From Amphiura filiformis (taxonomy: Eukaryota > Echinodermata > Ophiuroidea > Amphilepidida > Amphiuridae), in the NCBI RefSeq assembly GCF_039555335.1, contig NC_092628.1:30909409-30973408 (forward strand): a stretch of DNA of 64,000 nucleotides, written 5' to 3'. Positions 1-64,000 of the stretch are shown in pieces. Within the stretch, counting starts at the first letter, position 1. Each line of letters starts with the position of its first letter. The translations under genes and the position numbers were made by a program. A model generated the notes under the pieces. The model was not told the origin of the DNA, searched no databases, and was given only the letters and a program-made list of their open reading frames with translations.

Positions 1-1257
1 ACGTTTTATATTTACAGATTGTTTGGAACGAATTTTTTAAATTTTTAAAGACATGACCTCCATAGTGGTGGTAGTGTCGGCAGGTGATGCAGCGTCAACT
101 GCAACTGGTGCTGGGGTGTTGCTTTAAATCAAGGACTGCATGACCTGTTTGTTGCCAGGAGGAACCTCGGAAGCAAGATCTATAGCTTTTACAAGATTGT
201 ACAACGTGACAAATCAAAAGATTTAACAGCAATATCATCTTTGAGCTTTAAGCTTAGGAGTTTAGTTTCATCAATACCAGATCAATACCACGAGTCCAAA
301 ATAATGTCAAGCACCATCAATATACACAGATTCCAATTCCATAACACGTCAGTATAATATAAAATACATTATCGTCCTACCCACGCTCTATATAGTCTAC
401 TACATTTTACTAGGGCCTAGTTGAAGATGAATGTGCAACACACATATTATGCATATTTATTACTGCTGGTTTATACATGTGTGTGGGTGACACTAAAAGA
501 GGAGCACTGCCCAGGTCCTAACAGGCTAGCATATATCTCAACATATGCAACAATTTATCACGTTTTTGCTCAAAATTAAACACTTGACTCAACCTTCTCT
601 GATATTAATAGAGTATAAAACGTAACTATATAGGTTTCAAAGTTTAATTATTTTGACATTTGTCTCAAAATATTGTATTATTATATTTCTGTCAAATGCA
701 GGTGTTAAATATTGCTTTTAGTGGTTTTAACCACCTGCATCCCATTGGTAAGAACTGGTAATTGATGATTTTTGACAAAAATGTCATATTAATAGTCGAG
801 TGTAATAAAGTAGTATCACTGAGCAACCTGCATTAGTGGTTTCATAGTTATACAAAGGCATGTGCTTTAAACTGTTGCTTTATGGTAATTTTTACAATAT
901 GATATTATAAGATTTGATTATGCGATATTATCGATCTAAGGCATATGATTCGGTAATTGGCCGACACACCGGTATGGTCCGACACGCTGCTAGTCATGTT
1001 AGTTCTACGATGCAAAATCCGTATTGGGTAAGGTCCGAAAATTATTTAGGTACGCTTAGGCGTGTAGGTAGAAGACAAGAGCGAGGTTGCATAGAAAGAG
1101 AGCAGAAATGGGACTGGTGTAAAAATGATAATTACAAACAACAAACTATCAATACGTAAGCTTTTCTTGATAACTACCGGTATTTTAAAATTGTGTTACT
1201 TTGTGACTACATAGGGTCCCGTGCAATACTTTTGGACAAAGGTACCAGTCGGGTTAG
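1..1257. other. non-coding stretch, nothing recognised
   Basis: AT-rich sequence with frequent stops in all frames. I see no splice-flanked coding exon, RNA gene or clear repeat. One 81-codon open stretch near 914-1159 looks random in composition. Confidence 0.5.
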
Positions 1258-1565
1258 AATTAATCGTTAGAGTCTCCTCTATCTGTTCAACCCGGCTGGC
1301 ATTTCTGAAAAGTGACTTGAACTGAGATATTTTGTTTGAAAAATATGTTTTTTGTGACTTTTTCCCCCAATTTTTACCCCCCAAAATGCCAAATATTAAA
1401 GTATGCATTATTTTGTTGTTTTCGTTCAAAAGTAAATTTTACATGGTAAATCATGGAAAAAATTAAATTTAAGATATTTGAAATAAAAAGTATCAGTATC
1501 TCAGTTCACGTTACTTTTCGGATATGCCAGCCGGGCTAAACAGAAAGATGAGACTCTAATGGTTA
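1258..1565. mobile_element. foldback/MITE-like element, about 300 bp
   Basis: Two arms of about 70 bp face each other. 1259-1329 contains gttcaacccggctggcat and ends ttgaactgagata. 1496-1564 begins tatctcagttcacg and contains atgccagccgggc. The spacer carries T-rich and C-rich runs. There is no coding capacity, so this is most simply a non-autonomous DNA transposon. No clear target-site duplication was seen. Confidence 0.7.
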
Positions 1566-2058
1566 TTTAAATCTTAACTAAAGCAGATAGACCAATGTGG
1601 CCTCTCTACTATTAAACAATTTGACGAATATTTGGTTCCACATCTCAAAATATAAGATTTAAAGAAAAGATAGATCAGAAGGAGGGGAAACACTAGGAAA
1701 CAAAAATCAAAGTTGTTGCTGTAACAAGATAATAAGCATTTCCATTGATATTCATGTCATGTACCAAACGTTTTAGCCGAAAAGCCGAAGAAAGGTGGAA
1801 TCGCGCTTCAATCCTATTTTGAGCAAATAATGTATTTTGGAGGCGTTTAATTGCACACAAGTATATAAAATGACTATACAGATACAAATCCTTCGGGTAT
1901 TACAAGATGTGCATAAGATAAATGCTTACAATAATTGCGTCAGTGCGTAGTATGTATGTAGCCAGGGATATGTACATTTTTGTGGGTGTTTATTTTTTGA
2001 CGTCGTCATGCCAACGCCGCACGCATGGGATGTGTGAGGGGAGATATGACCCTCAGAG
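1566..2058. other. non-coding stretch, nothing recognised
   Basis: AT-rich, with no supported exon or repeat structure. Confidence 0.45.
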
Positions 2059-2287
2059 GTTTTTGTGTACCATTTTTGAAAATGTGGCTTTATTAAAACC
2101 ACATTATTATTTATTGGCAAATTTGCCTTACATGTATGGAGGTATAAAATTGGCTGGGGGAGTCCTCGTAGAAGTTTTGTGTACCAGTTAAAAAATGCGG
2201 CTTTATTAAAAACACATTATCTTATATTGACAAATTCGCCTCACACGGGGGAGGTAAATTGACTGGGGGAGTCCTCGTAGAAGTTCA
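2059..2287. repeat. two-unit tandem duplication, about 115 bp per unit
   Basis: The unit runs from ttttgtgtacca through ggctttattaaaa to ctgggggagtcctcgtagaa. It occurs at about 2059-2174 and again at about 2175-2287 with scattered substitutions and small indels. There is no coding signal. Confidence 0.75.
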
Positions 2288-2534
2288 ACTCTAAGTCAGA
2301 TTTCTTAATTTTGCAAAGCAAGTATGAAGAAGATAAACCCTGTCAGAATTGTAGAACAAGAAAAGTGATTAAATCGGTGCTTGCTGGTGAAGCACTCGAG
2401 TAGTTTTTCCCATGTAAATCTATCAGGCCGTTGTTGGCGCTATATAGATTTAATTCACAAGCACCTTTACCGCTGTAGTGGAATAGTATATATTCATGAA
2501 TACCGCAACAAATATTGCACTCTCTCAAGCGCTA

Positions 2535-2537
<3 letters not shown>

Positions 2538-2586
<49 letters not shown>

Positions 2587-2606
2587 AATAATAATAATAA
2601 TAACAC

Positions 2607-2638
<32 letters not shown>

Positions 2639-2639
2639 T
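2538..2639. repeat. compound microsatellite (ACA)n then (ATA)n
   Basis: A run of ACA triplets about 50 bp long is followed directly by an ATA run of about 50 bp with a single interruption (acacta). It abuts the left arm of the foldback element starting at 2640. Confidence 0.95.
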
Positions 2640-3196
2640 GAATATTAAATCTGTTCATCTGGACTTAATATTTTGATAGCGACAGTATCACGTCTCATCC
2701 AAGACGCAACATCAGGCTGACTGATCAGTCACTGACCTGTGACACAGTTGATGGTGTGACGTCACAAGAGAGTCATTGGGGTATTTTCCTTATTGCTGCG
2801 TCGTAGATGCTTGAAATGTTGTACCGAAGTCTCCCTCCTCGATTGAGAGAAGGTTCCTCCCGCCACACATGTATGGCCTCCTTCACCCCTCTTTCAAACC
2901 GCTTGTGTTATTCCTGTCGAGCACTAAATCCTAAAATAATGTATGTTTAGCAAATTTGAGGTGCTGAGTCATTCTACAGGACGTGCTGGTACATGTGCTT
3001 GTGCAACGGTTGTTATAGTCTGTCCTTACAGTCAAAGTCTTTGCAATGGATGGCTTAAACAATTTTACCATCAAACAACTGTGTCACAGGTCAATAGATC
3101 AGCGCCTGATCAGTCAGCCTGATGTTGCGTCTTGGAAGAGCCGTGATCCCGTCGCTATCCAAAATAGTAAGTTCAAATGAACAGATTTAATATTAA
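2640..3196. mobile_element. foldback element next to triplet microsatellites
   Basis: The left arm (2640-2756: attaaatctgttcat, aagacgcaacatcaggctga, cctgtgacacagttg) is the inverse of the right arm (about 3069-3196: caactgtgtcacagg, tcagcctgatgttgcgtctt, atgaacagatttaat). The spacer is about 310 bp. A shorter relative with similar arm ends lies at 31608-31768. There is no coding capacity. Confidence 0.8.
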
Positions 3197-3252
3197 TTTT
3201 CTTATGTTGATCTAACTGGATGATTGAGAAAATTCCCACATACAAAATATTA

Positions 3253-3298
3253 ATACTAACACTAATAATAATGATGATGATAATAATAATAACAACAC

Positions 3299-3384
<86 letters not shown>
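3253..3384. repeat. microsatellite (AAT)n, about 130 bp
   Basis: An AATAAT run with a degenerate start (ctaataataatgatgatgat), almost pure from 3299 to 3384. Long poly-isoleucine reading frames here are artefacts of the repeat. Confidence 0.95.
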
Positions 3385-3386
<2 letters not shown>

Positions 3387-4104
3387 CATTAACAAAGCTG
3401 GTGGTGATGTGCGTTTTACGAACCCTGCGTCTTCTCCGAAGGCCAACTTCCTGTATTTCATAAGATGGGCCTTCCTGTCAGGTTTATCAACTCTAAATGC
3501 AATCATTCATTCCAAACCCTCGTATTGCTTCCTTTGCATTATAAGAATTATAAGAATAATTCTTCGCTAATTGTACACCTGATATTCCAGTGCGGTTACG
3601 GTTTTTCACAAAGAATGCTACTGAATTTTTGATCGCAGCTACATGAAGCCTTATTTATAGAGCTCTAAAAATCTTTACTGCTAATCTCAAAAATGTTTAG
3701 TTATTGCTCTGCGGTATATGATACTTCTTTGTTCAAAGTAAATGCTTAGGTAGATTCCCTACATTTCCTCCTCTACGCACATGCCTGTAGAGCACACAAC
3801 GCCCCCTGTTTAGATAAATTCAATAGATGGGGGCGGCAAGCTGGTTTTCCTATCCAGCTGTCTAGGGTTTTTGTTCAGCGTAGATGTTTGGTTTGTAAAA
3901 CGCGCATAGGCATCAGTATCTAATATTCATCAGTGTTCATATAGACTGAAGGTAAGGTGTGTGGGGGTTTGGAGGCATTTCGGCGTGTAATATAAGTGGG
4001 GGTGGGGTGTGTGTTTGTGTCGTGTGTATATTTGTCTAGAAATTTAACACAACAAAAATTGAAAATGAAGTTCACGCAATATAGAAAAAAAAAGAAAAAG
4101 AAAA
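3385..4104. other. non-coding stretch, nothing recognised
   Basis: No exon or inverted repeat found. A G/T-rich patch lies at about 3955-4030, followed by an A-rich run (4083-4104) that marks the tail side of the SINE on the minus strand. Confidence 0.45.
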
Positions 4105-4482
4105 GCGCAGTGATTCATAGTGCGCTACGCACAGGCACAACGCCTAGACGTTGATTCACAAGCCTCAGCACACTTTACAGGTTGTCGCTGACCACTACGG
4201 CCCCACATCATTCCATAAACCATTTAACAACAAATCAGGGACTTTGCTGCTTCAAGAGCGCACACCCTAGACATTCCACAAATAACCTTCGCAACCACTA
4301 GGATCAGCTCCCCGAGTTTCGTACGGGTTACAACGAGATAATTAGCAGTAAGTTCCTTGTCTTGGGGAATTTCAAGCTAACTCAATTTTTCCACGAGAGC
4401 GTAATAGGCACCAGCAGGGTTCGAACCCGCAACCTCTCGTACCATAGTCAAACGTCTTATCGATTGAGCTAACTTGACTGCG
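4105..4482 (-). mobile_element. tRNA-headed SINE, near full-length copy
   Basis: On the minus strand the 5' end at about 4482 has a Pol III A-box-like stretch (gttagctcaatcgataaga) and a perfect B box (gggttcgaaccctgc, about 4412-4427 on the plus strand). A body of about 280 bp follows, ending in a conserved tail (cctgtaaagtgtgctgagg, then gtagcgcactatgaatcac) and a T-rich end. The body recurs at 12954-13223, 32044-32187 and 34508-34575. The tail resembles the 3' part of Deu-domain SINEs (the TGTAAAGCGCTTTGAG...GCGCTATAAA pattern). That family link is from memory and not tested. Confidence 0.8.
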
Positions 4483-4770
4483 TATAGAGTTGATCAACCA
4501 CGAAAGTATCCGTTTGTCTGTGGTCCTGTGTAAATCACACCAGTACATATTAAATGTTTGGAAACGGAAGTATTGTATGTTTTTAAACTCTTGACTGTTC
4601 AGTGGGGGATTTGGTTAAAATACAGATATGGTCACTGAACACTTTATGAAGGGCGTTAAGAAGAATTATTAAATAAGAAGGTTGGGGAAGAAGGGCGAGG
4701 AAGAAGGGGCGGCAAGAAGCATTATTAATGAAAAATGCGAAAAAGATATGGAAAACTATACCTTTTTGGT

Positions 4771-4917
4771 CACCAGCAAAATGGAGCATGTCGATCCTTA
4801 CAGGCAACCGATTAAATTTAACAAGATCATTTGATCCAGGAGGGTGTCCTCGTTTGCAGGTAAATATCAACACACATAGTAATGATTTGTATCTTTTAAT
4901 GTTATTCAACTGCAGTT
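4771..4917. repeat. dispersed repeat copy A (direct repeat with 5371-5516)
   Basis: Shares aaaatggagcatgtcgatcc, caagatcatttgatccagga, tgtcctcgtttgcaggtaaa and ttaatgttattcaactg in order with 5371-5516, in the same orientation. A second shared block (ccaaaatttgacgtcacag, 4921; near-copy at 5269) lies between them. The minus-strand reading includes a peptide like LPVRIDMLHF in both copies, but neither copy is an intact gene. Confidence 0.7.
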
Positions 4918-5370
4918 GAAACCAAAATTTGACGTCACAGATGGATTGGTCCAGGGGTGCGTGGCATGCTACACTGAATGTCTATCAGGTCATTCAAGGC
5001 TATGCATCATTTTGGGACACTAAATTCACGGTTGTTCTTTTAGCAATCTATGATGAATTATTTTGGTCTTCTAATCTACAAAGTGAGGTAAACTATCGGT
5101 CGGTTATGAATAATTCACATTGAACTCAATACATGGCCCTTGTATTGTGGTCATCACTTTTGGGACAACACAACATAATGTTCGTCAAAAACACAATGAA
5201 TTTCAATCAAATAATTTGGGATAAAAAAATGTTTTTGTTAGCATTTTCTCCAAAATAGCATTTTTACCAAAATTTGACGTTACAGATGGATTCGTCAAAT
5301 GCCATTTTAAATATGAATACTTTTATATACATTAGACCAACAATTTAACGGTTGTGCCCAAAACGAAGGC

Positions 5371-5516
5371 ATCTGCGACCAAAATGGAGCATGTCGATCC
5401 TTACAGGTAACCAATGAAGTTCAACAAGATCATTTGATCCAGGAGTGTGTCCTCGTTTGCAGGTAAATATCAACGCACGCAATAAATATTTGCATCTGTT
5501 AATGTTATTCAACTGT
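5371..5516. repeat. dispersed repeat copy B (direct repeat with 4771-4917)
   Basis: Second copy of the repeat described at 4771, about 600 bp downstream. It differs by point changes and small indels. In its minus-strand reading the conserved peptide is preceded by LHW, giving LHWLPV. Non-LTR retrotransposon remnants often contain LHWLPV, but this is too short to assign a family. Confidence 0.65.
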
Positions 5517-5957
5517 GTGCCGCAATAGTTCGATTCATAATAATTATCGTTATTCATTTACCCACAATGTTTCATCATATCTGTTATGTCAAGGGTGGGC
5601 AACTTTTTGTTTAATCGGTGGGCAAGAAGATAATATTGAGCAATGCCAATAATGCGCGCTAACCGCACATACTCATTATGATAGCACATGTACATAGAAC
5701 CTACTTGAATCCACACTTAAACAACTTTATTTAAGCGCTATAAAATGGCATGAATGTTTAATGAAAAATGTTGAGCTGTCCTTTTGTTATTGTTATGCAT
5801 TTAAATGAGGCTTATGAATAATGAAGTAGCTGTGTAGGCTATTACGAGCTTTCCGATTTCATTTATAAAATGTCCGATTTCATTGTACAGACTAAAACAT
5901 AAAGACTAGCATTAGCCTTTTTGAAGCATGGCGTACACAATTATAGGAGGTTAGTAT
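5517..5957. other. non-coding stretch, nothing recognised
   Basis: AT-rich, no exon-like interval or repeat found. Confidence 0.4.
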
Positions 5958-6394
5958 TAAAGCCATAATGTGTGATTTGCATCACAGCGACGCCCTCAAT
6001 TTTACTCGGATTTCTATTTTTTGCATAATTATATTAGTGGTGTACTAAAATACCACGTAAAAGACTAAGCCTGAAGTGCTTTAATAACAGCAAAATTTTT
6101 ATAATAAAACCGGGGAGACCCGGTTTTATTCAGAGTTCACCGATCGAATGCTTGCTAACATGTCCCGTGGATGTCAGCTTATGTGTACACACGTGGAGCG
6201 CGATGCTCCGTGCAGTATTACATAATACAATCGGCAAGCGTAGTACACCCATTGAAGACGCTGGAGTTAAATCGCAATTTTCTTCCTTATACCTCATTTG
6301 TTTGACTCGAAATTAAAAGGAGATAAAGTGATCAGTAACAACAAACATTTAAATAGGAATCCATTCTTTATGCAAATCACACATTATTGCTTTA
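5958..6394. mobile_element. MITE with 25-bp terminal inverted repeats
   Basis: Left end taaagccataatgtgtgatt (5958) is the inverse of the right end aatcacacattattgcttta (6376-6394). The interior of about 390 bp has no coding potential. Confidence 0.7.
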
Positions 6395-6466
6395 AATATG
6401 TGTAAAACCCTCCAAATTCAAAAGCCTTTACCCATTTCGTGCAGCTATTGTGTCCGCCATACCTCT

Positions 6467-7297
6467 AAAAGGCTAATGGAAGGGTCTGCATAAACCGCAC
6501 GGGCTTAATATTATACACTCCGGTGTGTCGGGAGAATGTCGGGAGAATGTAAAATAAATGTTTGATAGAAAATGTCCTTTCCATGAGTTTACATTATGGT
6601 GCTCATAATGTAGTGCATTTGCCTAAAATGGCGGATTTAAGGAGGTTTTGTGCTTCGTTGAGGACACAATTTCGGACTTTATTATCAAATTTAGCAATTG
6701 GCATTCGTCAGAGCCAAAATGCGATGTATCATTTTTTTGAAATGGGAGGAGCTTAAAATATAGCTATTAAAAGTGGTACGTACTCAGAATCTTGAATGAC
6801 CCCACTGGGAGTCAAATGTTATAAACTTAAAAAACAACTGCACGGATTTCTAGTTGTCCAATGAACTCACGCTATTTATTTGTGCACAGTAAGTTTATAA
6901 CACTTGGCCCCAGGGGCCATTCAAACTTTATGAGTACATATCACTTTTAAGAGCTCCTCCCACATTCAAAACTGGTACATTACAAGTGCATTTCAGTTCT
7001 GATCAACACTTATTGGTATTTAGGTTCAGTACATATCACCTCAAACGTCAATAAATTTGATAATATCAAAAGAAAGTTAAGAAATTATGAAAAGTTACCC
7101 CTCGCCGAAAAAATCTAATTTAGTCTCTTTAAATCCGCCATTTTATGCCAATTCATCACATTATGAGCACCATAATGCAAACTCATAAAAAGCACATTTT
7201 CTATCAAAAAATATAATATTTGACACCATCTCCCGACAGACCCCAGTAAAAAATTTAACCCGTACGGTTTATGCAAACCCTTTTTCGATTAACATTG
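6467..7297. mobile_element. large foldback element, about 830 bp
   Basis: Long diverged arms: tgcataaaccgcacgggctt and tgagtttacattatggtgct on the left, against agcaccataatgcaaactca and acccgtacggtttatgca on the right. The arms cover most of the element (about 6467-6760 and 6955-7297). A 64-codon open stretch at 6562-6756 lies inside the left arm and is not a gene. Confidence 0.8.
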
Positions 7298-7489
7298 GCA
7301 ATCGGTGAAGAAATATTCCATATTTAATGTTAAGTCTGTATAAATAATAAACACGTGACAAATACAAAATAGATCAGTGAGTGATGAAGTAAGAATTTGG
7401 GTCATTTTCTGTCAGCAAATAACGTGGTGTTAAAATAAGCCGAATATTTCTCTTTTTTCTTTCAAAACGTCACACAAAAGTGAATAATG

Positions 7490-8093
7490 AAGGGGTGGGT
7501 GTAATATAGTCCGAACCCTCCAAAAACACATGTTACTGGTTTTAAGACAAACCATATTTTGACCACATAGTTGTGAAATCATATGCATTAAGTACATAAG
7601 CATGAAGTACATGGGTTTTGCAACAGATAATGTGAGTTGCTGGAATTATTTGTGTAATTATGAATTTGAAACCAGTCACTTGAGGGTTAGCACTATGTTG
7701 CACAATAGATCATGTACTAATATTGTTGTTTTTGTACCTTCTGGCAACGCTAAATTAATTTGATATTTCTTATAAGAAAATGACAAATCTAAAAGTTTGT
7801 GATGTAAAAAACATGTTCTCAGTGATTCTAAATAGAGATTCAGCTGAACAGTGTTTCTAGATGATCTGAGAAACTGCACTGAAATCTTGGTGCAATATAG
7901 TGTTAACCATCAAAATAGAAGTGACTCGTTTAAACCTGATTGTACATGCTATATCTTAGATAATCATTGATATTCCTGATTATATAACATATAGTGTTAA
8001 ACGTATTAAACGCAACTGTTTTGAAACCAGTAACAAGTCGGTTGAAAAATAGTTGAGGGTTAGGAGTTAGGACTATTATACACCCACCCCTTC
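7490..8093. mobile_element. foldback element, about 600 bp
   Basis: Left arm aaggggtgggtgtaatatag with a downstream ttactggttttaag block. The right arm carries the inverse (ttttgaaaccagtaa, then actattatacacccacccct). Coding capacity is absent. Confidence 0.7.
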
Positions 8094-9876
8094 GATTGAT
8101 ACCTTTGACAGGTGCTGCCCTATTTTTATCGAAATTTGGTAGAGAGAGATTGGACACTAAAAACGTAGTTTGCCATATATTTCATTGGTCGCTGAAAGTG
8201 CCTGTAGTTCATACTTGAGACTCTGTATATTAACTTTAACGTCTGCTGACATCTCAATGCTTGGTGTGCCCACCATCACTGTCTACCACTGCCTGGATTC
8301 GTCGTCGTATGCTCTGAACAACGAATTTGGCTTGAATAGGAGCTAAGTGCAACTTTCAAAATCCGACTTGAAGCCACTCAAGCGCCCATAACTCGACCAA
8401 GTGATATTGTAGAGCAACAAAATGGGTGTCAAAATGCGCAGGAGAAAGCTGCGCTTTATATACATTAAATAAGTTATTGCTATATATTTCAGTTCCCGAT
8501 ATATCTGACCATCTATAATCGTTTCGATACTTTCTGGGTTGAGTTTATATGAAAAATATGAAAAATAGACGTGTCCTGTGCAAACTACGATGCGAACGCG
8601 TACGCACACTGCAGGGAAACTACACATTTAACCCAACATAAAATATTATTTGAAGATACGAGATGTTATCACACTTTCGAGTCAACCTCTGTCTGCCGAA
8701 AAATTGGCACCCTCTAGCACGGTTACGGGATCATTTTAACAATACGCTATTGAAATAACAATTGGACACATGCTAATAAGACTGTGCCTAATTCTCCAGG
8801 TGTTGTTCTATGGACATAATCTTATTTGGAGTCCACATGTATGGTGGAATGTGCAGAAATCTGGCCACCGAAAGTGAAATTGCGTGTTAGAAAAACATAA
8901 ATTTCTTCAAACCTACGAATCTCACCTAAAAAATGTTGCACATGCAGGATGGCAAAAGCTTCTCAAACTTAAATATCATACTGGCAAGGTTTGATATTGC
9001 TGTCAACGTAGTTTGCAATAGCTTTCAGTTGTGATGGTCAAAATCGAAAATTTACTAAGCTATTTCATTCTCAAATTTAAATTTAAGACAGGAAACGGTG
9101 TACTTTTGTTACACTTGTCTGAAAGATTCAAGTCTGTAACTTACTTCTATGTTCTAAAAAAAGTTGATAATACATTATGTGTGACTCCTTTGCTAAGTGA
9201 ACGATTTTACGGGCTCATTGATTGAAAGGACTCCTCGGTTAATTGAGTGGCGTGGTCATCGGCTCCGTTCCGCCTGTGTATACAAAGATGGATTATTTAA
9301 CATTGCTACCGTCAGCTCCAATACTGGGTAAGGGTCACTTTTTTGTCAAAATCTGTCCTCAAAATTGGATGCAGGTATAATTTTATAATCACCTTCAAAA
9401 TTGTGTATTTCTGAAAATAAATATGGAGGACGAACATTTGTAGACTAAGGAGTCTTATTTTAGTAATAGCTTTATTCGGAGCCAAAGGTTTGCATGTGTT
9501 TGAATTTTGTATCATATTCATGCACTCGCTCTTTTGGGGCGCCCTCTACGGAGGGGCCCAATAATATCTTGTAATAGCATTTTGCTTCAGTTTTTGGTTT
9601 TGCTAGATTTACTGTTTATTGTTTTGAAATATTGCTATCAAAAAGTATTTCTTTCAAATATGGGACATAAAAAATAAAGTAGGTAATGAAGTTACGCACG
9701 TGTGCATATAAACACAATGGTGAACCATTGTTCGCTACAAGATGTATATATATATATATATTATAAAGGAAAGAGTGACCAGTTAACCAACCCAAAGTGT
9801 TACAATCAAACAGGACGACATACAAAAAGAAAAAGTAAAAAAAAACGGCACACAACTCAAATAAAAAAGCAAGGAC
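8094..9876. other. non-coding stretch, nothing recognised
   Basis: About 1.8 kb without a splice-bounded exon, RNA gene or clear inverted repeat. Short open stretches are AT-rich and low in coding character. A short (AT)n tract lies at 9745-9760. Confidence 0.4.
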
Positions 9877-9935
9877 ATTTACCGATATGGGACTCGAACC
9901 TCACTAACTAACTCGAACCTCTCTAGCCTCCGTTC
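9780..9935 (-). mobile_element. tRNA-derived SINE fragment (B-box half)
   Basis: The minus strand contains a B-box-like ggttcgagtcccatat at about 9886-9901, followed downstream by a T-rich tail (revcomp of the aaaaagaaaaagtaaaaaaa run). I could not identify a matching A box, so this is probably a 5'-decayed copy. Confidence 0.4.
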
Positions 9936-10328
9936 TTGCATTATGACAATTTGACAATTACTTATCATTTTTAATCCATTTCACGCATTTAAAAGAATGT
10001 GGCATTCATGCCACAGTGATATCGAGTGCCTGATACTTGAATTGACTGCTGTAAGTATTGAATCCGTGGAAAATTATCATCGTAATGAGTAGTATACCGG
10101 TATTTCAATAACTATGCAGTCAATTTTTAATCTTCAAAAAGAATATGAAAACTGTCTAATAACACAATTGCATAATTATTCATTCCTGTTTGGATCAGGA
10201 AATACAAAAAAAAAAAATTACAATTTCCGACTTACAGTTCTGTCAGAGACATAAATATAGCAATAATAAGCAGTTTAATAAGCACATTCAGAGACACTAA
10301 AGAAGTAGCATTTTCAGAAACACAGGAA
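9936..10328. other. non-coding stretch, nothing recognised
   Basis: AT-rich, no feature supported. Confidence 0.4.

Positions 10329-10404
<76 letters not shown>
10329..10404. repeat. microsatellite (AAT)n, about 75 bp
   Basis: Uninterrupted AAT triplets. The poly-leucine frame on the minus strand is a repeat artefact. Confidence 0.95.
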
Positions 10405-11038
10405 GCAAACCATACGTTAAGCGGATTTTGTTGTTTAAAAATAACTTAGAACTTAGAAGTGCCCTTTTGACAAACAAATAAAATAAATATAATTACCAAT
10501 GACCGTAAATAGTAAGTTTTTCCGGTAATTGGTTTTGAAAATAAAAATAACTGAAATCTCTTAAAGTGAACTTGTAAAAATATTTGCACAAAAATAGACA
10601 GAACTGTACTTGTAGAACAATGGAAAATTCTGGTTATGGTATAAATATTTAGTACGAATTATGTTTGCGATAGCGTATTTGTGGGTTTGTATGATGGGGT
10701 TGCAACCCATGAGTTTCCACATAGAAGGTGGGCCAATAGATTACGTCACGCATTGTTCCTTTGATGCCGATTTGATTTGCCGACTGTTTCGAACAAAGGT
10801 GTTCCGCCATTAAATTGGACACTGACCCGACAGCATATTTATGCTTCTCCTGGCAGGTGACTGTCAATTAAAGCGATGAATAGAAAGTTATGTCTAAGCG
10901 CAACACTTGAGAACGTATCCTAATGGTGTGTACGCGATGGCATGCAGCACTGGCGTGATTGTTAGACATGGCACGATCGAACAATCGGCCCTCATGATTA
11001 TGCGAGAACTTGCATCATACAATACACAGGGACTTTGA
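10405..11038. other. non-coding stretch, nothing recognised
   Basis: A 72-codon open stretch on the minus strand (10649-10867) reads plausibly at its N-terminus. It has no recognisable domain or splice context, and I do not call it. Confidence 0.4.
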
Positions 11039-11040
11039 AA

Positions 11041-11099
<59 letters not shown>

Positions 11100-11168
11100 A
11101 TGTGTCCGTTCTCTCGAGCCCCAAAACGTCTTTAAATATATAAAATAAATAAATAAATAAATAAATAA
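11039..11168. repeat. microsatellite (AAAT)n in two blocks
   Basis: The first block spans about 11039-11100 and the second about 11140-11168. Between them are 40 bp of unique sequence (tgtccgttctctcgagcccc). Confidence 0.95.
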
Positions 11169-11204
11169 TACAAAAAGAAATTACAAATTAGTTTTTCTAG
11201 GCCC

Positions 11205-11330
11205 TAACGTTGGAAAAATAAAGCAGCACAAGAAAAGTGACAGACGCACGGTTTCGAACAAGCGACGCCCAGAACAGCAACTTAGAAACCACAACGCCTT
11301 AGACCGCTAGGCCATAGAATCACACAGTTT
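11205..11330 (-). mobile_element. tRNA-Leu-like SINE or tRNA relic
   Basis: The minus strand reads tatggcctagcggtctaaggcg (A box, type II tRNA style with GGTCTAAGGCG), then cttgttcgaaacc (B box) about 40 bp later, followed by cgtgcgtctgtcac and a T-rich tail. The A-box phrase matches tRNA-Leu, but the stems do not pair well. A functional tRNA is unlikely. A similar relic lies at 47258-47341. Confidence 0.55.
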
Positions 11331-12249
11331 CTTCGAAGTCAAAGAAATGTATTAACCTTTAACGTTACGCAATATTGGCACATGACACGGGCACATGTCT
11401 GCGGGTAAAGATACTGCATGATAGAAAGGCGCATAAATAATCTAAGGGTCTATCCCTGAATTTAATGGTCATTGACATGTAACCAATTCTTTGTATACCA
11501 GTGTATATACCAGCTACAGTCAACATATAAAAAGAAGTATATTGTTAGCCGTAGACGCAATCATCAATGCGGGAAGTATAAAACCATAGTCGCCACTCGT
11601 GCACTTGTTTGAGTCCACGGAAATTCCGAAAACAGCCCTCAACCCTGAAATCAGAGGTCGGTTTTGGGTTGTTACATGCAAATACAAACTAAATATATCA
11701 TGAAAAACCCCACCAAGAGGACTACGAGACTTATTCAGAGCCAATCTACATTCTGTTATTTACAAAAGCCGACGATCAAAGTGAAATTATAAAAGGAGCA
11801 AGACCAGATATCAACGTTAAATCACGGTAAGCCTAAAATCGCATCGAAAACGCCACAATGCAGTCACAAAATTTATAATATTACTAAATCACCAAAACGA
11901 ATTGTAACGTAGGTATGCAGAAAAGAGTTGTATTAGCAATAACAAAGTATGTGCAAAAAGATTTGTCTTTGGCATGTCGCTTTTTGAAATATCACCAAAA
12001 ATATCAAATTTTGGAAAAACGCCCCAAAATTTAAAACAAACACGAACCTTCCAAAAAAAATATATATTAACACTCGGCGGCCAAGTCACTACCTGTCGCT
12101 GTGATTTGGGGTAACTCGTTGCTTCCCTTCTCCAGATACGTGTACTTCAAGGTCGCTCATACCCCACGCCTTAAGTAGTGCTAAAAATAAACACATTTAT
12201 ATTATCTATTTTTGTGCTTAATAGATTACATCACATTTTACTGATAAAC
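11331..12249. other. non-coding stretch, nothing recognised
   Basis: About 900 bp with no exon, RNA gene or inverted repeat that I can support. Confidence 0.4.
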
Positions 12250-12953
12250 AAAATACAAAATAAGAATGTATCATCGGTATAAAAGGAGGTGAAGTAAAAT
12301 AAATAAATATTCAGTTCATTCACTTTATTTCAATGTCAAAATATCCAAATACTTTACCATACAAATATAAACAATGTTCTGATAAGAGACCATTACACAA
12401 TGACTTACTGGCGGGTACAGCGGGCAGACCCTCGATTTTATGGAATTTCTACGAAAAAAGACTGTAAATGCACTAAACAAAAGCACGTCAGAAAACTGTT
12501 TTAATTTATTCTTAAAGCTTAATACATTAATCTTGGGGCATGTCCTGTCTTGTCTATGTGATATTTACACGATTTTATTGATATCATTTTGATTTTAATA
12601 ATTATGTGTTGTTTAGGGTTAGTGCTTACATCTGACAGTACTGGCAGTGGCGTAACTAAACTTTCCCAATCGAGGGGGCAGCAGGGGTCAAAATGGGGGA
12701 TAGAAATACCGATCATCTATATTGAAGCACGGTCAACTCATTGTGAGGGGGCAAGGGTTCTAATCGAGGGCTGCCCGCTGGTCCCGCCAGTTACGCCATT
12801 GTGTAATGGTCTCTTATCAAAACATTGTTTATGTATTTGTATGGTCTAGGCCTAGTATTTTGGATATTATGAATTTGAAATAAAGTAAAAGAATTGAACA
12901 TTTTATTCATTTTATTTCATCTCCTTTTATCTACCAATGATACTTTCGTATTT
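12250..12953. mobile_element. foldback element, about 700 bp
   Basis: The left arm (12250-12430) includes aagagaccattacacaatga. The right arm (12770-12953) includes cattgtgtaatggtctctta and tcatctccttttat, the inverse of ataaaaggaggtga on the left. The core (12546-12660: acacgattttattgatatca, agtgcttacatctgacagta) recurs in inverse orientation at 17740-17850. A SINE body starts directly at its right edge. Confidence 0.75.
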
Positions 12954-13223
12954 CGTAGTGGGCTACGCACAGGAACAACGCTTAGATATTGATCCACAAG
13001 CCTCAGTACACTTTTCAGGTTGTCGCTGACCACTACGGCCCCACATCATTCCACAAACCATAAAGCAACAATTCAGGGACTTTGCTGCTTCAAGAGCGCA
13101 CACCCTAGACATTCCACAAATAACCTTCGCGACCAGCATCAGCTCCCCGAGTTTCATACGGGTTACAACGAGACAAATTTGCAGTATGTTCCTTGTCCAG
13201 GGGAATTTCAAGCTAACTCTAAA
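12954..13223 (-). mobile_element. SINE body, second copy, tRNA head missing
   Basis: Closely matches the non-tRNA body of 4105-4482: gtgggctacgcacagg, gttgtcgctgaccactacgg, ctttgctgcttcaagagcgc, attccacaaataaccttcgc. The match stops at aatttcaagctaactc. The tRNA-like head present in copy one is absent, consistent with 5' truncation on insertion. Confidence 0.85.
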
Positions 13224-14034
13224 TGCGTATGTAATCTATTACGCACAAAAACAGATAATATAAATCTGTTTAATTTTAGTACTACTTAAAGGTAGGTGAT
13301 TAGATATTTTGGTATTGTGTTTTGTACCTCAGATTGAGCCCTGTACCAAAATAACCAAATTTGATATTATAGGGTGTGCAATAAGTGATTGCTCCCTTCC
13401 CTTACATATACCTTCCTGGCGTAGAAAGATGTGTGAAAGTGCAAAGAAACACTTAAATGTAAGCTGCATTTTGCTTTTTACTGCATCAAAATAGAGGCAT
13501 ATTTAACGAAGTTACGTTAATTTATGTAATAAAAGAGTAATTACTTGTACCGGAAGAGGAAGGTTATTGATCGAGCGAGTGGGGTGTGTTTGGGGTGCCA
13601 TGGTGGGCATCGGTGTATAGAAACACATATGCCCACACCCAGTATGTTCCCACAAACTCACATCATGCATGTGGACCACTAAAACCAAAACCACACCTCC
13701 CCCAACCCACCCCCACACCCCTAAACCCACACCCTAATGTAAGCACATGCCATCAAACATTCTTCCGGAGGTACAAACATGCATAATTTCGAACATTTCT
13801 AATAAATTGGCATAACTTTGTCAAACCTCTGCCCATTTCGATGAGTTAAAAAGCAATGTACAGCTTATAATTTGGTGCAAACACACAACATGTTCTTATG
13901 ACAATGTTTCCTTTTCCAATAGCCCAGTGTAGTCATTATTCTGGCAAAGAAGTGGGCAATCATTTATTGCACACCATAGAAGTAAACGCGTGTTTCACAA
14001 CATCCATAGCACGGTACCAGTATGTGTGGTATAC
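13224..14034. other. non-coding, with a C/A-rich patch
   Basis: No supported exon. 13670-13735 is strongly C/A-rich (ccacacctcccccaacccac), which accounts for low-complexity reading frames there. Confidence 0.4.
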
Positions 14035-14035
14035 C

Positions 14036-14071
14036 ACTGAGACGAAAATACCTTGGTATTTTCGTCTCAGG
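14036..14071. repeat. perfect hairpin, 15-bp stem with 2-nt loop
   Basis: tgagacgaaaatacc is followed by tt and then ggtattttcgtctca, a perfect inverted repeat. Flanking ataccac and gtatac extend partial symmetry. It could be the end of a small transposon or a structured transcript element. Confidence 0.85.
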
Positions 14072-14228
14072 TATACTCACAATTTGGGGGATGACGCTAT
14101 CACCTTTTAGTTCATAACATCTAATAAACAGGATATATTTTAGGTCTAAATCTTTACCAGGATTATGAGAAAAATATGAGCCTTCTTCTAATGCCAAAAT
14201 CTGCAAAGTGGGTGTGGGATGAGGCTGT

Positions 14229-14710
14229 TAACAGTCTATAATATCGAATTGATTAATTCGAATTAAACAATTCATCGAGTGGCCATGAGCAGCGCCATTA
14301 GACATGTTACAAGACTACCAAGTGACAGGTGATGGACCGTACCCACACAATTGAAATAGCACTTTTTTGATAATTTTCATCAAGGTTACTCAAAACTTAC
14401 CTAGCTAATTTATTATACATCAGGGGTCTCTGTCTTTTTAATATGTTATGAAAAACTTAATTTTAAAAATATCTGCCGAAAAATCCATCGACGGATAATC
14501 TTGTTATGCTCTCACAAAATCCAAAATTTTGGTCTAAAACATGCCCAAGGTTACTGCTGTCCCATTCAAAAGTACAGGAAGACCACCTACAGCGTTGAGG
14601 TCAACTTTCTAGACTTCCTGTCTACTGGCAGTAATGGCTACTACCCAGTGCTAACATCAATGAATTCTTTAATTCGAATTAATCAATTCGATATTATAGA
14701 CTGGTTAATC
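14229..14710. mobile_element. MITE with about 40-bp terminal inverted repeats
   Basis: Left end acagtctataatatcgaatt then gattaattcgaattaa. The right end carries the inverse (ttaattcgaattaatc, then aattcgatattatagact). The interior is about 400 bp. An 83-codon open stretch inside it (14501-14752) has no recognisable domain. Confidence 0.8.
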
Positions 14711-16340
14711 AGGTTACCCATCTTTAATGAAAATATTTATGGTATCCTGTGAGTTCTTTAGATCTACAGAAATTACAGCGATCACTTCAAACTTTAAAAA
14801 TTATGATATTAAAATGCATGGGTGAATAGTATGTTTATATATTATACATGGGTGAACACAACAAAATGATATTGATAAATTATAGTACCTCGCGATCGCA
14901 GAAAATGTCTGACAAAAGGTCTTAGAATCTTAAACAGAAAAAATTCTATGGCCTGTAATTTTAGTGTTGTTTTATACGATAATGCAATGCATGTTTGTGG
15001 TAATGGTTATATTTTTGTGTGACAATATAAATCTTAAAACGTGTTTTGTATACAAGCAGTAATATTGCACAAACTATGTACAATTTTCGATCTCGGTATA
15101 TACGCGTAGGTTTTATTTTTGTTAAAGCCGCGCAGACATAACGTGGGACGTAAAGTGTCAAAAAAACACATCTTAGCATTTGACGAAACCGTCTTTAAAT
15201 CAGCTGTTTGTTTTTGACATCACAATTAAATATTTGTTAAGGACATAACAACATGAAAGTCATGATTTCATATTCCACCTCCATTTATGTTTTTGCCTTT
15301 CACATGTGATAGAAATGAGGTCTTATTTTTATGTCCCTGTAAAATTCACCTAAATCTTTTCAGAGATGTGCATCATCCCCCATGAATGAGGCTTCACCAA
15401 AAACATGAAAACACGCTTGCTTTGAAGTAGTATCCTCTTTTATTAAAAGTGCAGGAGAAGTGGACCTTGTTAGCCACTGACTACTATATGTAAGCATACG
15501 TAATTATATTTATTTTCATTTTAATCTTGTCCATTTTTTGCAAGATGTTTGGTATAAATTTATAATAATATGTGCTAAAATCGACATTTTGTATTGGAAG
15601 TAGATAGGCCTAAATTATACAAATCTTACAACGCCAGTAATGGACATGTATTAATAGTAATTACTTAAAGCGCAATCGGACCATCCCTTTCTAAATATCT
15701 TAATTTTATTGCAATTCTGCTTAAGCTTACCTTAATGATTGTTAATTTCAAAGACGTCAAGAAGCTTTGATGTGATAAATCAAGAAAACTCTGTTTTTCA
15801 TGATAGTGTATTCCATTCCATGCCCACGCTATTAATAGTGTATATAAACGCCTTTGCAATAAAAGCGATGTCTTAGAGTAGAATCCTGATACAGAAACCA
15901 AGCATCGTATTTTCTGAATCATCTTAGGTCCAGATATGTCTATCAGTATGAGAATCCAATCCTGGTGCTCGATAAGCCCAATAAACATCATAAAATGTAG
16001 AATAATCTCGATTGTTATATCGATCATGTCCAAGTTGTCATCCCCATGCATGTAGTAAACTGTAACTCCAAAAAAACAACATCCGATACATGTATATGAC
16101 TCTGTAGCCAATGGCATTAAATATCAAATGCGCCGTGCATTTTGAAACCGATTAAGGCTATTTTTGTATTTTATCCGGTTTTTTTGGGGTTATATTTTTT
16201 TGAAGTATCTGATTAAAATCATAAGGTATATTAGCAGTAGGTATAAGACTTCAGGTGTCGCATGTCGAGGAGCCGTGCAATGCGGGGGTGGGCTGGGCTC
16301 TATCATGTCAAATCCTAACAAGACGCCCACACTTCTTCAA
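14711..16340. other. unannotated stretch holding one 150-codon open frame
   Basis: The only notable item is an open frame on the minus strand at 15665-16117. It is hydrophobic in its middle (segment ILHFMMFIGLI) but shows no recognised domain, no ATG-anchored context and no flanking splice signals. It could be a decayed transposon gene or chance. I leave it uncalled. Confidence 0.3.
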
Positions 16341-16440
16341 CGCTCTCTTTCTCTCTCTCTCTCTCTCCTCCCCGTCTCTATTCTCTCTCCCTCTCTCTAC
16401 TGCTCTCTCTCTATATATATAAATATTTTTTCTCTATTTC
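16341..16440. repeat. CT-rich low-complexity tract
   Basis: Runs of ctctctct interrupted by ccccg and tatatata, about 100 bp. Simple sequence. Confidence 0.9.
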
Positions 16441-16877
16441 TTCCCTTTTATATTTTTTGTTATCAATTTTATGCAAATTATTTTCAAATGAACTGATACT
16501 CCTAAATTATAAATGGTGGTATTTCACTTTTGTTACTTTTTTCTTGTTTATTCTTGCTTCACAAGCTTGTGTAATCGGAACCTTTAATGATGCGTCATAG
16601 AAAATAATTAGATCAAATGGATGCGTTCAAAATGGTCATGTGACTTGATGATTGGATACATATTATTTTTATGCAGTTAAATCTGTTATACAGATAATAG
16701 AAATTCTCCCAAAACCCGAACTGTTGAATTTCTTATTCTAAACGTCTAGTGCCGAATCTGCAGGTATTTGCAAAAAAAAAATGGCGGTTGTTGTGGATAA
16801 TGTTGGCTTCATATCAAGAAGCACGAGATTTATTAGTCAAATGATTCATACGTGCGCTTTATTTTACGGCGCACGTG

Positions 16878-17085
16878 ATTGGTTAACCCCCTGAGCACTA
16901 CTGCTGATCTAATATTGCCTCTGATTGGTCAATTACATGGTCTTCACTTTAATCACCAATCAGAATGGAGCTTTGCAAATAATTCACCCCAATTTGTTTG
17001 TGTGATACAATTATTCTAACAATGTTCCTGATTGGTCCAATTGATAATTGGACCAAAACTTCTTTTTGGCCAATCGGCAGGTAGT
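16878..17085. promoter_or_regulatory. cluster of six CCAAT/ATTGG motifs
   Basis: ATTGG or CCAAT occurs at about 16881 (gtgattggtt), 16924 (ctgattggtc), 16957 (caccaatcag), 17031 (ctgattggtc), 17048 (aattggacca) and 17079 (ggccaatcgg). Four match the fuller NF-Y style rrCCAATsr context. No TATA box or downstream coding exon is evident, so this may be a promoter, an enhancer or a repeat-borne motif array. Confidence 0.4.
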
Positions 17086-17684
17086 TGTTTTTTTAACAGC
17101 CTGAAATAAGCAACAATAACGCCCGGCTACTTTATTTAGCGTGACGATTTTGGTATCAAAACGGAATGTAGGTCGAACGTTCGTTGGGTAAACGCTCTAA
17201 ACAAATAGATAACTTTGTGAGTTGGTAAATCCAAACGTTAGTCGATTGGATTAATTGGTACCGACAATTTAGTCAAGGGAAGCACGTCTGATTTAGTCAA
17301 CGGGAGCAAGGGTGATGTCCCTCGATACCTAAGATGTGGGAACGTGACTTGTTTTTACTAAATGGGATTCATACTCCCCCTCTTAAGATATTTTAAAACT
17401 TTTCCACAGGAGGAATGTGGATTTCAAATGGTCAAGCACTGATACTGCAAAATGTTATGATTGTACTAACTAGCTAGGGGAGACCTTCCCCATTCTTTTG
17501 TCTGTCGTATTAGCGGCATTGGCAAATGGGGGAGGGTGCCAGGATCAATTCCAGCATTTGATGAGCGCCAATGCCTTGCATGCCTGTGTGAGGTTGTATC
17601 AGGCCAGGATCACTGACACTGTATGTACTGCCATACTATATGAAGAGCTTGATCATATTGAATGCTGTTGACTAATAAACATAT
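17086..17684. other. non-coding stretch, nothing recognised
   Basis: No exon or repeat supported. Near-duplicate short phrases (gatttagtcaacgggagca and tttagtcaagggaagca, about 17270-17310) suggest a minor local duplication. Confidence 0.4.
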
Positions 17685-18253
17685 TAAAAAAAGTAACTAC
17701 CCCCCCCGTAAATAATGACGTTATTCAAAACGTACTGTCATTCTGCCAGTACTGTCAGAAGATGTAAGCACTAACCCTACACAACACATATTAAAATCAA
17801 AATAACATCAATAAAATCGTGTAAAAATTACAATGACAAGACAAGACATGTATTACAAATCTGTAAAATGTATTGGAAGCAGAATTTATTCCTGCACATT
17901 TTGACACCTCATTTGCAGCAATTGACTAAATACTGACGTCACAGCATACATTCAAATCAATGTAACCCAAGATTTGAAAGTTGCAGTAAATTGTATTGAT
18001 TTTGTATTCAGTGTAATGGGAGGAAATCTGTGTAATGATATCTGAGTGTTTTTGTATTGTAAAAATTTGTGCAACGTTCAAATCTGGACCTCACTACATT
18101 AAATTGACCGGTGTTTTATTGTTTTCTGGGCTATCGTATCAAATGAGGTGTCACAATGCGCAGAAATAAATTCTGCTTCCAACGCATTAACAGATTGACA
18201 ATAATCCCTTTTTGAATAATGCCCATTATTTAAGGGGGTTAGTTACTTTTTTG
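17685..18253. mobile_element. foldback element, about 570 bp
   Basis: Outer arms: ttaaaaaaagtaactacccc against ggggttagttacttttttga. Inner arms: gaagcagaatttattcctgc (17877) against agaaataaattctgcttcca (18161), and gacacctcatttg against caaatgaggtgtc. Its left third shares sequence with the core of the 12250-12953 element in inverse orientation, so the two belong to one family or share a captured segment. Confidence 0.8.
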
Positions 18254-20011
18254 AGATATTTACTATAATACGTAACATCACTAACTCTGGTTTGCAGAAG
18301 CTCATCGAATTCCCTCGTACATATCCACAACATACCTGGCCCTTGTATAGCAAACAATACCACACCAGTTACAAATTAATTTGCTCTGGCGATGTACGGC
18401 AGATCTTATAATTCGGCACCCTTCCGCTGCGACAGCCTGTATGGCACAGTGTCGACACCCAGTATTATAAAGATTTTTTCCCTGCAACTTAATACTCCGT
18501 TGGTATTTCACCGAACGCAAGAAAAGGAGTCCTATCTGATTGGCTAGGAATCGATCGCTAGATCGCTCAGTGCTGAAGTACAAAATCAAAATGTAGAGAT
18601 GTATTCAATTCGATAAAAATCAATATTCTATTATTGACGCAGATAAAGAAAGTTGCATAGTGTCTCGATAGTTCTCGATATAGTGCATTGTATTATAGAC
18701 TTGTGATTTAATATTCTATAGAGCACATTGATTTGAGCTTTATATGATTTTAATTCACAAACAGTTGAACAGATCACAATTTTAATGTACGATTTACAAA
18801 TCTAATGTATAAAATGCAGTAAACTATATGCGTATAATGACAATAGCACTCGCCTATTAGTGTACTGAATTTCCAGTTAGTGTATTGCAAACAAAACCTG
18901 GGTTTTACCTGACAACACATCGAATTTTCGTGTAATGGCAACATCATATGGAGTACTGAGCAGGTGCAAATCGTAAAAACGTGTAGAATAGAAACTCTGT
19001 GGTATCTCATATCGTGTAAATGGTATGCTTAGCCTGAGTCGCTCGGCCTATCTCGAACAAAATCGCCATGCTTAGCTTTTGAAAAACGAGAGGATTCGCC
19101 GTACTATCACGGCAATTTTTGATACGAAGATATAGGGATGATGACGCTGTGTATGGTTTACCACCATCACTCTCTAAGTCTATGCTGCTATTTAACCTAG
19201 TTAAAAATGTACTACTGTATGATAAATATTAGAAGAAGAAAGTCCAAACTGTGTGGTACATGGCCGAGGATATCTCGCAACTACGCGAAGCTCGTCGTGC
19301 AAATTCTAGAAATGAATAAATTCGCTTCACGTAATGAGTAAGTCGTATTTTGATTGGTCAGTTGGTTACCTCCGCGTAATGAAACGGGTGCACACCGGTA
19401 AATAGTCCCCATTGACTTTCTGTACAAACCCCAGGAAAACGTCATTTTCTTGACACGAGAGCGACTCAGCTCTTTAAAACTTACACTTTCTGCCAGTTAA
19501 AGGTCAGATAAAGACCGGTGACTTGTCGCAGAAATTGCCGAATAGATCGCCTTATACGCCACACAGCTTACGTCAGCTTGAAAATAGCATGGTGTTTCTG
19601 AAATGTAACACATTTTGAAAGCTGAGCAAAATCTTCATAAAATGTCAGATTCTGCTCATTTTTCATAGACAATCTAATTCCCAGGCCTAAACGAGCATTA
19701 AATACGATTTAGGTCCTAATGGTGGAGTTTTCAGGGTAAACGCGGTATTGTTGGTCCAAGCAGCCAAAATATCGATTTTCATTATCTTAATCAATATATT
19801 ATTGGAAAGTAACACTTTTAGTGTGTGAGCCCTTGGGTTTGGGTTTGGAGGTACCACTTGGGGGAGGGGCAAAGCTGCACTTTTACCATAGGTAATTGAC
19901 ATCATGGGCTACACAAAAATGCCTGATAGCAATTGAATGGGAGTAGCTTTTGGCGGGAAAAGGTCATTGAACTTTACACAGGGTCAAATTTAATTTAAAT
20001 CCATTCCAATG
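18254..20011. other. unannotated stretch
   Basis: About 1.75 kb. An open frame on the minus strand (18302-18589) contains several Cys residues but no recognised domain or start context. A CCAAT motif lies at about 18540 (tagccaatcagata). No exon is supported. Confidence 0.35.
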
Positions 20012-20037
20012 TACAGGGTGTCCCAGAAAAAAATTAC
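20012..20037. repeat. solitary transposon end (tacagggtgtcccag)
   Basis: Matches the terminal sequence of the element at 21083-22076 but diverges after 17 bp. No facing partner of its own is visible. It probably marks a related, decayed Tc1/mariner-class element. Confidence 0.5.
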
Positions 20038-20363
20038 CGGGCGAATAAATTTGGACGTAAGTCGAGAAATATACATCAAAATCCAAAACTCTAAGAACCA
20101 CAGGACCTATAAAAGTATATCTGTGATATTTGAGTTCTTCTACACACTCGCTATGAAATGATCAATGCAATTTTTGCCAAAACACACTACCATTCGCAAG
20201 ATGCTGTGAATTACCAAATCGCAACAGTTTAAAATAGATGCTAACCTTAAGCCTTTCTAATGTATTACTTTATTAAGTTCCATGCCACTTTTTACTTTTC
20301 AAAACATTGATTTTTCCTCCAAGTAAGTTACGCGTAGCAGCTCCACATTGTGGCGGTTGCGGC

Positions 20364-20784
20364 CGACTATTCGCTGGAATAGTGTGATGTCATAATACAG
20401 CCTGTATGCCTACTTTGGTTCAAGGACATGTTCCCAGTCATGCATGTTTCCTATTGACTTTGTGTTGAACAGAAGAAGTTTACATCCACCTAAATTGCAT
20501 TATCTCAAACACTACACAATTTTAAGAGCTAAAAACTCATGCAGTTATAGTAATTAGCTAAATAAATATTTTGCAATCATGTCTTAAAAAATGAAGTTTT
20601 GTCAGAATTTTATCATCTTCTTTTTACCAATTGGTTGGTTTCCAAAAATCAAATTAGTCATACTATTTGAACATGGTAAACAGGGGACTGTCCTTGAGAG
20701 GTGCTTGAACCAAAACACTTCAAATTGTATGCATGGCTGTCTTTATCCAAGGTGATGATGTAATGACTATTCCAGCGAATAGAC
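20364..20784. mobile_element. small foldback/MITE, about 420 bp
   Basis: The left end cgactattcgctggaatagt is the inverse of the right end actattccagcgaatag. The adjacent tgtgatgtcat against gatgatgtaatg extends the arms to about 30 bp. No coding potential. Confidence 0.7.
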
Positions 20785-21082
20785 GAATCTCATTTCACGT
20801 ATTCCTACACCTCAAAGGTAGCCATAGCTGGGTCCCCGTCGGATATTTACCACCTAAAATATGAAATGATGCGTCCTTGGCGGGGATTTTAAACTGCATC
20901 TCATCACCCGTGTTACACGTAGACAATAGAATGATGAAAGTTTACAACACAATACAACATAACATTGATTTTCAAGCGGCTTTAACCCACCCAATTGGGC
21001 AGTCACAACACCGGTTTGGTGAGATTCGTCTATACACATTAGCAGATTAGATTCAAAACGCACAGTGTGTCCAGCTGGCATG

Positions 21083-22076
21083 TACAGGGTGTCCCAGAAT
21101 GATCTATACAAAAATATATAGTCAACAGTTTATCTAATTTTGATGAGTGCAATACAATGCCACATATGTCTCCTACTTATTCTGTGATTTGCATGGAAAT
21201 AGCTTGATTCCTTTTGGCGTGATATTACTGAAAATGGACGAAAACTACAGTTGTGAGATTTACAGTACAAAGGCATCATAACACATGGATGCTTTATCAC
21301 CATCGTCCAGCCGTTGTAGAAATCCTACATTCCATTATAGGAAATACATCAAATAAGGCACAGATGTAGACGTACAACGCTGAACAATTCTTGATATGGA
21401 ATTAAGTGAAACATTTCAATATGACTTCAGATATTTAGGTTAAAAAACATACTTTTTATGTAATTTTTACCACAATTTTACCCAAAATGTAATTATTACA
21501 GAGAATATAACTTCCTCAAGGATCCCTACAGTCAATTTTAATCTTCTCCATTACGTAGCTGTCGGTTTGCCAATATACTGTGGATATAAATAAATTCTAC
21601 GACACTAAGGACAAACATTCTCCAAACTTTCATGACAAATCCATGTTCGCCGGCATTTAAAATGATAAAACTCAGAAACTGCCAACAAAGAAACAATATA
21701 GTATAAGGTCGCTCACGCGTAGCAAATCCTTTATTCCATACAAGGATTACTTCGTAACATCATAAATAATCGATAGATATCGACTATTCGGGCAATTTAG
21801 GACAAAAGTACCTGTATAACATTTAACAGATACATTTTACTGAACAGTTAGTAATTTTACAGATTTTCAAAATAGGTTGTTTTGTGAAAACCCTAAATTC
21901 ACCATTTTTACGCAATGTCCTGTAACTTCTATGAGAAACATCCAATTTCAAAAATCTAAAATTTCTAAGAAAGCTAAATATTTGTAAATTTTAGAATGTA
22001 AAACAATACCACCATTAATATCCATACCTAGAAAAATTCAACTTTTCCGGTATAGATCATTCTGGGACACCCTGTA
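21083..22076. mobile_element. non-autonomous Tc1/mariner-like element, about 1 kb
   Basis: The left end tacagggtgtcccagaatga then tctata is matched by the exact inverse at the right end (tatagatcattctgggacac then cctgta). Both ends carry TA. The interior of about 940 bp has no transposase reading frame. TACAGGGTGTCCCA-type ends with TA flanks are typical of mariner/IS630-class elements. Confidence 0.8.
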
Positions 22077-22364
22077 CGTGTGGACTCTGACCTTAATAAA
22101 AATAGATTTGCAATTAGTGACAATACAAGAGGACACGCCTGAGTTTATATCATCAACAAATTTCCAAACTAATAATTCGTGAGTATATCAAGGACAACCT
22201 AAACAAAAATGTTTTCGACACAGTGCAGTGGACACAATAAAGCTTAAAATCGAGGCAATGGTGCGTTGCGGATGATTTTCATCGGCCTACGTGTAGTGTC
22301 TATCTGGGTGACCACCTTTAACCCTGTAGAGGATATATAACAACAATTCTGTATTTTGGCACGT
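22077..22364. promoter_or_regulatory. putative promoter region of the MGCC gene
   Basis: A TATA-like ggatatataa at 22331-22340 lies upstream of the proposed first exon. A weakly similar gaggatatg stretch precedes the matching exon of the paralog near 29265. No other element was identified. Assignment is inference from the segmental similarity. Confidence 0.35.
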
Positions 22365-22449
22365 CCTGTTCAATTTTGCAGAGCTGGTACATTGATGTAA
22401 ACAGCTGTAACAACGATGATGTGAGATCAGAATAAAAACTGAAAAACAG
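22365..22449 (+). other. putative 5' non-coding exon of the MGCC gene
   Basis: The segment ends at a strong donor (gaaaaacag|gtatgtg, GT at 22450). It is recognisably similar to 29285-29387 upstream of the paralog, which also ends at a gtatgtg donor. Shared phrases include atgtaaacag and a ggtatgtgtt end. The only downstream partner is the acceptor at 23803-23804 (ttatacag). The 5' limit is a guess from the TATA-like motif. RNA evidence would be needed to confirm it. Confidence 0.45.
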
Positions 22450-23004
22450 GTATGTGTTCGTCGCACTTTGATGAGCTCGGCAATATGCGGGAGATGTTAG
22501 GCTTTTACCACTACTCCTATAAAAAGTAGACCCACGTTAAGAGTGCTATTAGTTGACTGTCTGTTCTATATTGTGTGTGTTAAAGAAAGCACACAAAGTA
22601 TAGGACTTTAATTAATAATTTGTGATGCTTCTCGCGGGATGTCACAAACAAATTCTCAAGATAAAATATTGATATTAATCCGCGATGTTACCAGGCCCGC
22701 CAATTACGAGGTGATCAAATTATACTAGAAGTAAAACAATGGGTACTATGGCCAGAGTTCTTAGGCTAATCACCACGTCAGGTGTTGCAGGTTCGTCTTT
22801 CGTCTCCCCGATTCTAAAATTAATGATTAGCCTATATGCATGTAATGTAAGTTATCAAACTAATTTTCACATTCCGTATGTAACTATATAGTGTGGATTT
22901 AATTTTGGATTAATAGATACGGTACGATTTAAGGGAAAACCGGACATGATTTGAAATGAAACTCTAATACCTCATAATCAATTGAGACACTGGTCAATAT
23001 ACGA

Positions 23005-23288
23005 TACCGTAAAATTCCGTCTAGAAGCATATATGCCTCTAAACGAGGGTTTTTTTAACGAAAGATATGAAAGGCCAATACTTTAGTACCCTTCTCAAAA
23101 ACATTGCAATAGATTGGTCTTACAAATATACATGTTTGTACAACCGCCTTTATCAGTAATATAGTTGTTCAAACTCCAAATAACGTTTTTGTTGAGAGTG
23201 TCTGCCTCTTGTCTCCCCGGCTTGTCTCTTGTGTCAAAAAAACCTCGTTTAGAGGCATATATATACTTGTAGACGGAATTTTACGGTA
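23005..23288. mobile_element. Tc1/mariner-type MITE, about 284 bp
   Basis: Left arm taccgtaaaattccgtctag then gcctctaaacgaggg and a T run. The right arm mirrors it (an A run, cctcgtttagaggcat, gacggaattttacggta). TA sits at both ends, as expected for TA-targeting elements. It lies inside the proposed intron of the MGCC gene. Confidence 0.85.
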
Positions 23289-23619
23289 TACCAAGCAGGG
23301 TAAAGTAAAACACAATACGCAAAACATAATAATAATAATACAAAGATCTAACTTTTGAAAGTCTACATTTTGAAAACATTATAAAACAAATTCAAAAAAA
23401 ATCTTTCTCAAGTTCAACTCCACATAATTTCCCTCGTAATTTTCGTTGAAATCGGAGCATTTTTTTTAACTGACCCCCCATGGTATGTCGCAGGGTAGGT
23501 CAAACTATACTTTTTCTGAATCCTTGCAATGAGAGGAATAATTTGGTGTGCTTGTTAACAAGATTTGAACAATTTTGAAATTTGACCACTGTGTTGATCT
23601 TTAACCTTGAATATTTGAT

Positions 23620-23718
23620 AGCAGAAGGACATTCCTCGTATTCAAAATGCAATTCGATATGGCTGATGTGCTCTCAGGTCCCACAAAAATATACGTTAAA
23701 ACGTCATTATTCGAGCCC
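23620..23718. mobile_element. partial arm of the 624-bp palindrome family
   Basis: gcaattcgatatggctgatg, gtgctctcaggtcccaca and the end tcgagccc|ttaa match the right arm of the elements at 25579-26202 and 49228-49896. The other arm is not present nearby, so this is a half-copy or a decayed end. It lies about 85 bp upstream of the coding exon's acceptor. Confidence 0.75.
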
Positions 23719-23825
23719 TTAACTAACCATCGTAATAAAAAGTTTATTTTAGCTTATGAGAAAAAGAGACAAATTAAACTGTATTTCAATATCATTTTAT
23801 ACAGACATACACCGTATACGTGAGA

Positions 23826-24800
23826 ATGGGCTGCTGCTTCTCAAGTCCAGTTGATGATGACAAGGAAGAAGTCATTCGTGTCAGGGCTCACTCTAGAATT
23901 CCACCAATAAAAAAGACAGACAGTTACGGAACGTTATCAAACGACGACTCTGATTCGCTAGAAATTAAACAAGGAAAAGAAGAGCAAAATCAAGTGGAAT
24001 TAGAAAAGGCAAAACCAAAACCAGTGTCATCTTCAAAAAAGGTATTTGGAAAATTGACCGGTGGCAAATCCCCGAAGTCGCGCATTGAGGAGCCGTCGAA
24101 TCCATTTGAAAGTGGCAAGAAATCTAAGCTAAAACGAGGATATGCTACCCGCGAAGGGTACAAGAATAAACCTTCCACTAAATATGCGCAAGATTCGACC
24201 GTACACAATAAAATAAAAGCAGGTCATTCATACGGAACTTTATCAAACGACGAAGACAATTCACAAGAACTTAATCGAGTGAAAGGAGAGAACAATTTGC
24301 AGGAATGCACAAACCCAAAACCAGTGCCTTCTTTGCAAAAGGTGTTCAAAAAAGATGGTGACCAAAGTAAGCCAGCTGCAAAATATGGACAAACCTCTCC
24401 AGGGTTGCATAGGATGAAGATAGTCCAATCAGAAAACTCGTCTCCTAATTTAAATGAGCCAAGCTCAGATTCGAGAAACAATATTTTGGACAAGCCATCA
24501 GAGCCGATTGAAATAACGACAAATGGAATCGAGAAGAAGAGGAATGGAGTGACTGCGTTTGAACCAGGGAGCCAGTCTTCAAATTCGTCCATTTGTGTGA
24601 CACCTAAAAGCCAAGATGATGTTAATTCACCACCATTTTCAATTTCTGATGATTCGGGAACCATAGGAATGAGTGGACAAAAAGAAAATATCAAACTATC
24701 TGATACAAAAGCGGCAAAAGCTAAGAAAAAGAATACTCCAAAGAAAATAGCATCCAAAATTGGGAAATACCTGCCAGGGAAGAAAAACAAGTCCAAGTAG
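23826..24800 (+). CDS. unrecognised MGCC protein, probable dual-lipidated membrane-attached protein, 324 aa
   Basis: I do not recognise a named family. The start is ATG at 23826, because the peptide then begins MGCCFSS. That is a classical N-myristoylation site (Gly2) followed by cysteines suited to palmitoylation, so the product should sit on the inner face of a membrane. An upstream in-frame GTG is not needed. The rest is hydrophilic, rich in Lys, Ser, Asn and Pro, with no membrane segment, and probably disordered. It contains an internal repeat: SYGTLSND at about residues 34-41 and again at about 137-144, each followed some 30 residues later by a PKPV...KKVF or LQKVF phrase. The C-terminus is strongly basic (KKIASKIGKYLPGKKNKSK), which could add electrostatic membrane binding. 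The coding region is in one exon with acceptor ttttatacag (AG 23803-23804). It looks intact, unlike the paralog at 30479. Confidence 0.8.
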   Translation: MGCCFSSPVDDDKEEVIRVRAHSRIPPIKKTDSYGTLSNDDSDSLEIKQGKEEQNQVELEKAKPKPVSSSKKVFGKLTGGKSPKSRIEEPSNPFESGKKSKLKRGYATREGYKNKPSTKYAQDSTVHNKIKAGHSYGTLSNDEDNSQELNRVKGENNLQECTNPKPVPSLQKVFKKDGDQSKPAAKYGQTSPGLHRMKIVQSENSSPNLNEPSSDSRNNILDKPSEPIEITTNGIEKKRNGVTAFEPGSQSSNSSICVTPKSQDDVNSPPFSISDDSGTIGMSGQKENIKLSDTKAAKAKKKNTPKKIASKIGKYLPGKKNKSK

Positions 24801-24892
24801 AAAAACTAGTTTAGATCTATGAATCTTTTGTCTGAAATAGACTTAACAGGTACTTATTATTCTGGTTTTTACATGTAGTTATACTGCATTAG

Positions 24893-25305
24893 TCTAATTT
24901 AAATGAGCCAAGCTCAGATTCGAGAAACAATATTTTGGACAAGCCATCAGAGCCTATTGAAATAACAACAAATGGAATCGAGAAGAAGAGGAATGGAGTG
25001 ACTCCCTTTGAGTCAGGGAGCCAGTCTTCAAATTCATCTATTTGTGTGACACCTAAAAGCCAAGATGATGTTAATTCATCGCCATTTTCAATTTCTGATA
25101 ATATCAAACTATCTGATACAAAAGCGGGAAAAGCTAAGAAAAGGAATACTCCAAAGAAAATAGCATCCAAAATTGGGAAATACCTGCCAGGGAAGAAAAA
25201 CAAGTCCAAGTAGAAAAACTAGTTTAGATTTATGAATCTTTTGTCTGAAATAGACTTAACAGGTACTTATTATTCTGGCTTTTACATGTAGTTATACTGC
25301 ATTTA
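24893..25305 (+). repeat. tandem duplication of the MGCC gene's 3' end, reading frame retained
   Basis: Duplicates about 24445-24892 head to tail, including the stop codon and about 90 bp of 3' untranslated sequence (ctgaaatagacttaacaggt). The copy keeps an open frame over the C-terminal 100 or so codons, ending in the same basic tail with stop at 25211-25213. One 36-bp deletion is exactly in frame and removes the residues DSGTIGMSGQKE. It has no start codon in the right place. The junction ctgcattag|tct puts an AG exactly before the first in-frame codon, so it could serve as an alternative last exon. Alternatively it is a recent dead duplicate. Confidence 0.8.
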
Positions 25306-25453
25306 GTCTGACGAAAAAACAATTGTTTATACCTTTTTGTTTCTGAAATAGCGTAATTATTTTAGCTTACCCTTCTCGGTCCGGAAGTATTTTAAAGCAA
25401 ATTTTAAATGACATATCAAACACTTGCTGCAGTTACCACAAAATCACGTTTTA

Positions 25454-26409
25454 CCCAGCAAACACAAACGTTTTACAGAAAACGTTTAAATGTCGGCTTA
25501 TGGTAAGAAATGTTTTAATAATATTCAGAATATATTTTTGAATATTTGTTGCAAAACATTTTAACATAATGTAATTAAGGGGTGGGGTATGAACGTTTGG
25601 ACAGTATTTATTGTGGGACATTAAGAGCACATCAGACATATCGAATTGCATTCTGAATACGAAGAATGTCCTTCTGATATCAAATAATTTTGATTTTTGA
25701 AATTCGCAACGTAATACACATTTTATGGCAAATGATTAAAAATTTTTATTTTTGATATTTAACAGTACTCGAATTAAACTTTATAAATCTGATGATTTAT
25801 ACTTAAAGTGTATGTAAGTGGGATGAAAAGCCGACGATCAATTGAAAATTTTGACCGTTCGTATTGAAGATATGGATTTTTTGGGAAAAAATCCATATCT
25901 TCAATATGAAAGGTCAAAATTTTCAATTGATCGTCGGCTTTTCCTCCCAGCTACATACACTTTAAGAGTATGTCATTAGATAAAATTTACTTCGAGGACT
26001 GTTATATATCAAAAATGTGAAAAATATCAAATTTCAATAATTTGTCATAAAATTTGTATTATATCGTGAATTTCAAAAATGAAAATTATTTGATATCAGA
26101 AAGATATTCTTCGTATTCAGAATGCAATTCGATATGTCTGATGTGCTCTCATGTCCCACAAAAAATACTGTCGAAACGCTCAAAACCCTCATTCCAGACC
26201 CCTTAAGAGTTGACAATATTTTGTAGAAATGTTAGCCAAAATATATTTTGCAATAATATTTTGACAACATTTTGAAATGTTGTTGTAGTGGTTTTTGTTC
26301 TTAGGTGTTTTCATGACCATGATGACCGTTAGGCCTATACATAATCCGACATTTAAATGTTCTTTCAACTTTTTAACCCAAACCATAACGCACTTTTTGT
26401 GTTTGCTGG
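25454..26409. mobile_element. foldback element (cccagcaaac family), copy 1, carrying a nested palindrome
   Basis: Ends are cccagcaaacacaaac (25454) and gtgtttgctgg (26399-26409). Inner arms share aaaacgtttaaatgtcgg against ccgacatttaaatgttc. Removing the TTAA-flanked element 25579-26202 restores a foldback of about 330 bp. Relatives are at 28464-29013 and 51306-54470. Confidence 0.85.
25579..26202. mobile_element. 624-bp near-complete palindrome with TTAA target duplication
   Basis: The whole element is a hairpin. Outer arms (gtgggacattaagagcacat, cagacatatcgaattgcatt) pair with caattcgatatgtctgatg and gctctcatgtcccac. The inner arms (gaaaagccgacgatcaattg) pair with caattgatcgtcggctttt, leaving a tiny loop around gggaaaaaatcc near 25880. 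TTAA flanks both ends (25575-25578, 26203-26206), the target site of piggyBac and Kolobok type transposases. It is inserted inside another element. There is no coding capacity. Confidence 0.9.
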
Positions 26410-26763
26410 TGGATACGTCATTGAGAATGTAAGAGCATCTATATTTTATAGTCATGTGCCCTGTTGAGATCTCCAACTTAATTTCATACCTTGAATTAAG
26501 TCTGGCGTCTTACGTGCATTTTGTCGTGTTCGAAACAGTTCGACTTCCAGCACGACTATACATAACAATAGAGGGTGGTCAGTAGTGTTCTGAGTGTTAT
26601 GGGTTCTATTAAGGAGATCACAATTCTTGATATAAGGGGTGTCATTTCTGCCGCTATATTTGATAGATTTTTGATTGGCCATTTCCACGGTCCAATAAAT
26701 CATTTGCTTTACCAACCAACCATTTTTTTTTCGTAGTGAATATAAGATGGCGCATTTTGTCAC
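26410..26763. other. non-coding stretch, nothing recognised
   Basis: No supported exon. It includes a CCAAT-like ggtccaataaatc at about 26690. Confidence 0.35.
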
Positions 26764-27720
26764 AAACTTCTGTCTCAGTATGAGTAGACATGTGTTCCAG
26801 AGAAAGTTGCAGCGAAAGAAGAAGATGTCGTCAAGTTCTCAGGTGTTGATCTCAGGCTCGAAATATCATCTCAGGTGCAAGGTCCAGAAGGACTGGCACC
26901 GATTTTAGGTCCAAAGCAGGGGTCGGAAGACCAGGCACCGTTGAATGTTTCTCTTACTGGGTCTGGGCCATCAGGGTCAACCCAGGACTCTCAGATAATT
27001 ATCTCGGGTCAAAGAGAGCGATCCGATGTCTCCTTCTGATCAGGAATTTACTAAGCACACCGGTACTTGTATGTTTGAGTTAATCAAGATGGTGGAAGAC
27101 AAATTAATTTGTTTGGCTATACTTGAAGAGTAACTGACAAAGTTGACAAAAATGATTAACGGTCAAAGTGAAATTCCGGAAGTGCTACGCGTGGTAAGAA
27201 ATTTAGCTCACCAGCCTAGTCCCAGGATGTAACTTTTCAGTTATGACGAGAGCTGCGGTTGAAACTATTTAGAATTTGTCAACTATGGAATTGTTCAAAG
27301 AAGACATGAGAAAGCAAATCATTCCGAGTTTTGAAAATGAAACTGATGAGGTTGTGACTGCAGCTAGACGCAAGCTAGAGGCAGGAAGTCCGATTCATGA
27401 GTTCATGAGAGAAAAAAGATTGTCGAGCAAGAAGAGAAGGGGCTAACAGCAGCCAGGTGAACAGCCAGCTAAGAGAAGCAAGATAGTGCACCAATAGAAC
27501 CAGCACCCACTTTACCCTTAATGGAGTAGGGGTCCGCTTCGATATCCCCAGTTTTTTGGGATATCAGAATCAGTTCCCTGTGCATCCAAGTGAAGGCTGG
27601 AACGGTAGGCGGAGTCGCAGCAGGGGCCGCGGTCAAGAATATTAGCTCTGCGGAAAACAAAACAGCTTTCCAGAGCCACCATATAATTTAAAAAGAGCTC
27701 GAATAGAAACAAGCTATTCT
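26764..27720 (+). pseudogene. decayed retroelement gag-like region (possibly DIRS-type)
   Basis: Plus-strand reading in shifting frames gives charged, gag-like stretches. One is an open run after 27280 with FKEDMRKQIIPSF and TAARRKLEAGSPIHEFMREK; a later basic segment reads RRSRSRGRGQEY. Stops interrupt every 30-80 codons, so the region is dead. The pattern recalls the first reading frame of DIRS-like tyrosine-recombinase retrotransposons, but no diagnostic domain is visible. An ordinary gag relic or a host pseudogene is possible. Confidence 0.35.
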
Positions 27721-28463
27721 TTTCAGAGCCATTGAGTCTGTTGTGTTTTACTATTGCATTGGGGCTTTAGCGTTTCACCTTTTTTCTTGTCATGCAAGGC
27801 CTTTAATAAATTGGAACTCCATTGGGAGCAAGTCATCACTATTGAAGTCTCCGGCCTCAACCCTGCCGGGCTTACGGCCATGATGTTTTTAGAGTCCTGG
27901 CGGGATGGGAAACCCATGCGTACTTTTAACATGCGCTGAATCTCCCACACAGGGAGTGTGAATTTCAAATGAGGTTACCTGCATGGGTGATTCCGTTTGA
28001 GATCTATACCCCTGTGCGGTAGATTAAGAAAATGTCTTCCATTATAGGAGCTCATAGGAAGTGTATGGATTTCAACTGGAATAGTCCATTGGAAGTTACA
28101 ATAGATTACAAAACAGAACCTGATGTATTGTTATACAATACGAAAAACTTTAAAATCATAGTGTATTTGTCCCTAAAACTTGAAAAGGCCCAACATCCTT
28201 CTCCCTACTAGTAAATGCAACGAAATTGTATACGGTTCTTCTAATGCGTACTTGTACTAACCAAACCAAAACAAAATCAAATGTATGAATCAGTCCAATG
28301 TTATCATATTATTGTGTTTTGATGAATCCAAGTGTTTGAAAATATTGAATCCAAAACATAATAATGATAAAATTGGATGCTTCAATATTTTAAAACTCAA
28401 AGCTTGACCAATAGGCTCAATCGATCCAGTTTTATATTAAACTTGTCGGAAAATAATTACTGA
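27721..28463. other. unannotated, probably continuation of the decayed element
   Basis: 27754-27939 is open on the plus strand (peptide includes LNPAGLTAMMFLESW) and may belong to the same decayed element. The rest (27970-28463) shows nothing I can support. Confidence 0.3.
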
Positions 28464-29013
28464 CCCAGCAAACACAAAGTTTTACAGAAAAGGTTTAAAT
28501 GTCCGGTTATATAAACATGGTAAAGGGTATAAAAACGTATTTCATTCATAAGTAACAGAATGATATTCAACTGTTGGCAAAATATTTTGCAAAAATGTTT
28601 GCCTAAGATCATGAAGATATTCTACAATAACGTTTTAAAAACGTATTCACAATATTTATATAATCCGACATAAGGCGACATTAAAAGACCCATTCAGTGA
28701 TCTCAGCGAAAGTGTAAAAAAATTTAAATTGTTCAAAAAGCCCCATTCATATACATGTAGCTAATTTAGATACTGTCAGTATCTACAATACAGATCCATA
28801 TAGATTTCTTATTTTTGTCTTAAATGCACGGCTTTCGGCTGAACCACTAACAGACTATGTTAACACATTTATGACTATTACAAAGGTACCAAAATCTGAA
28901 TTTTGATGATTCTTACGATCGTCCGGATCTGCAAATCACTGAATGGACCTTTAAATGTTATTAAAACGTTTTGAATAAACATTTTTAACACGCAAATGTT
29001 TGTGTTTGCTGGG
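28464..29013. mobile_element. foldback element (cccagcaaac family), copy 2, with nested MITE
   Basis: Ends are cccagcaaacacaaag (28464) and tttgtgtttgctggg. Inner arm phrase aaaggtttaaatgtccgg; the centre includes aatattttgcaaaaatg. It is interrupted at 28685-28950 by a TTAA-flanked MITE. Confidence 0.85.
28685..28950. mobile_element. 266-bp MITE with TTAA target duplication (cattcagtgat family)
   Basis: Left end aagacccattcagtgatc and right end aatcactgaatggacct are inverted, flanked by TTAA at 28681-28684 and 28951-28954. The interior shares tcatatacatgtagctaat and ccaaaatctgaattttgatg in inverse order with the copy at 38568-38871. Inserted within copy 2 of the cccagcaaac family. Confidence 0.85.
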
Positions 29014-29284
29014 GAGTGTGTATACATCTGTACATGTAGAATAGATCTATTTAAATTTCTTTTAATCTCTAAATCAAGAAATGTTTATAAAACGAATACA
29101 TTATTTGAATACGAGCAATGCATTGTGGGTGGGATACAAGGTGTCAGACAACCTACATGTACTACTCTACAAGGAAGTGTTTCACACTCAGGCAGTTTAC
29201 TGGGACTGGTGACGTCCATAAAAAAGCATGCTTTATATTATGAATATATTGAAAGTAGTTGAGGATATGACTTGGTATTTATTC

Positions 29285-29387
29285 TTGGTTGCACGTGGTT
29301 TCCGATTTTAGAGCAGAGGCGACATATTGTACATGTAAACAGTTACAATCAAGTAGACACGGAAAAGGATAAAACGTTCAAAAGTAG
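29285..29387 (+). pseudogene. putative 5' exon of the MGCC paralog
   Basis: Similar to 22365-22449 (catgtaaacagttacaat against gatgtaaacagctgtaac) and likewise ends at a gtatgtg donor (GT 29388). The facing acceptor is ttattctag at about 30441-30449. Its presence shows that the duplication covered promoter, first exon and intron, and was not a retrocopy. Confidence 0.4.
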
Positions 29388-29469
29388 GTATGTGTTTTCC
29401 TTTCTTAATATATATAAATATTTAAAAGTAAATTAGAAGAAAAAAACACCCACCATGATCGTGGTAGGA

Positions 29470-29507
29470 GGACGATGTTCGTCGTTCTCGTCATCCTACC
29501 AGAAAAA
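29470..29507. repeat. hairpin ggtaggaggacga/tcgtcatcctacc
   Basis: Inverted repeat of 13 bp with one mismatch and a loop of about 12 nt. Function unknown. It lies inside the paralog's presumed intron. Confidence 0.6.
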
Positions 29508-29837
29508 GTACTATGTTAAGTATTAACGGATGCAATGGATTATCAATCAGTTTATATTTTGAAAACACTTTGCTATGCGTTGTAGGAAGTACTTAAAGGC
29601 CCAATTGGGAAACATCATTTCCCAAGCAAAGATCAGACAGCAGGCCAGACCATGGCCAGACGGTAACGTACATGACAAGGTTTAGTTTACCGTGAAGGCT
29701 ATTGATAGTCTTGCATGGGCTAACTTTCCCCTGGACCATCCAATGTGCCATGAATTAGCATGATTAGTAGGACTACAACTGGTATCAGTTTATCCTTACA
29801 TTTTCACATCCGAAAGACATCAATATCAGGGCTGTCA

Positions 29838-30100
29838 ACTCTCACGCATTGGCTGTGAGTCTCACGCATTGGGTCACTTTCTCACGGTCTCACGCCAATG
29901 TAGTATAATCTCACTCCTAGGTATTAAATCTCACGCAAAATGCTGGAAAATTAGTAAAATCTCACGCATCGTCAAAATAATATGTTGTCCCTACCCCCCC
30001 CCCACGCTTTTCAGATTCTCGAACGCCATGGCTCAAATAATCATGGGTCAAAACGAACATTGTAGTCGACAAATCCCGGTACGGCTCTGTCTCACGCCAA
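29838..30100. repeat. irregular repeats of tctcacgc
   Basis: The octamer tctcacgc or ctcacgc recurs at about 29840, 29861, 29890, 29931, 29959 and 30089, twice followed by attgg. Spacing is 20-40 bp in the first part. No dyad symmetry. It could be a degenerate minisatellite or a decayed gene segment encoding SHA-type repeats in one frame. Confidence 0.55.
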
Positions 30101-30478
30101 GCAATTCCAAAAAAGATGACAGGCCACCTTCAAATCTGCTGTTAGTGACCATGCGCTCTAGCCATATGTCCTGTTCTATCTTATTTCTTTATCTGTTTTT
30201 AAATTTTCATCTACAGTTATTGGTTCCAATCTCCATTTTCTGCCTGTCCCTTTTATTTTTGTGTTTGGTGTATTTAGGCTACACCTTTAATTTAGTGCTC
30301 AGGCACTAGTGGGTTTATATCGCCTGGTCTGGCCAAATTGTCATAAATAAATAAATATGGCTTAGGGAATGATCGCACCATAAGCTATATTGGCCTATCT
30401 ATTTGACAATCAACAGTTTTATTGCTTATTATTGCATTATTTATTCTAGGCATACTGGCACCGTGTGATGCTTTTAAC

Positions 30479-31540
30479 ATGGGCTGCTGCTGTTCAAAAA
30501 TTCTACCAAGAAAAACGAGAGACACTTACGAACCGCTATCAAACAACAACTCTGATTTGCTAGCAATTGAAAAGGACAAAAGCAATCGAACATGGAAAAG
30601 ACAAAACCAAAACCAGTGTTATTATCTCCCTATATACACGTAAGCCTATGTGGAATATTCTCCGGCAGATCTCCGGGAGCACATGTGCAATATGGTAGGT
30701 CACACCGGCGCCTGTCTGACACCCTTTGATTACATACAACTTGGTGCATCATACGGAATAAAGCATTACAATTTTTGTAACCTATAGATGATCTCCGTAA
30801 TAGTCCCAAAAGAGCCTCCAAATCCATTTGAAAGTGGCAAGAAATCTAAGCTAAAACGAGGATATGCTACCCGAGAAGGGTACAAGAATAAACCTTCCAC
30901 TAAATATGCGCAAGATTCGTCCATACGCATAGTTCAAAACTACGCATAGTTATCAAACGATATTGGCAATTCGCAAGACCTTATGCAAGAGAAAAATGAT
31001 AACAATTTGAAGCCACAAAACCGAAACCAGTGTCTTCTTTGCAAATGGTATTGAAGAAGCTTTAAGAAAGGAGATGACCAAAGCAAATCTTCCAAAAGCA
31101 TACATTCAGCTTTCCAATGCTTCAATAGAATCAAGATCAGCTAATAAAAGTTTTTTGTCAAGACCAAGAAAAACGTACGTTTTTTCTGCTGACAGTTTCG
31201 CCAGAAATCTTCTGGCTTTCTCAAAGCGATTGATGTTGTCATTGATCCATCTGCTTGGAGCGGGATCCCGGTCGGATGTTATTGTTGTACCGGAAGTACT
31301 CCTGTCTCCAACGTTGGTCTTGAGCAGAGGATCAAAGATGTGGCTTAGAAATAATGTCTCCTCGTCTCTGTTCATGGTGTTGTCTCCTCTCTTGCGAATT
31401 CATACTGATTCCTTGACCCATCTTGCCCTGCGGTTTTCTTCCCTATCAAGGATTGATGTCGATGAGCTGCCCCAGTCTATTAAATGGTCAAGATCAGAAT
31501 CAAGATCGATCAGAAAACCTAGTCTCCTAATATAAATGTG
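30479..31540 (+). pseudogene. broken paralog of the MGCC gene
   Basis: Begins ATGGGCTGCTGCTG (peptide MGCCCSK), with recognisable equivalents of the first 40 codons of the intact gene (YEPLSNNNSDLLAIEK against YGTLSNDDSDSLEIK). A frameshift occurs near 30595, before a PKPV-equivalent. There is then 165 bp of unrelated sequence (about 30642-30806), a well-matched block (30808-30925: PFESGKKSKLKRGYATREGY and on), more frameshifts, and a retroelement insertion (about 31100-31500). A last remnant follows (tctcctaatataaatg). It cannot make the full protein. A short MGCC peptide of about 55 residues could still be made from the first block. Confidence 0.8.
31106..31500 (-). mobile_element. Penelope-like element fragment (C-terminal endonuclease region)
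   Basis: The minus strand encodes, with one internal stop, DHLIDW...RARWVKES.IRKRG and then MNRDEETLFLSHIFDPLL. This resembles the HxIDWE...R..KEAI.IRK...NRD..L...Y/W..LL C-terminal signature of Penelope-like GIY-YIG endonucleases. No reverse transcriptase portion is present. It interrupts the MGCC paralog in the antisense orientation. Family assignment is by motif memory. Confidence 0.55.
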
Positions 31541-31607
31541 TCAAACGTAACTCTCTAGCTAGCCTACTTGTGAATATTCTGAATCAACTAGGTAGTTGAA
31601 TTACAGT

Positions 31608-31768
31608 AAATATTTAGACTGCTCATTTGGACTTGCGTCTCATAGAGATGGTGCGCTTATACCGAGAATCTATGTCACGGGTCAGCCTGATGCGTCATGG
31701 GAGTCGGACGTGATTGTGTAGCCATCATAAATAGTTAAGTCAAGATGAACAGTTTAAATATTTAATTT
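31608..31768. mobile_element. small foldback related to 2640-3196
   Basis: The left end aaatatttagactgctcatt then ggact is roughly the inverse of the right end aagatgaacagtttaaatat. Internal gtcagcctgatgcgtcatgg resembles the arm of the 2640 element. Confidence 0.6.
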
Positions 31769-32043
31769 AAAGTAGTAATATTTGTTTCAAAATATTGGAT
31801 ACTATTGAAATATCGAACAATGAAATCGACAAGCAGATAAGTAATGAAGTGACTGCCGGGGTGGGACTCTGTATACAAGGGGGTATCATCCGTGAACATG
31901 GACTTTCAAAAAGCATCCTAAACGAGTATGTTTGTCAGCTTAAAAAAGCGCCCTAATCAAGTATAATAATCAAACTTTTCTACTCAAAACAAGTAATCAT
32001 TTTTACGCCCCTAAACCATGTAAACAAATAATCATTTGAAAAG

Positions 32044-32187
32044 TCCCTGTGTTGTTGTTTGGTTTATGGAATGACGTGGGGCCGTAGTGGTCAGCGACAA
32101 CCTGTAAAGTGTACTGAGGCTTGTGGATCAACGTCCAGGCGTTGGGCATGTGCGTATCGGACTATAAATCACTGCGCTTTTAAAACT
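32044..32187 (+). mobile_element. SINE body, third copy, 5'-truncated
   Basis: Plus-strand match to the 3' half of the SINE: ggtttatggaatgacgtggg, ccgtagtggtcagcgacaac, cctgtaaagtgtactgaggc and a tataaatcactgcgctttta end. It lacks the tRNA head and first half. Confidence 0.85.
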
Positions 32188-32252
32188 TTTAAATAGCTTT
32201 TGTCCTCCGAATCGATATAGGCAGTTTTTAATACCTTACTCGCGTAAGGCTA

Positions 32253-34161
32253 GCTTCAGACTCCGTATTGTACGTACAATATTGTATGTACAATACTTTT
32301 CGTGACGTCAAAAAGTATTACACGTGCAATAAATATACGTGCCACGACGAGTTGAATCAGATTAAATAACGCGCTATAACCCTGACGGTTCATTGTTTGC
32401 TAAATCCAAGCGAGGTCACCAGAAAATCTATGCAAGAGAAATTTCTACTGCTGCTGATGAAAAATCCTAGAGTGCGTTTGGAGGTTCTTTCTGCACTTTA
32501 CCAGTAGCCTAATAAATTCATAAAACAATAAAAATCAAATAAAGATTTAGGGCAAATGTTTTTACTCACTGCTCATCTGATCCACTTTCCCAGGAAATTA
32601 AATACCGATACTCCTTAGTTTTTCCCTGACTTTCCAGACATAATTATGAGTAAACATCAAATTTAATGTTTACAAAACAATCAAATATATATACATTCTT
32701 TTGCATTTTGTACATAAATATTGATATCAATAATGTAGGCCTACAAACATTAAAAAAGGGGGCCTAAGAGTACATGTCTATTTTTAATCATATACTAATT
32801 CCGCCATGCCCACACATATCTTATTATGAAATCGTGTAATGGAAGTGGAACCCAAATTCCAATCAAAAATAAAAACAAATTTGTTATCAAATACACTAGG
32901 CCTATACATTGTATTATAGGAATTAAATAGATGGTTCATTTTAATAAATAAATAGATTAACACGGGTAATGGACAAGAAATATTTGGCAATACCGGATTT
33001 ACCAGAGAGCCAGCGGATAAAGATATTAATTAAAATTAAAACAAATTAAATGAGAAAATGAAAGCAAGGACATTTGGCGAAGTATTGTTTTAGAATTCGA
33101 AGGAGTCCTAAATGTTATCCTGGCCCCAGGACACTGATTAATGTAAATTCGACCCATAGTTATTTTATCTACTTTTGCCAGCATTCAACCTGTTCAATGT
33201 GATTTATGCCTATTTTTAATAAAATTCCGAAATCTGACGTATCAACGTTGTATCGTGCACAAATTATGATTCGAGACTATTTCATTTGACACGGTTGTAT
33301 GGATTTCAGAAGATCGATTAGAGAATTACAGCAAGAGGCTTTGAGGATGCCGTAATCCTCTTGACCATCAACCAATCAGAGAGACATATTTCAGAATTAT
33401 GTTCGTATATTTGAAACTCTTTCAACTCTGAAATATATATTTCAAGTAATCTCGTTTCACATTAACACGTTTATGGATGTATTGGGATGATCATAAGTAG
33501 GTCTATAACATACACCATCATAACATGCCTCAACGATATCAACATGTAAAAAGCTGTTGCAAATTCATAACACAACGTGTTATAATGTATAATGTTATAT
33601 GCCAAAACTTTAAAAACAACAATGAAAATATCAGTATCAATCAAATCAAAACCAGAATAAATACATAGGCCTACAAATAATACTTAAGAAACTGACTAAA
33701 TCAATATATGACTAAATGTCAGTATAAATGAATCGCTAAATCAATTAATCAATCAGTAATCAATCAATCAATCAATAAATAAACAAATAAATAAATAAAC
33801 AAATAGGCCTAAATAAATAAATCTATAAATAAATAAATAAATAAGAACTGAATGTGCCATTTATATTATTATTACAATTTTAATATTATTAATATCGTTA
33901 GTATTAATAGGCCTTTTAATATTAAGTACAGTTGAATACAAAAAGACATGAAAAGATGTTCATCATTCCGTGCACGAACACTCACTAAATTTACCACTCT
34001 TAGAAATTTGGCAACTACGTATCAATTATTAAGCAACCAATGATTGTAGCACAATATATATTTTCCCGGTACATACTATTTATTGCACGTGTAATACTTT
34101 TTGACGTCACGAAAAGTATTGTACATACAATATTGTACGTACAATATGGAGTCTGAAGCGC
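32253..34161. mobile_element. 1.9-kb non-autonomous DNA transposon with about 83-bp inverted repeats
   Basis: Left arm 32253-32334 (gcttcagactccgtattgta, acgtgacgtca-type core, acacgtgcaataaat) and right arm about 34079-34161 (atttattgcacgtgtaatac, ttgacgtcacgaaaagtat, atggagtctgaagc) differ at very few positions, implying recent insertion or strong constraint. Each arm holds a nested palindrome (attgtacgtacaat). The interior of 1.74 kb is AT-rich with no frame over 70 codons, so it must borrow a transposase. No clear target-site duplication was found. It contains (AAAT)-like simple repeats at 33760-33845. Confidence 0.85.
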
Positions 34162-34507
34162 GCTTAATGTGCCCAATCGTGAAAAAAGATCTTAATTACG
34201 TGCTTTTTTGTTCACGGATCATATCCCCATTGTCAATACAGAATGGCCCCCGGGGTTACTGCCTACGAGTCGGGAAACCATTCTTCACATTCCCCAAACT
34301 GGGTATCACCCGTAAAATCACAACATCGAAAATTTCTATAATAATTTTGTAGTTCTTAAAGTAAATGCAAAACCTGTCTGTAAAAACAGTCAAATCTGTA
34401 ATAAGTATTTTGCTGGGGTTTACAAACTGGTGAAAAAACAGAGCAAAACCTGTAGAAAGGGGAAAATTCTTTATACAACAGAAACAGTTTGTAGAAAACT
34501 TTTTAGC

Positions 34508-34575
34508 TGCAAGTCCCTGTGTTGTTGTTTAATGGTTTATGGAATGATCAACGTCTAGGCGTTGTGCCTGTGTAA
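34508..34575 (+). mobile_element. SINE body, fourth copy, internally deleted
   Basis: gtccctgtgttgttgtttaa, tggtttatggaatgat and atcaacgtctaggcgttgtg are present, but the middle segment seen at 32075-32130 is missing. A short, decayed copy. Confidence 0.8.
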
Positions 34576-34900
34576 AACCTTTTCCCCCGTCGATATTTCG
34601 CTTAATTATCAATATATTATAATACGATATACATGAGGTAAAACAAATATCTAAATATGTAGTTTTTAAACGCTGTCATATCTCTGTATGTACTCTGGCA
34701 TATATGTTGATTCAATGTTTTGTGTTATTGTTATTTAAAATGTTTTGTGGAGAGCCGGTGCAATTTTCAACACAATGGTTTATTTTGTTTTTGTCTGAGT
34801 GATCTAGAAATACATAATATCCCAGAGGTAACATATATAATGTTTGTATATACCGTCAGTTAAATGCAAGAAGGTAGCAAGTACATGGTATAATAATTAA

Positions 34901-35006
34901 GAGGTTGCAATTTCTTACGATTTGAAATTCAAAATCACTTCAAATGTAGGTAATTTTTAAAATTACGGCCGCAAGTACTAATAAAAGGCGTAAGAAATTG
35001 CAACCT
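34901..35006. mobile_element. tiny inverted-repeat element, about 106 bp
   Basis: aggttgcaatttcttacg faces cgtaagaaattgcaacct, a perfect 18-bp pair. TTAA precedes the left end (34897-34900). Confidence 0.65.
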
Positions 35007-35613
35007 GTCAAATAAAAAACACCAACTTAGCTTGCATTCATGTATACCACTCGTAACCTCTTTATCATCTTTATTCAAATAGAATTTGTTTATAGTAATA
35101 TAAATGTATTGGGAGATACGCGTATGGCGAATGATATTGAAGAAGGGTCGAATGTTGCCAATCTGCATGATTGACAAGCATTCTGATTAAAATGGATTTA
35201 TGAAATTTTTTATTGAATGAAAAGTTATAATTATTATATTTTATAATAAAATACATATTTCTATAATGTGACACGATCTAGTCCATGGGGGGCAAAGGAG
35301 GCATTTTTGAAAATTGAGTTATTATATCATATACTAAAAACACCACAGGTCTAGCATACTTGGTTCTAAAGTTACGGAGTATTATTGTCATGTATGTTAC
35401 TCCATATTTTTGCCTTTATCTCAATTTCAAATTTGCCGCCTTTAGCCTCAATGGACCAGACTGTGTCATATATATATGCTCTTTATAGTATCTTGTAAGT
35501 TTGTTGTTGCTGTTGTTTTTTTGTACGCAAAGAGCTAGAATTCTAAATTGGACATAAAACAGCCATTCCATCCGCGAAACAGTTAGAGGTATATTGACAT
35601 TTTGATGCAACAT
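35007..35613. other. non-coding stretch, nothing recognised
   Basis: No exon or repeat supported up to the Tc1-like terminus. Confidence 0.4.
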
Positions 35614-37156
35614 ACAGTCATCGACAAAAGTTTGGAATATTTTTATTCTTTTGCATAGCCCTGTTTTTTAAGTGCAGATTTCTTACCATCAATGGCCCGT
35701 CAGCCATGCGAAATGGATCACGGGTGTCTGGCAAGGTCTTAGGTACCATTCCATATCACACAATACGTAATGTAGGACAATGGCTTCTTATGCATGACCA
35801 ATGAACCATCGGGTAACCTTTTCGCAGTTATTTTAGCGATATGATTCATAAGGTTACATTGGCTTTTGCATACCGTGTTGCATCTGTCTGTTGTATACGA
35901 TATTTCTGATCATGGGGTGCGAGTTGAGTGCAGATTTATACGCCCGCGTCATTGACTTACGTAATCGCGGCAACTGAAGGATATTGGTGCCGCTTTAGGA
36001 ATTACATAAGGTACAGTTTCTAACATTTTGAAGAGACGTCGAGAGACCGGAACTACCACACATAGACCAAGGTTAGGTCGGCCCGAAAGACCACCGCCAG
36101 GGAAGACCGATCTCTCCTGAGACTTTGCCGCAATGGCCGCACGAAGCCTGCATCTCGGCTATGAACAGAATGGCTGAGGTCCATAAACGCGCCTGTTACC
36201 AGGAAACATGTGAACAATAGACTGGTTAGTGCATGTTTTTGCACAAGACGACCATTAAGAAAGCCGATACTTCTGCAAAGACATCGGCATACGCGCTTGC
36301 TTTGACAGCTCACAGAATCATAGGAATTTGACAGTAGGCCACTGGCGTAATGTGATCTTTAGTGACGTGGCCCGGTTCCTCCTCTACAGACAAGATGGCC
36401 GATTCAAGGTCCGATTGGTCAAGCCCTGCTTGAGTATTGTATCCTGCCTATAGTCCAGGGAGATGGTGTTGGAATCACAGTATGGGGAGCATTTCACAGT
36501 AGGTCGAAATCACACCTCTACATGCTAGAAGGACACATGAACCAGGACCAATTCCTGCATGTTCTTGGTACAGTTATCCTTCCGTTTGCAAGAAGAGACT
36601 TCGGGAACAATTTCGTTATCCAAGATGACAACACCACAGAGCCCTACGCGTAAGGGAATTCCTTGAAAATGTGAATGAAGAACATCTTGACTGCACTGGT
36701 CGGCTTTGAGCCCAGATAGACACGCCGTCGTTGCTTGGCTTGCTGGCGAGGTATTCCACAAGGAACCTTGGCAAACCTGGTCGAGGGAATGTTACTACGC
36801 GCACATGACCTTGAGCTGGCAAGGGGTGGACGCACATATATTGAGTTATGTTTTCTCACGTATATAATAAAAGACTTACCTGAACATGTCACAGTGAGAG
36901 TTTAAGTTTTGCTAGTGTCTTTAATCTCATTTTGTGATACAAAGACTGCGATTGTGTGATCCTTCCATTGGAATGCGCTTTCTCATGTAATTCTTTGTTT
37001 AATTGACAAACTGTGATGTAAACATCAAAGGACATTTGTATCTTTCAATTAAATTCAACTGAGAACTACTCCAGAACAATAAATCTGTTCCAAATATGAT
37101 TGAAAACTGGATTTGATACAAAAATAAAAATATTCCAAACTTTTGTCCATCACTTT
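35614..37156 (+). mobile_element. Tc1-like transposon, inactive, about 1.54 kb
   Basis: Inverted ends: cgacaaaagtttggaatatt then tttattc at 35623, against aataaaaatattccaaactt then ttgtc at 37124. The interior holds a degenerate Tc1-type transposase on the plus strand with several stops and frameshifts. It shows an N-terminal helix-turn-helix region (DIGAALGIT, GRPERPPPGKT), the FSD segment of the catalytic core near 36355, VWG near 36480, and an IQDDN block near 36620 in place of the usual QDNAxxH. It ends in a C-terminal MRRR..C.A...RGG-like tail. It lies just downstream of the macro-domain gene's stop codon. Confidence 0.9.
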
Positions 37157-37191
37157 TCACACACCACAGATCTATGTTCACTTTAGTCCCC

Positions 37192-37502
37192 TCAATAAAA
37201 CATTAAAATACAGGCAATAATAGCTATTACTATGCTCAAGATAATCTTGTATTTCTTCTGTTCTTCGGGGAACGATATCGATGATGTATTTGATGAAGCC
37301 ACGTTCTGTTTTTGATGACGACATTCTAAATGTTTGGAATTTTTCATCCATTTATGCAGTCTTTGACCAGCTTTGAAGGCATCGAATACATTCCCAGATG
37401 CTGTAACGATATTAACGCTACGCACGTGGATGGGATGATAGTAGGAGGCAAAATTATTAACGCCTTCAATTATATACAGAGCATCCGTTTTACTGCCGCA
37501 TA
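37192..37502 (-). CDS. macro-domain gene, last coding exon: end of second macro-like module plus tail anchor
   Basis: Acceptor ttttcttttccag (AG at 37503-37504); the reading continues from the exon at 38208-38372 with matching phase 1. The peptide CGSKTDALYIIEGVNNFA, then HPIHVRSVNIVTASGNVF, matches the last helix-strand portion of a macro fold. Compare YKAFDNFARQYRPEFLHLIQ in the first module. A polar linker of about 40 residues follows, then a hydrophobic segment IILSIVIAIIACILMFY that ends exactly at the stop codon TGA (37192-37194). A C-terminal stretch like this would make a tail-anchored membrane protein with the macro modules in the cytosol. Splicing is inferred from sequence only. Confidence 0.7.
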
Positions 37503-38207
37503 CTGGAAAAGAAAAAAATAAATATTGTGGTTTCTTATGAATTAATCTTAGCATACTTCCGATATCTGACTATACGTATATTAAGTCGTGAATGATTAAA
37601 GTGGTGTTTTAGGTGTCCGTAAAATGATTTGTTATGATGATTCAACGTCGCGGATAAAATCATCGCAGGATGTGATCTATGCAACCTTATTTATAAATCA
37701 TTATTTTATAATCATTCACTTTAGCCAGAGACACATTTGTGATGCGATCAAGCAAATATATAGAATGGTAAACAGGATTTACAAAGCTGCATTTTGCAGA
37801 ATATCTCATTGAAATTGAATATCTAGTTCTAAAGATATGAGCAATGAAAGTGTTTCTAAAACAAGAGGAAACAAAAGGAAATAATTTGTTTGACTATATC
37901 TCAAAGTCAACATTTCAGAGTTCTGACTAATTTTGCTTGATCGCATCACATTTATCCACCATACCATACGTATGCCTCATGCAACGACCAAGTTGTGTGA
38001 TTCAAGACCAATACCCCCCGTATTCTCTCTATTACACGCTATAAATATGCTAAGGCATATAAAGCTTTTTATTTTGATCACCTTTTCTTTGAAAAAAAAA
38101 GATGGGGGCGTGTATTAGATTGGGCGTCAATTTATGGTAAATGAATTACAATAGGTCACTTTTATTCTCAAGTATCTCAATATTTTTGAAAAAAAAATTG
38201 TTTTTAC

Positions 38208-38372
38208 CGGTTCGCTTGATCACAAAAGTGATTTCTTCAAAGCCTCGTTGGTCAGTAAGCCGTAGTGCCTTGTGGACCATATTCCGTAACCAGATATGCT
38301 TAACAGGTGACCTGACATCTTCCACAATCTGAAAAGTGCATGGGGATCGATTACCCAACTCAAATCGTATGC
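38208..38372 (-). CDS. macro-domain gene, exon with middle of the second macro-like module
   Basis: Acceptor tttctacgaag and donor accg|gtaaaa, both in phase 1. The exon's 5' boundary sits at the same position in the fold as in the first module (before GIR here, before GFR there). The peptide includes GIRFELGNRSP, IVEDVRSP, then NMVHKALRLTDQRGFEEITF. This parallels ITHFYEPTKLQNAVFMALRL and LADKEHLKSIVFPVL of the first module. The usual glycine-rich loop after ITF is absent. Exons for the start of this module are only partly found (see 40350). Confidence 0.7.
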
Positions 38373-38453
38373 CTTCGTAGAAAACGAAGATAAGACCTCC
38401 TGAGAACAAAGAAGTAGCAGGAATAATAAGTACAGTAAAGAATCAGCAGCAGC

Positions 38454-38465
38454 AGTAGCATCATT

Positions 38466-38549
<84 letters not shown>

Positions 38550-38551
38550 TC
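38454..38551. repeat. microsatellite (ATC)n, about 95 bp
   Basis: Nearly pure ATC/TCA triplets, in an intron of the minus-strand macro-domain gene. Confidence 0.95.
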
Positions 38552-38567
38552 CATTACCATCATTTAA

Positions 38568-38871
38568 GGCCCATTCAGTGATTTGCTCATCTGTATAATC
38601 GTTAAAATCATCAAAATTCAGATTTTGGTATCTTTGTCATTGTCATTGATGTGTAGCATAGCCTGCTAGCTGTGTATTTTTAAAAGACAAAATAAGGCAT
38701 TTACACGAATCTATAATTTAAATTAGCTACATGTATTTGAATGGGGCTTCAACTTCATCAATACTGCTGTTTTCTTCATGTTTTGCCAATTGTTTTCATT
38801 TCAAAAATACCAAATGACAATTTGAATGACTTATCCTTCACTTTTAAGCAATTTATGAATCACTGAATGGG
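38568..38871. mobile_element. MITE (cattcagtgat family), second copy
   Basis: Left end ggcccattcagtgattt, preceded by TTAA (38564-38567). The right end gaatcactgaatggg is the inverse. It shares caaaattcagattttggtat with the copy at 28685. The right-hand TTAA is not conserved. Confidence 0.75.
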
Positions 38872-38968
38872 ATCCCTGAATGGGTGTAAAGTGAAATCTG
38901 AATAACCCAATTTTAACATTGTTACAAATATTTTGTATTAATTCGAGGAATTAATAGTTTGATTCCCC

Positions 38969-39392
38969 ACACAAACCGAATTTCATTTAAAGAGGGGGTC
39001 GCGACCGCCATCCGATAAATCAACTGTAGATTCAGCCCTGCTAATCCCTCGTATCCCAATTAAACAGAAAACTCTGATTTCCAAATAATATTGTTTTATA
39101 CATTTCGCCTACATTTTTAAAGAAAAATTGCTAGCATTCGATTTCCCATTAAGCGACATATGGCATTCCAAACACCGAATTTCGTTTAAAGAGGAATCGC
39201 GGTCGCGTCCACCCATCCGTAAATCAACTTCAGATGCAGCACTGCAAATCCCTCAATTAAACAGAAAACTCAGATTTCCAAATATTATTGTTTTATAAAA
39301 ACTCAGATTTCCAAATACAATTGTTTTATACATTTCGCCTACATAGTTTTTAGAATAATTGTTGGCATTAGATTTCCCATTAAGGCATTCAA
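38969..39392. repeat. two-unit tandem duplication, about 200 bp per unit
   Basis: accgaatttcatttaaagag, aattaaacagaaaactctga, tttatacatttcgcctacat and gatttcccattaag recur in order from about 39173. The second unit has an additional internal duplication of aaaactcagatttccaaat. It lies within the proposed intron between the exons at 38208 and 40350. Confidence 0.8.
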
Positions 39393-40349
39393 CTACCGTA
39401 ACAATTGTTTGACAATAATCAAAATTACCACATGGAATCAGTGTTCTCTACTTCTCGGAAAGATTGCAATCAATTGCGTTATAACTACACCCTCAGCCAT
39501 CAATACCGACATGAATAAAAGACAAGAGCTCACCATAGCAGATGCGGAGCGTGGGTGTGTAGAAGCATTTGCTTTATTGTTCTCTTGTCTTTTGCTATTT
39601 CGTCGGCGAGATGAGATGGGAAATACCCATGAATTTCTTATGTAATATACCACCACATGCTTCGTAGAAAGAGGCCAGTTTGTCTCGAGGGTTTCCGTTT
39701 GGTGAAAAATTATGTAATTTGACTCTGTTCATTAATATATACGAGCGCATATCGTTCATATTTTACGAAGATGTCTCTTAATTTACAAACATGGATGTTT
39801 TCCAGTTGTTACCTCAGACACATTCATGCGTGTGCAGACTCATTCCCACACAACTAAACTGTTCATGAAAAGTATTTTTACACTTTGAATTGTCGTCATG
39901 TTTCACAATCAAAAGGGTATTGAGCAAATTAATCAGTTCACTGGATGAAGCATTTTATACTGCGAATTTTGACACCCAATTTGTTGCTCTGCGATTTCGT
40001 TAAAAAAAGTTATAATCATTTGAAAGGTAGGGTCGGATTTCAACAGTTGCAGTAGTAGTAGTGCCTAGTTTTCTATCCAAAGTGGTACTTGCTTTGTTGC
40101 GCGGCTTTTTCATTCAAACTTACAACACTTATGTTTGCCGTATGTTTGATTAAACGGTGAAAAGCATGGCTTTAAATGAAAATATGATCAATCGCAAATT
40201 GAGATGGGGCACAAGAATCACTGTAGATTTGCATCAAGCACAACAGGAGTCATAGAGAGAAACGCGGACATTTTAGAAACTGTCCTTCAGAAGTAACCAT
40301 CGGGTGGCCACTTCTAGGAAAGTCATCAACGTTCCCTGTATCTTCGTAC

Positions 40350-40517
40350 CTGTCTCTCCATCTCTTTACGGTTGAGTCTCAACTCGACGGACTGCCCTCT
40401 GACCAAAACACTGGCTTCTAAAAGGCCAATAATTCGTCCCTCTTGATGTTTGGTTAATTTCTCGGTTGATTCCACCATCGAAACCCGAGATTCGCTGCTT
40501 CTTGAATGTGATGGCTT
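40350..40517 (-). CDS. macro-domain gene, tentative exon: charged helix leading into second macro-like module
   Basis: Open for 56 codons, with a good donor gagacag|gtacga (GT 40349-40348) and an AG at 40519-40518. The peptide runs KPSHSRSSES, then KLTKHQEGRIIGLLEASVLV, then GQSVELRLNRKEMERQ. The last part resembles the first strand of the macro fold in module one (AVHVQLRQGDITRQ), though the GDIT motif is replaced by RKEM. The acceptor has a poor pyrimidine tract and lies about 10 bp from an inserted foldback element (40529-40835). The true 5' boundary may differ. The phase does not match the exon at 41337, so at least one small exon, or another boundary, is missing. Confidence 0.45.
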
Positions 40518-40528
40518 CTGTAGTGCGC

Positions 40529-40835
40529 ATACGCTGGCGAAGTTACGTAATAATCGGATTAACTACCATAGCAATAGGTGAAAACAATTCTTGAATATAC
40601 CGCGCTGTACTGAAACTTTCACGCGGTACCTCTGCATTGAACCATATCAGGCTGATCACTTGCACCTGTAAGATTAGTATCTTTGAAAAGATCAGTACTG
40701 TGTTCAATCTATGATTGCAGACATACACAGGTGATTAGTTCATCCGGCTTGTAGTGCAGCGCGATATGTTCAAAATTGTTTTCACCTATTGCTATGGTAG
40801 TTAATCCGATTTATTACGTAACTTCGCAAGCGTAT
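40529..40835. mobile_element. foldback/MITE, about 307 bp, next to a tentative exon
   Basis: Left arm (gaagttacgtaataatcgga, ttaactaccatagcaatagg, tgaaaacaatt) and right arm (aattgttttcacctattgct, atggtagttaatccgattta, ttacgtaacttcgc) are almost perfect inverses over about 60 bp. Weaker pairing extends to about 90 bp. Confidence 0.9.
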
Positions 40836-41336
40836 AATGATTGAAGCGAATCCAGATTGACTCCTGTTTTCCATTGTCATTAATCATACATTTTCTTCTT
40901 GTCATTGCTTTTCTTCGAATAATTAACCAGGCGGCAATCATGATAATTTTTCGCACAATAAAGCAAGAACTGCATTGGATGCGCACCCAGAAACTTATGC
41001 AGGATACCTTGTATAAGGGCTACTGCAGCTTTTCTTATCTGACAATACAACAAGATCGCAGAGCAACAAAAGGTATCAAAATTTGCAATATAAAATGATG
41101 CATCCAGCGATTTTATTGATTTACTTAATACCCTTGTGTAACGATATTTTTGCGAGCAGTTAATTTATTCAACTACCCGCGCACACCCCAACAGTCTCCA
41201 TACAAGCACACATAACACCCTACCCACACACCCCTACATATGGGTGTCGAGACATCTGTTCTCGGTCCAATCTCTTCAGATTATAGTAAAACGAACTGCT
41301 ATGCGAATCGAATATTTTACTTCAGGCTATACATAC

Positions 41337-41483
41337 TTCTGGACACCCCGAAAGAGCTGCCATCACCCCAGCTACCATCGTAGCCAAGTCTGTTGAGGGC
41401 CAGGTTGATCTCATTACTTTCGTTTACGCCTTCAGGGACGACAGGTGATCTTTGTGTATACCACTTTTCGAGTCCTTGGTAAT
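41337..41483 (-). CDS. macro-domain gene, linker exon with Gly/Ser/Trp-rich segment
   Basis: Acceptor ccatccttccag (AG at 41485-41484) and donor ccagaa|gtatgt (GT 41336-41335), open for 48 codons. The phase matches the upstream exon at 42013 exactly (one base left over there, two supplied here). The peptide includes YQGLEKWYTQRSP, ESNEINLALNRLGYDGSWGD and GSSFGVSR. I do not recognise a domain. Inferred to be inter-domain or a small independent module between the two macro-like regions. Confidence 0.65.
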
Positions 41484-42012
41484 CTGGAAGGATGGCAATG
41501 TTTGAAACGTTTACATGTAAGTTGATTGGTAGAATTTGAATAAAATAGAACTACGATGCACGCGCTGTTATGAGACATCTGACAAACAACAAAGAAAACA
41601 GGTTTGTTTAATATTTAAAGAAATATTTGGTCGATGAAGAAAACAAGTTATTCTTTGATCTAGAATATGCAAGTAAACATGGGATTTTGTACATCAACAA
41701 AAATATCATTCGGCAATATCTACCAGAGACCAAATTGGAATAAACCACATTGCTCACATGAGATTAAATACTCCAGAAGGCAAAACAAGCAACATCCCAT
41801 GTTTATTACAGAGGCTATAATAGATTCGCGTGTATTTGTCTTGGGCAGGGGCTATTGTATGCACTAAGTGTGCATCTTAATATTGTCAACTCTTCTTTAT
41901 CATTAATATTTTTCAATTCACTCAACTTTGATTGTTGACATAAATTCATATCTTCACCTTCCTATAGAAAGTATGGGTATGTGTTGAAGTGTTTACGGAA
42001 ACACTAACTTAC

Positions 42013-42181
42013 TTGTTATTTTGTTACTGTCATTATCAACGAAGTATTCATCGTCGTCACCGTCGTCGGTACAGAACCCGACGACTGCATGAGACCCATT
42101 CTGTCTGGGAATGCTGTCTTCATCATCGTCGTCCTGGATATACCTCACTATCAAAGTGACGCCTTCTAACTGCTCTGTAGT
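42013..42181 (-). CDS. macro-domain gene, acidic linker exon
   Basis: Acceptor ttcatttcttgcag and donor aataacaa|gtaagt, both strong. Starts in phase 0 and ends in phase 1. The peptide begins TTEQLEGVTLIVRYIQ and continues with acidic clusters (DDDDEDS, DDGDDDEYF). Probably a flexible, negatively charged linker after the first macro module. Confidence 0.75.
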
Positions 42182-42235
42182 CTGCAAGAAATGAACATTT
42201 TAAAGTTGTCGTCGCAAGGTGTTTTTTTTTAATTT

Positions 42236-42274
42236 TGTTTATTTATCTATTTATTTATTTATTTATTTATGTAT

Positions 42275-42357
<83 letters not shown>

Positions 42358-42381
42358 TTTGTTTAATTATTTATTTATTTT
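42236..42381. repeat. microsatellite (TTTA)n, about 145 bp
   Basis: Long tttattta run with single substitutions, inside an intron of the macro-domain gene. The same unit on the other strand appears at 11039-11168. Confidence 0.95.
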
Positions 42382-42560
42382 TTAATTTAAAACTTTAGTC
42401 CAAATAAGTCTGACAACTTTCTCAAGTGCATGACAGCTGAATAAGTGATACTAATGTATGACAAATCTAAATCCTAAGAAAATCCTGTTAGACTAGTTCA
42501 TGAGCAGTTGTACCGCACTTGGAAAAAAAGTAAAGCTAACAAAAATAATTTCATCCATAC

Positions 42561-42787
42561 CGTACATATCATACCAGTAGCTTCCAAAACTTCTCTCATC
42601 GGTTCCTTGTACATTACATCAACAAGTGTAGACGATTCATGGAGTTCTCTTACGGCCAAATAGAAATTTTCAGTTCTCCTATCTGGTACAACTATTTGAA
42701 TCAAATGTAGGAATTCCGGTCGATATTGACGAGCGAAGTTATCAAATGCTTTATACAAACTGGAAACCAACTGTTGAAGGCTATCAC
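42561..42787 (-). CDS. macro-domain gene, exon with last part of the first macro domain
   Basis: Acceptor tttttttatcaacgaatag (AG at 42789-42788); donor tgtacg|gtatgg (GT 42560-42559). Two bases complete the codon left by the exon at 43841, and the exon ends in phase 0. The peptide DSLQQLVSSLYKAFDNFA, then YRPEFLHLIQIVVPDRRTEN, corresponds to the final helices and last strand of the macro fold (family pattern: amphipathic helix, then L..I.iV.fD). The canonical GTGxxG/F loop expected just before this helix is replaced by LDCSDS. Confidence 0.8.
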
Positions 42788-43082
42788 CTATTCGTTGATA
42801 AAAAAAAGGTAATGATCAAAATTTTGTCAGTCAAACAAAATAATGGGACCACAAAAAAACTGGAGTACACACTCCGCCTCCAAGTAGACTCATCCTGAAT
42901 TCTTTCTCGGTACTTCGATTATATATTCACGTTTTCATTTATCATCGTCTGATCATTATTAACATAAAGTTACATTATTAATCAAAACCCCCAGCTGAAG
43001 AGCCCAATCCACAATAGTGTAAAGGTTTGAGCAAATCATCGATACATATACACATAAATAATGCGAACAAGTAAACCTGCAA

Positions 43083-43175
43083 ATGTGTGTCTCAACCCCA
43101 TTAGCTCAGTTGGTAAAATTCATGTTTTCAAAAGCGCTCGATAGTAAGCACACATATGCTAACTATCGAGTTTTT
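43083..43175. repeat. tRNA A-box-like remnant with adjacent dyad
   Basis: ccattagctcagttggtaaa resembles a tRNA 5' half, but no B box follows. Instead there is a dyad (ctcgatagttagcat against atgctaactatcgag style, 43138-43170). Perhaps a SINE head fragment. Not a functional tRNA. Confidence 0.35.
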
Positions 43176-43840
43176 ACGGTATTACGCTCATACAACCAAA
43201 ATGATGATGACCAACTTCATTATAATATTTCAGACAAATAACGGAAACAACCTGTACAATGGGAGCCATGATTTGAATGCACGCCATGTTTTCCTGGTCC
43301 AGGTTGTTTGTTTGCTGTAATTAGTTGGCCGAGAAAAATTGGGCGACCAAATCTGATGCAATATTTTGGAGAATTCTATAATACATGGAAATGGTCAATT
43401 TTGTGAATATTTGTACTTACATGATAGGACGAATCGTAAAACAACATGCACAAACCGTGAATTTAGTAAAATTCATCAAGAAAACACTATAATTATGTAT
43501 TATTATTATCTTTATTGAGTTTGAAGTCGTAGTGATTTTAAATAATATCACCATACATATTTCTATGGTAAGGTGTTTCAACCAATGGTTCGCGAGTTCA
43601 AATTATGTGGTCGCAGAACTACCCATGACAGAATGAAGAAGCCGGGGCGAGAGTTCATTGTGTGATGTGTAATGTAACATTTGGTTAAGGCATATATTAC
43701 GTCTTGCTATTTCAAGAAACTAGGGTCACGTACAAAAAAATAGGAACCCCTACTGTATAGATTTTTTTCACAGTAGATACATTTTAAATAATGGAAAATT
43801 ACGATATCAATTGATATGTATAATATTCTACACTACTCAC

Positions 43841-44008
43841 TGCAGTCAAGGACTGGGAACACAATCGATTTCAAATGCTCCTTATCTGCTAAGCGAAGGG
43901 CCATAAACACAGCGTTTTGAAGCTTTGTTGGTTCATAAAAATGGGTGATATGAATTATTTTCTTCTGTCGAAGGTTGCCTCCAGATGTCATAATAACACG
44001 AAACCCAC
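43841..44008 (-). CDS. macro-domain gene, exon with middle of the first macro domain
   Basis: Acceptor ttgattttgacag, donor gactgca|gtgagt, phase 1 at both ends. The peptide GFRVIMTSGGNLRQKKIIHI, then NAVFMALRLADKEHLKSIVF, is strongly macro-domain-like. The pattern 'TxGGxL..K.IIH' followed by 'A...AL..A......SI.FP' is typical of the macro repeats in PARP9/PARP14-type and related proteins. This exon gave the first clear identification of the gene. Confidence 0.85.
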
Positions 44009-44079
44009 CTGTCAAAATCAATTGAGCAAATAAACGTTAAAACAGTAGCAATGTTGGGAGCAACAACTGTGGCAACAAT

Positions 44080-44301
44080 AAGGGAACGTTCACAAACACT
44101 TGTTAGGGGGCTGATGAAAAAAAAGCATCACGACATTTTTCGCCCCCCTTTTGACATGAAAATTATGGGTCAACCCCATAGAAAAGCATATAAACTCAAT
44201 TTTTGTGGTCATTTTTTCATTGACCCCTTAGGAGGGTCAAAACTTTCCAGGCCCCCCTTTTGCATCAGAACCCCCTAACAAGTGTTTGTGAACGGTCCCT
44301 A
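44080..44301. mobile_element. MITE, about 222 bp
   Basis: Left end aagggaacgttcacaaacac then ttgttaggggg; the right end is its inverse (ccccctaacaagtgtttgtg, aacggtccct). Lies in the intron between macro-domain exons. No coding capacity. Confidence 0.9.
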
Positions 44302-45245
44302 ACCGAGTGCAAGAACAAAAACGACGCGGTATAAGGCAATAGCAAATTGTAACAATGGCAACTGCTACATCCACACAGCGTTACACCATACACGCCATTG
44401 TTACATTTTCAGAAATATTCGGTGTCTTATTGTTGAAGTATGGTAAGCATGTTAGTCGCTCGGAAGGCACGAATACCTTACAACGCTGCACGAATGCACC
44501 GCTCCGTGGATGTACCAGCAATCACAAAAGCTTCCTAAAGAAACATTAATAAATAGGAAAAGTACAGATTTCGCAGCTTTAGTTGAAGGAATAGCTAAAA
44601 TATTTAAAACAGTATCAACCAGAACAGTAGCAGCAGAACCCAACAGCATCAACCATAATGATCAACTAATTAATATTACACGGTTGTGTGATGTGAACAT
44701 TTACTAATTTTTCTAACAAAACATTATATAATGTTCAATTATAAACCTGAACAATACCAATAGTTATCACACTAATATACACATATATTTTAGTGGAAGG
44801 AGCTATTTTATAGCTATTTTTAACATATATTCTCGTTTCTATATCAAATTATTCATAATTTTCTGCTTTTTTGTAGTAATCTTTATTCTATACATTTGTT
44901 TGCAAACTGAGGGCGCTATTTACATACATTTTAAATTTAAATTGGCCAAAAATTAGTTTTTTGACAAATTTCCTTGCAATTTGTTAAGTCTTTTTTCTGA
45001 TGTGTTAATGCCATTATACGAGTGTCTATCCCTTCTAAAGATGCAAATAAGATGTAAGATACAAAATAGCGCCACCGTTGTTCACCTTTTCTTTAAAATA
45101 ATTACAGTTTACATGCCAACAAACAAGCGTGATTACAGCAACGTGAACAATGCAGAAAACAAAACAGTACAATGATTGTCCGAAAACGGTACTATGAATG
45201 TTCAATTAATGTGTAAAATGTGTCATATTGATTGATATCGCCTAC

Positions 45246-45332
45246 CTTTCACCCTCATGGTCAAATATTCACTTTCTACCCTACTTCCAGCTGCCTCCAT
45301 GATGACCATGGCTGAACTCGGTGTTGACACTC
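45246..45332 (-). CDS. macro-domain gene, short exon in the first macro domain
   Basis: Acceptor attatattcatgaacag, donor gtgaaag|gtaggc, open for 28 codons plus split codons at both ends, phase 1 in and out. The peptide VSTPSSAMVIMEAAGSRVES then EYLTMRVKG aligns with the macro helix region usually written GVA.AI..AAG..l..ec. It joins the exon at 48873 to that at 43841 without a frame break, which is the main support for a real gene. Confidence 0.8.
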
Positions 45333-45570
45333 CTGTTCATGAATATAATTATGACAAGATGCTTTAGATTATTTAACTTCTTCGTGCTAATTAATCTGGT
45401 CATTACACTGGAATCTCTATAACTGTCATACTGCAGTTACTGTCCGTTTTCCTATACACAATACACAGTGCTCTCACCATTGACGCGCGACCTTTACAAA
45501 TAGTGTATGTTAGAAGTATATTGCATTTGCCTAGTTAACATCACTGTGTGAAAAATAACCGGCCAATATT

Positions 45571-45901
45571 TAAACTATTCTCCAAACTTCTAGCAAATAT
45601 ATTTCTCTAACATGACCTAAAATTACAGCTAGGTAAAATGTTCAGAAATAGTCGCACTTTCGTAGAATATGAGTGAGGGCAAAGCATAGCTAGCTCATAG
45701 CTAGCCAACTCCCCGTGTTAATTGAATGGAGATTTGACCGAAAATATTGAGCTATATTGGTAACGGACCGCTCCGTTCTGAAGGATGCCAAAAAAAAACG
45801 GTACAAGCTACATTTAAACTATTCTATGAAATTCTAGAAAATATGGTTTTGTAACATGTCCTAAATTGTTAGCTAATTTAGGTGTTTCGAAATAGTCGCA
45901 C
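45571..45901. repeat. direct repeat, two units about 85 bp, 245 bp apart
   Basis: ttaaactattct, ttctag, aaatat, acatg.cctaaa and aaatagtcgcactttt recur in order at 45571-45657 and 45815-45901. Located in the intron of the macro-domain gene. Confidence 0.65.
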
Positions 45902-47257
45902 TTTTTGTGTTTTAGGAAGGATATGTAAACGACAGATAACACCAAAAATATGAAGAAATTATTTCCAAACCGTGTTAAGTCAACAATCATTATGTTGCTC
46001 ATTTTCAAGAATGCTGGTTAACAAAAAGCAGGCCATTGTCTCATTTCGTGAACAAAGGTCCACATACCATTGTTTCCTTGCGTTTCCTTTATAATCAGTT
46101 ACCCAACTGAAGCTGTATTATAGCACATCATAGCGATACCGCACATATAAAACAGACACATGTGCACAACCAGAGAAAATCCGATTTAATCAGTTGAGCT
46201 GTTTCAATGAGTGTTATCTTGGTTAATAGCTTTTAATGGGGTTTAAGTCCTGCAAAGGTCGAGATGAATTCTACTGTAGACATGACTGCATCATGTTTGG
46301 ATATGTTTTAATACCATTTTTGAAAATCTAATAAATCTATCCTGACTTGAAAGTTGAAAATATGCAAATATCGTCTGCTCACGAGGGCCCATTTTAAAGC
46401 CAGTGGGTGGCCGGTCGAGCCATATTTTTCCAGTTTTAACCATTTAAGTAAGAATGCGTTTAGGATTATATTAAAACGAAGGTGTATCCCCCTCCCGAGT
46501 AAAATTATGCACATGAGTTGGAAATGATACCTTTTTATTTATAATGAACCCTGTTGTCACAATTGTTTTGCGTTTCCAAGTGCGGTAGTACCCATTCTAC
46601 CTCTTCAGTGCTTTCATGCTGTTACATTAAGGTTAGTTGCAAGTCGTTAAAATGTAAGTCATTTGTCCCAACTTGCACCTAAATGGAATCAGTCAAATGG
46701 GTTGTGTTTGTAGGTCAACAGAGCAAAGTTCGACATGAAGTTCATTAATTCATAAATTATGACTTTCCTCTTCTAGAATTACATACGGTCAAAATAGCCA
46801 GTATTGTTTCTTTCACTTTACTTTGTTTTTTCCCCACAATTAGTATTATTTCAGCAGCATGAGTCTAGAATAACAAATTTAAAATCTGAAGGAAATCGTA
46901 CATTAGGGTTTTAACCATAATAGACGCTGCGTGGAAAGAAATGCATTAAAAAAGTGACAGTGAAAACCAACAGTATTTGGGGAATAAAGAACAATCTGCG
47001 GCAAATCGCACATTATTGCTTTAAGTGCTGTTACAAATCAGCCGTTGTATACTATGTAGCTTATACTGGACAATGAGCATTGTGTACATGTTAAGTCAAG
47101 GGCAATAGACATTTTCAGAAAATATGTAGTGCCATTCTGGTGCTATTATAACAATCTGATCCACACCACTCCACGCCATACATAAATTCTCCAGGTCACA
47201 TTTCCCCAATATGAAATTTAAAAAAAGTAAAATTATAATTTTACTTTTTTTAAAAGT
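45902..47257. other. intron sequence, nothing else recognised
   Basis: Part of the 3.5-kb intron between macro-domain exons at 45246 and 48873. No extra exon of matching phase was seen. Confidence 0.45.
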
Positions 47258-47341
47258 TGACAGAGGCGGGGTTCGAACTTACGGCGCACCGCTTTGGATA
47301 CTCTATGAACCTAGCGCCTTAGACCGCTCCGCCACTTGTCT
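47258..47341 (-). mobile_element. tRNA-Leu-like relic or SINE head
   Basis: The minus strand begins gacaagtggcggagcggtct then aaggcgc, and ends with gttcgaaccccgcctctgtc, 84 nt with a long variable-arm layout as in type II tRNAs. The acceptor stem pairs only partly and the T-stem is poor (gtaag against cccgc), so I rate it a pseudo-tRNA. The A-box phrase ggtctaaggcg is shared with the relic at 11205-11330. Confidence 0.55.
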
Positions 47342-48872
47342 TGTTGGTATCCATCTAAAACTTATTTGAACATATAATCGCAACTTCAACATAGGCCTAC
47401 CACGTGGCAAGCAAAGGCAGAAAATGTACCATATTTTGGAATTTTATTTGCCTAAAAACATTAATGTGTATTAATACCATTATTTATATTGTTGAATTCT
47501 TAAGCGCATACAGACAATTAATACGAGGGTACTATGATACACATATTAAATCGATTTTGATTTCGACCACGTGCTCTGCAGTACATCGGGTCGGTTGCGA
47601 GGTATGGCCAGTCAGTCTACCATTTTTCTTGTATACACGTTCGATGTTTTTATCAATTATTTAAAAAATCCACATTAGACTCCATTTTTTTTTCCAGGAA
47701 ATAAAAAGTTAGATTACCATAAAAAGGAAACAGTAATCTGTGGTGGGGTCTAATGTAATCTTTACATCGAATTTTCAACGTTTTTTCTATCCTTATTCTT
47801 GCTCAATTAAAAAAATATTTTGGCCTATATAAAATTGAAATAAAATTCTCTGCCTCTTAAACGACATCAAATGTGCCACAATTTGGTATCAAGAATCGTT
47901 ATATATGATGTGCCGTAAATATTCATATTCCTTTTATACATAGGATGCTTCAATTTTGACACAAAAATATTTCATTCGGCTATTTAAATAAGGTAACCAC
48001 GCTTCCCTAGAATGTGCAATAAATTAGCATTAAAAGTTGTCTTATTTTAGCAGCATTCTAAAAACTCTTGCCGTTTGACGAATAGAGGAGTAAATCTGAT
48101 CGCAGCACACGTGAAATCTAATTGATTTTAGTTACCATGGTTACCGTGGGCTTTCAAAGCATTTCACCGAGATATAAAAAGCACACATTACCAACAGCAT
48201 ACAAAATATATACATTATAGGTAAACAATGCAATACGCTTTAAAAACCAGTGAGTTAAAAGGCTGTCTATGGTATATAGTCTGGAGCCTTACGTCATTTG
48301 GTGAGAAGTTCATGTTTATTTTGTTGTTTGAACTGAAATCTAATCTACATGGACTACTAAATCAAATGAACTATGCTGCAAATTGTTCTGACAGGTTAAG
48401 GGGGTCAAACCCAAGATGGCGGGTAAGTTTTCAAAATCAACTTGGTCCTCAAAATTCTTCCTCCAATCATAAAAAACCAAAAAAGTCAATGATCGCACAT
48501 CTCTAGGATGATTGATTAATGAGTTACATGGTAAAATATTTCAATATTCTCTGATGAAACGAAAATGGTCTCCAACTATTCAGCTTATGGTTAAAACGGC
48601 AGGTCAAAGGGAACCAGTATTATAACCACCATATGATCCTATGTCACCATGGTTAACTTAATCATATTATACCATCTAGCAATTTCAAGTTCAAAAATCA
48701 AAATAAACATGCAAGTCCTACGGGAGGCGATTTGGCTACGTAAGGCACTGTACTAATATGCGATACTGACACTGTGAACTACAGTTTGTCCAGCCCACAC
48801 AATAAATAGCAACAATGGATATTAATTAATTAATTAAAATAATGTAGAAGTGTCTTTAAAAACAAACCTTAC
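47342..48872. other. intron sequence, nothing else recognised
   Basis: Remainder of the macro-domain gene intron. A plus-strand open stretch (48228-48506) has no recognised domain. Confidence 0.4.
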
Positions 48873-49017
48873 CCGAAGCATGTTCTCTGAACCAACTTGG
48901 TCTGAAATTGATGATTGCATCCGTCTTTTGACGTGTGATATCGCCTTGACGAAGTTGAACATGTACGGCTTGTTCTGTCCCTTTAATTGGCAAATACGCA
49001 TCCATAGCAATCACAGT
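48873..49017 (-). CDS. macro-domain gene, first recognised exon (N-terminal macro strand)
   Basis: Acceptor gcattttgtag (AG at 49019-49018), donor gcttcgg|gtaagg (GT 48872-48871). The reading of 48 codons includes MDAYLPIKGTEQ, then AVHVQLRQGDITRQKTDAII. The 'V.l.qGDIT.qktDAIIN' phrase is the hallmark first part of a macro domain. The following NFRPSWFREHASG replaces the usual NAAN..L..GGG. A Met at 49003-49005 could be the start of translation if the AG is not used. Otherwise earlier exons lie further upstream, and I found none. Confidence 0.8.
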
Positions 49018-49227
49018 CTACAAAATGCTATTTCTCGGTAATTATGCATGCCAATTAATTGCCATGAGACAAACTAACGTATTCTTTAAACTATATCACC
49101 TGACTCGATACATGTCGTATTTCGACACTAGAGTATTGAGCACATTGTATTATTGTTATCACATGTGCACAGGTATCTGATTGTCCGTAAATAGACCACA
49201 GACGTATTCTCGTATAGCTGCCATTAA

Positions 49228-49896
49228 GGGCTCTGGTATCAGCGTTTCGACAGTATTTTTTGTGGGACATGAGAGCACATCAGACATATCGAATTACATT
49301 CTGAATACGAAGAATGCCGTTCTGATTTCAAATAATTTAGATTTTTTGAAATTCGCGATATGATACACATTTCATGGTAAATGATTAAAAACTGATATTT
49401 TTGATATTTTAACAGTCCTCGAAGTAAACTTTATAAATCTAATGATATGTACTTAAAGTGTATGTAGCTGGGATGAAAAGCCGACGATCATTTGAAAATT
49501 TTAACCTTTCGTATTGAAGATATGGAATTTTTCCCCAAACACCCCCAAAAATTGGTCTTTTTGGGGAAAAAATGTATATCTTCAATATGAAAGGTCACAA
49601 GTTTCAATTGATCGTCGGCTTTTCATCTCAGATACATACACTTTAAGTATATAGCTTTAGATCTATAACGTTTATTTCGAGGACTGTTATATATCGAAAA
49701 TTAAAAAAAATATCACATTTTAATAATTTGTCATACAATTTGTATAATATCGCGAATTTCAAAAACAATCTAAATTATTTGATACCGGAAGGATATTCTT
49801 CGTATTCAGAATGCAATTCGATATGTCTCATGTACTCTAGTGTCCCACTAAAAACACTGTCCAAGCGCTCATACCAGAGCCTCGGGACCAGAGCCC
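49228..49896. mobile_element. 669-bp near-complete palindrome with TTAA target duplication, copy 2
   Basis: Same family as 25579-26202: gtgggacatgagagcacatc, cagacatatcgaattacatt and aaaagccgacgatcatttg on the left, mirrored on the right. The loop is slightly larger, around ccccaaacacccccaaaaat. TTAA flanks both ends (49224-49227, 49897-49900). The ends read gggctctggtatcag and accagagccc. Confidence 0.9.
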
Positions 49897-49900
49897 TTAA

Positions 49901-50606
49901 ATAATCACATTCTTGTTTACGTGAGCATAATGTCCGCCTTTTTCATCGATGAATCTATAAATTTTTATATTCTAAGCGCGCTTCAATCACAGGGTTGCAT
50001 AGTTACGCGTACGTACGCACTTCCGTATCCAGTTGGGACTATATTTGGTATTTCATGACATTGTATTTCTTAATTACAATAATTATCGAATATAATAATT
50101 TACTTTTGGTGTTGATCACCATATAGCAGCCATAGATTGAAATAGTTCTCATATTTTTGCTATATTTAGCTGCTTTGACGTATACAACTTGAACTGATTA
50201 CAACTGACCCGAGTCACCTGCATGTATTATGCATATCGACACCCTCATAACCTAATTGCCGAAGTTAGTTTTTGCAGTTTTGAGGAAAAGGCAAAAAACT
50301 GACAAAATTAATAACTGTGGTGTTGGTGTTATTTTGGGCATAATGTGCATAAGATTTACGTATTAAATAATAAAGACAACGTCACTGATATAGTGGTACA
50401 ACGGTCTTGGAATACCTGTCTGAAAATACATAAATAAATTGAAATAAATTGCCTCTCACAGACTTCGGCAGAAAATCATTAATGTGTGTGAGGGCGCTCT
50501 CTATTGTAATAATGGTTACAAGGATAGCAGATAGGGAGACTGATCCCCTCTAATAGGCCTATACATGTTTATAAATTATATTTGACCATATTTAAATATG
50601 CACTTT
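49901..50606. other. non-coding stretch, nothing recognised
   Basis: No exon found upstream of the macro-domain gene's first recognised exon in this part. AT-rich. Confidence 0.4.
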
Positions 50607-50645
50607 TAAGAAACTAAACGGCTGTTCAAGAAACTAAACGGCTGT
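50607..50645. repeat. perfect 19-bp tandem duplication
   Basis: aagaaactaaacggctgtt occurs twice in a row, separated by one c. Looks like a recent replication slip. Confidence 0.9.
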
Positions 50646-50689
50646 TAATAAGATAAAGCGTCGCCCTATTCGCATATCAAGGTGCTTCA

Positions 50690-50945
50690 TTATGTACACC
50701 ACCAGATTCCTATTACTGCCGCCCTAGAGGTACACTACTGTCCAGCTACTCTGTGTGTACCCGAGTGGGTACCATGGTTACTATACCAGTGCAGTAGTGC
50801 ATGTGTGTACTGTGTGATTCCGATGTACATGTACGTACTTTAGAACAGATTCAGTCTCTAGAGTACCAATGAAGTAACTGCGCGGCAGTGTACCTCTGAA
50901 CGCCAGCAATGAGAATCTGGTTGTGTACTGTGGTGTACATCTAAT
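50690..50945. mobile_element. foldback element, about 255 bp
   Basis: gtacaccaccagattcctat and agaggtacactactg face cagtgtacctctgaacg and gagaatctggttgtgtactg. No coding capacity. Confidence 0.7.
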
Positions 50946-51604
50946 CTAGCAAGTTATGATACCCAGTTCGGTATTATGTACTCGATATTGTCAAGATGTA
51001 GGCAATTAGATAATGACAATATAATATAACACAATACAATCGGTAATTACAACACTTGAACTTTGATTTAATACTATTGTATCACGTCTCACATTAGTAC
51101 AAGGTCATCTTATATTCCATTTGGGTGATTTGGTCAAAAATAATGACAAAATATGCTATTTAGATATATTGTTAAAATATTATAGTATAGGAATGTCGTG
51201 TTATTATGTGTTTTGTGTGGTAAATCGTCTTATTGGCTTTTGATTGAAATATGAGGGCACTCTTCATGCTTTGCATCAGACAGGAGACTCAAAATCATGC
51301 AACTACCCAGCAAACACGAAATGTTTCGGCACCATTCGCAAAAGGTTAGAAGACGTTGTCAGACGTTTAAATGTCGGGTTATAAAAAGGGTACATAAAGG
51401 ATATCAAACGTTTTCATAACCTTCAATATATTTTTGATAACTTACTGCAAATATTTTAACATGATATTATTTTTAGTGTTGACAAAATATTTGGCAAAAA
51501 AGGTTTGCACAAAATATTTTACAATAATATTTTGAAAACATGTTAAAAATATTGTTGTAGTGTGTTTTCATACAAAACGTTTTAAACGTTTTCATGACCT
51601 TAAT

Positions 51605-53209
51605 CAGTGGACTTCGGTTGTATATATAAATGCGCACGTGACATCTACAAGTCGCCATACCGTATTAAACGATATAAGGTACCCGGATGTACATAAACTC
51701 CCCGTGCAAAAGTATAGGGGAAAATGACAGGTCGCAAGGAAAATTGCTTTTGCAAAATAGTGGCATTGATTGCAAAGGGTAAAATAACTTGACCCGAAAG
51801 ATAAACTCTTTATTAACGTTTTCCATCACGGAAAAAAAATAACTACGGAAAAGCTAGATATAGCTGATTTACAAACTTATATTTCATAATTTCCGTGCTA
51901 AATGGGCGTGCCAATTGGCCATATCTATGACGTAGTGCTGGTTTCATACTATCATGCTGCTTGCCGCCGAGCGGCGTGACACACGCGCATTGTAGACAAA
52001 CAGACACAATCAAGACTTGTGAATGGCTGATAAGTCATGCCTCTTGTCGCAACGGCATGAAAGTATGAAAGGGGACATGATTGGCTTTAAGGTCAGACTG
52101 TGCAGGCGGCGGATCGAGCCGGCAACATGTGAAACCGCCCGGCCGTATGGCATTTTCCAATATACAGCTCAACTTACCGTACTTTGCCTAACCAGACAGT
52201 CCATGCCAAAATTATTACTACACCTTTACATTTCATCGAATCTCTTTTTGATGTCTGTCATTTTGAACATCACACTTGAAAGATGTATGCTATGTAGAAA
52301 CTTTATTTTGCAATTTCATAATTTGCATATTATTAGCATATTTGCAAGAAAAAACATGAAAATCAATAAATACCTATATTTTTCACAATTTCAATATTTT
52401 ATTAGAAATTAAGCATGTAGGCCGTTTGTTATGACTTGATGAATGAAGCTGTTAAAACAGATTTTGATATTTTGGCTTATTTTTCCTTTTTTGCCCCAAA
52501 ATGTGTAAAAATCAACATTTTTTGGATGACCTATATTTTCTTTGAATATTTATTTAGGTATAATACAGTGCAGAAAAAGATGTCAAAAAAATCTGTTAAA
52601 ACAGATTTCCAATAAATTGTTCCATTTTCGGTTAAATACTCAATTTTCATGCGCGGGATATTTGAAACATAAAATGAAAACATGTCCATTGCACTTTTTC
52701 CTCGAGATGTACTATAATATCAAGGTTACGGATATATTATAATCCCTTCTTATCTTCACTGATCCATCAGATACCTATTGTTATGAATGATCAATGAAAA
52801 GGTTCAGAACTGGGCTACTAATGGCCTGTCAAGTATCTATAGTTATTTTCATGACTGTGTCAACTCAAAAATCATGCAAGGTCGAATGTAGGAAAAGTAT
52901 GATCAGTTGAGCTGTAGTCGGTTAATTTTGTGGGGTTCATTATCGAACCCCAATGGTTTTAGCTTGTATTTATATTATTTATCAACATAGGCCTATTTGT
53001 TTGTGATATTTCAAGCGTTTTAAAATTTCAAAATAATCCCATTCAATTACACGGTTGACGATGAAAATTTACTGAATTTAGAGAATGCAATGCGGCCACC
53101 ACCTGGAACTGTGGTCGCAATTTCAGTGATTGACAGTGAGGTAACACGAACATGGCACTGGCCATCTGGTCACGTGCGCATTTATATATGCGCATTTATA
53201 TATACAACC
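51605..53209. mobile_element. 1.6-kb non-autonomous transposon with about 37-bp inverted repeats
   Basis: The left end cagtggacttcggttgtata then tataaatgcgcacgtgac is the inverse of the right end (gtcacgtgcgcatttatata, then tacaaccgaagtccactg). Both ends are flanked by TTAAT, so the target duplication is TTAA or TTAAT. The right arm has a short internal duplication of tgcgcatttatata. The interior has an open run of 129 codons (52023-52412) with no recognised domain and no transposase. Confidence 0.85.
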
Positions 53210-53224
53210 GAAGTCCACTGTTAA

Positions 53225-53650
53225 TATTGCTTACTTGCTTACTTGCTTAAGATGAGTGGTGTCCTCGAACTACAACAGCACGCCAAACCCTTCTGTCCTG
53301 CATGGCCGTTCCCAAATCCATAACATCCAGTCCAGTGTCCTGTTTCAATACATCCACGTATGTTAGAGGGGGTCTACCAGGTTTTCTGTTTCCATGTTTT
53401 GGTGTCCAATGGATCAGCTTAGCTACAGGTTCATTTTTGCTTCTGTATGCGTGCCCAGCAAAACGTGTCCTCCTCTCTCTGATCTTCTGCGAAAGTTTCG
53501 GTAGGTCACCATATAGCTCTTTGTTCGTGATGTGCTGCTTCCAATTGATGTTGTATACTGATCTAAGCATTCTTGTGTAGCAACCATCAAGTTCTTTACA
53601 TAGTCTGGGAGACATAGTCCACGCTTCACATCCATAGGTTAGTATAACCA
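53225..53650 (-). pseudogene. 3' fragment of a non-LTR retrotransposon (reverse transcriptase C-terminus)
   Basis: The minus-strand peptide starts YGCEAWTMSPRLCKELDG, then NWKQHITNKELYGDLPKLSQ, KIRERRTRFAGHAYRS, RKPGRPPLTYVDVLKQDTGL, and ends RAVVVRGHHSS with stop near 53247. YGxExWTL and RRxxxxGHxxR, followed by a GRPPLTY.D.L..D tail, are typical of the C-terminal region of LINE endonuclease-reverse transcriptases. No catalytic YxDD portion remains. The 3' end is followed by an aagtaagc tandem tail (about 53225-53245), as in LINEs with microsatellite tails. 5'-truncated on insertion. Confidence 0.8.
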
Positions 53651-54365
53651 GACATTAACCCTAGAACTACTGAGCCATATTTTGCAACAACCCCCCCGCC
53701 AACGCCATATACCGTTGAATTTGGTACTAATGTATTGTTATGGGTCGCCTCTATCCAGTGATACCAAAATAAGTATAAACATTCCCCACATAATGTCGCT
53801 ATTGACGTCATAATGTGAGTGCGCCAAATTTGGGAGGTTCTGGATATGTACAAACGTATAGGCAAAATTGATTTTCAGCTAAAAATTCTATAAAAATGCG
53901 ATTTTCAGCGAATTTTCTCCTAAACAACAAGTAAAAAATCAGTAGCTCCTGCAATAATTTCACAAGAGTGAAATGAAAATCATTGGGGCCTCACCAACCC
54001 CACTCTATGGTAATCTTTGATGGCCGGTCCTACAGTGGGTAATGTGCTGGGGTAAAAACGTTATCACTAAAATGAACGCAAAGGATGGTCTACGTTTAGC
54101 TTAAGTCGTTTGGGCGTAAATGCGTGCGTTCTTTTTATGACGGATAAAACATCTTGGGGTCGTATATAGTTCTAAGTGTACGCAGTTACTTCATAAGGCC
54201 AATAAATAATAAGACTCATATCTGTCGCTTGCGTTCGGTTTGCAGTGCATTCGCAGAAATTAAATTTCCCCCATTGAAAAAAATAAAATAAACAAAAGTA
54301 TTAGTAAAAGATATGTGTTTATACGAGTGTGACGGTAGGAGCCATATTTATCAAAAAATGTTTTT
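53651..54365. other. unannotated sequence between nested elements
   Basis: Contains a C-rich patch (caacccccccgccaac, about 53689) but no supported exon. Confidence 0.35.
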
Positions 54366-54470
54366 TTAATGATATGAAAACGTTTTATACCCTTTAAATG
54401 CTCTTTATAAATTATGACCCGACATTTAAGCAACCTTTTAAAACCTTTTGCGAATGATGTCAAAAATGTT

Positions 54471-55156
54471 TTTTGTTAAATAAGGCTACCCATATCATTT
54501 TACAGGTTTGCATTTCGTCAAATAGTTTTCGATTTATATTAAAAAATATGTAGGGGGGAACTTATAAGTTGTGCACCCTATAGGAACGGAGTCAAGGAAT
54601 CCAATTACCGCATTTATATTTTCATATGTCGTGCTATATTATTTAGCTAAAGCAAATAATATATCAACAATTTTGGGCATTTTCATGTAAGTTATGAATG
54701 TTTTGAGCATTGAACTTATTTTGACTGACTTTGAGTCTGCAAAAAATACAAGAGGGGAAGAAAAAATCACCCCACACGTGATTCAGGCATTAAGATGCCA
54801 TTTTAGTCCTTAATACATGTATGTGAGGATATTGTTGATGCCAAAACATCAATCTTCTTAGACAATCTTTAATAGCCTAGCGTCGGATCACCGTTAGCGA
54901 AAGTGAGATATTGTGGCTGACTAAAGCTTTAACAAGAAGCATGGCATAGAGAGCTACATTTCCAAACCACTCAGTGCAAGAAAAACAGTCAAACATCCGT
55001 ATAACATTTCCTGATGATCATTTCCCATGAACGTGGCCTTCATTTTCGTCACCGCTGTCTACCAAAACGTGTTAGTATCAGTTTGGTTCACAGTGCAGTG
55101 AACCTGTAGAACTATGGCATTAGAATCGAGGATAATAGACTTTAACCTATATATAA
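54471..55156. other. non-coding upstream region of the transporter gene
   Basis: No recognised exon, TATA box or CpG-rich patch found. Confidence 0.35.
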
Positions 55157-55391
55157 TAGGCTGTATCAAAATGATTGGTACCCAACCCAACCACTTTGAG
55201 TTTTATTGAAAAGCATATCTCTAAATGCAACATTGGAATCTCTTGATGAATGACCACAATTTACATGATTTATGGTTTAATGTCCTTTTATAACATTTCT
55301 AGAAAATAAGACTCCTTGCATTTTGATGTGGCGGTCTTGTCGATGATCACTAACAAGTGATGGGTACCGATCATTTTGAGACAGCCTGTAT
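55157..55391. mobile_element. MITE about 235 bp, 160 bp upstream of the transporter start codon
   Basis: The left end taggctgtatcaaaatgatt then ggtaccca is the inverse of the right end (tgggtaccgatcattttgag, acagcctgta). TA flanks. It sits where promoter elements of the transporter gene would be expected. Confidence 0.85.
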
Positions 55392-55552
55392 AGTCATAGT
55401 CACGAGTTAACAACTAACTAGGACGCGATAACCTTATCGTTTGTTTTTAGTTATCACAAACGCTCGTCAAATAACATACTCATTCCAGGACTGTGCTTCA
55501 ATAGAGAGAGAAGTTTCCTAAATCAAAGATCGTATTTCGCCGCCGAGTCAAA

Positions 55553-56049
55553 ATGTCTTCCAAAAAGAATGGAGGTCCACCGGGCCATGATATCGAAGAA
55601 ATGGAAATAGAAGGAGTACATGAAAAAGAAAAGAAAGGATGCCGATCATATTTCAACCCAGAGAAAGTGCTTCTTCTTCTTCTGCTTATTTCTGTGATTT
55701 TGGGGTTTGTTGTCGGCTATATTCTGAGTATTTCATACGACTTTGATCAAGAAATGATAGACTACATCAAATTTCCAGGTACCTTGTTTATGGGAATGCT
55801 GAAGATGATGATCATTCCGTTAATTGTATCCAGTCTGATTGCTAGTCTTGCATCCTTAGAATCGGCCATTTCAGGCAAACTTGGTATTCGAGCTGTGGTC
55901 TATTATATGGCTACCACGTTGATCGCGGTGGCTTTAGGTATCTGCTTAGTGCTTTTAATTGAGCCTGGTGGTAGAGGGTTAACGCCAACAGAAGACGGGG
56001 AAGAAGAGGACGAGGTCAACATCATATATGCCCTCATGGATCTTGTTCT
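55553..56049 (+). CDS. SLC1A: excitatory amino acid transporter (SLC1 family), exon 1
   Basis: Encodes the N-terminal 165 residues and two bases of an SLC1 sodium-coupled glutamate/aspartate symporter, a plasma-membrane protein. A hydrophilic cytosolic N-terminus (about 1-37) precedes TM1 (about 39-60, LLLLLLISVILGFVVGYIL). The family phrase FPGTLFMGMLKMMIIPLIVS follows with TM2 (about 80-100), then GKLGIRAVVYYMATTLIAVA with TM3 (about 113-136). IEPGG stands where most relatives have IHPG or IKPG. ATG at 55553 is the first in-frame Met after upstream stops. The donor gttct|gtaagt (GT 56050) leaves phase 2. Orthology within EAAT1-5 cannot be settled from this part. Confidence 0.95.
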
Positions 56050-58135
56050 GTAAGTGTACACGCTAAATTATTATTATTTTGAAATAAAAGAAAAGAAAAC
56101 ATGTCAAACCACAACAATATACGTTCCAATATTGTGTTATTATAAAACAGAATGATAACACTATAGAATAGGATAATGCAATTGATTGAACTAAATGTAT
56201 TCCTCATATAATTTGCAATAAGTTTAAAATAGCTATTCTCTGAAATGCTCATAAACATAGCCCGGAAATATTCTTATAATCAAACACGGAACACATTATA
56301 CCAATTACTGACGTATTTTATGCACGGTATTTGCATATTGGTCACCTTTAATCAGGTTTTTTGTTTCAAGTCGCTCATGTGTTTATGCCAATGTGATACT
56401 CTATGACCTACGCATGACAAAATTCCAGGTATTTATGTCAAGTCAAGTGTACTTTTAATACGTGGATCGCAAATCTAATCTCGATCGGTCACGATCTGGA
56501 ATTGAACACTACCAACTTTAGAACACTCGTTCGAAATATGATCATCACTAGAAGAAAGTGTTTATATAATAAGAATGATAGTTTGAAAATGTACTTTCGT
56601 GATCAGTACTCCGCGACTAATGGCCTAACTTGTTAGAAACTGAGAACTCAACTACAGAAGAGTAAACAAAAGGAAGAAATTAGAGATGTTTGGTAGTTTA
56701 AAAGTACATGCTAACTATAATTTGATACTCGTGCGTCACTTTTGGTCTTTTTGCATTATACATTGTCTTCCATTAGTTAGTAAATATTGACGGAAGGGGA
56801 ATCACTATAATGAAAAATCATTAAAAATAATAAAATATAATTCGAAACATAAAAGGGACGTAAAACGTTTGTCACTACATATTGTACTTCTCAACAAGTA
56901 TAAATGACATTAAGTGATAGCAAAATATACGTCGATCATCAAGAACATGAAAATGTTTTGGAATTATTTAAACATAATTATTTTCATTAGTAAACTGAGT
57001 TGATATGCACAAGAAAATTCTCTAATTGAAAATTACATTTCTTGTTACGATTCTCTTTGAAAACAATGAGTGGAACTAGTTAAATAATATAAATCAATTG
57101 TATAAAACATTGATGACTATTTGCATCAGTTGTTATCGGAAAAAGATACTTCTTATAGAACGGGTGCGGTTTGTTTTAGATAAGATAATTGAACTTTGTA
57201 CCTGATAAAAGATTCTATAACAACTGTGTTTATTCCGTCTGATTCCCGCCATCTGCTTCGTAATGTCTGTGTTTGGTAAATATGATAATTTATAATAATC
57301 ATATTTTGATATAAAAAACAAACATCCGCTTCAAAAGTTTAATAGTCATGTAAGGCGTAAACAACAACCACTACGACCACACCCACAACAAGCGCATCGG
57401 TACCCCTACACCGCGTCTTTTGATCCTAAATTTACAACATCTGCATGACGCTTACCAATATTATTTGACATTGATTGATCCTTTCAGACCTTTGTTCATT
57501 CTGTTTACTTTTTAAAATGACAAAAAGATTTGAGAAATATTTTTGAAAATGTGCCAGGTACTGTCGATGTCCGAATTTGTCCGTATTATTTTACCGATGT
57601 CCCGTTGACTGATGATGTTGCATCATAACAAATCGGTATCTCAATAGTTGATTAAAAGGCGCATCACATTTATAAACGTGCGTCCTACAGTAATATACGT
57701 GATATTTAGTGACATATTGATATGGCGCCAAATATCTATAAAATATCTATGAAAACTCATGGCAAATGAAAAGGTCTAGAGCAGGAGTCAAAATTACATT
57801 CTGCGAATTTATAAAAAAAATAGCCACGTGGTCAATTTAACAGGAGCTTCTCCAACATTTTAAGTGTTTACATTTTGAGCGTTTACAAAACTTTTTACAA
57901 TTTAGGGGAAAATAGATGAAAATTCTGGAAATATTTTTAAAATCATATATAACTGACTATAAAATAAAAGCGACATAATAACAACACAATTTTTGTTTTT
58001 TCTTCAGTATGAACATTGAACACTGCAGTATAGGAAATGAAGGAAACAGTTGTCTTCCTATGAAACTAACCACAATTTAACTTTAATATATGTGTATTTG
58101 CTACCCCTTTGCATTTTCCATATGTGTTCATATTT
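56050..58135. other. first intron of the transporter gene, first part
   Basis: AT-rich intron of 6.4 kb in total. Nothing recognised before the inverted duplication at 58136. Confidence 0.5.
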
Positions 58136-59290
58136 GTTCGGGAATTAAAGTCGTTTGACTTGGTATAATTAAAGGACCATTTGAACCATTAAAAAGGGTT
58201 AGTCTGGTTTTGTTTTCGGTAATCGCTGCTTTTGATACGCCACTAGAAATATCATTGATATCTGCGATCGAGTTAGACAATTTCCGGTTTATTTTATGGT
58301 AGAATTGCTGTTCTCTCTTAGCCTTCCTATGCACATTGTGATAAAATCAAGCGGGTTACTATAATAATATTAAAACAAATAGTAAAATGTTTATTAAACT
58401 AAAATATAATCAAAATAAAACAATCCAAAGTTTACTCCTTGACTGAACTCGCCCAAAAGGACAAGAATAGAGGCCCTGCATGCTTTTATCGATTGGCTCC
58501 AAACAAAGGATTTGAACAGGTGTCCTTCACCACAACCTCTATACCATGTATACCCAATATCCCATATGTGACCGTCCAGATCGAAACGCTCGTAAAGTCG
58601 GCCCCTGGTCAATTCGTTTTCTTCCTTGTTTAGAAAATATATACCATAAGCTTTACAATGATATATCATTTGACTTCAAACGATATCCAGAAGCGGAGTT
58701 ATAACTTGTTAAACTTTGCTCCTTCAGTATAAGGGTACATTATTTTGGCACTACATTATTTCTTTTTTCCACATTGCTGGAATTAAATATCAAATGGTCA
58801 TAATTGGCGGTCACTTTAAATCATCCCCAACTGAACGATGTTCAGGAATGTCCTCTCACTGTTTATTGTTGGTTAACCCACCACTTGAACAGGATTTAGC
58901 CAAAGCAAACAAAGACTTTTTCTACCATATAATAAATCGGAAATTGTCTAACTCGATCGCAGATATCAATGATATTTCTAATTGCGTGTCAAAAGCAGCG
59001 ATTACTGAAAACAAAACCGGACGAACCCTTTTTATTAATAGTTCAAATTGTGCTTTAATTATACCATGAATTCAAAGGACTTTAATTCCCGACTATCCTC
59101 TTCAACAATAGCATTAAAGATTGGTGTTTGACTGGACTCAAATGAGAAACATGTAGGACAAAATATTAGGGACATATGAATACAACCTCTATGCATATTT
59201 TGCACTGTAACTCGAAATACAATTTGCCGACTTTACGAGCGGTTTGAGATGGATGGTCACATATTCGAATTTCAAATGATAACAATGCGT
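58136..59290. mobile_element. large inverted duplication in the transporter intron
   Basis: 58136-58325 and 58918-59093 are inverted copies. Both encode the peptide NRKLSNSIADINDIS...VSKAAITENKT, once on each strand. A second inverted pair flanks it (tgtgaccgtccagatcgaaa, cgctcgtaaagtcggc at about 58568; gccgactttacgagcgg at about 59227). Looks like a composite foldback element that may have captured a coding fragment. Neither arm has an intact gene. Confidence 0.65.
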
Positions 59291-61847
59291 GTTGTTATTT
59301 TGTTTGTATTTTCTTGTGTTTGGTGTGCTGTTTTTCCCTAGTCATGTGGTTTCTTTCCTTATTTCCAAAAGTAGGACCATTTCCTGTGACAATTATTCCA
59401 TATCCCATAAAGAAAGGACTACCAGAGTGCACAGAATCTAAGTTTCGTCAAACATGTCTGAATTTTACATGCAATCTGAAAGAGAGTAACTGAGTAATGC
59501 ATCTTTCGTTGACATATTCTGAAATATATTGTTTGATGGATGACTTGACACAAATGTCGACAGAAATGTTGGGAATATTATGTATACATCTGTCACGTCT
59601 TAACAAATCTTATCTATATCCATCTTAATTCTGTCTGATCAGACATATATAACTCTTATCAAATAATCATGATAATAAAGTGGCAAAACAATGGATTGGT
59701 TTTAGAGCTTTTGAAAGCGTGATAACACTCTAATATGTCTGTTTTTCGTATTTAGCTAAGTTTTCGTAGTGATACTTCTCTCGCTGTTTCATCGAACATA
59801 ACAAATGACAATGAATATTATTATTAACATCAATGTAAATAAACATGTAAATCATGAGTTTGGTAGGTAGAAGGATACGTTAAAAGAACGCAATTTATAA
59901 CAAGTAATGGAATGTAATTGATAGATGACGATAAAACAATCACAGTTACATTGCTAATGGTTGCTAATCAATCACGGCTATTGACTGGTATGGTCTTTTA
60001 CGATGAATTGTGTACATACGACGTCGACGCGTCGAAGGGATGGCGAGTCGTTGCAAATAGATTTATTTTTAGTATTTCTGAGTTATAACTATATCTTTGT
60101 ACTTTCGAAAGCATTACCCAAAATTATTAAATTGTGATAAAATTAGAATGTTTAACGATCTTATAAAAATTAAAACCCTTTAATTTCATTGTCTTTTTGT
60201 CAACCTGATCTCAGTGGTTTTGAGAAGGAAAAGGTTTAAAACACATGATGATTGGTTAGATTGTTAGTCATTCGCACGCAACCATGACAGTTCAACAAAC
60301 TTAATATTATTGTGACGTACATTCGGCAAAAAAAAAATGAAATTAAAATACTTACACTATAAGAAGAGGAATCTTATTTTGATTTTTAGGAAAATGAACC
60401 GTTTGAACCGTTTGTTTAGAATAATGGTTGGAGCAACAATAACGGTTACTGTAATAGTAAAACTGAACAAGAATAGTCTGGATACATTTAACACAAAAAT
60501 TGCTTCTATATATGTTTTTCAGCTACGCTACATTTGGATTAGCTATAAACTATACGACATGATTATTTAAGTTGTGCAAAAATGTAACACCCAACATGAC
60601 CCTCTGATGTATCATAAATGATAAGTATTTATCGCAGTGTGATAATATTGACTACTATTTGCTTCTTTAATTTATATCAGCCTTCGATAAATAGCAGAGA
60701 TAGCAACTTATATTCTATCTCAACCTTTGACACGTTATCTGCATTACATTATATGAAAACAATAAATTATAGGCTATTATGTGACTAAGCAAATGTTGCA
60801 AAAAGTAAATGTTTATGTTTTTGAATTACGATAAAGAACTTTAATCATTCTTTAATGACATCAAAACTTTGACAACAAAGATATAGTTGTAAACATTTGG
60901 TATCTATTTATAGAATAAAGAGCATACGGTCGGATGTGAATGTTAAATCAGCCCAAAACTCGAAAATAATTTGTTGATATTGTGACATTTCTACAGACGA
61001 CAAGTTTTCAATCAGCGTTCGAAATAAGCCCTATCGCAGTGTAATTTGTACACCAATATTCGCATGTTGCAATACAAAAGGGTGGTGCAAAATTGCGATA
61101 CCACATTGTACTGACTTTATGTGTTGGTGTTGATTGTCTAAGACAGCACTTCAAATTATTGCTCTGCGTCAGAAGAAGTTACTCCACAACTTTCAAAATA
61201 GGGTGCAAAAGTACACCCCAAGGTGAACAAAAATTAATTCAAATACTGGTTTTAGAATTGTAAATTATAAACCATATTTGGAATCAGCATACAAAATGCA
61301 TTAAAATGAGTACAAACAAGCCTAGTATTGGTTCAGTGGTTCTTAAGATAGCTCTTGATATTTTGAAAAAATATTTCAAAAACTTGGGGACTTTTTATGT
61401 TGAAGCTTATGGCTATAAACAATACAACATAAACGTGCCTTATTTATTTATTTAAATTCGAACCTTTATCACTTCTTGTCTGTTGAACGTACATGTAATT
61501 ACTGAGCAACAAAGGTAGCAATCCATAAAATTAGAATTGAGAAAAATGAATAGATTGTAAATGAGAGGAAACAATAATAATATGGAAAGTTATTACTACA
61601 ATCTGAAGATAAACAATAAAGCATCTTAAGGAAAGAAATGAGATTAAAAGTTAAGACAAAATAAGTGAGAGAGATTTTGTGTAGGAACGTGTGGGGTGTG
61701 TTGGTGTTTGTATGTGTGGTGGAGGTTTGGAGCTTGGGTGGGTGTGCGTGTCGGGGAATTGTGTGGGGTGTATTCGTCAAAATATTTGTTTTAAGAGCAG
61801 ATGCTGGATAAGGAAAAAGCACGACACACTGTCGTGTGTGTGGTGTC
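59291..61847. other. first intron of the transporter gene, second part
   Basis: No recognised element. 61680-61770 is G/T-rich on the plus strand (gtgtggggtgtgttggtgtt). Confidence 0.45.
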
Positions 61848-62252
61848 TTTAAAAATGAAGTCTCCGGCGATCACAACATTATGCCTTATAATGTTAGAAA
61901 AATAATTATCAAGCACGAATCACGTGGTTTTATACAAAATCATATTGACCTTAAAAAATAAAAACAGCCTCTCTCACCACGCGATATTCGAATTTCCCGG
62001 GCACCGCAATTGCCTGTGGCAATGACGTCCCAGTAACACAATGAAGGTTGACGACAATTGAGCACAAATAACCATGACGTCATTGCCCTAGACATTTTGA
62101 ATATCGCGTGTTGAGAGTCGGCTGTTTTTATTCGTTGTTTTTTTGTTGGTCAATATGAGTTTGTTTTAAATAAAACTATGTGATTCGTGCTTGATTGTGT
62201 TTCTAACATATAAGTCATAATGTTATGATTGCCGGAGTGTTCCTTTAAAAAT
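61848..62252. mobile_element. foldback/MITE, about 405 bp
   Basis: Left arm tttaaaaatgaagtctccgg, cgatcacaacattatgcc, aagcacgaatcacgtggttt; the right arm is the inverse (aactatgtgattcgtgctt, tcataatgttatgattgccg, gagtgttcctttaaaa). An inner pair cgcgatattc against gaatatcgcg also faces. Sits about 200 bp before exon 2 of the transporter. Confidence 0.85.
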
Positions 62253-62455
62253 GCGTAAATCATTTTCACAGTGTCACATTGTGTATTAAAAGAAAGCAAA
62301 CCAGTTGTATTTCCACATGAGTATTGTAAATGATACCAGAGGGGCAATAGAGTTCTGAAATATGAAGGCATGTTGCAGGATGTTGCAGGAGGTGGTGTAG
62401 CCGAGAATTTGCAAGTCTAAAGTTTATCAATCAATTTTATATTTTTATTTTACAG

Positions 62456-62498
62456 CAATATGTTCCCTGCAAACATTGTAGAAGCATGCTTTAGAACG
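62456..62498 (+). CDS. SLC1A: excitatory amino acid transporter, exon 2 (43 bp)
   Basis: Acceptor tttttattttacag, donor agaacg|gtaagt. One base completes the codon from exon 1 (giving Leu), then NMFPANIVEACFRT. This is the conserved NMFPxNxVEACF segment found after TM3 throughout metazoan glutamate transporters, which confirms both the gene identity and the splice. Ends in phase 0. A very short exon, easily missed by gene predictors. Confidence 0.95.
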
Positions 62499-63594
62499 GT
62501 AAGTATAGCTTAAACCGCAGAAACAAACAGTTAGATGATTTAAAATGGCCATCCAAATCATCTTTCTTTTGCACCCGACAAAACAACATGACGCTTATAG
62601 AGGTATTGGTATAATATATAGTTAAAATATTTGGTGATGATATTTGGGAGCAGAAAACACCACATAAGCAGTCTTTGTACCATTAGCATAAGAACCATCC
62701 AGTGGTTTTGGATTATATCAACATTTCACATTTGTTTTTTGTTGTCTGTGTCATCTGCTAGCCATGCCCCTTAGTGTTCTGCTTGCCATTTACTTCATGT
62801 AGGTGTATGACATGTTATTTGCACAATCTGGTTTGAAAATTCTGCGATGAATGATCAAGACACACGTGTCCCCTACCAGGTGTTTCTATTTCATCATGTT
62901 CATTGTGTAAATAACTGGACAGATATGTCAGGTACAACATCTTCTTAAAGGTTTGCGCAAAGAAGACTTAATCGGAGGTATTTTGTGGCTGGGTTGGGTT
63001 TGATGCGTGGCGTGTGTGAGGGGTGCGGGAGTGAGGGGGGTGTGTTTACTTGTGTTTGTGTGTGAATGTGCGCCTAATGGAGAGGTATATGAGGTGTGAG
63101 TGCCCGGGGCGTGTTTATTTTCTACAACCGTAATGGGCTGCAATACGCTAACCCTAACCCTAATAATAAACCATACCCTTAACCATAAACCCTAACCAAA
63201 AGGGTTGGTGGTATTGCGGCCCAATGAGGTTGCAAAAAGATATAAAGCGCCCGGGGTACATGATGCGTGGAGTAAGATATAGGTAAGAAAATAGATACAC
63301 TATGTAAATCAACGTTCTGCTGGCAGATTGATGTTCATGGTCTGCTTGCACGGGAATACAATGAACTATATATCTTCCATGCTTGCAGGTTCTTCACAAA
63401 TACGATTTTTACTTTGTTTATATGCGCAGGTAGATGATCTTCAGACGGTCCATTCACAGTTTTCGGACTGCATGCGGAATAAAGAACGTTGTATGGGCTT
63501 CTGCAAATGAATACATCAATGTTCTCAAGATAGCGTCATAATTATTCTATTTTTGATCATATTAAACCAAACTTTGTTCTGTTTCTTCTCACAG
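62499..63594. other. second intron of the transporter gene
   Basis: About 1.1 kb. Contains a G/T-rich tract (62990-63070) and a short telomere-like ctaaccctaaccctaa patch (63148-63200) flanked by imperfect inverted gctgcaatac and gtattgcggc. Confidence 0.6.
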
Positions 63595-64000
63595 TACAAA
63601 ACCAACCCTATCACCACGTACATCGATGTCACGCCTAGCAATGATGAGATCGCTAACCTGACCCTTGCATCTGGAATCACAATCGCCCAGTCCTTGATGC
63701 TCATTAATGGTACCTTACTAGCGGTCAGCAGCAAGGCAATGGCATTCAATGAAATGCGGCTGGATTCTTTGATAGTAAAACCCGATATGGAAAATTTCGT
63801 CACAACGGCGATGGCAAATCATGACGTGTATCGGATGATGGAAAACTACATGGGTAGTGCTCCTGTTCCACCACCAGGTGACGTCGATGAATTTACTCGT
63901 CTTATCAACGAATTGGAAGACAAAATCACTGCTCTAGATGGCACCGTTCAGGGTCTTCCAACTTCTGGTATGTTGGATGATTCTATAATGACCGACTTGA
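63595..64000 (+). CDS. SLC1A: excitatory amino acid transporter, exon 3 (partial, runs off window)
   Basis: Acceptor gttctgtttcttctcacag. Reads YKTNPITTYIDVTPSNDEIA in phase 0 directly after FRT of exon 2, as in the family (ACF.QYKT). The reading then stays open for 135 codons to the window end without reaching the next membrane segment. Relatives have only about 55 residues between YKT and TM4c. The extra sequence contains two N-glycosylation sequons (NLT, NGT) and a PVPPPGD stretch, then charged, helix-like sequence (LINELEDKITALDGTVQG). It is presumably extracellular. The end of the exon is beyond the window. Confidence 0.9.

Follow-up and report, generated by a model that had tools for sequence, protein, structure and literature searches.

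A spliced minus-strand gene of Amphiura filiformis predicted to encode a PARP14-type macro domain, a diverged second module and a hydrophobic C-terminal tail

Does the minus strand of this 64,000-nt stretch of Amphiura filiformis DNA (the window, analysed at its whole length) encode a single protein that joins macro modules to a C-terminal membrane anchor, and what might such a protein do? In the preliminary description, eight exons had been linked by splice phase into one coding chain. The proposed coordinates were indeed present, and the eight exons joined into one open frame with a GT donor and an AG acceptor at 7/7 internal junctions, while two borders, the start of translation (now 49005) and the acceptor of exon 7 (now 38399), had to be corrected. 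The corrected chain, which we infer to be transcribed as modelled here, yields a product of 477 aa and consists of the following features:

48873..49005, minus strand: exon 1, from the probable start ATG at 49005-49003; first strands of macro domain 1, with the QGDIT and DAIIN motifs
45246..45332, minus strand: exon 2, catalytic-loop region of macro domain 1 (SGVS...MEAAG), phase 1/1
43841..44008, minus strand: exon 3, macro domain 1 from SGGNLRQKKIIHI to FPVLDC, within the Pfam Macro stretch
42561..42787, minus strand: exon 4, last helix and strands of macro domain 1 (IQIVVPDRR), plus linker
42013..42181, minus strand: exon 5, acidic exon, in the exon 1 position of the second cassette by phase
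41337..41483, minus strand: exon 6, Gly/Trp-containing exon, in the exon 2 position by phase
38208..38399, minus strand: exon 7, acceptor corrected from 38372; counterpart of exon 3
37192..37502, minus strand: exon 8, which corresponds to exon 4 and continues through a linker into the hydrophobic tail and a TGA stop
37195..37251, minus strand: tail, formed by the final 19 residues YKIILSIVIAIIACILMFY up to the stop codon

Seven of the eight exons are open solely in the frame that is needed (exon 1 is open in two), and the intron phases along the gene run 1-1-1-0 and then 1-1-1 to the stop. Translation probably starts at the ATG at 49005, instead of exon 1 opening at 49017 as previously drawn, since position 49017 makes a poor acceptor (44th percentile among AG sites) and its TAG is an in-frame stop directly upstream of 49017. 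The donor of exon 1 (CGG/GTAAGG) lies at the 99.9th percentile. Exon 4, with phase 1 at its entry and phase 0 at its exit, has a middling acceptor (75.9 percentile) and a donor at the 98.0 percentile. Exons 5 and 6 each have a single open frame, with acceptors at 99.5 and 98.4 and donors at 99.4 and 92.8, respectively, the latter being middling. Exon 7 was taken to begin at 38399 and not at 38372 because the former is the better acceptor (99.8th percentile versus 97.0) with identical phase, which adds nine residues; its donor lies at the 94.3 percentile. The acceptor of exon 8 reaches the 99.8 percentile, and the intron preceding it is of phase 1, as for exon 4. Exons 5-8 look coding, with a codon-position bias that was equalled in 9/1000 controls and a G content at codon position 1 that was equalled in 1/1000.

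Exons 1-4 (module 1) matched the Pfam Macro family (PF01661) with 30.8 bits against a cut-off of 22 (E 3e-7). When all 2191 stop-to-stop ORFs of at least 20 aa in the window were scanned with a macro profile built without the window protein, the top three matches were exon 3 (32.2 bits, E 8.4e-9), exon 1 and exon 2, and exon 4 was not among the best nine. The best nine ORFs per profile included no other convincing macro exon of the window, as the matches that came next were at background level. Exon 1 scored 24.9 bits with a macro profile lacking this protein, exon 2 scored 22.7 bits with a profile including module 1 and 5.4 bits without it (not significant alone), and exon 4 alone was matched only by profiles including module 1 (22.0 and 53.0 bits). 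Against a macro profile without module 1 the joined protein scored 68.2 bits over residues 17-178; the family profile, made from the best 80 of at least 167 macro-domain loci in bacterial and archaeal genomes, is not fully independent, its selection alignment having had module 1 as first row, and a profile restricted to five human macro domains, which gave 51.5 bits, is the cleaner control. In the PDB, residues 19-167 of the joined sequence matched PARP14 chain 4abk, which we take to be macro domain 3, with E 9.5e-8, and there was a match to PARP15, presumably its macro domain 2, with E 3e-6. By a tree limited to the 5 human and 40 of the 80 prokaryotic macro domains, with macroH2A, MacroD, GDAP2 and TARG1 left out, module 1 belongs to the PARP14 macro 3 lineage, grouping with PARP14 macro 3 and PARP15 macro 2 at an ultrafast bootstrap of 100. 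The NCBIfam equivalogs for ADP-ribose binding and deacetylation (PRK00431 series) gave ten matches to module 1, the best of them at 38.5 bits against a cut-off of 252. Module 1 is thus certainly a macro domain, and its nearest relatives of solved structure appear to be PARP14 macro 3 and PARP15 macro 2; the earlier proposal that this macro domain is complete and akin to the PARP14 group is supported.

In macro domains that act as readers, an Asp after the first strand contacts the adenine and a glycine-rich loop binds the diphosphate. Aligned with PARP14 and PARP15, module 1 retains GDIT, DAIIN, GV and SGGNLRxKxIIH, and the Asp of QGDIT in exon 1 is invariant across the three sequences. The phosphate loop is another matter: GTGNAKQ of PARP14 macro 3 is aligned to DCSDSLQ in module 1, followed by a three-residue gap, so that the loop is without glycine and three residues shorter. 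GDI, GVS and GGxLxxKxIIH are common to module 1, PARP14 macro 3 and PARP15 macro 2, whereas module 1 differs from both by a five-residue insertion after GVST and by having no GTGN loop. The possibility that a fuller loop was masked by a wrong splice site between exons 3 and 4 was considered, and inspection by eye of this junction revealed no alternative that would restore it. The motifs of MacroD-type hydrolases are missing as well, with NFRP replacing NAAN and SGVS replacing GGG; excerpts of PMC7729036 describe the roles of the NAAN motif and the glycine-rich catalytic loop in those enzymes. Given the missing hydrolase motifs and the shorter phosphate loop, module 1 would be a weak reader at best, and it probably lacks catalysis. 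The same two features weaken the suggestion that the protein serves ADP-ribose signalling at a membrane.

The second half of the gene had been described as an acidic linker, a Gly/Trp-rich exon and a second macro-like module. The comparison of exons 7 and 8 with exons 3 and 4 yielded a similarity that none of 5000 shuffles matched; taken singly, exon 7 against exon 3 gave a Smith-Waterman score of 46 (0/2000 shuffles as good) and exon 8 against exon 4 a score of 45 (2/2000). The C-terminal halves of both modules are also interrupted by a phase-1 intron at the corresponding place. The phase pattern 1-1-1 recurs in each half of the gene, which suggests a duplicated four-exon cassette. By exon phases alone, and without sequence support, exons 5-6 would form the N-terminal half of domain 2. 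A plain reading of exons 5 and 6 as that half was rejected, as sequence comparison does not support it and leaves only exon bookkeeping: similarity was not significant either between exons 1 and 5 (1055/2000 shuffles as good) or between exons 2 and 6 (1666/2000). Module 2 had no Pfam Macro match at the cut-off and no credible match in the PDB. With two profiles lacking module 1, its C-terminal half scored 3.2 and 3.6 bits (E of about 0.6 and 0.5), above the best of 200 shuffles of the same half (1.8 and 0.9 bits, respectively). An hhalign comparison with the broad family gave probabilities of 12% for the whole module and 20% for its C-terminal part, and against the human-only profile module 2 was equalled by 6/60 shuffles. 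The AlphaFold2 model of exon 8 alone (mean pLDDT 57) contained three helices, no strand and no macro half-fold. The comparisons with exons 3-4 support a module 2 that is macro-like solely in its C-terminal half. The second macro-like module thus stands for exons 7-8 and not for its N-terminal half, which is unrecognisable; the acidic and Gly/Trp-rich exons are present and open, and phase, though not sequence, would place them in that N-terminal part.

The C-terminal hydrophobic tail is real in the sequence. The last 19 residues have a Kyte-Doolittle mean of 2.46, compared to 0.99 for the most hydrophobic 19-residue segment among those that begin over 45 residues before the C-terminus, which confirms the hydrophobic tail at the stop codon noted before. 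By hydropathy, the protein has a single hydrophobic segment at its extreme C-terminus and none elsewhere, as in tail-anchored proteins, and this tail is the sole confidently predicted helix of exon 8 in the AlphaFold2 model. It may insert into a membrane, for which a hydrophobic end is necessary and not sufficient.

The absence of a PARP domain from the joined protein held up, as Pfam found no PARP catalytic, WWE or RRM domain in it. Nor was a PARP domain found in 10 of the 26 minus-strand ORFs of at least 45 aa upstream (49018-55500) or in 8 of the 23 such ORFs downstream (33000-37191). The claim that no described family pairs macro modules with a membrane anchor and no PARP domain is too wide as worded, since bacterial TM-macro ThsA unites a membrane part with a macro domain and has no PARP domain. 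In TM-macro ThsA the membrane part lies ahead of the macro domain, whereas the segment found here is C-terminal. According to excerpts of PMC11204291, TM-macro ThsA of the bacterial Thoeris defence resembles our protein in combining membrane and macro domains with no PARP domain (macro construct, residues 62-278). It differs in having a single macro domain, whose nucleotide pocket works. A search of viral contigs, by domain alignment or with the whole protein, found no relative. Coronavirus nsp3 has several macro domains, not all of which bind ADP-ribose, ahead of membrane segments and with no PARP domain, but it belongs to a viral polyprotein that holds many further domains, and the macro kinship is only remote. 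PARP16 is not known to have a macro domain and possesses a transferase domain, which was not found in this protein. In the available parts of PMC10450202 and PMC4245714, PARP16 (ARTD15) is a tail-anchored PARP; like our protein, it belongs to the ADP-ribose pathway and bears a membrane segment at its C-terminus. In PARP16 a short helix on the ER-lumen side comes after the membrane helix (PMC10450202), whereas our protein terminates with the tail itself. PARP9 (BAL1) resembles our protein in its tandem pair of macro modules and lack of an active transferase, its PARP domain being apparently inactive in the excerpted account of PMC4245714, which reports orthologues in vertebrates only; it still has its PARP fold, along with a split KH domain (PMC10450202, in part), while our protein ends in a hydrophobic tail. 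In literature that was mostly non-subscription and partly in excerpt, no description was found of an animal protein that has macro domains alone and is anchored at its C-terminus.

The reading we favour, to which we give an even chance, is that of an intact animal gene encoding a 477-residue PARP14-type derivative without the transferase, which would act without enzymatic activity as a scaffold or weak reader tethered to a membrane. A PARP14-type macro-domain protein would have lost its ADP-ribosyltransferase part, the four-exon macro cassette would have been duplicated with subsequent decay of the second copy, and a C-terminal membrane anchor would have been gained. The tail would be inserted post-translationally into the membrane of an organelle, leaving both modules on the cytosolic side, where module 1 may bind weakly to a nucleotide or to an ADP-ribosylated partner, or may have a protein as its only ligand, and module 2 may serve protein-protein contacts. 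The scaffolding role is putative, as is any tie to immunity. It is highly improbable that we are instead dealing with a piece of a PARP14-like gene that is decaying as a pseudogene: both domains are worn, no ART domain was found and there is a fold-back element a short way upstream, but 477 codons in eight exons run without a stop or frameshift, the splice borders are intact and exons 5-8 keep their codon-position bias.

Module 1 could also be a working ADP-ribose reader that recruits mono- or poly-ADP-ribosylated proteins to the membrane, a role that the macro domains of PARP9 and PARP14 fill in other parts of the cell. The motifs that it keeps (GDIT with its Asp, DAIIN, GV and SGGNLRxKxIIH) favour this, and PARP14-type macro domains are described as ADP-ribose binders without catalysis (PMC11204291, in excerpt); however, strong binding is doubtful because the phosphate loop is shorter and free of glycine, and we consider a working reader unlikely. 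It is quite unlikely that exons 1-4 and 5-8 belong to different transcripts, either as two genes or as alternative ends, for example by read-through of exon 4 to the stop that follows ...MICTVWMKLFLLALLFFQVRYNCS. The donor of exon 4 (ACG/GTATGG) is not the best of the set, and read-through would give a short hydrophobic run with a stop 20 codons on (ORF 42498-42815), but exons 7-8 are paralogues of exons 3-4, the exons join in frame with compatible phases, and the acceptor of exon 5 is strong. The combination of a macro domain and a membrane segment without PARP would also suit a membrane-bound nucleotide sensor like ThsA, in which a ligand would cause macro oligomerisation and thereby cluster the membrane segments; with the domain order opposite, the phosphate loop degraded and no PADLOC match to the 477-aa protein at E up to 1, we hold this to be distinctly improbable.

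If the favoured model of a transferase-less, membrane-tethered PARP14 derivative is right, a PARP14-like protein has been caught losing its transferase, keeping its macro modules and moving to a membrane. Frequent duplication of PARP14-like genes in animals has been reported (PMC4245714), as has the reuse of macro domains in lineage-specific immune-type proteins of marine invertebrates (PMC8195603), both cited here from excerpts. As a long shot, the gene may represent an animal family in which a PARP14-type gene minus its transferase became a tail-anchored receptor or scaffold, convergent with ThsA, that senses NAD-derived or ADP-ribosyl signals at a membrane in invertebrate immunity. If only the module 1 match holds, the gene would be an ordinary diverged relative of PARP14; if the favoured model is right, it would offer a testable case of the reuse of ADP-ribose-pathway parts and an animal architectural counterpart of the bacterial TM-macro effectors.

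The preliminary description had proposed eight minus-strand exons, and all of them were found in place and form one open frame when joined. With both end corrections described below, the exons are:

48873-49005, minus strand, exon 1
45246-45332, minus strand, exon 2
43841-44008, minus strand, exon 3
42561-42787, minus strand, exon 4
42013-42181, minus strand, exon 5 (acidic)
41337-41483, minus strand, exon 6
38208-38399, minus strand, exon 7
37192-37502, minus strand, exon 8

The required frame is open in 8/8 exons and is the sole open frame in 7/8; in nearby random non-coding stretches a random frame was open in 17% at 87 nt, 0.5% at 227 nt and 0/4000 at 311 nt, a comparison that is no full test because the exons had been chosen for being open. 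Evidence independent of that choice came from a macro profile built without the window protein, which was run over every stop-to-stop ORF of at least 20 aa in the window (n=2191) and ranked exon 3 first, exon 1 second and exon 2 third, all three on the same strand and arranged along it consistently with a macro domain. The score of exon 2 alone was not significant, and exon 4 was absent from the best nine ORFs listed. Splice sites were scored with a human-type consensus. On this scale the acceptor at 49017 ranked at the 44th percentile among AG sites and, because its TAG also interrupts the reading frame, translation probably starts at the ATG at 49005-49003; for exon 7, the acceptor at 38399 scored better than the proposed 38372 (99.8 vs 97.0 percentile), with phase unchanged and a gain of nine residues. 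The corrected protein has 477 residues.

If the exon 4 donor is unused, the frame continues for 20 codons (42498-42560) and takes in a brief hydrophobic segment, WMKLFLLALLFFQV, before the next stop codon, where the gene may have an alternative end. Directly upstream of exon 7 (38460-38640), a (GAT)n tract follows an acidic coding-looking stretch, FDDFNDYTDEQITEWALNDG, in a different frame, and a 33-nt cassette of compatible phase could be read there. ATTAAA at 36920-36925 (minus strand), ~270 bases past the stop codon, is a possible poly(A) signal. A large imperfect fold-back element (49229-49881), whose inverted arms are 119, 68 and 130 nt long with 82-88% complementarity, lies ~220 bases ahead of the probable start codon and may lie in the promoter. 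Two further protein-coding features were noted in the window:

55553-56053, plus strand, start exon of an SLC1/EAAT-type sodium:dicarboxylate transporter (Pfam SDF, E 9.3e-24), the divergent neighbour of the macro gene
23778-25218, plus strand, ORF whose protein begins MGCCFSSP and looks lipid-modified by eye

Pfam returned nothing for the latter with hits allowed up to E 1, and its C-terminal part is repeated incompletely further downstream, at 24893-25213. An ORF at 53247-53654 (minus strand) resembles a retrotransposon reverse-transcriptase tail but likewise drew no Pfam family at that threshold. Fragments at 36053-36653 and 40300-40560 resemble Tc1-type transposase; five ORFs that overlap 36053-36653 gave no transposase match in Pfam.

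The complete macro domain claimed for exons 1-4 (module 1) was borne out by Pfam Macro (30.8 bits, cut-off 22). Residues 17-178 scored 68.2 bits against a macro profile of five human and 80 prokaryotic domains (the best 80 of at least 167 loci), and the joined exons scored 51.5 bits against the five human domains only. The nearest solved structures in a PDB search were macro 3 of PARP14 (chain 4abk, E 9.5e-8) and macro 2 of PARP15 (chain 3v2b, E 3e-6), and module 1 clusters with these two domains (ultrafast bootstrap 100) in a tree built from 5 human domains and 40 of the 80 prokaryotic ones, which left out macroH2A, MacroD, GDAP2 and TARG1. In pairwise comparison the best prokaryotic score (136) was slightly higher than that of PARP14 macro 3 (130), so it is the tree and the PDB search that carry the PARP14/PARP15 kinship. 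NCBIfam bacterial ADP-ribose-binding models matched far under their cut-offs (best 38.5 vs 252). In the alignment, module 1 retains the GDIT Asp and the GGxLRxKxIIH stretch and lacks the hydrolase motifs, with NAAN replaced by NFRP and the glycine loop by SGVS (for their roles, see PMC7729036); the phosphate loop GTGNAKQ reads DCSDSLQ, followed by a three-residue gap.

Only part of a second macro-like module (module 2, taken here as exons 5-8, of which the preliminary description had assigned exons 7 and 8 to it) was supported. Module 2 reached no Pfam cut-off and had no credible PDB match. However, exons 7+8 aligned to exons 3+4 with a score of 73 (equalled by 0/5000 shuffles), the pairs 3-7 and 4-8 scoring 46 (0/2000) and 45 (2/2000), whereas each of the remaining 14 cross pairs was equalled by at least 186/2000. 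On sequence grounds, the C-terminal halves of the two modules are paralogous. With profiles that exclude module 1, the C-terminal half of module 2 scored only 3.2 and 3.6 bits (E ~0.6 and ~0.5), yet more than any of 200 shuffles (maxima 1.8 and 0.9). With hhalign, module 2 matched the broad macro family at 12% probability (E 0.0024; 0/60 shuffles as good) and its C-terminal part at 20%, while 6/60 shuffles equalled its match to the human-only profile. Phase 1 is shared by introns 3/4 and 7/8, which fall in the same column of one alignment and ~two residues apart in another. Within each half all three introns are in fact phase 1, and the intron separating the halves is phase 0. This pattern suggests duplication of a four-exon cassette, with exons 5 and 6 as the positional counterparts of exons 1 and 2; neither placement was supported when the sequences were compared (1055/2000 and 1666/2000 shuffles as good). 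Base composition by codon position is biased in exons 5-8: the chi-square of 41 was equalled by 9/1000 control joins made from non-coding DNA nearby, and the G frequency at codon position 1 was 0.32, where the controls averaged 0.18 (equalled by 1/1000); acidic exon 5 contributes to this bias, and exons 6-8 alone gave 18.3, a figure without a control.

The hydrophobic C-terminus was confirmed: the final 19 residues, YKIILSIVIAIIACILMFY, have a mean hydropathy of 2.46, against a best of 0.99 for stretches starting >45 residues from the C-terminal end. This tail, immediately preceded by charged EEQKKYK, runs to the stop codon and is predicted to insert in a membrane. AlphaFold2 on exon 8 alone gave a tail helix as the sole confident part (mean pLDDT 57, pTM 0.26) and no strands. 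In line with the earlier proposal, no PARP domain was found in the joined protein, nor in 10/26 upstream and 8/23 downstream minus-strand ORFs of at least 45 aa, a search that short exons could escape.

The preliminary description knew of no family pairing macro modules with a C-terminal membrane anchor and no PARP domain, but a macro domain joined to a membrane segment without PARP is known from bacterial TM-macro ThsA, in which nucleotide-induced macro oligomers would cluster the TM domains (PMC11204291). It is possible that the window protein, which shares this combination, works in the same way; however, it differs from the defining domain order of ThsA and had no match in PADLOC, and the degraded phosphate loop of module 1 argues against such a mechanism. 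Among the papers listed in literature searches, none was seen to describe an animal macro-only protein with a C-terminal membrane tail, which is weak evidence of absence. The introns, the PARP14-type domain and the neighbouring SLC1-type transporter exon point to an animal as the source of the gene. PMC4245714 reports that PARP14-like genes have duplicated often, in some cases with the copies side by side, and that PARP9 occurs only in vertebrates. Fusions of macro and PARP domains with immune-type adaptor domains are described for molluscs and cnidarians (PMC8195603), and module reuse in invertebrates is therefore unsurprising. Overall, the favoured interpretation is a derivative of the PARP14 family whose ancestor would have lost the transferase and which would be tethered to a membrane, serving as a scaffold or weak reader.
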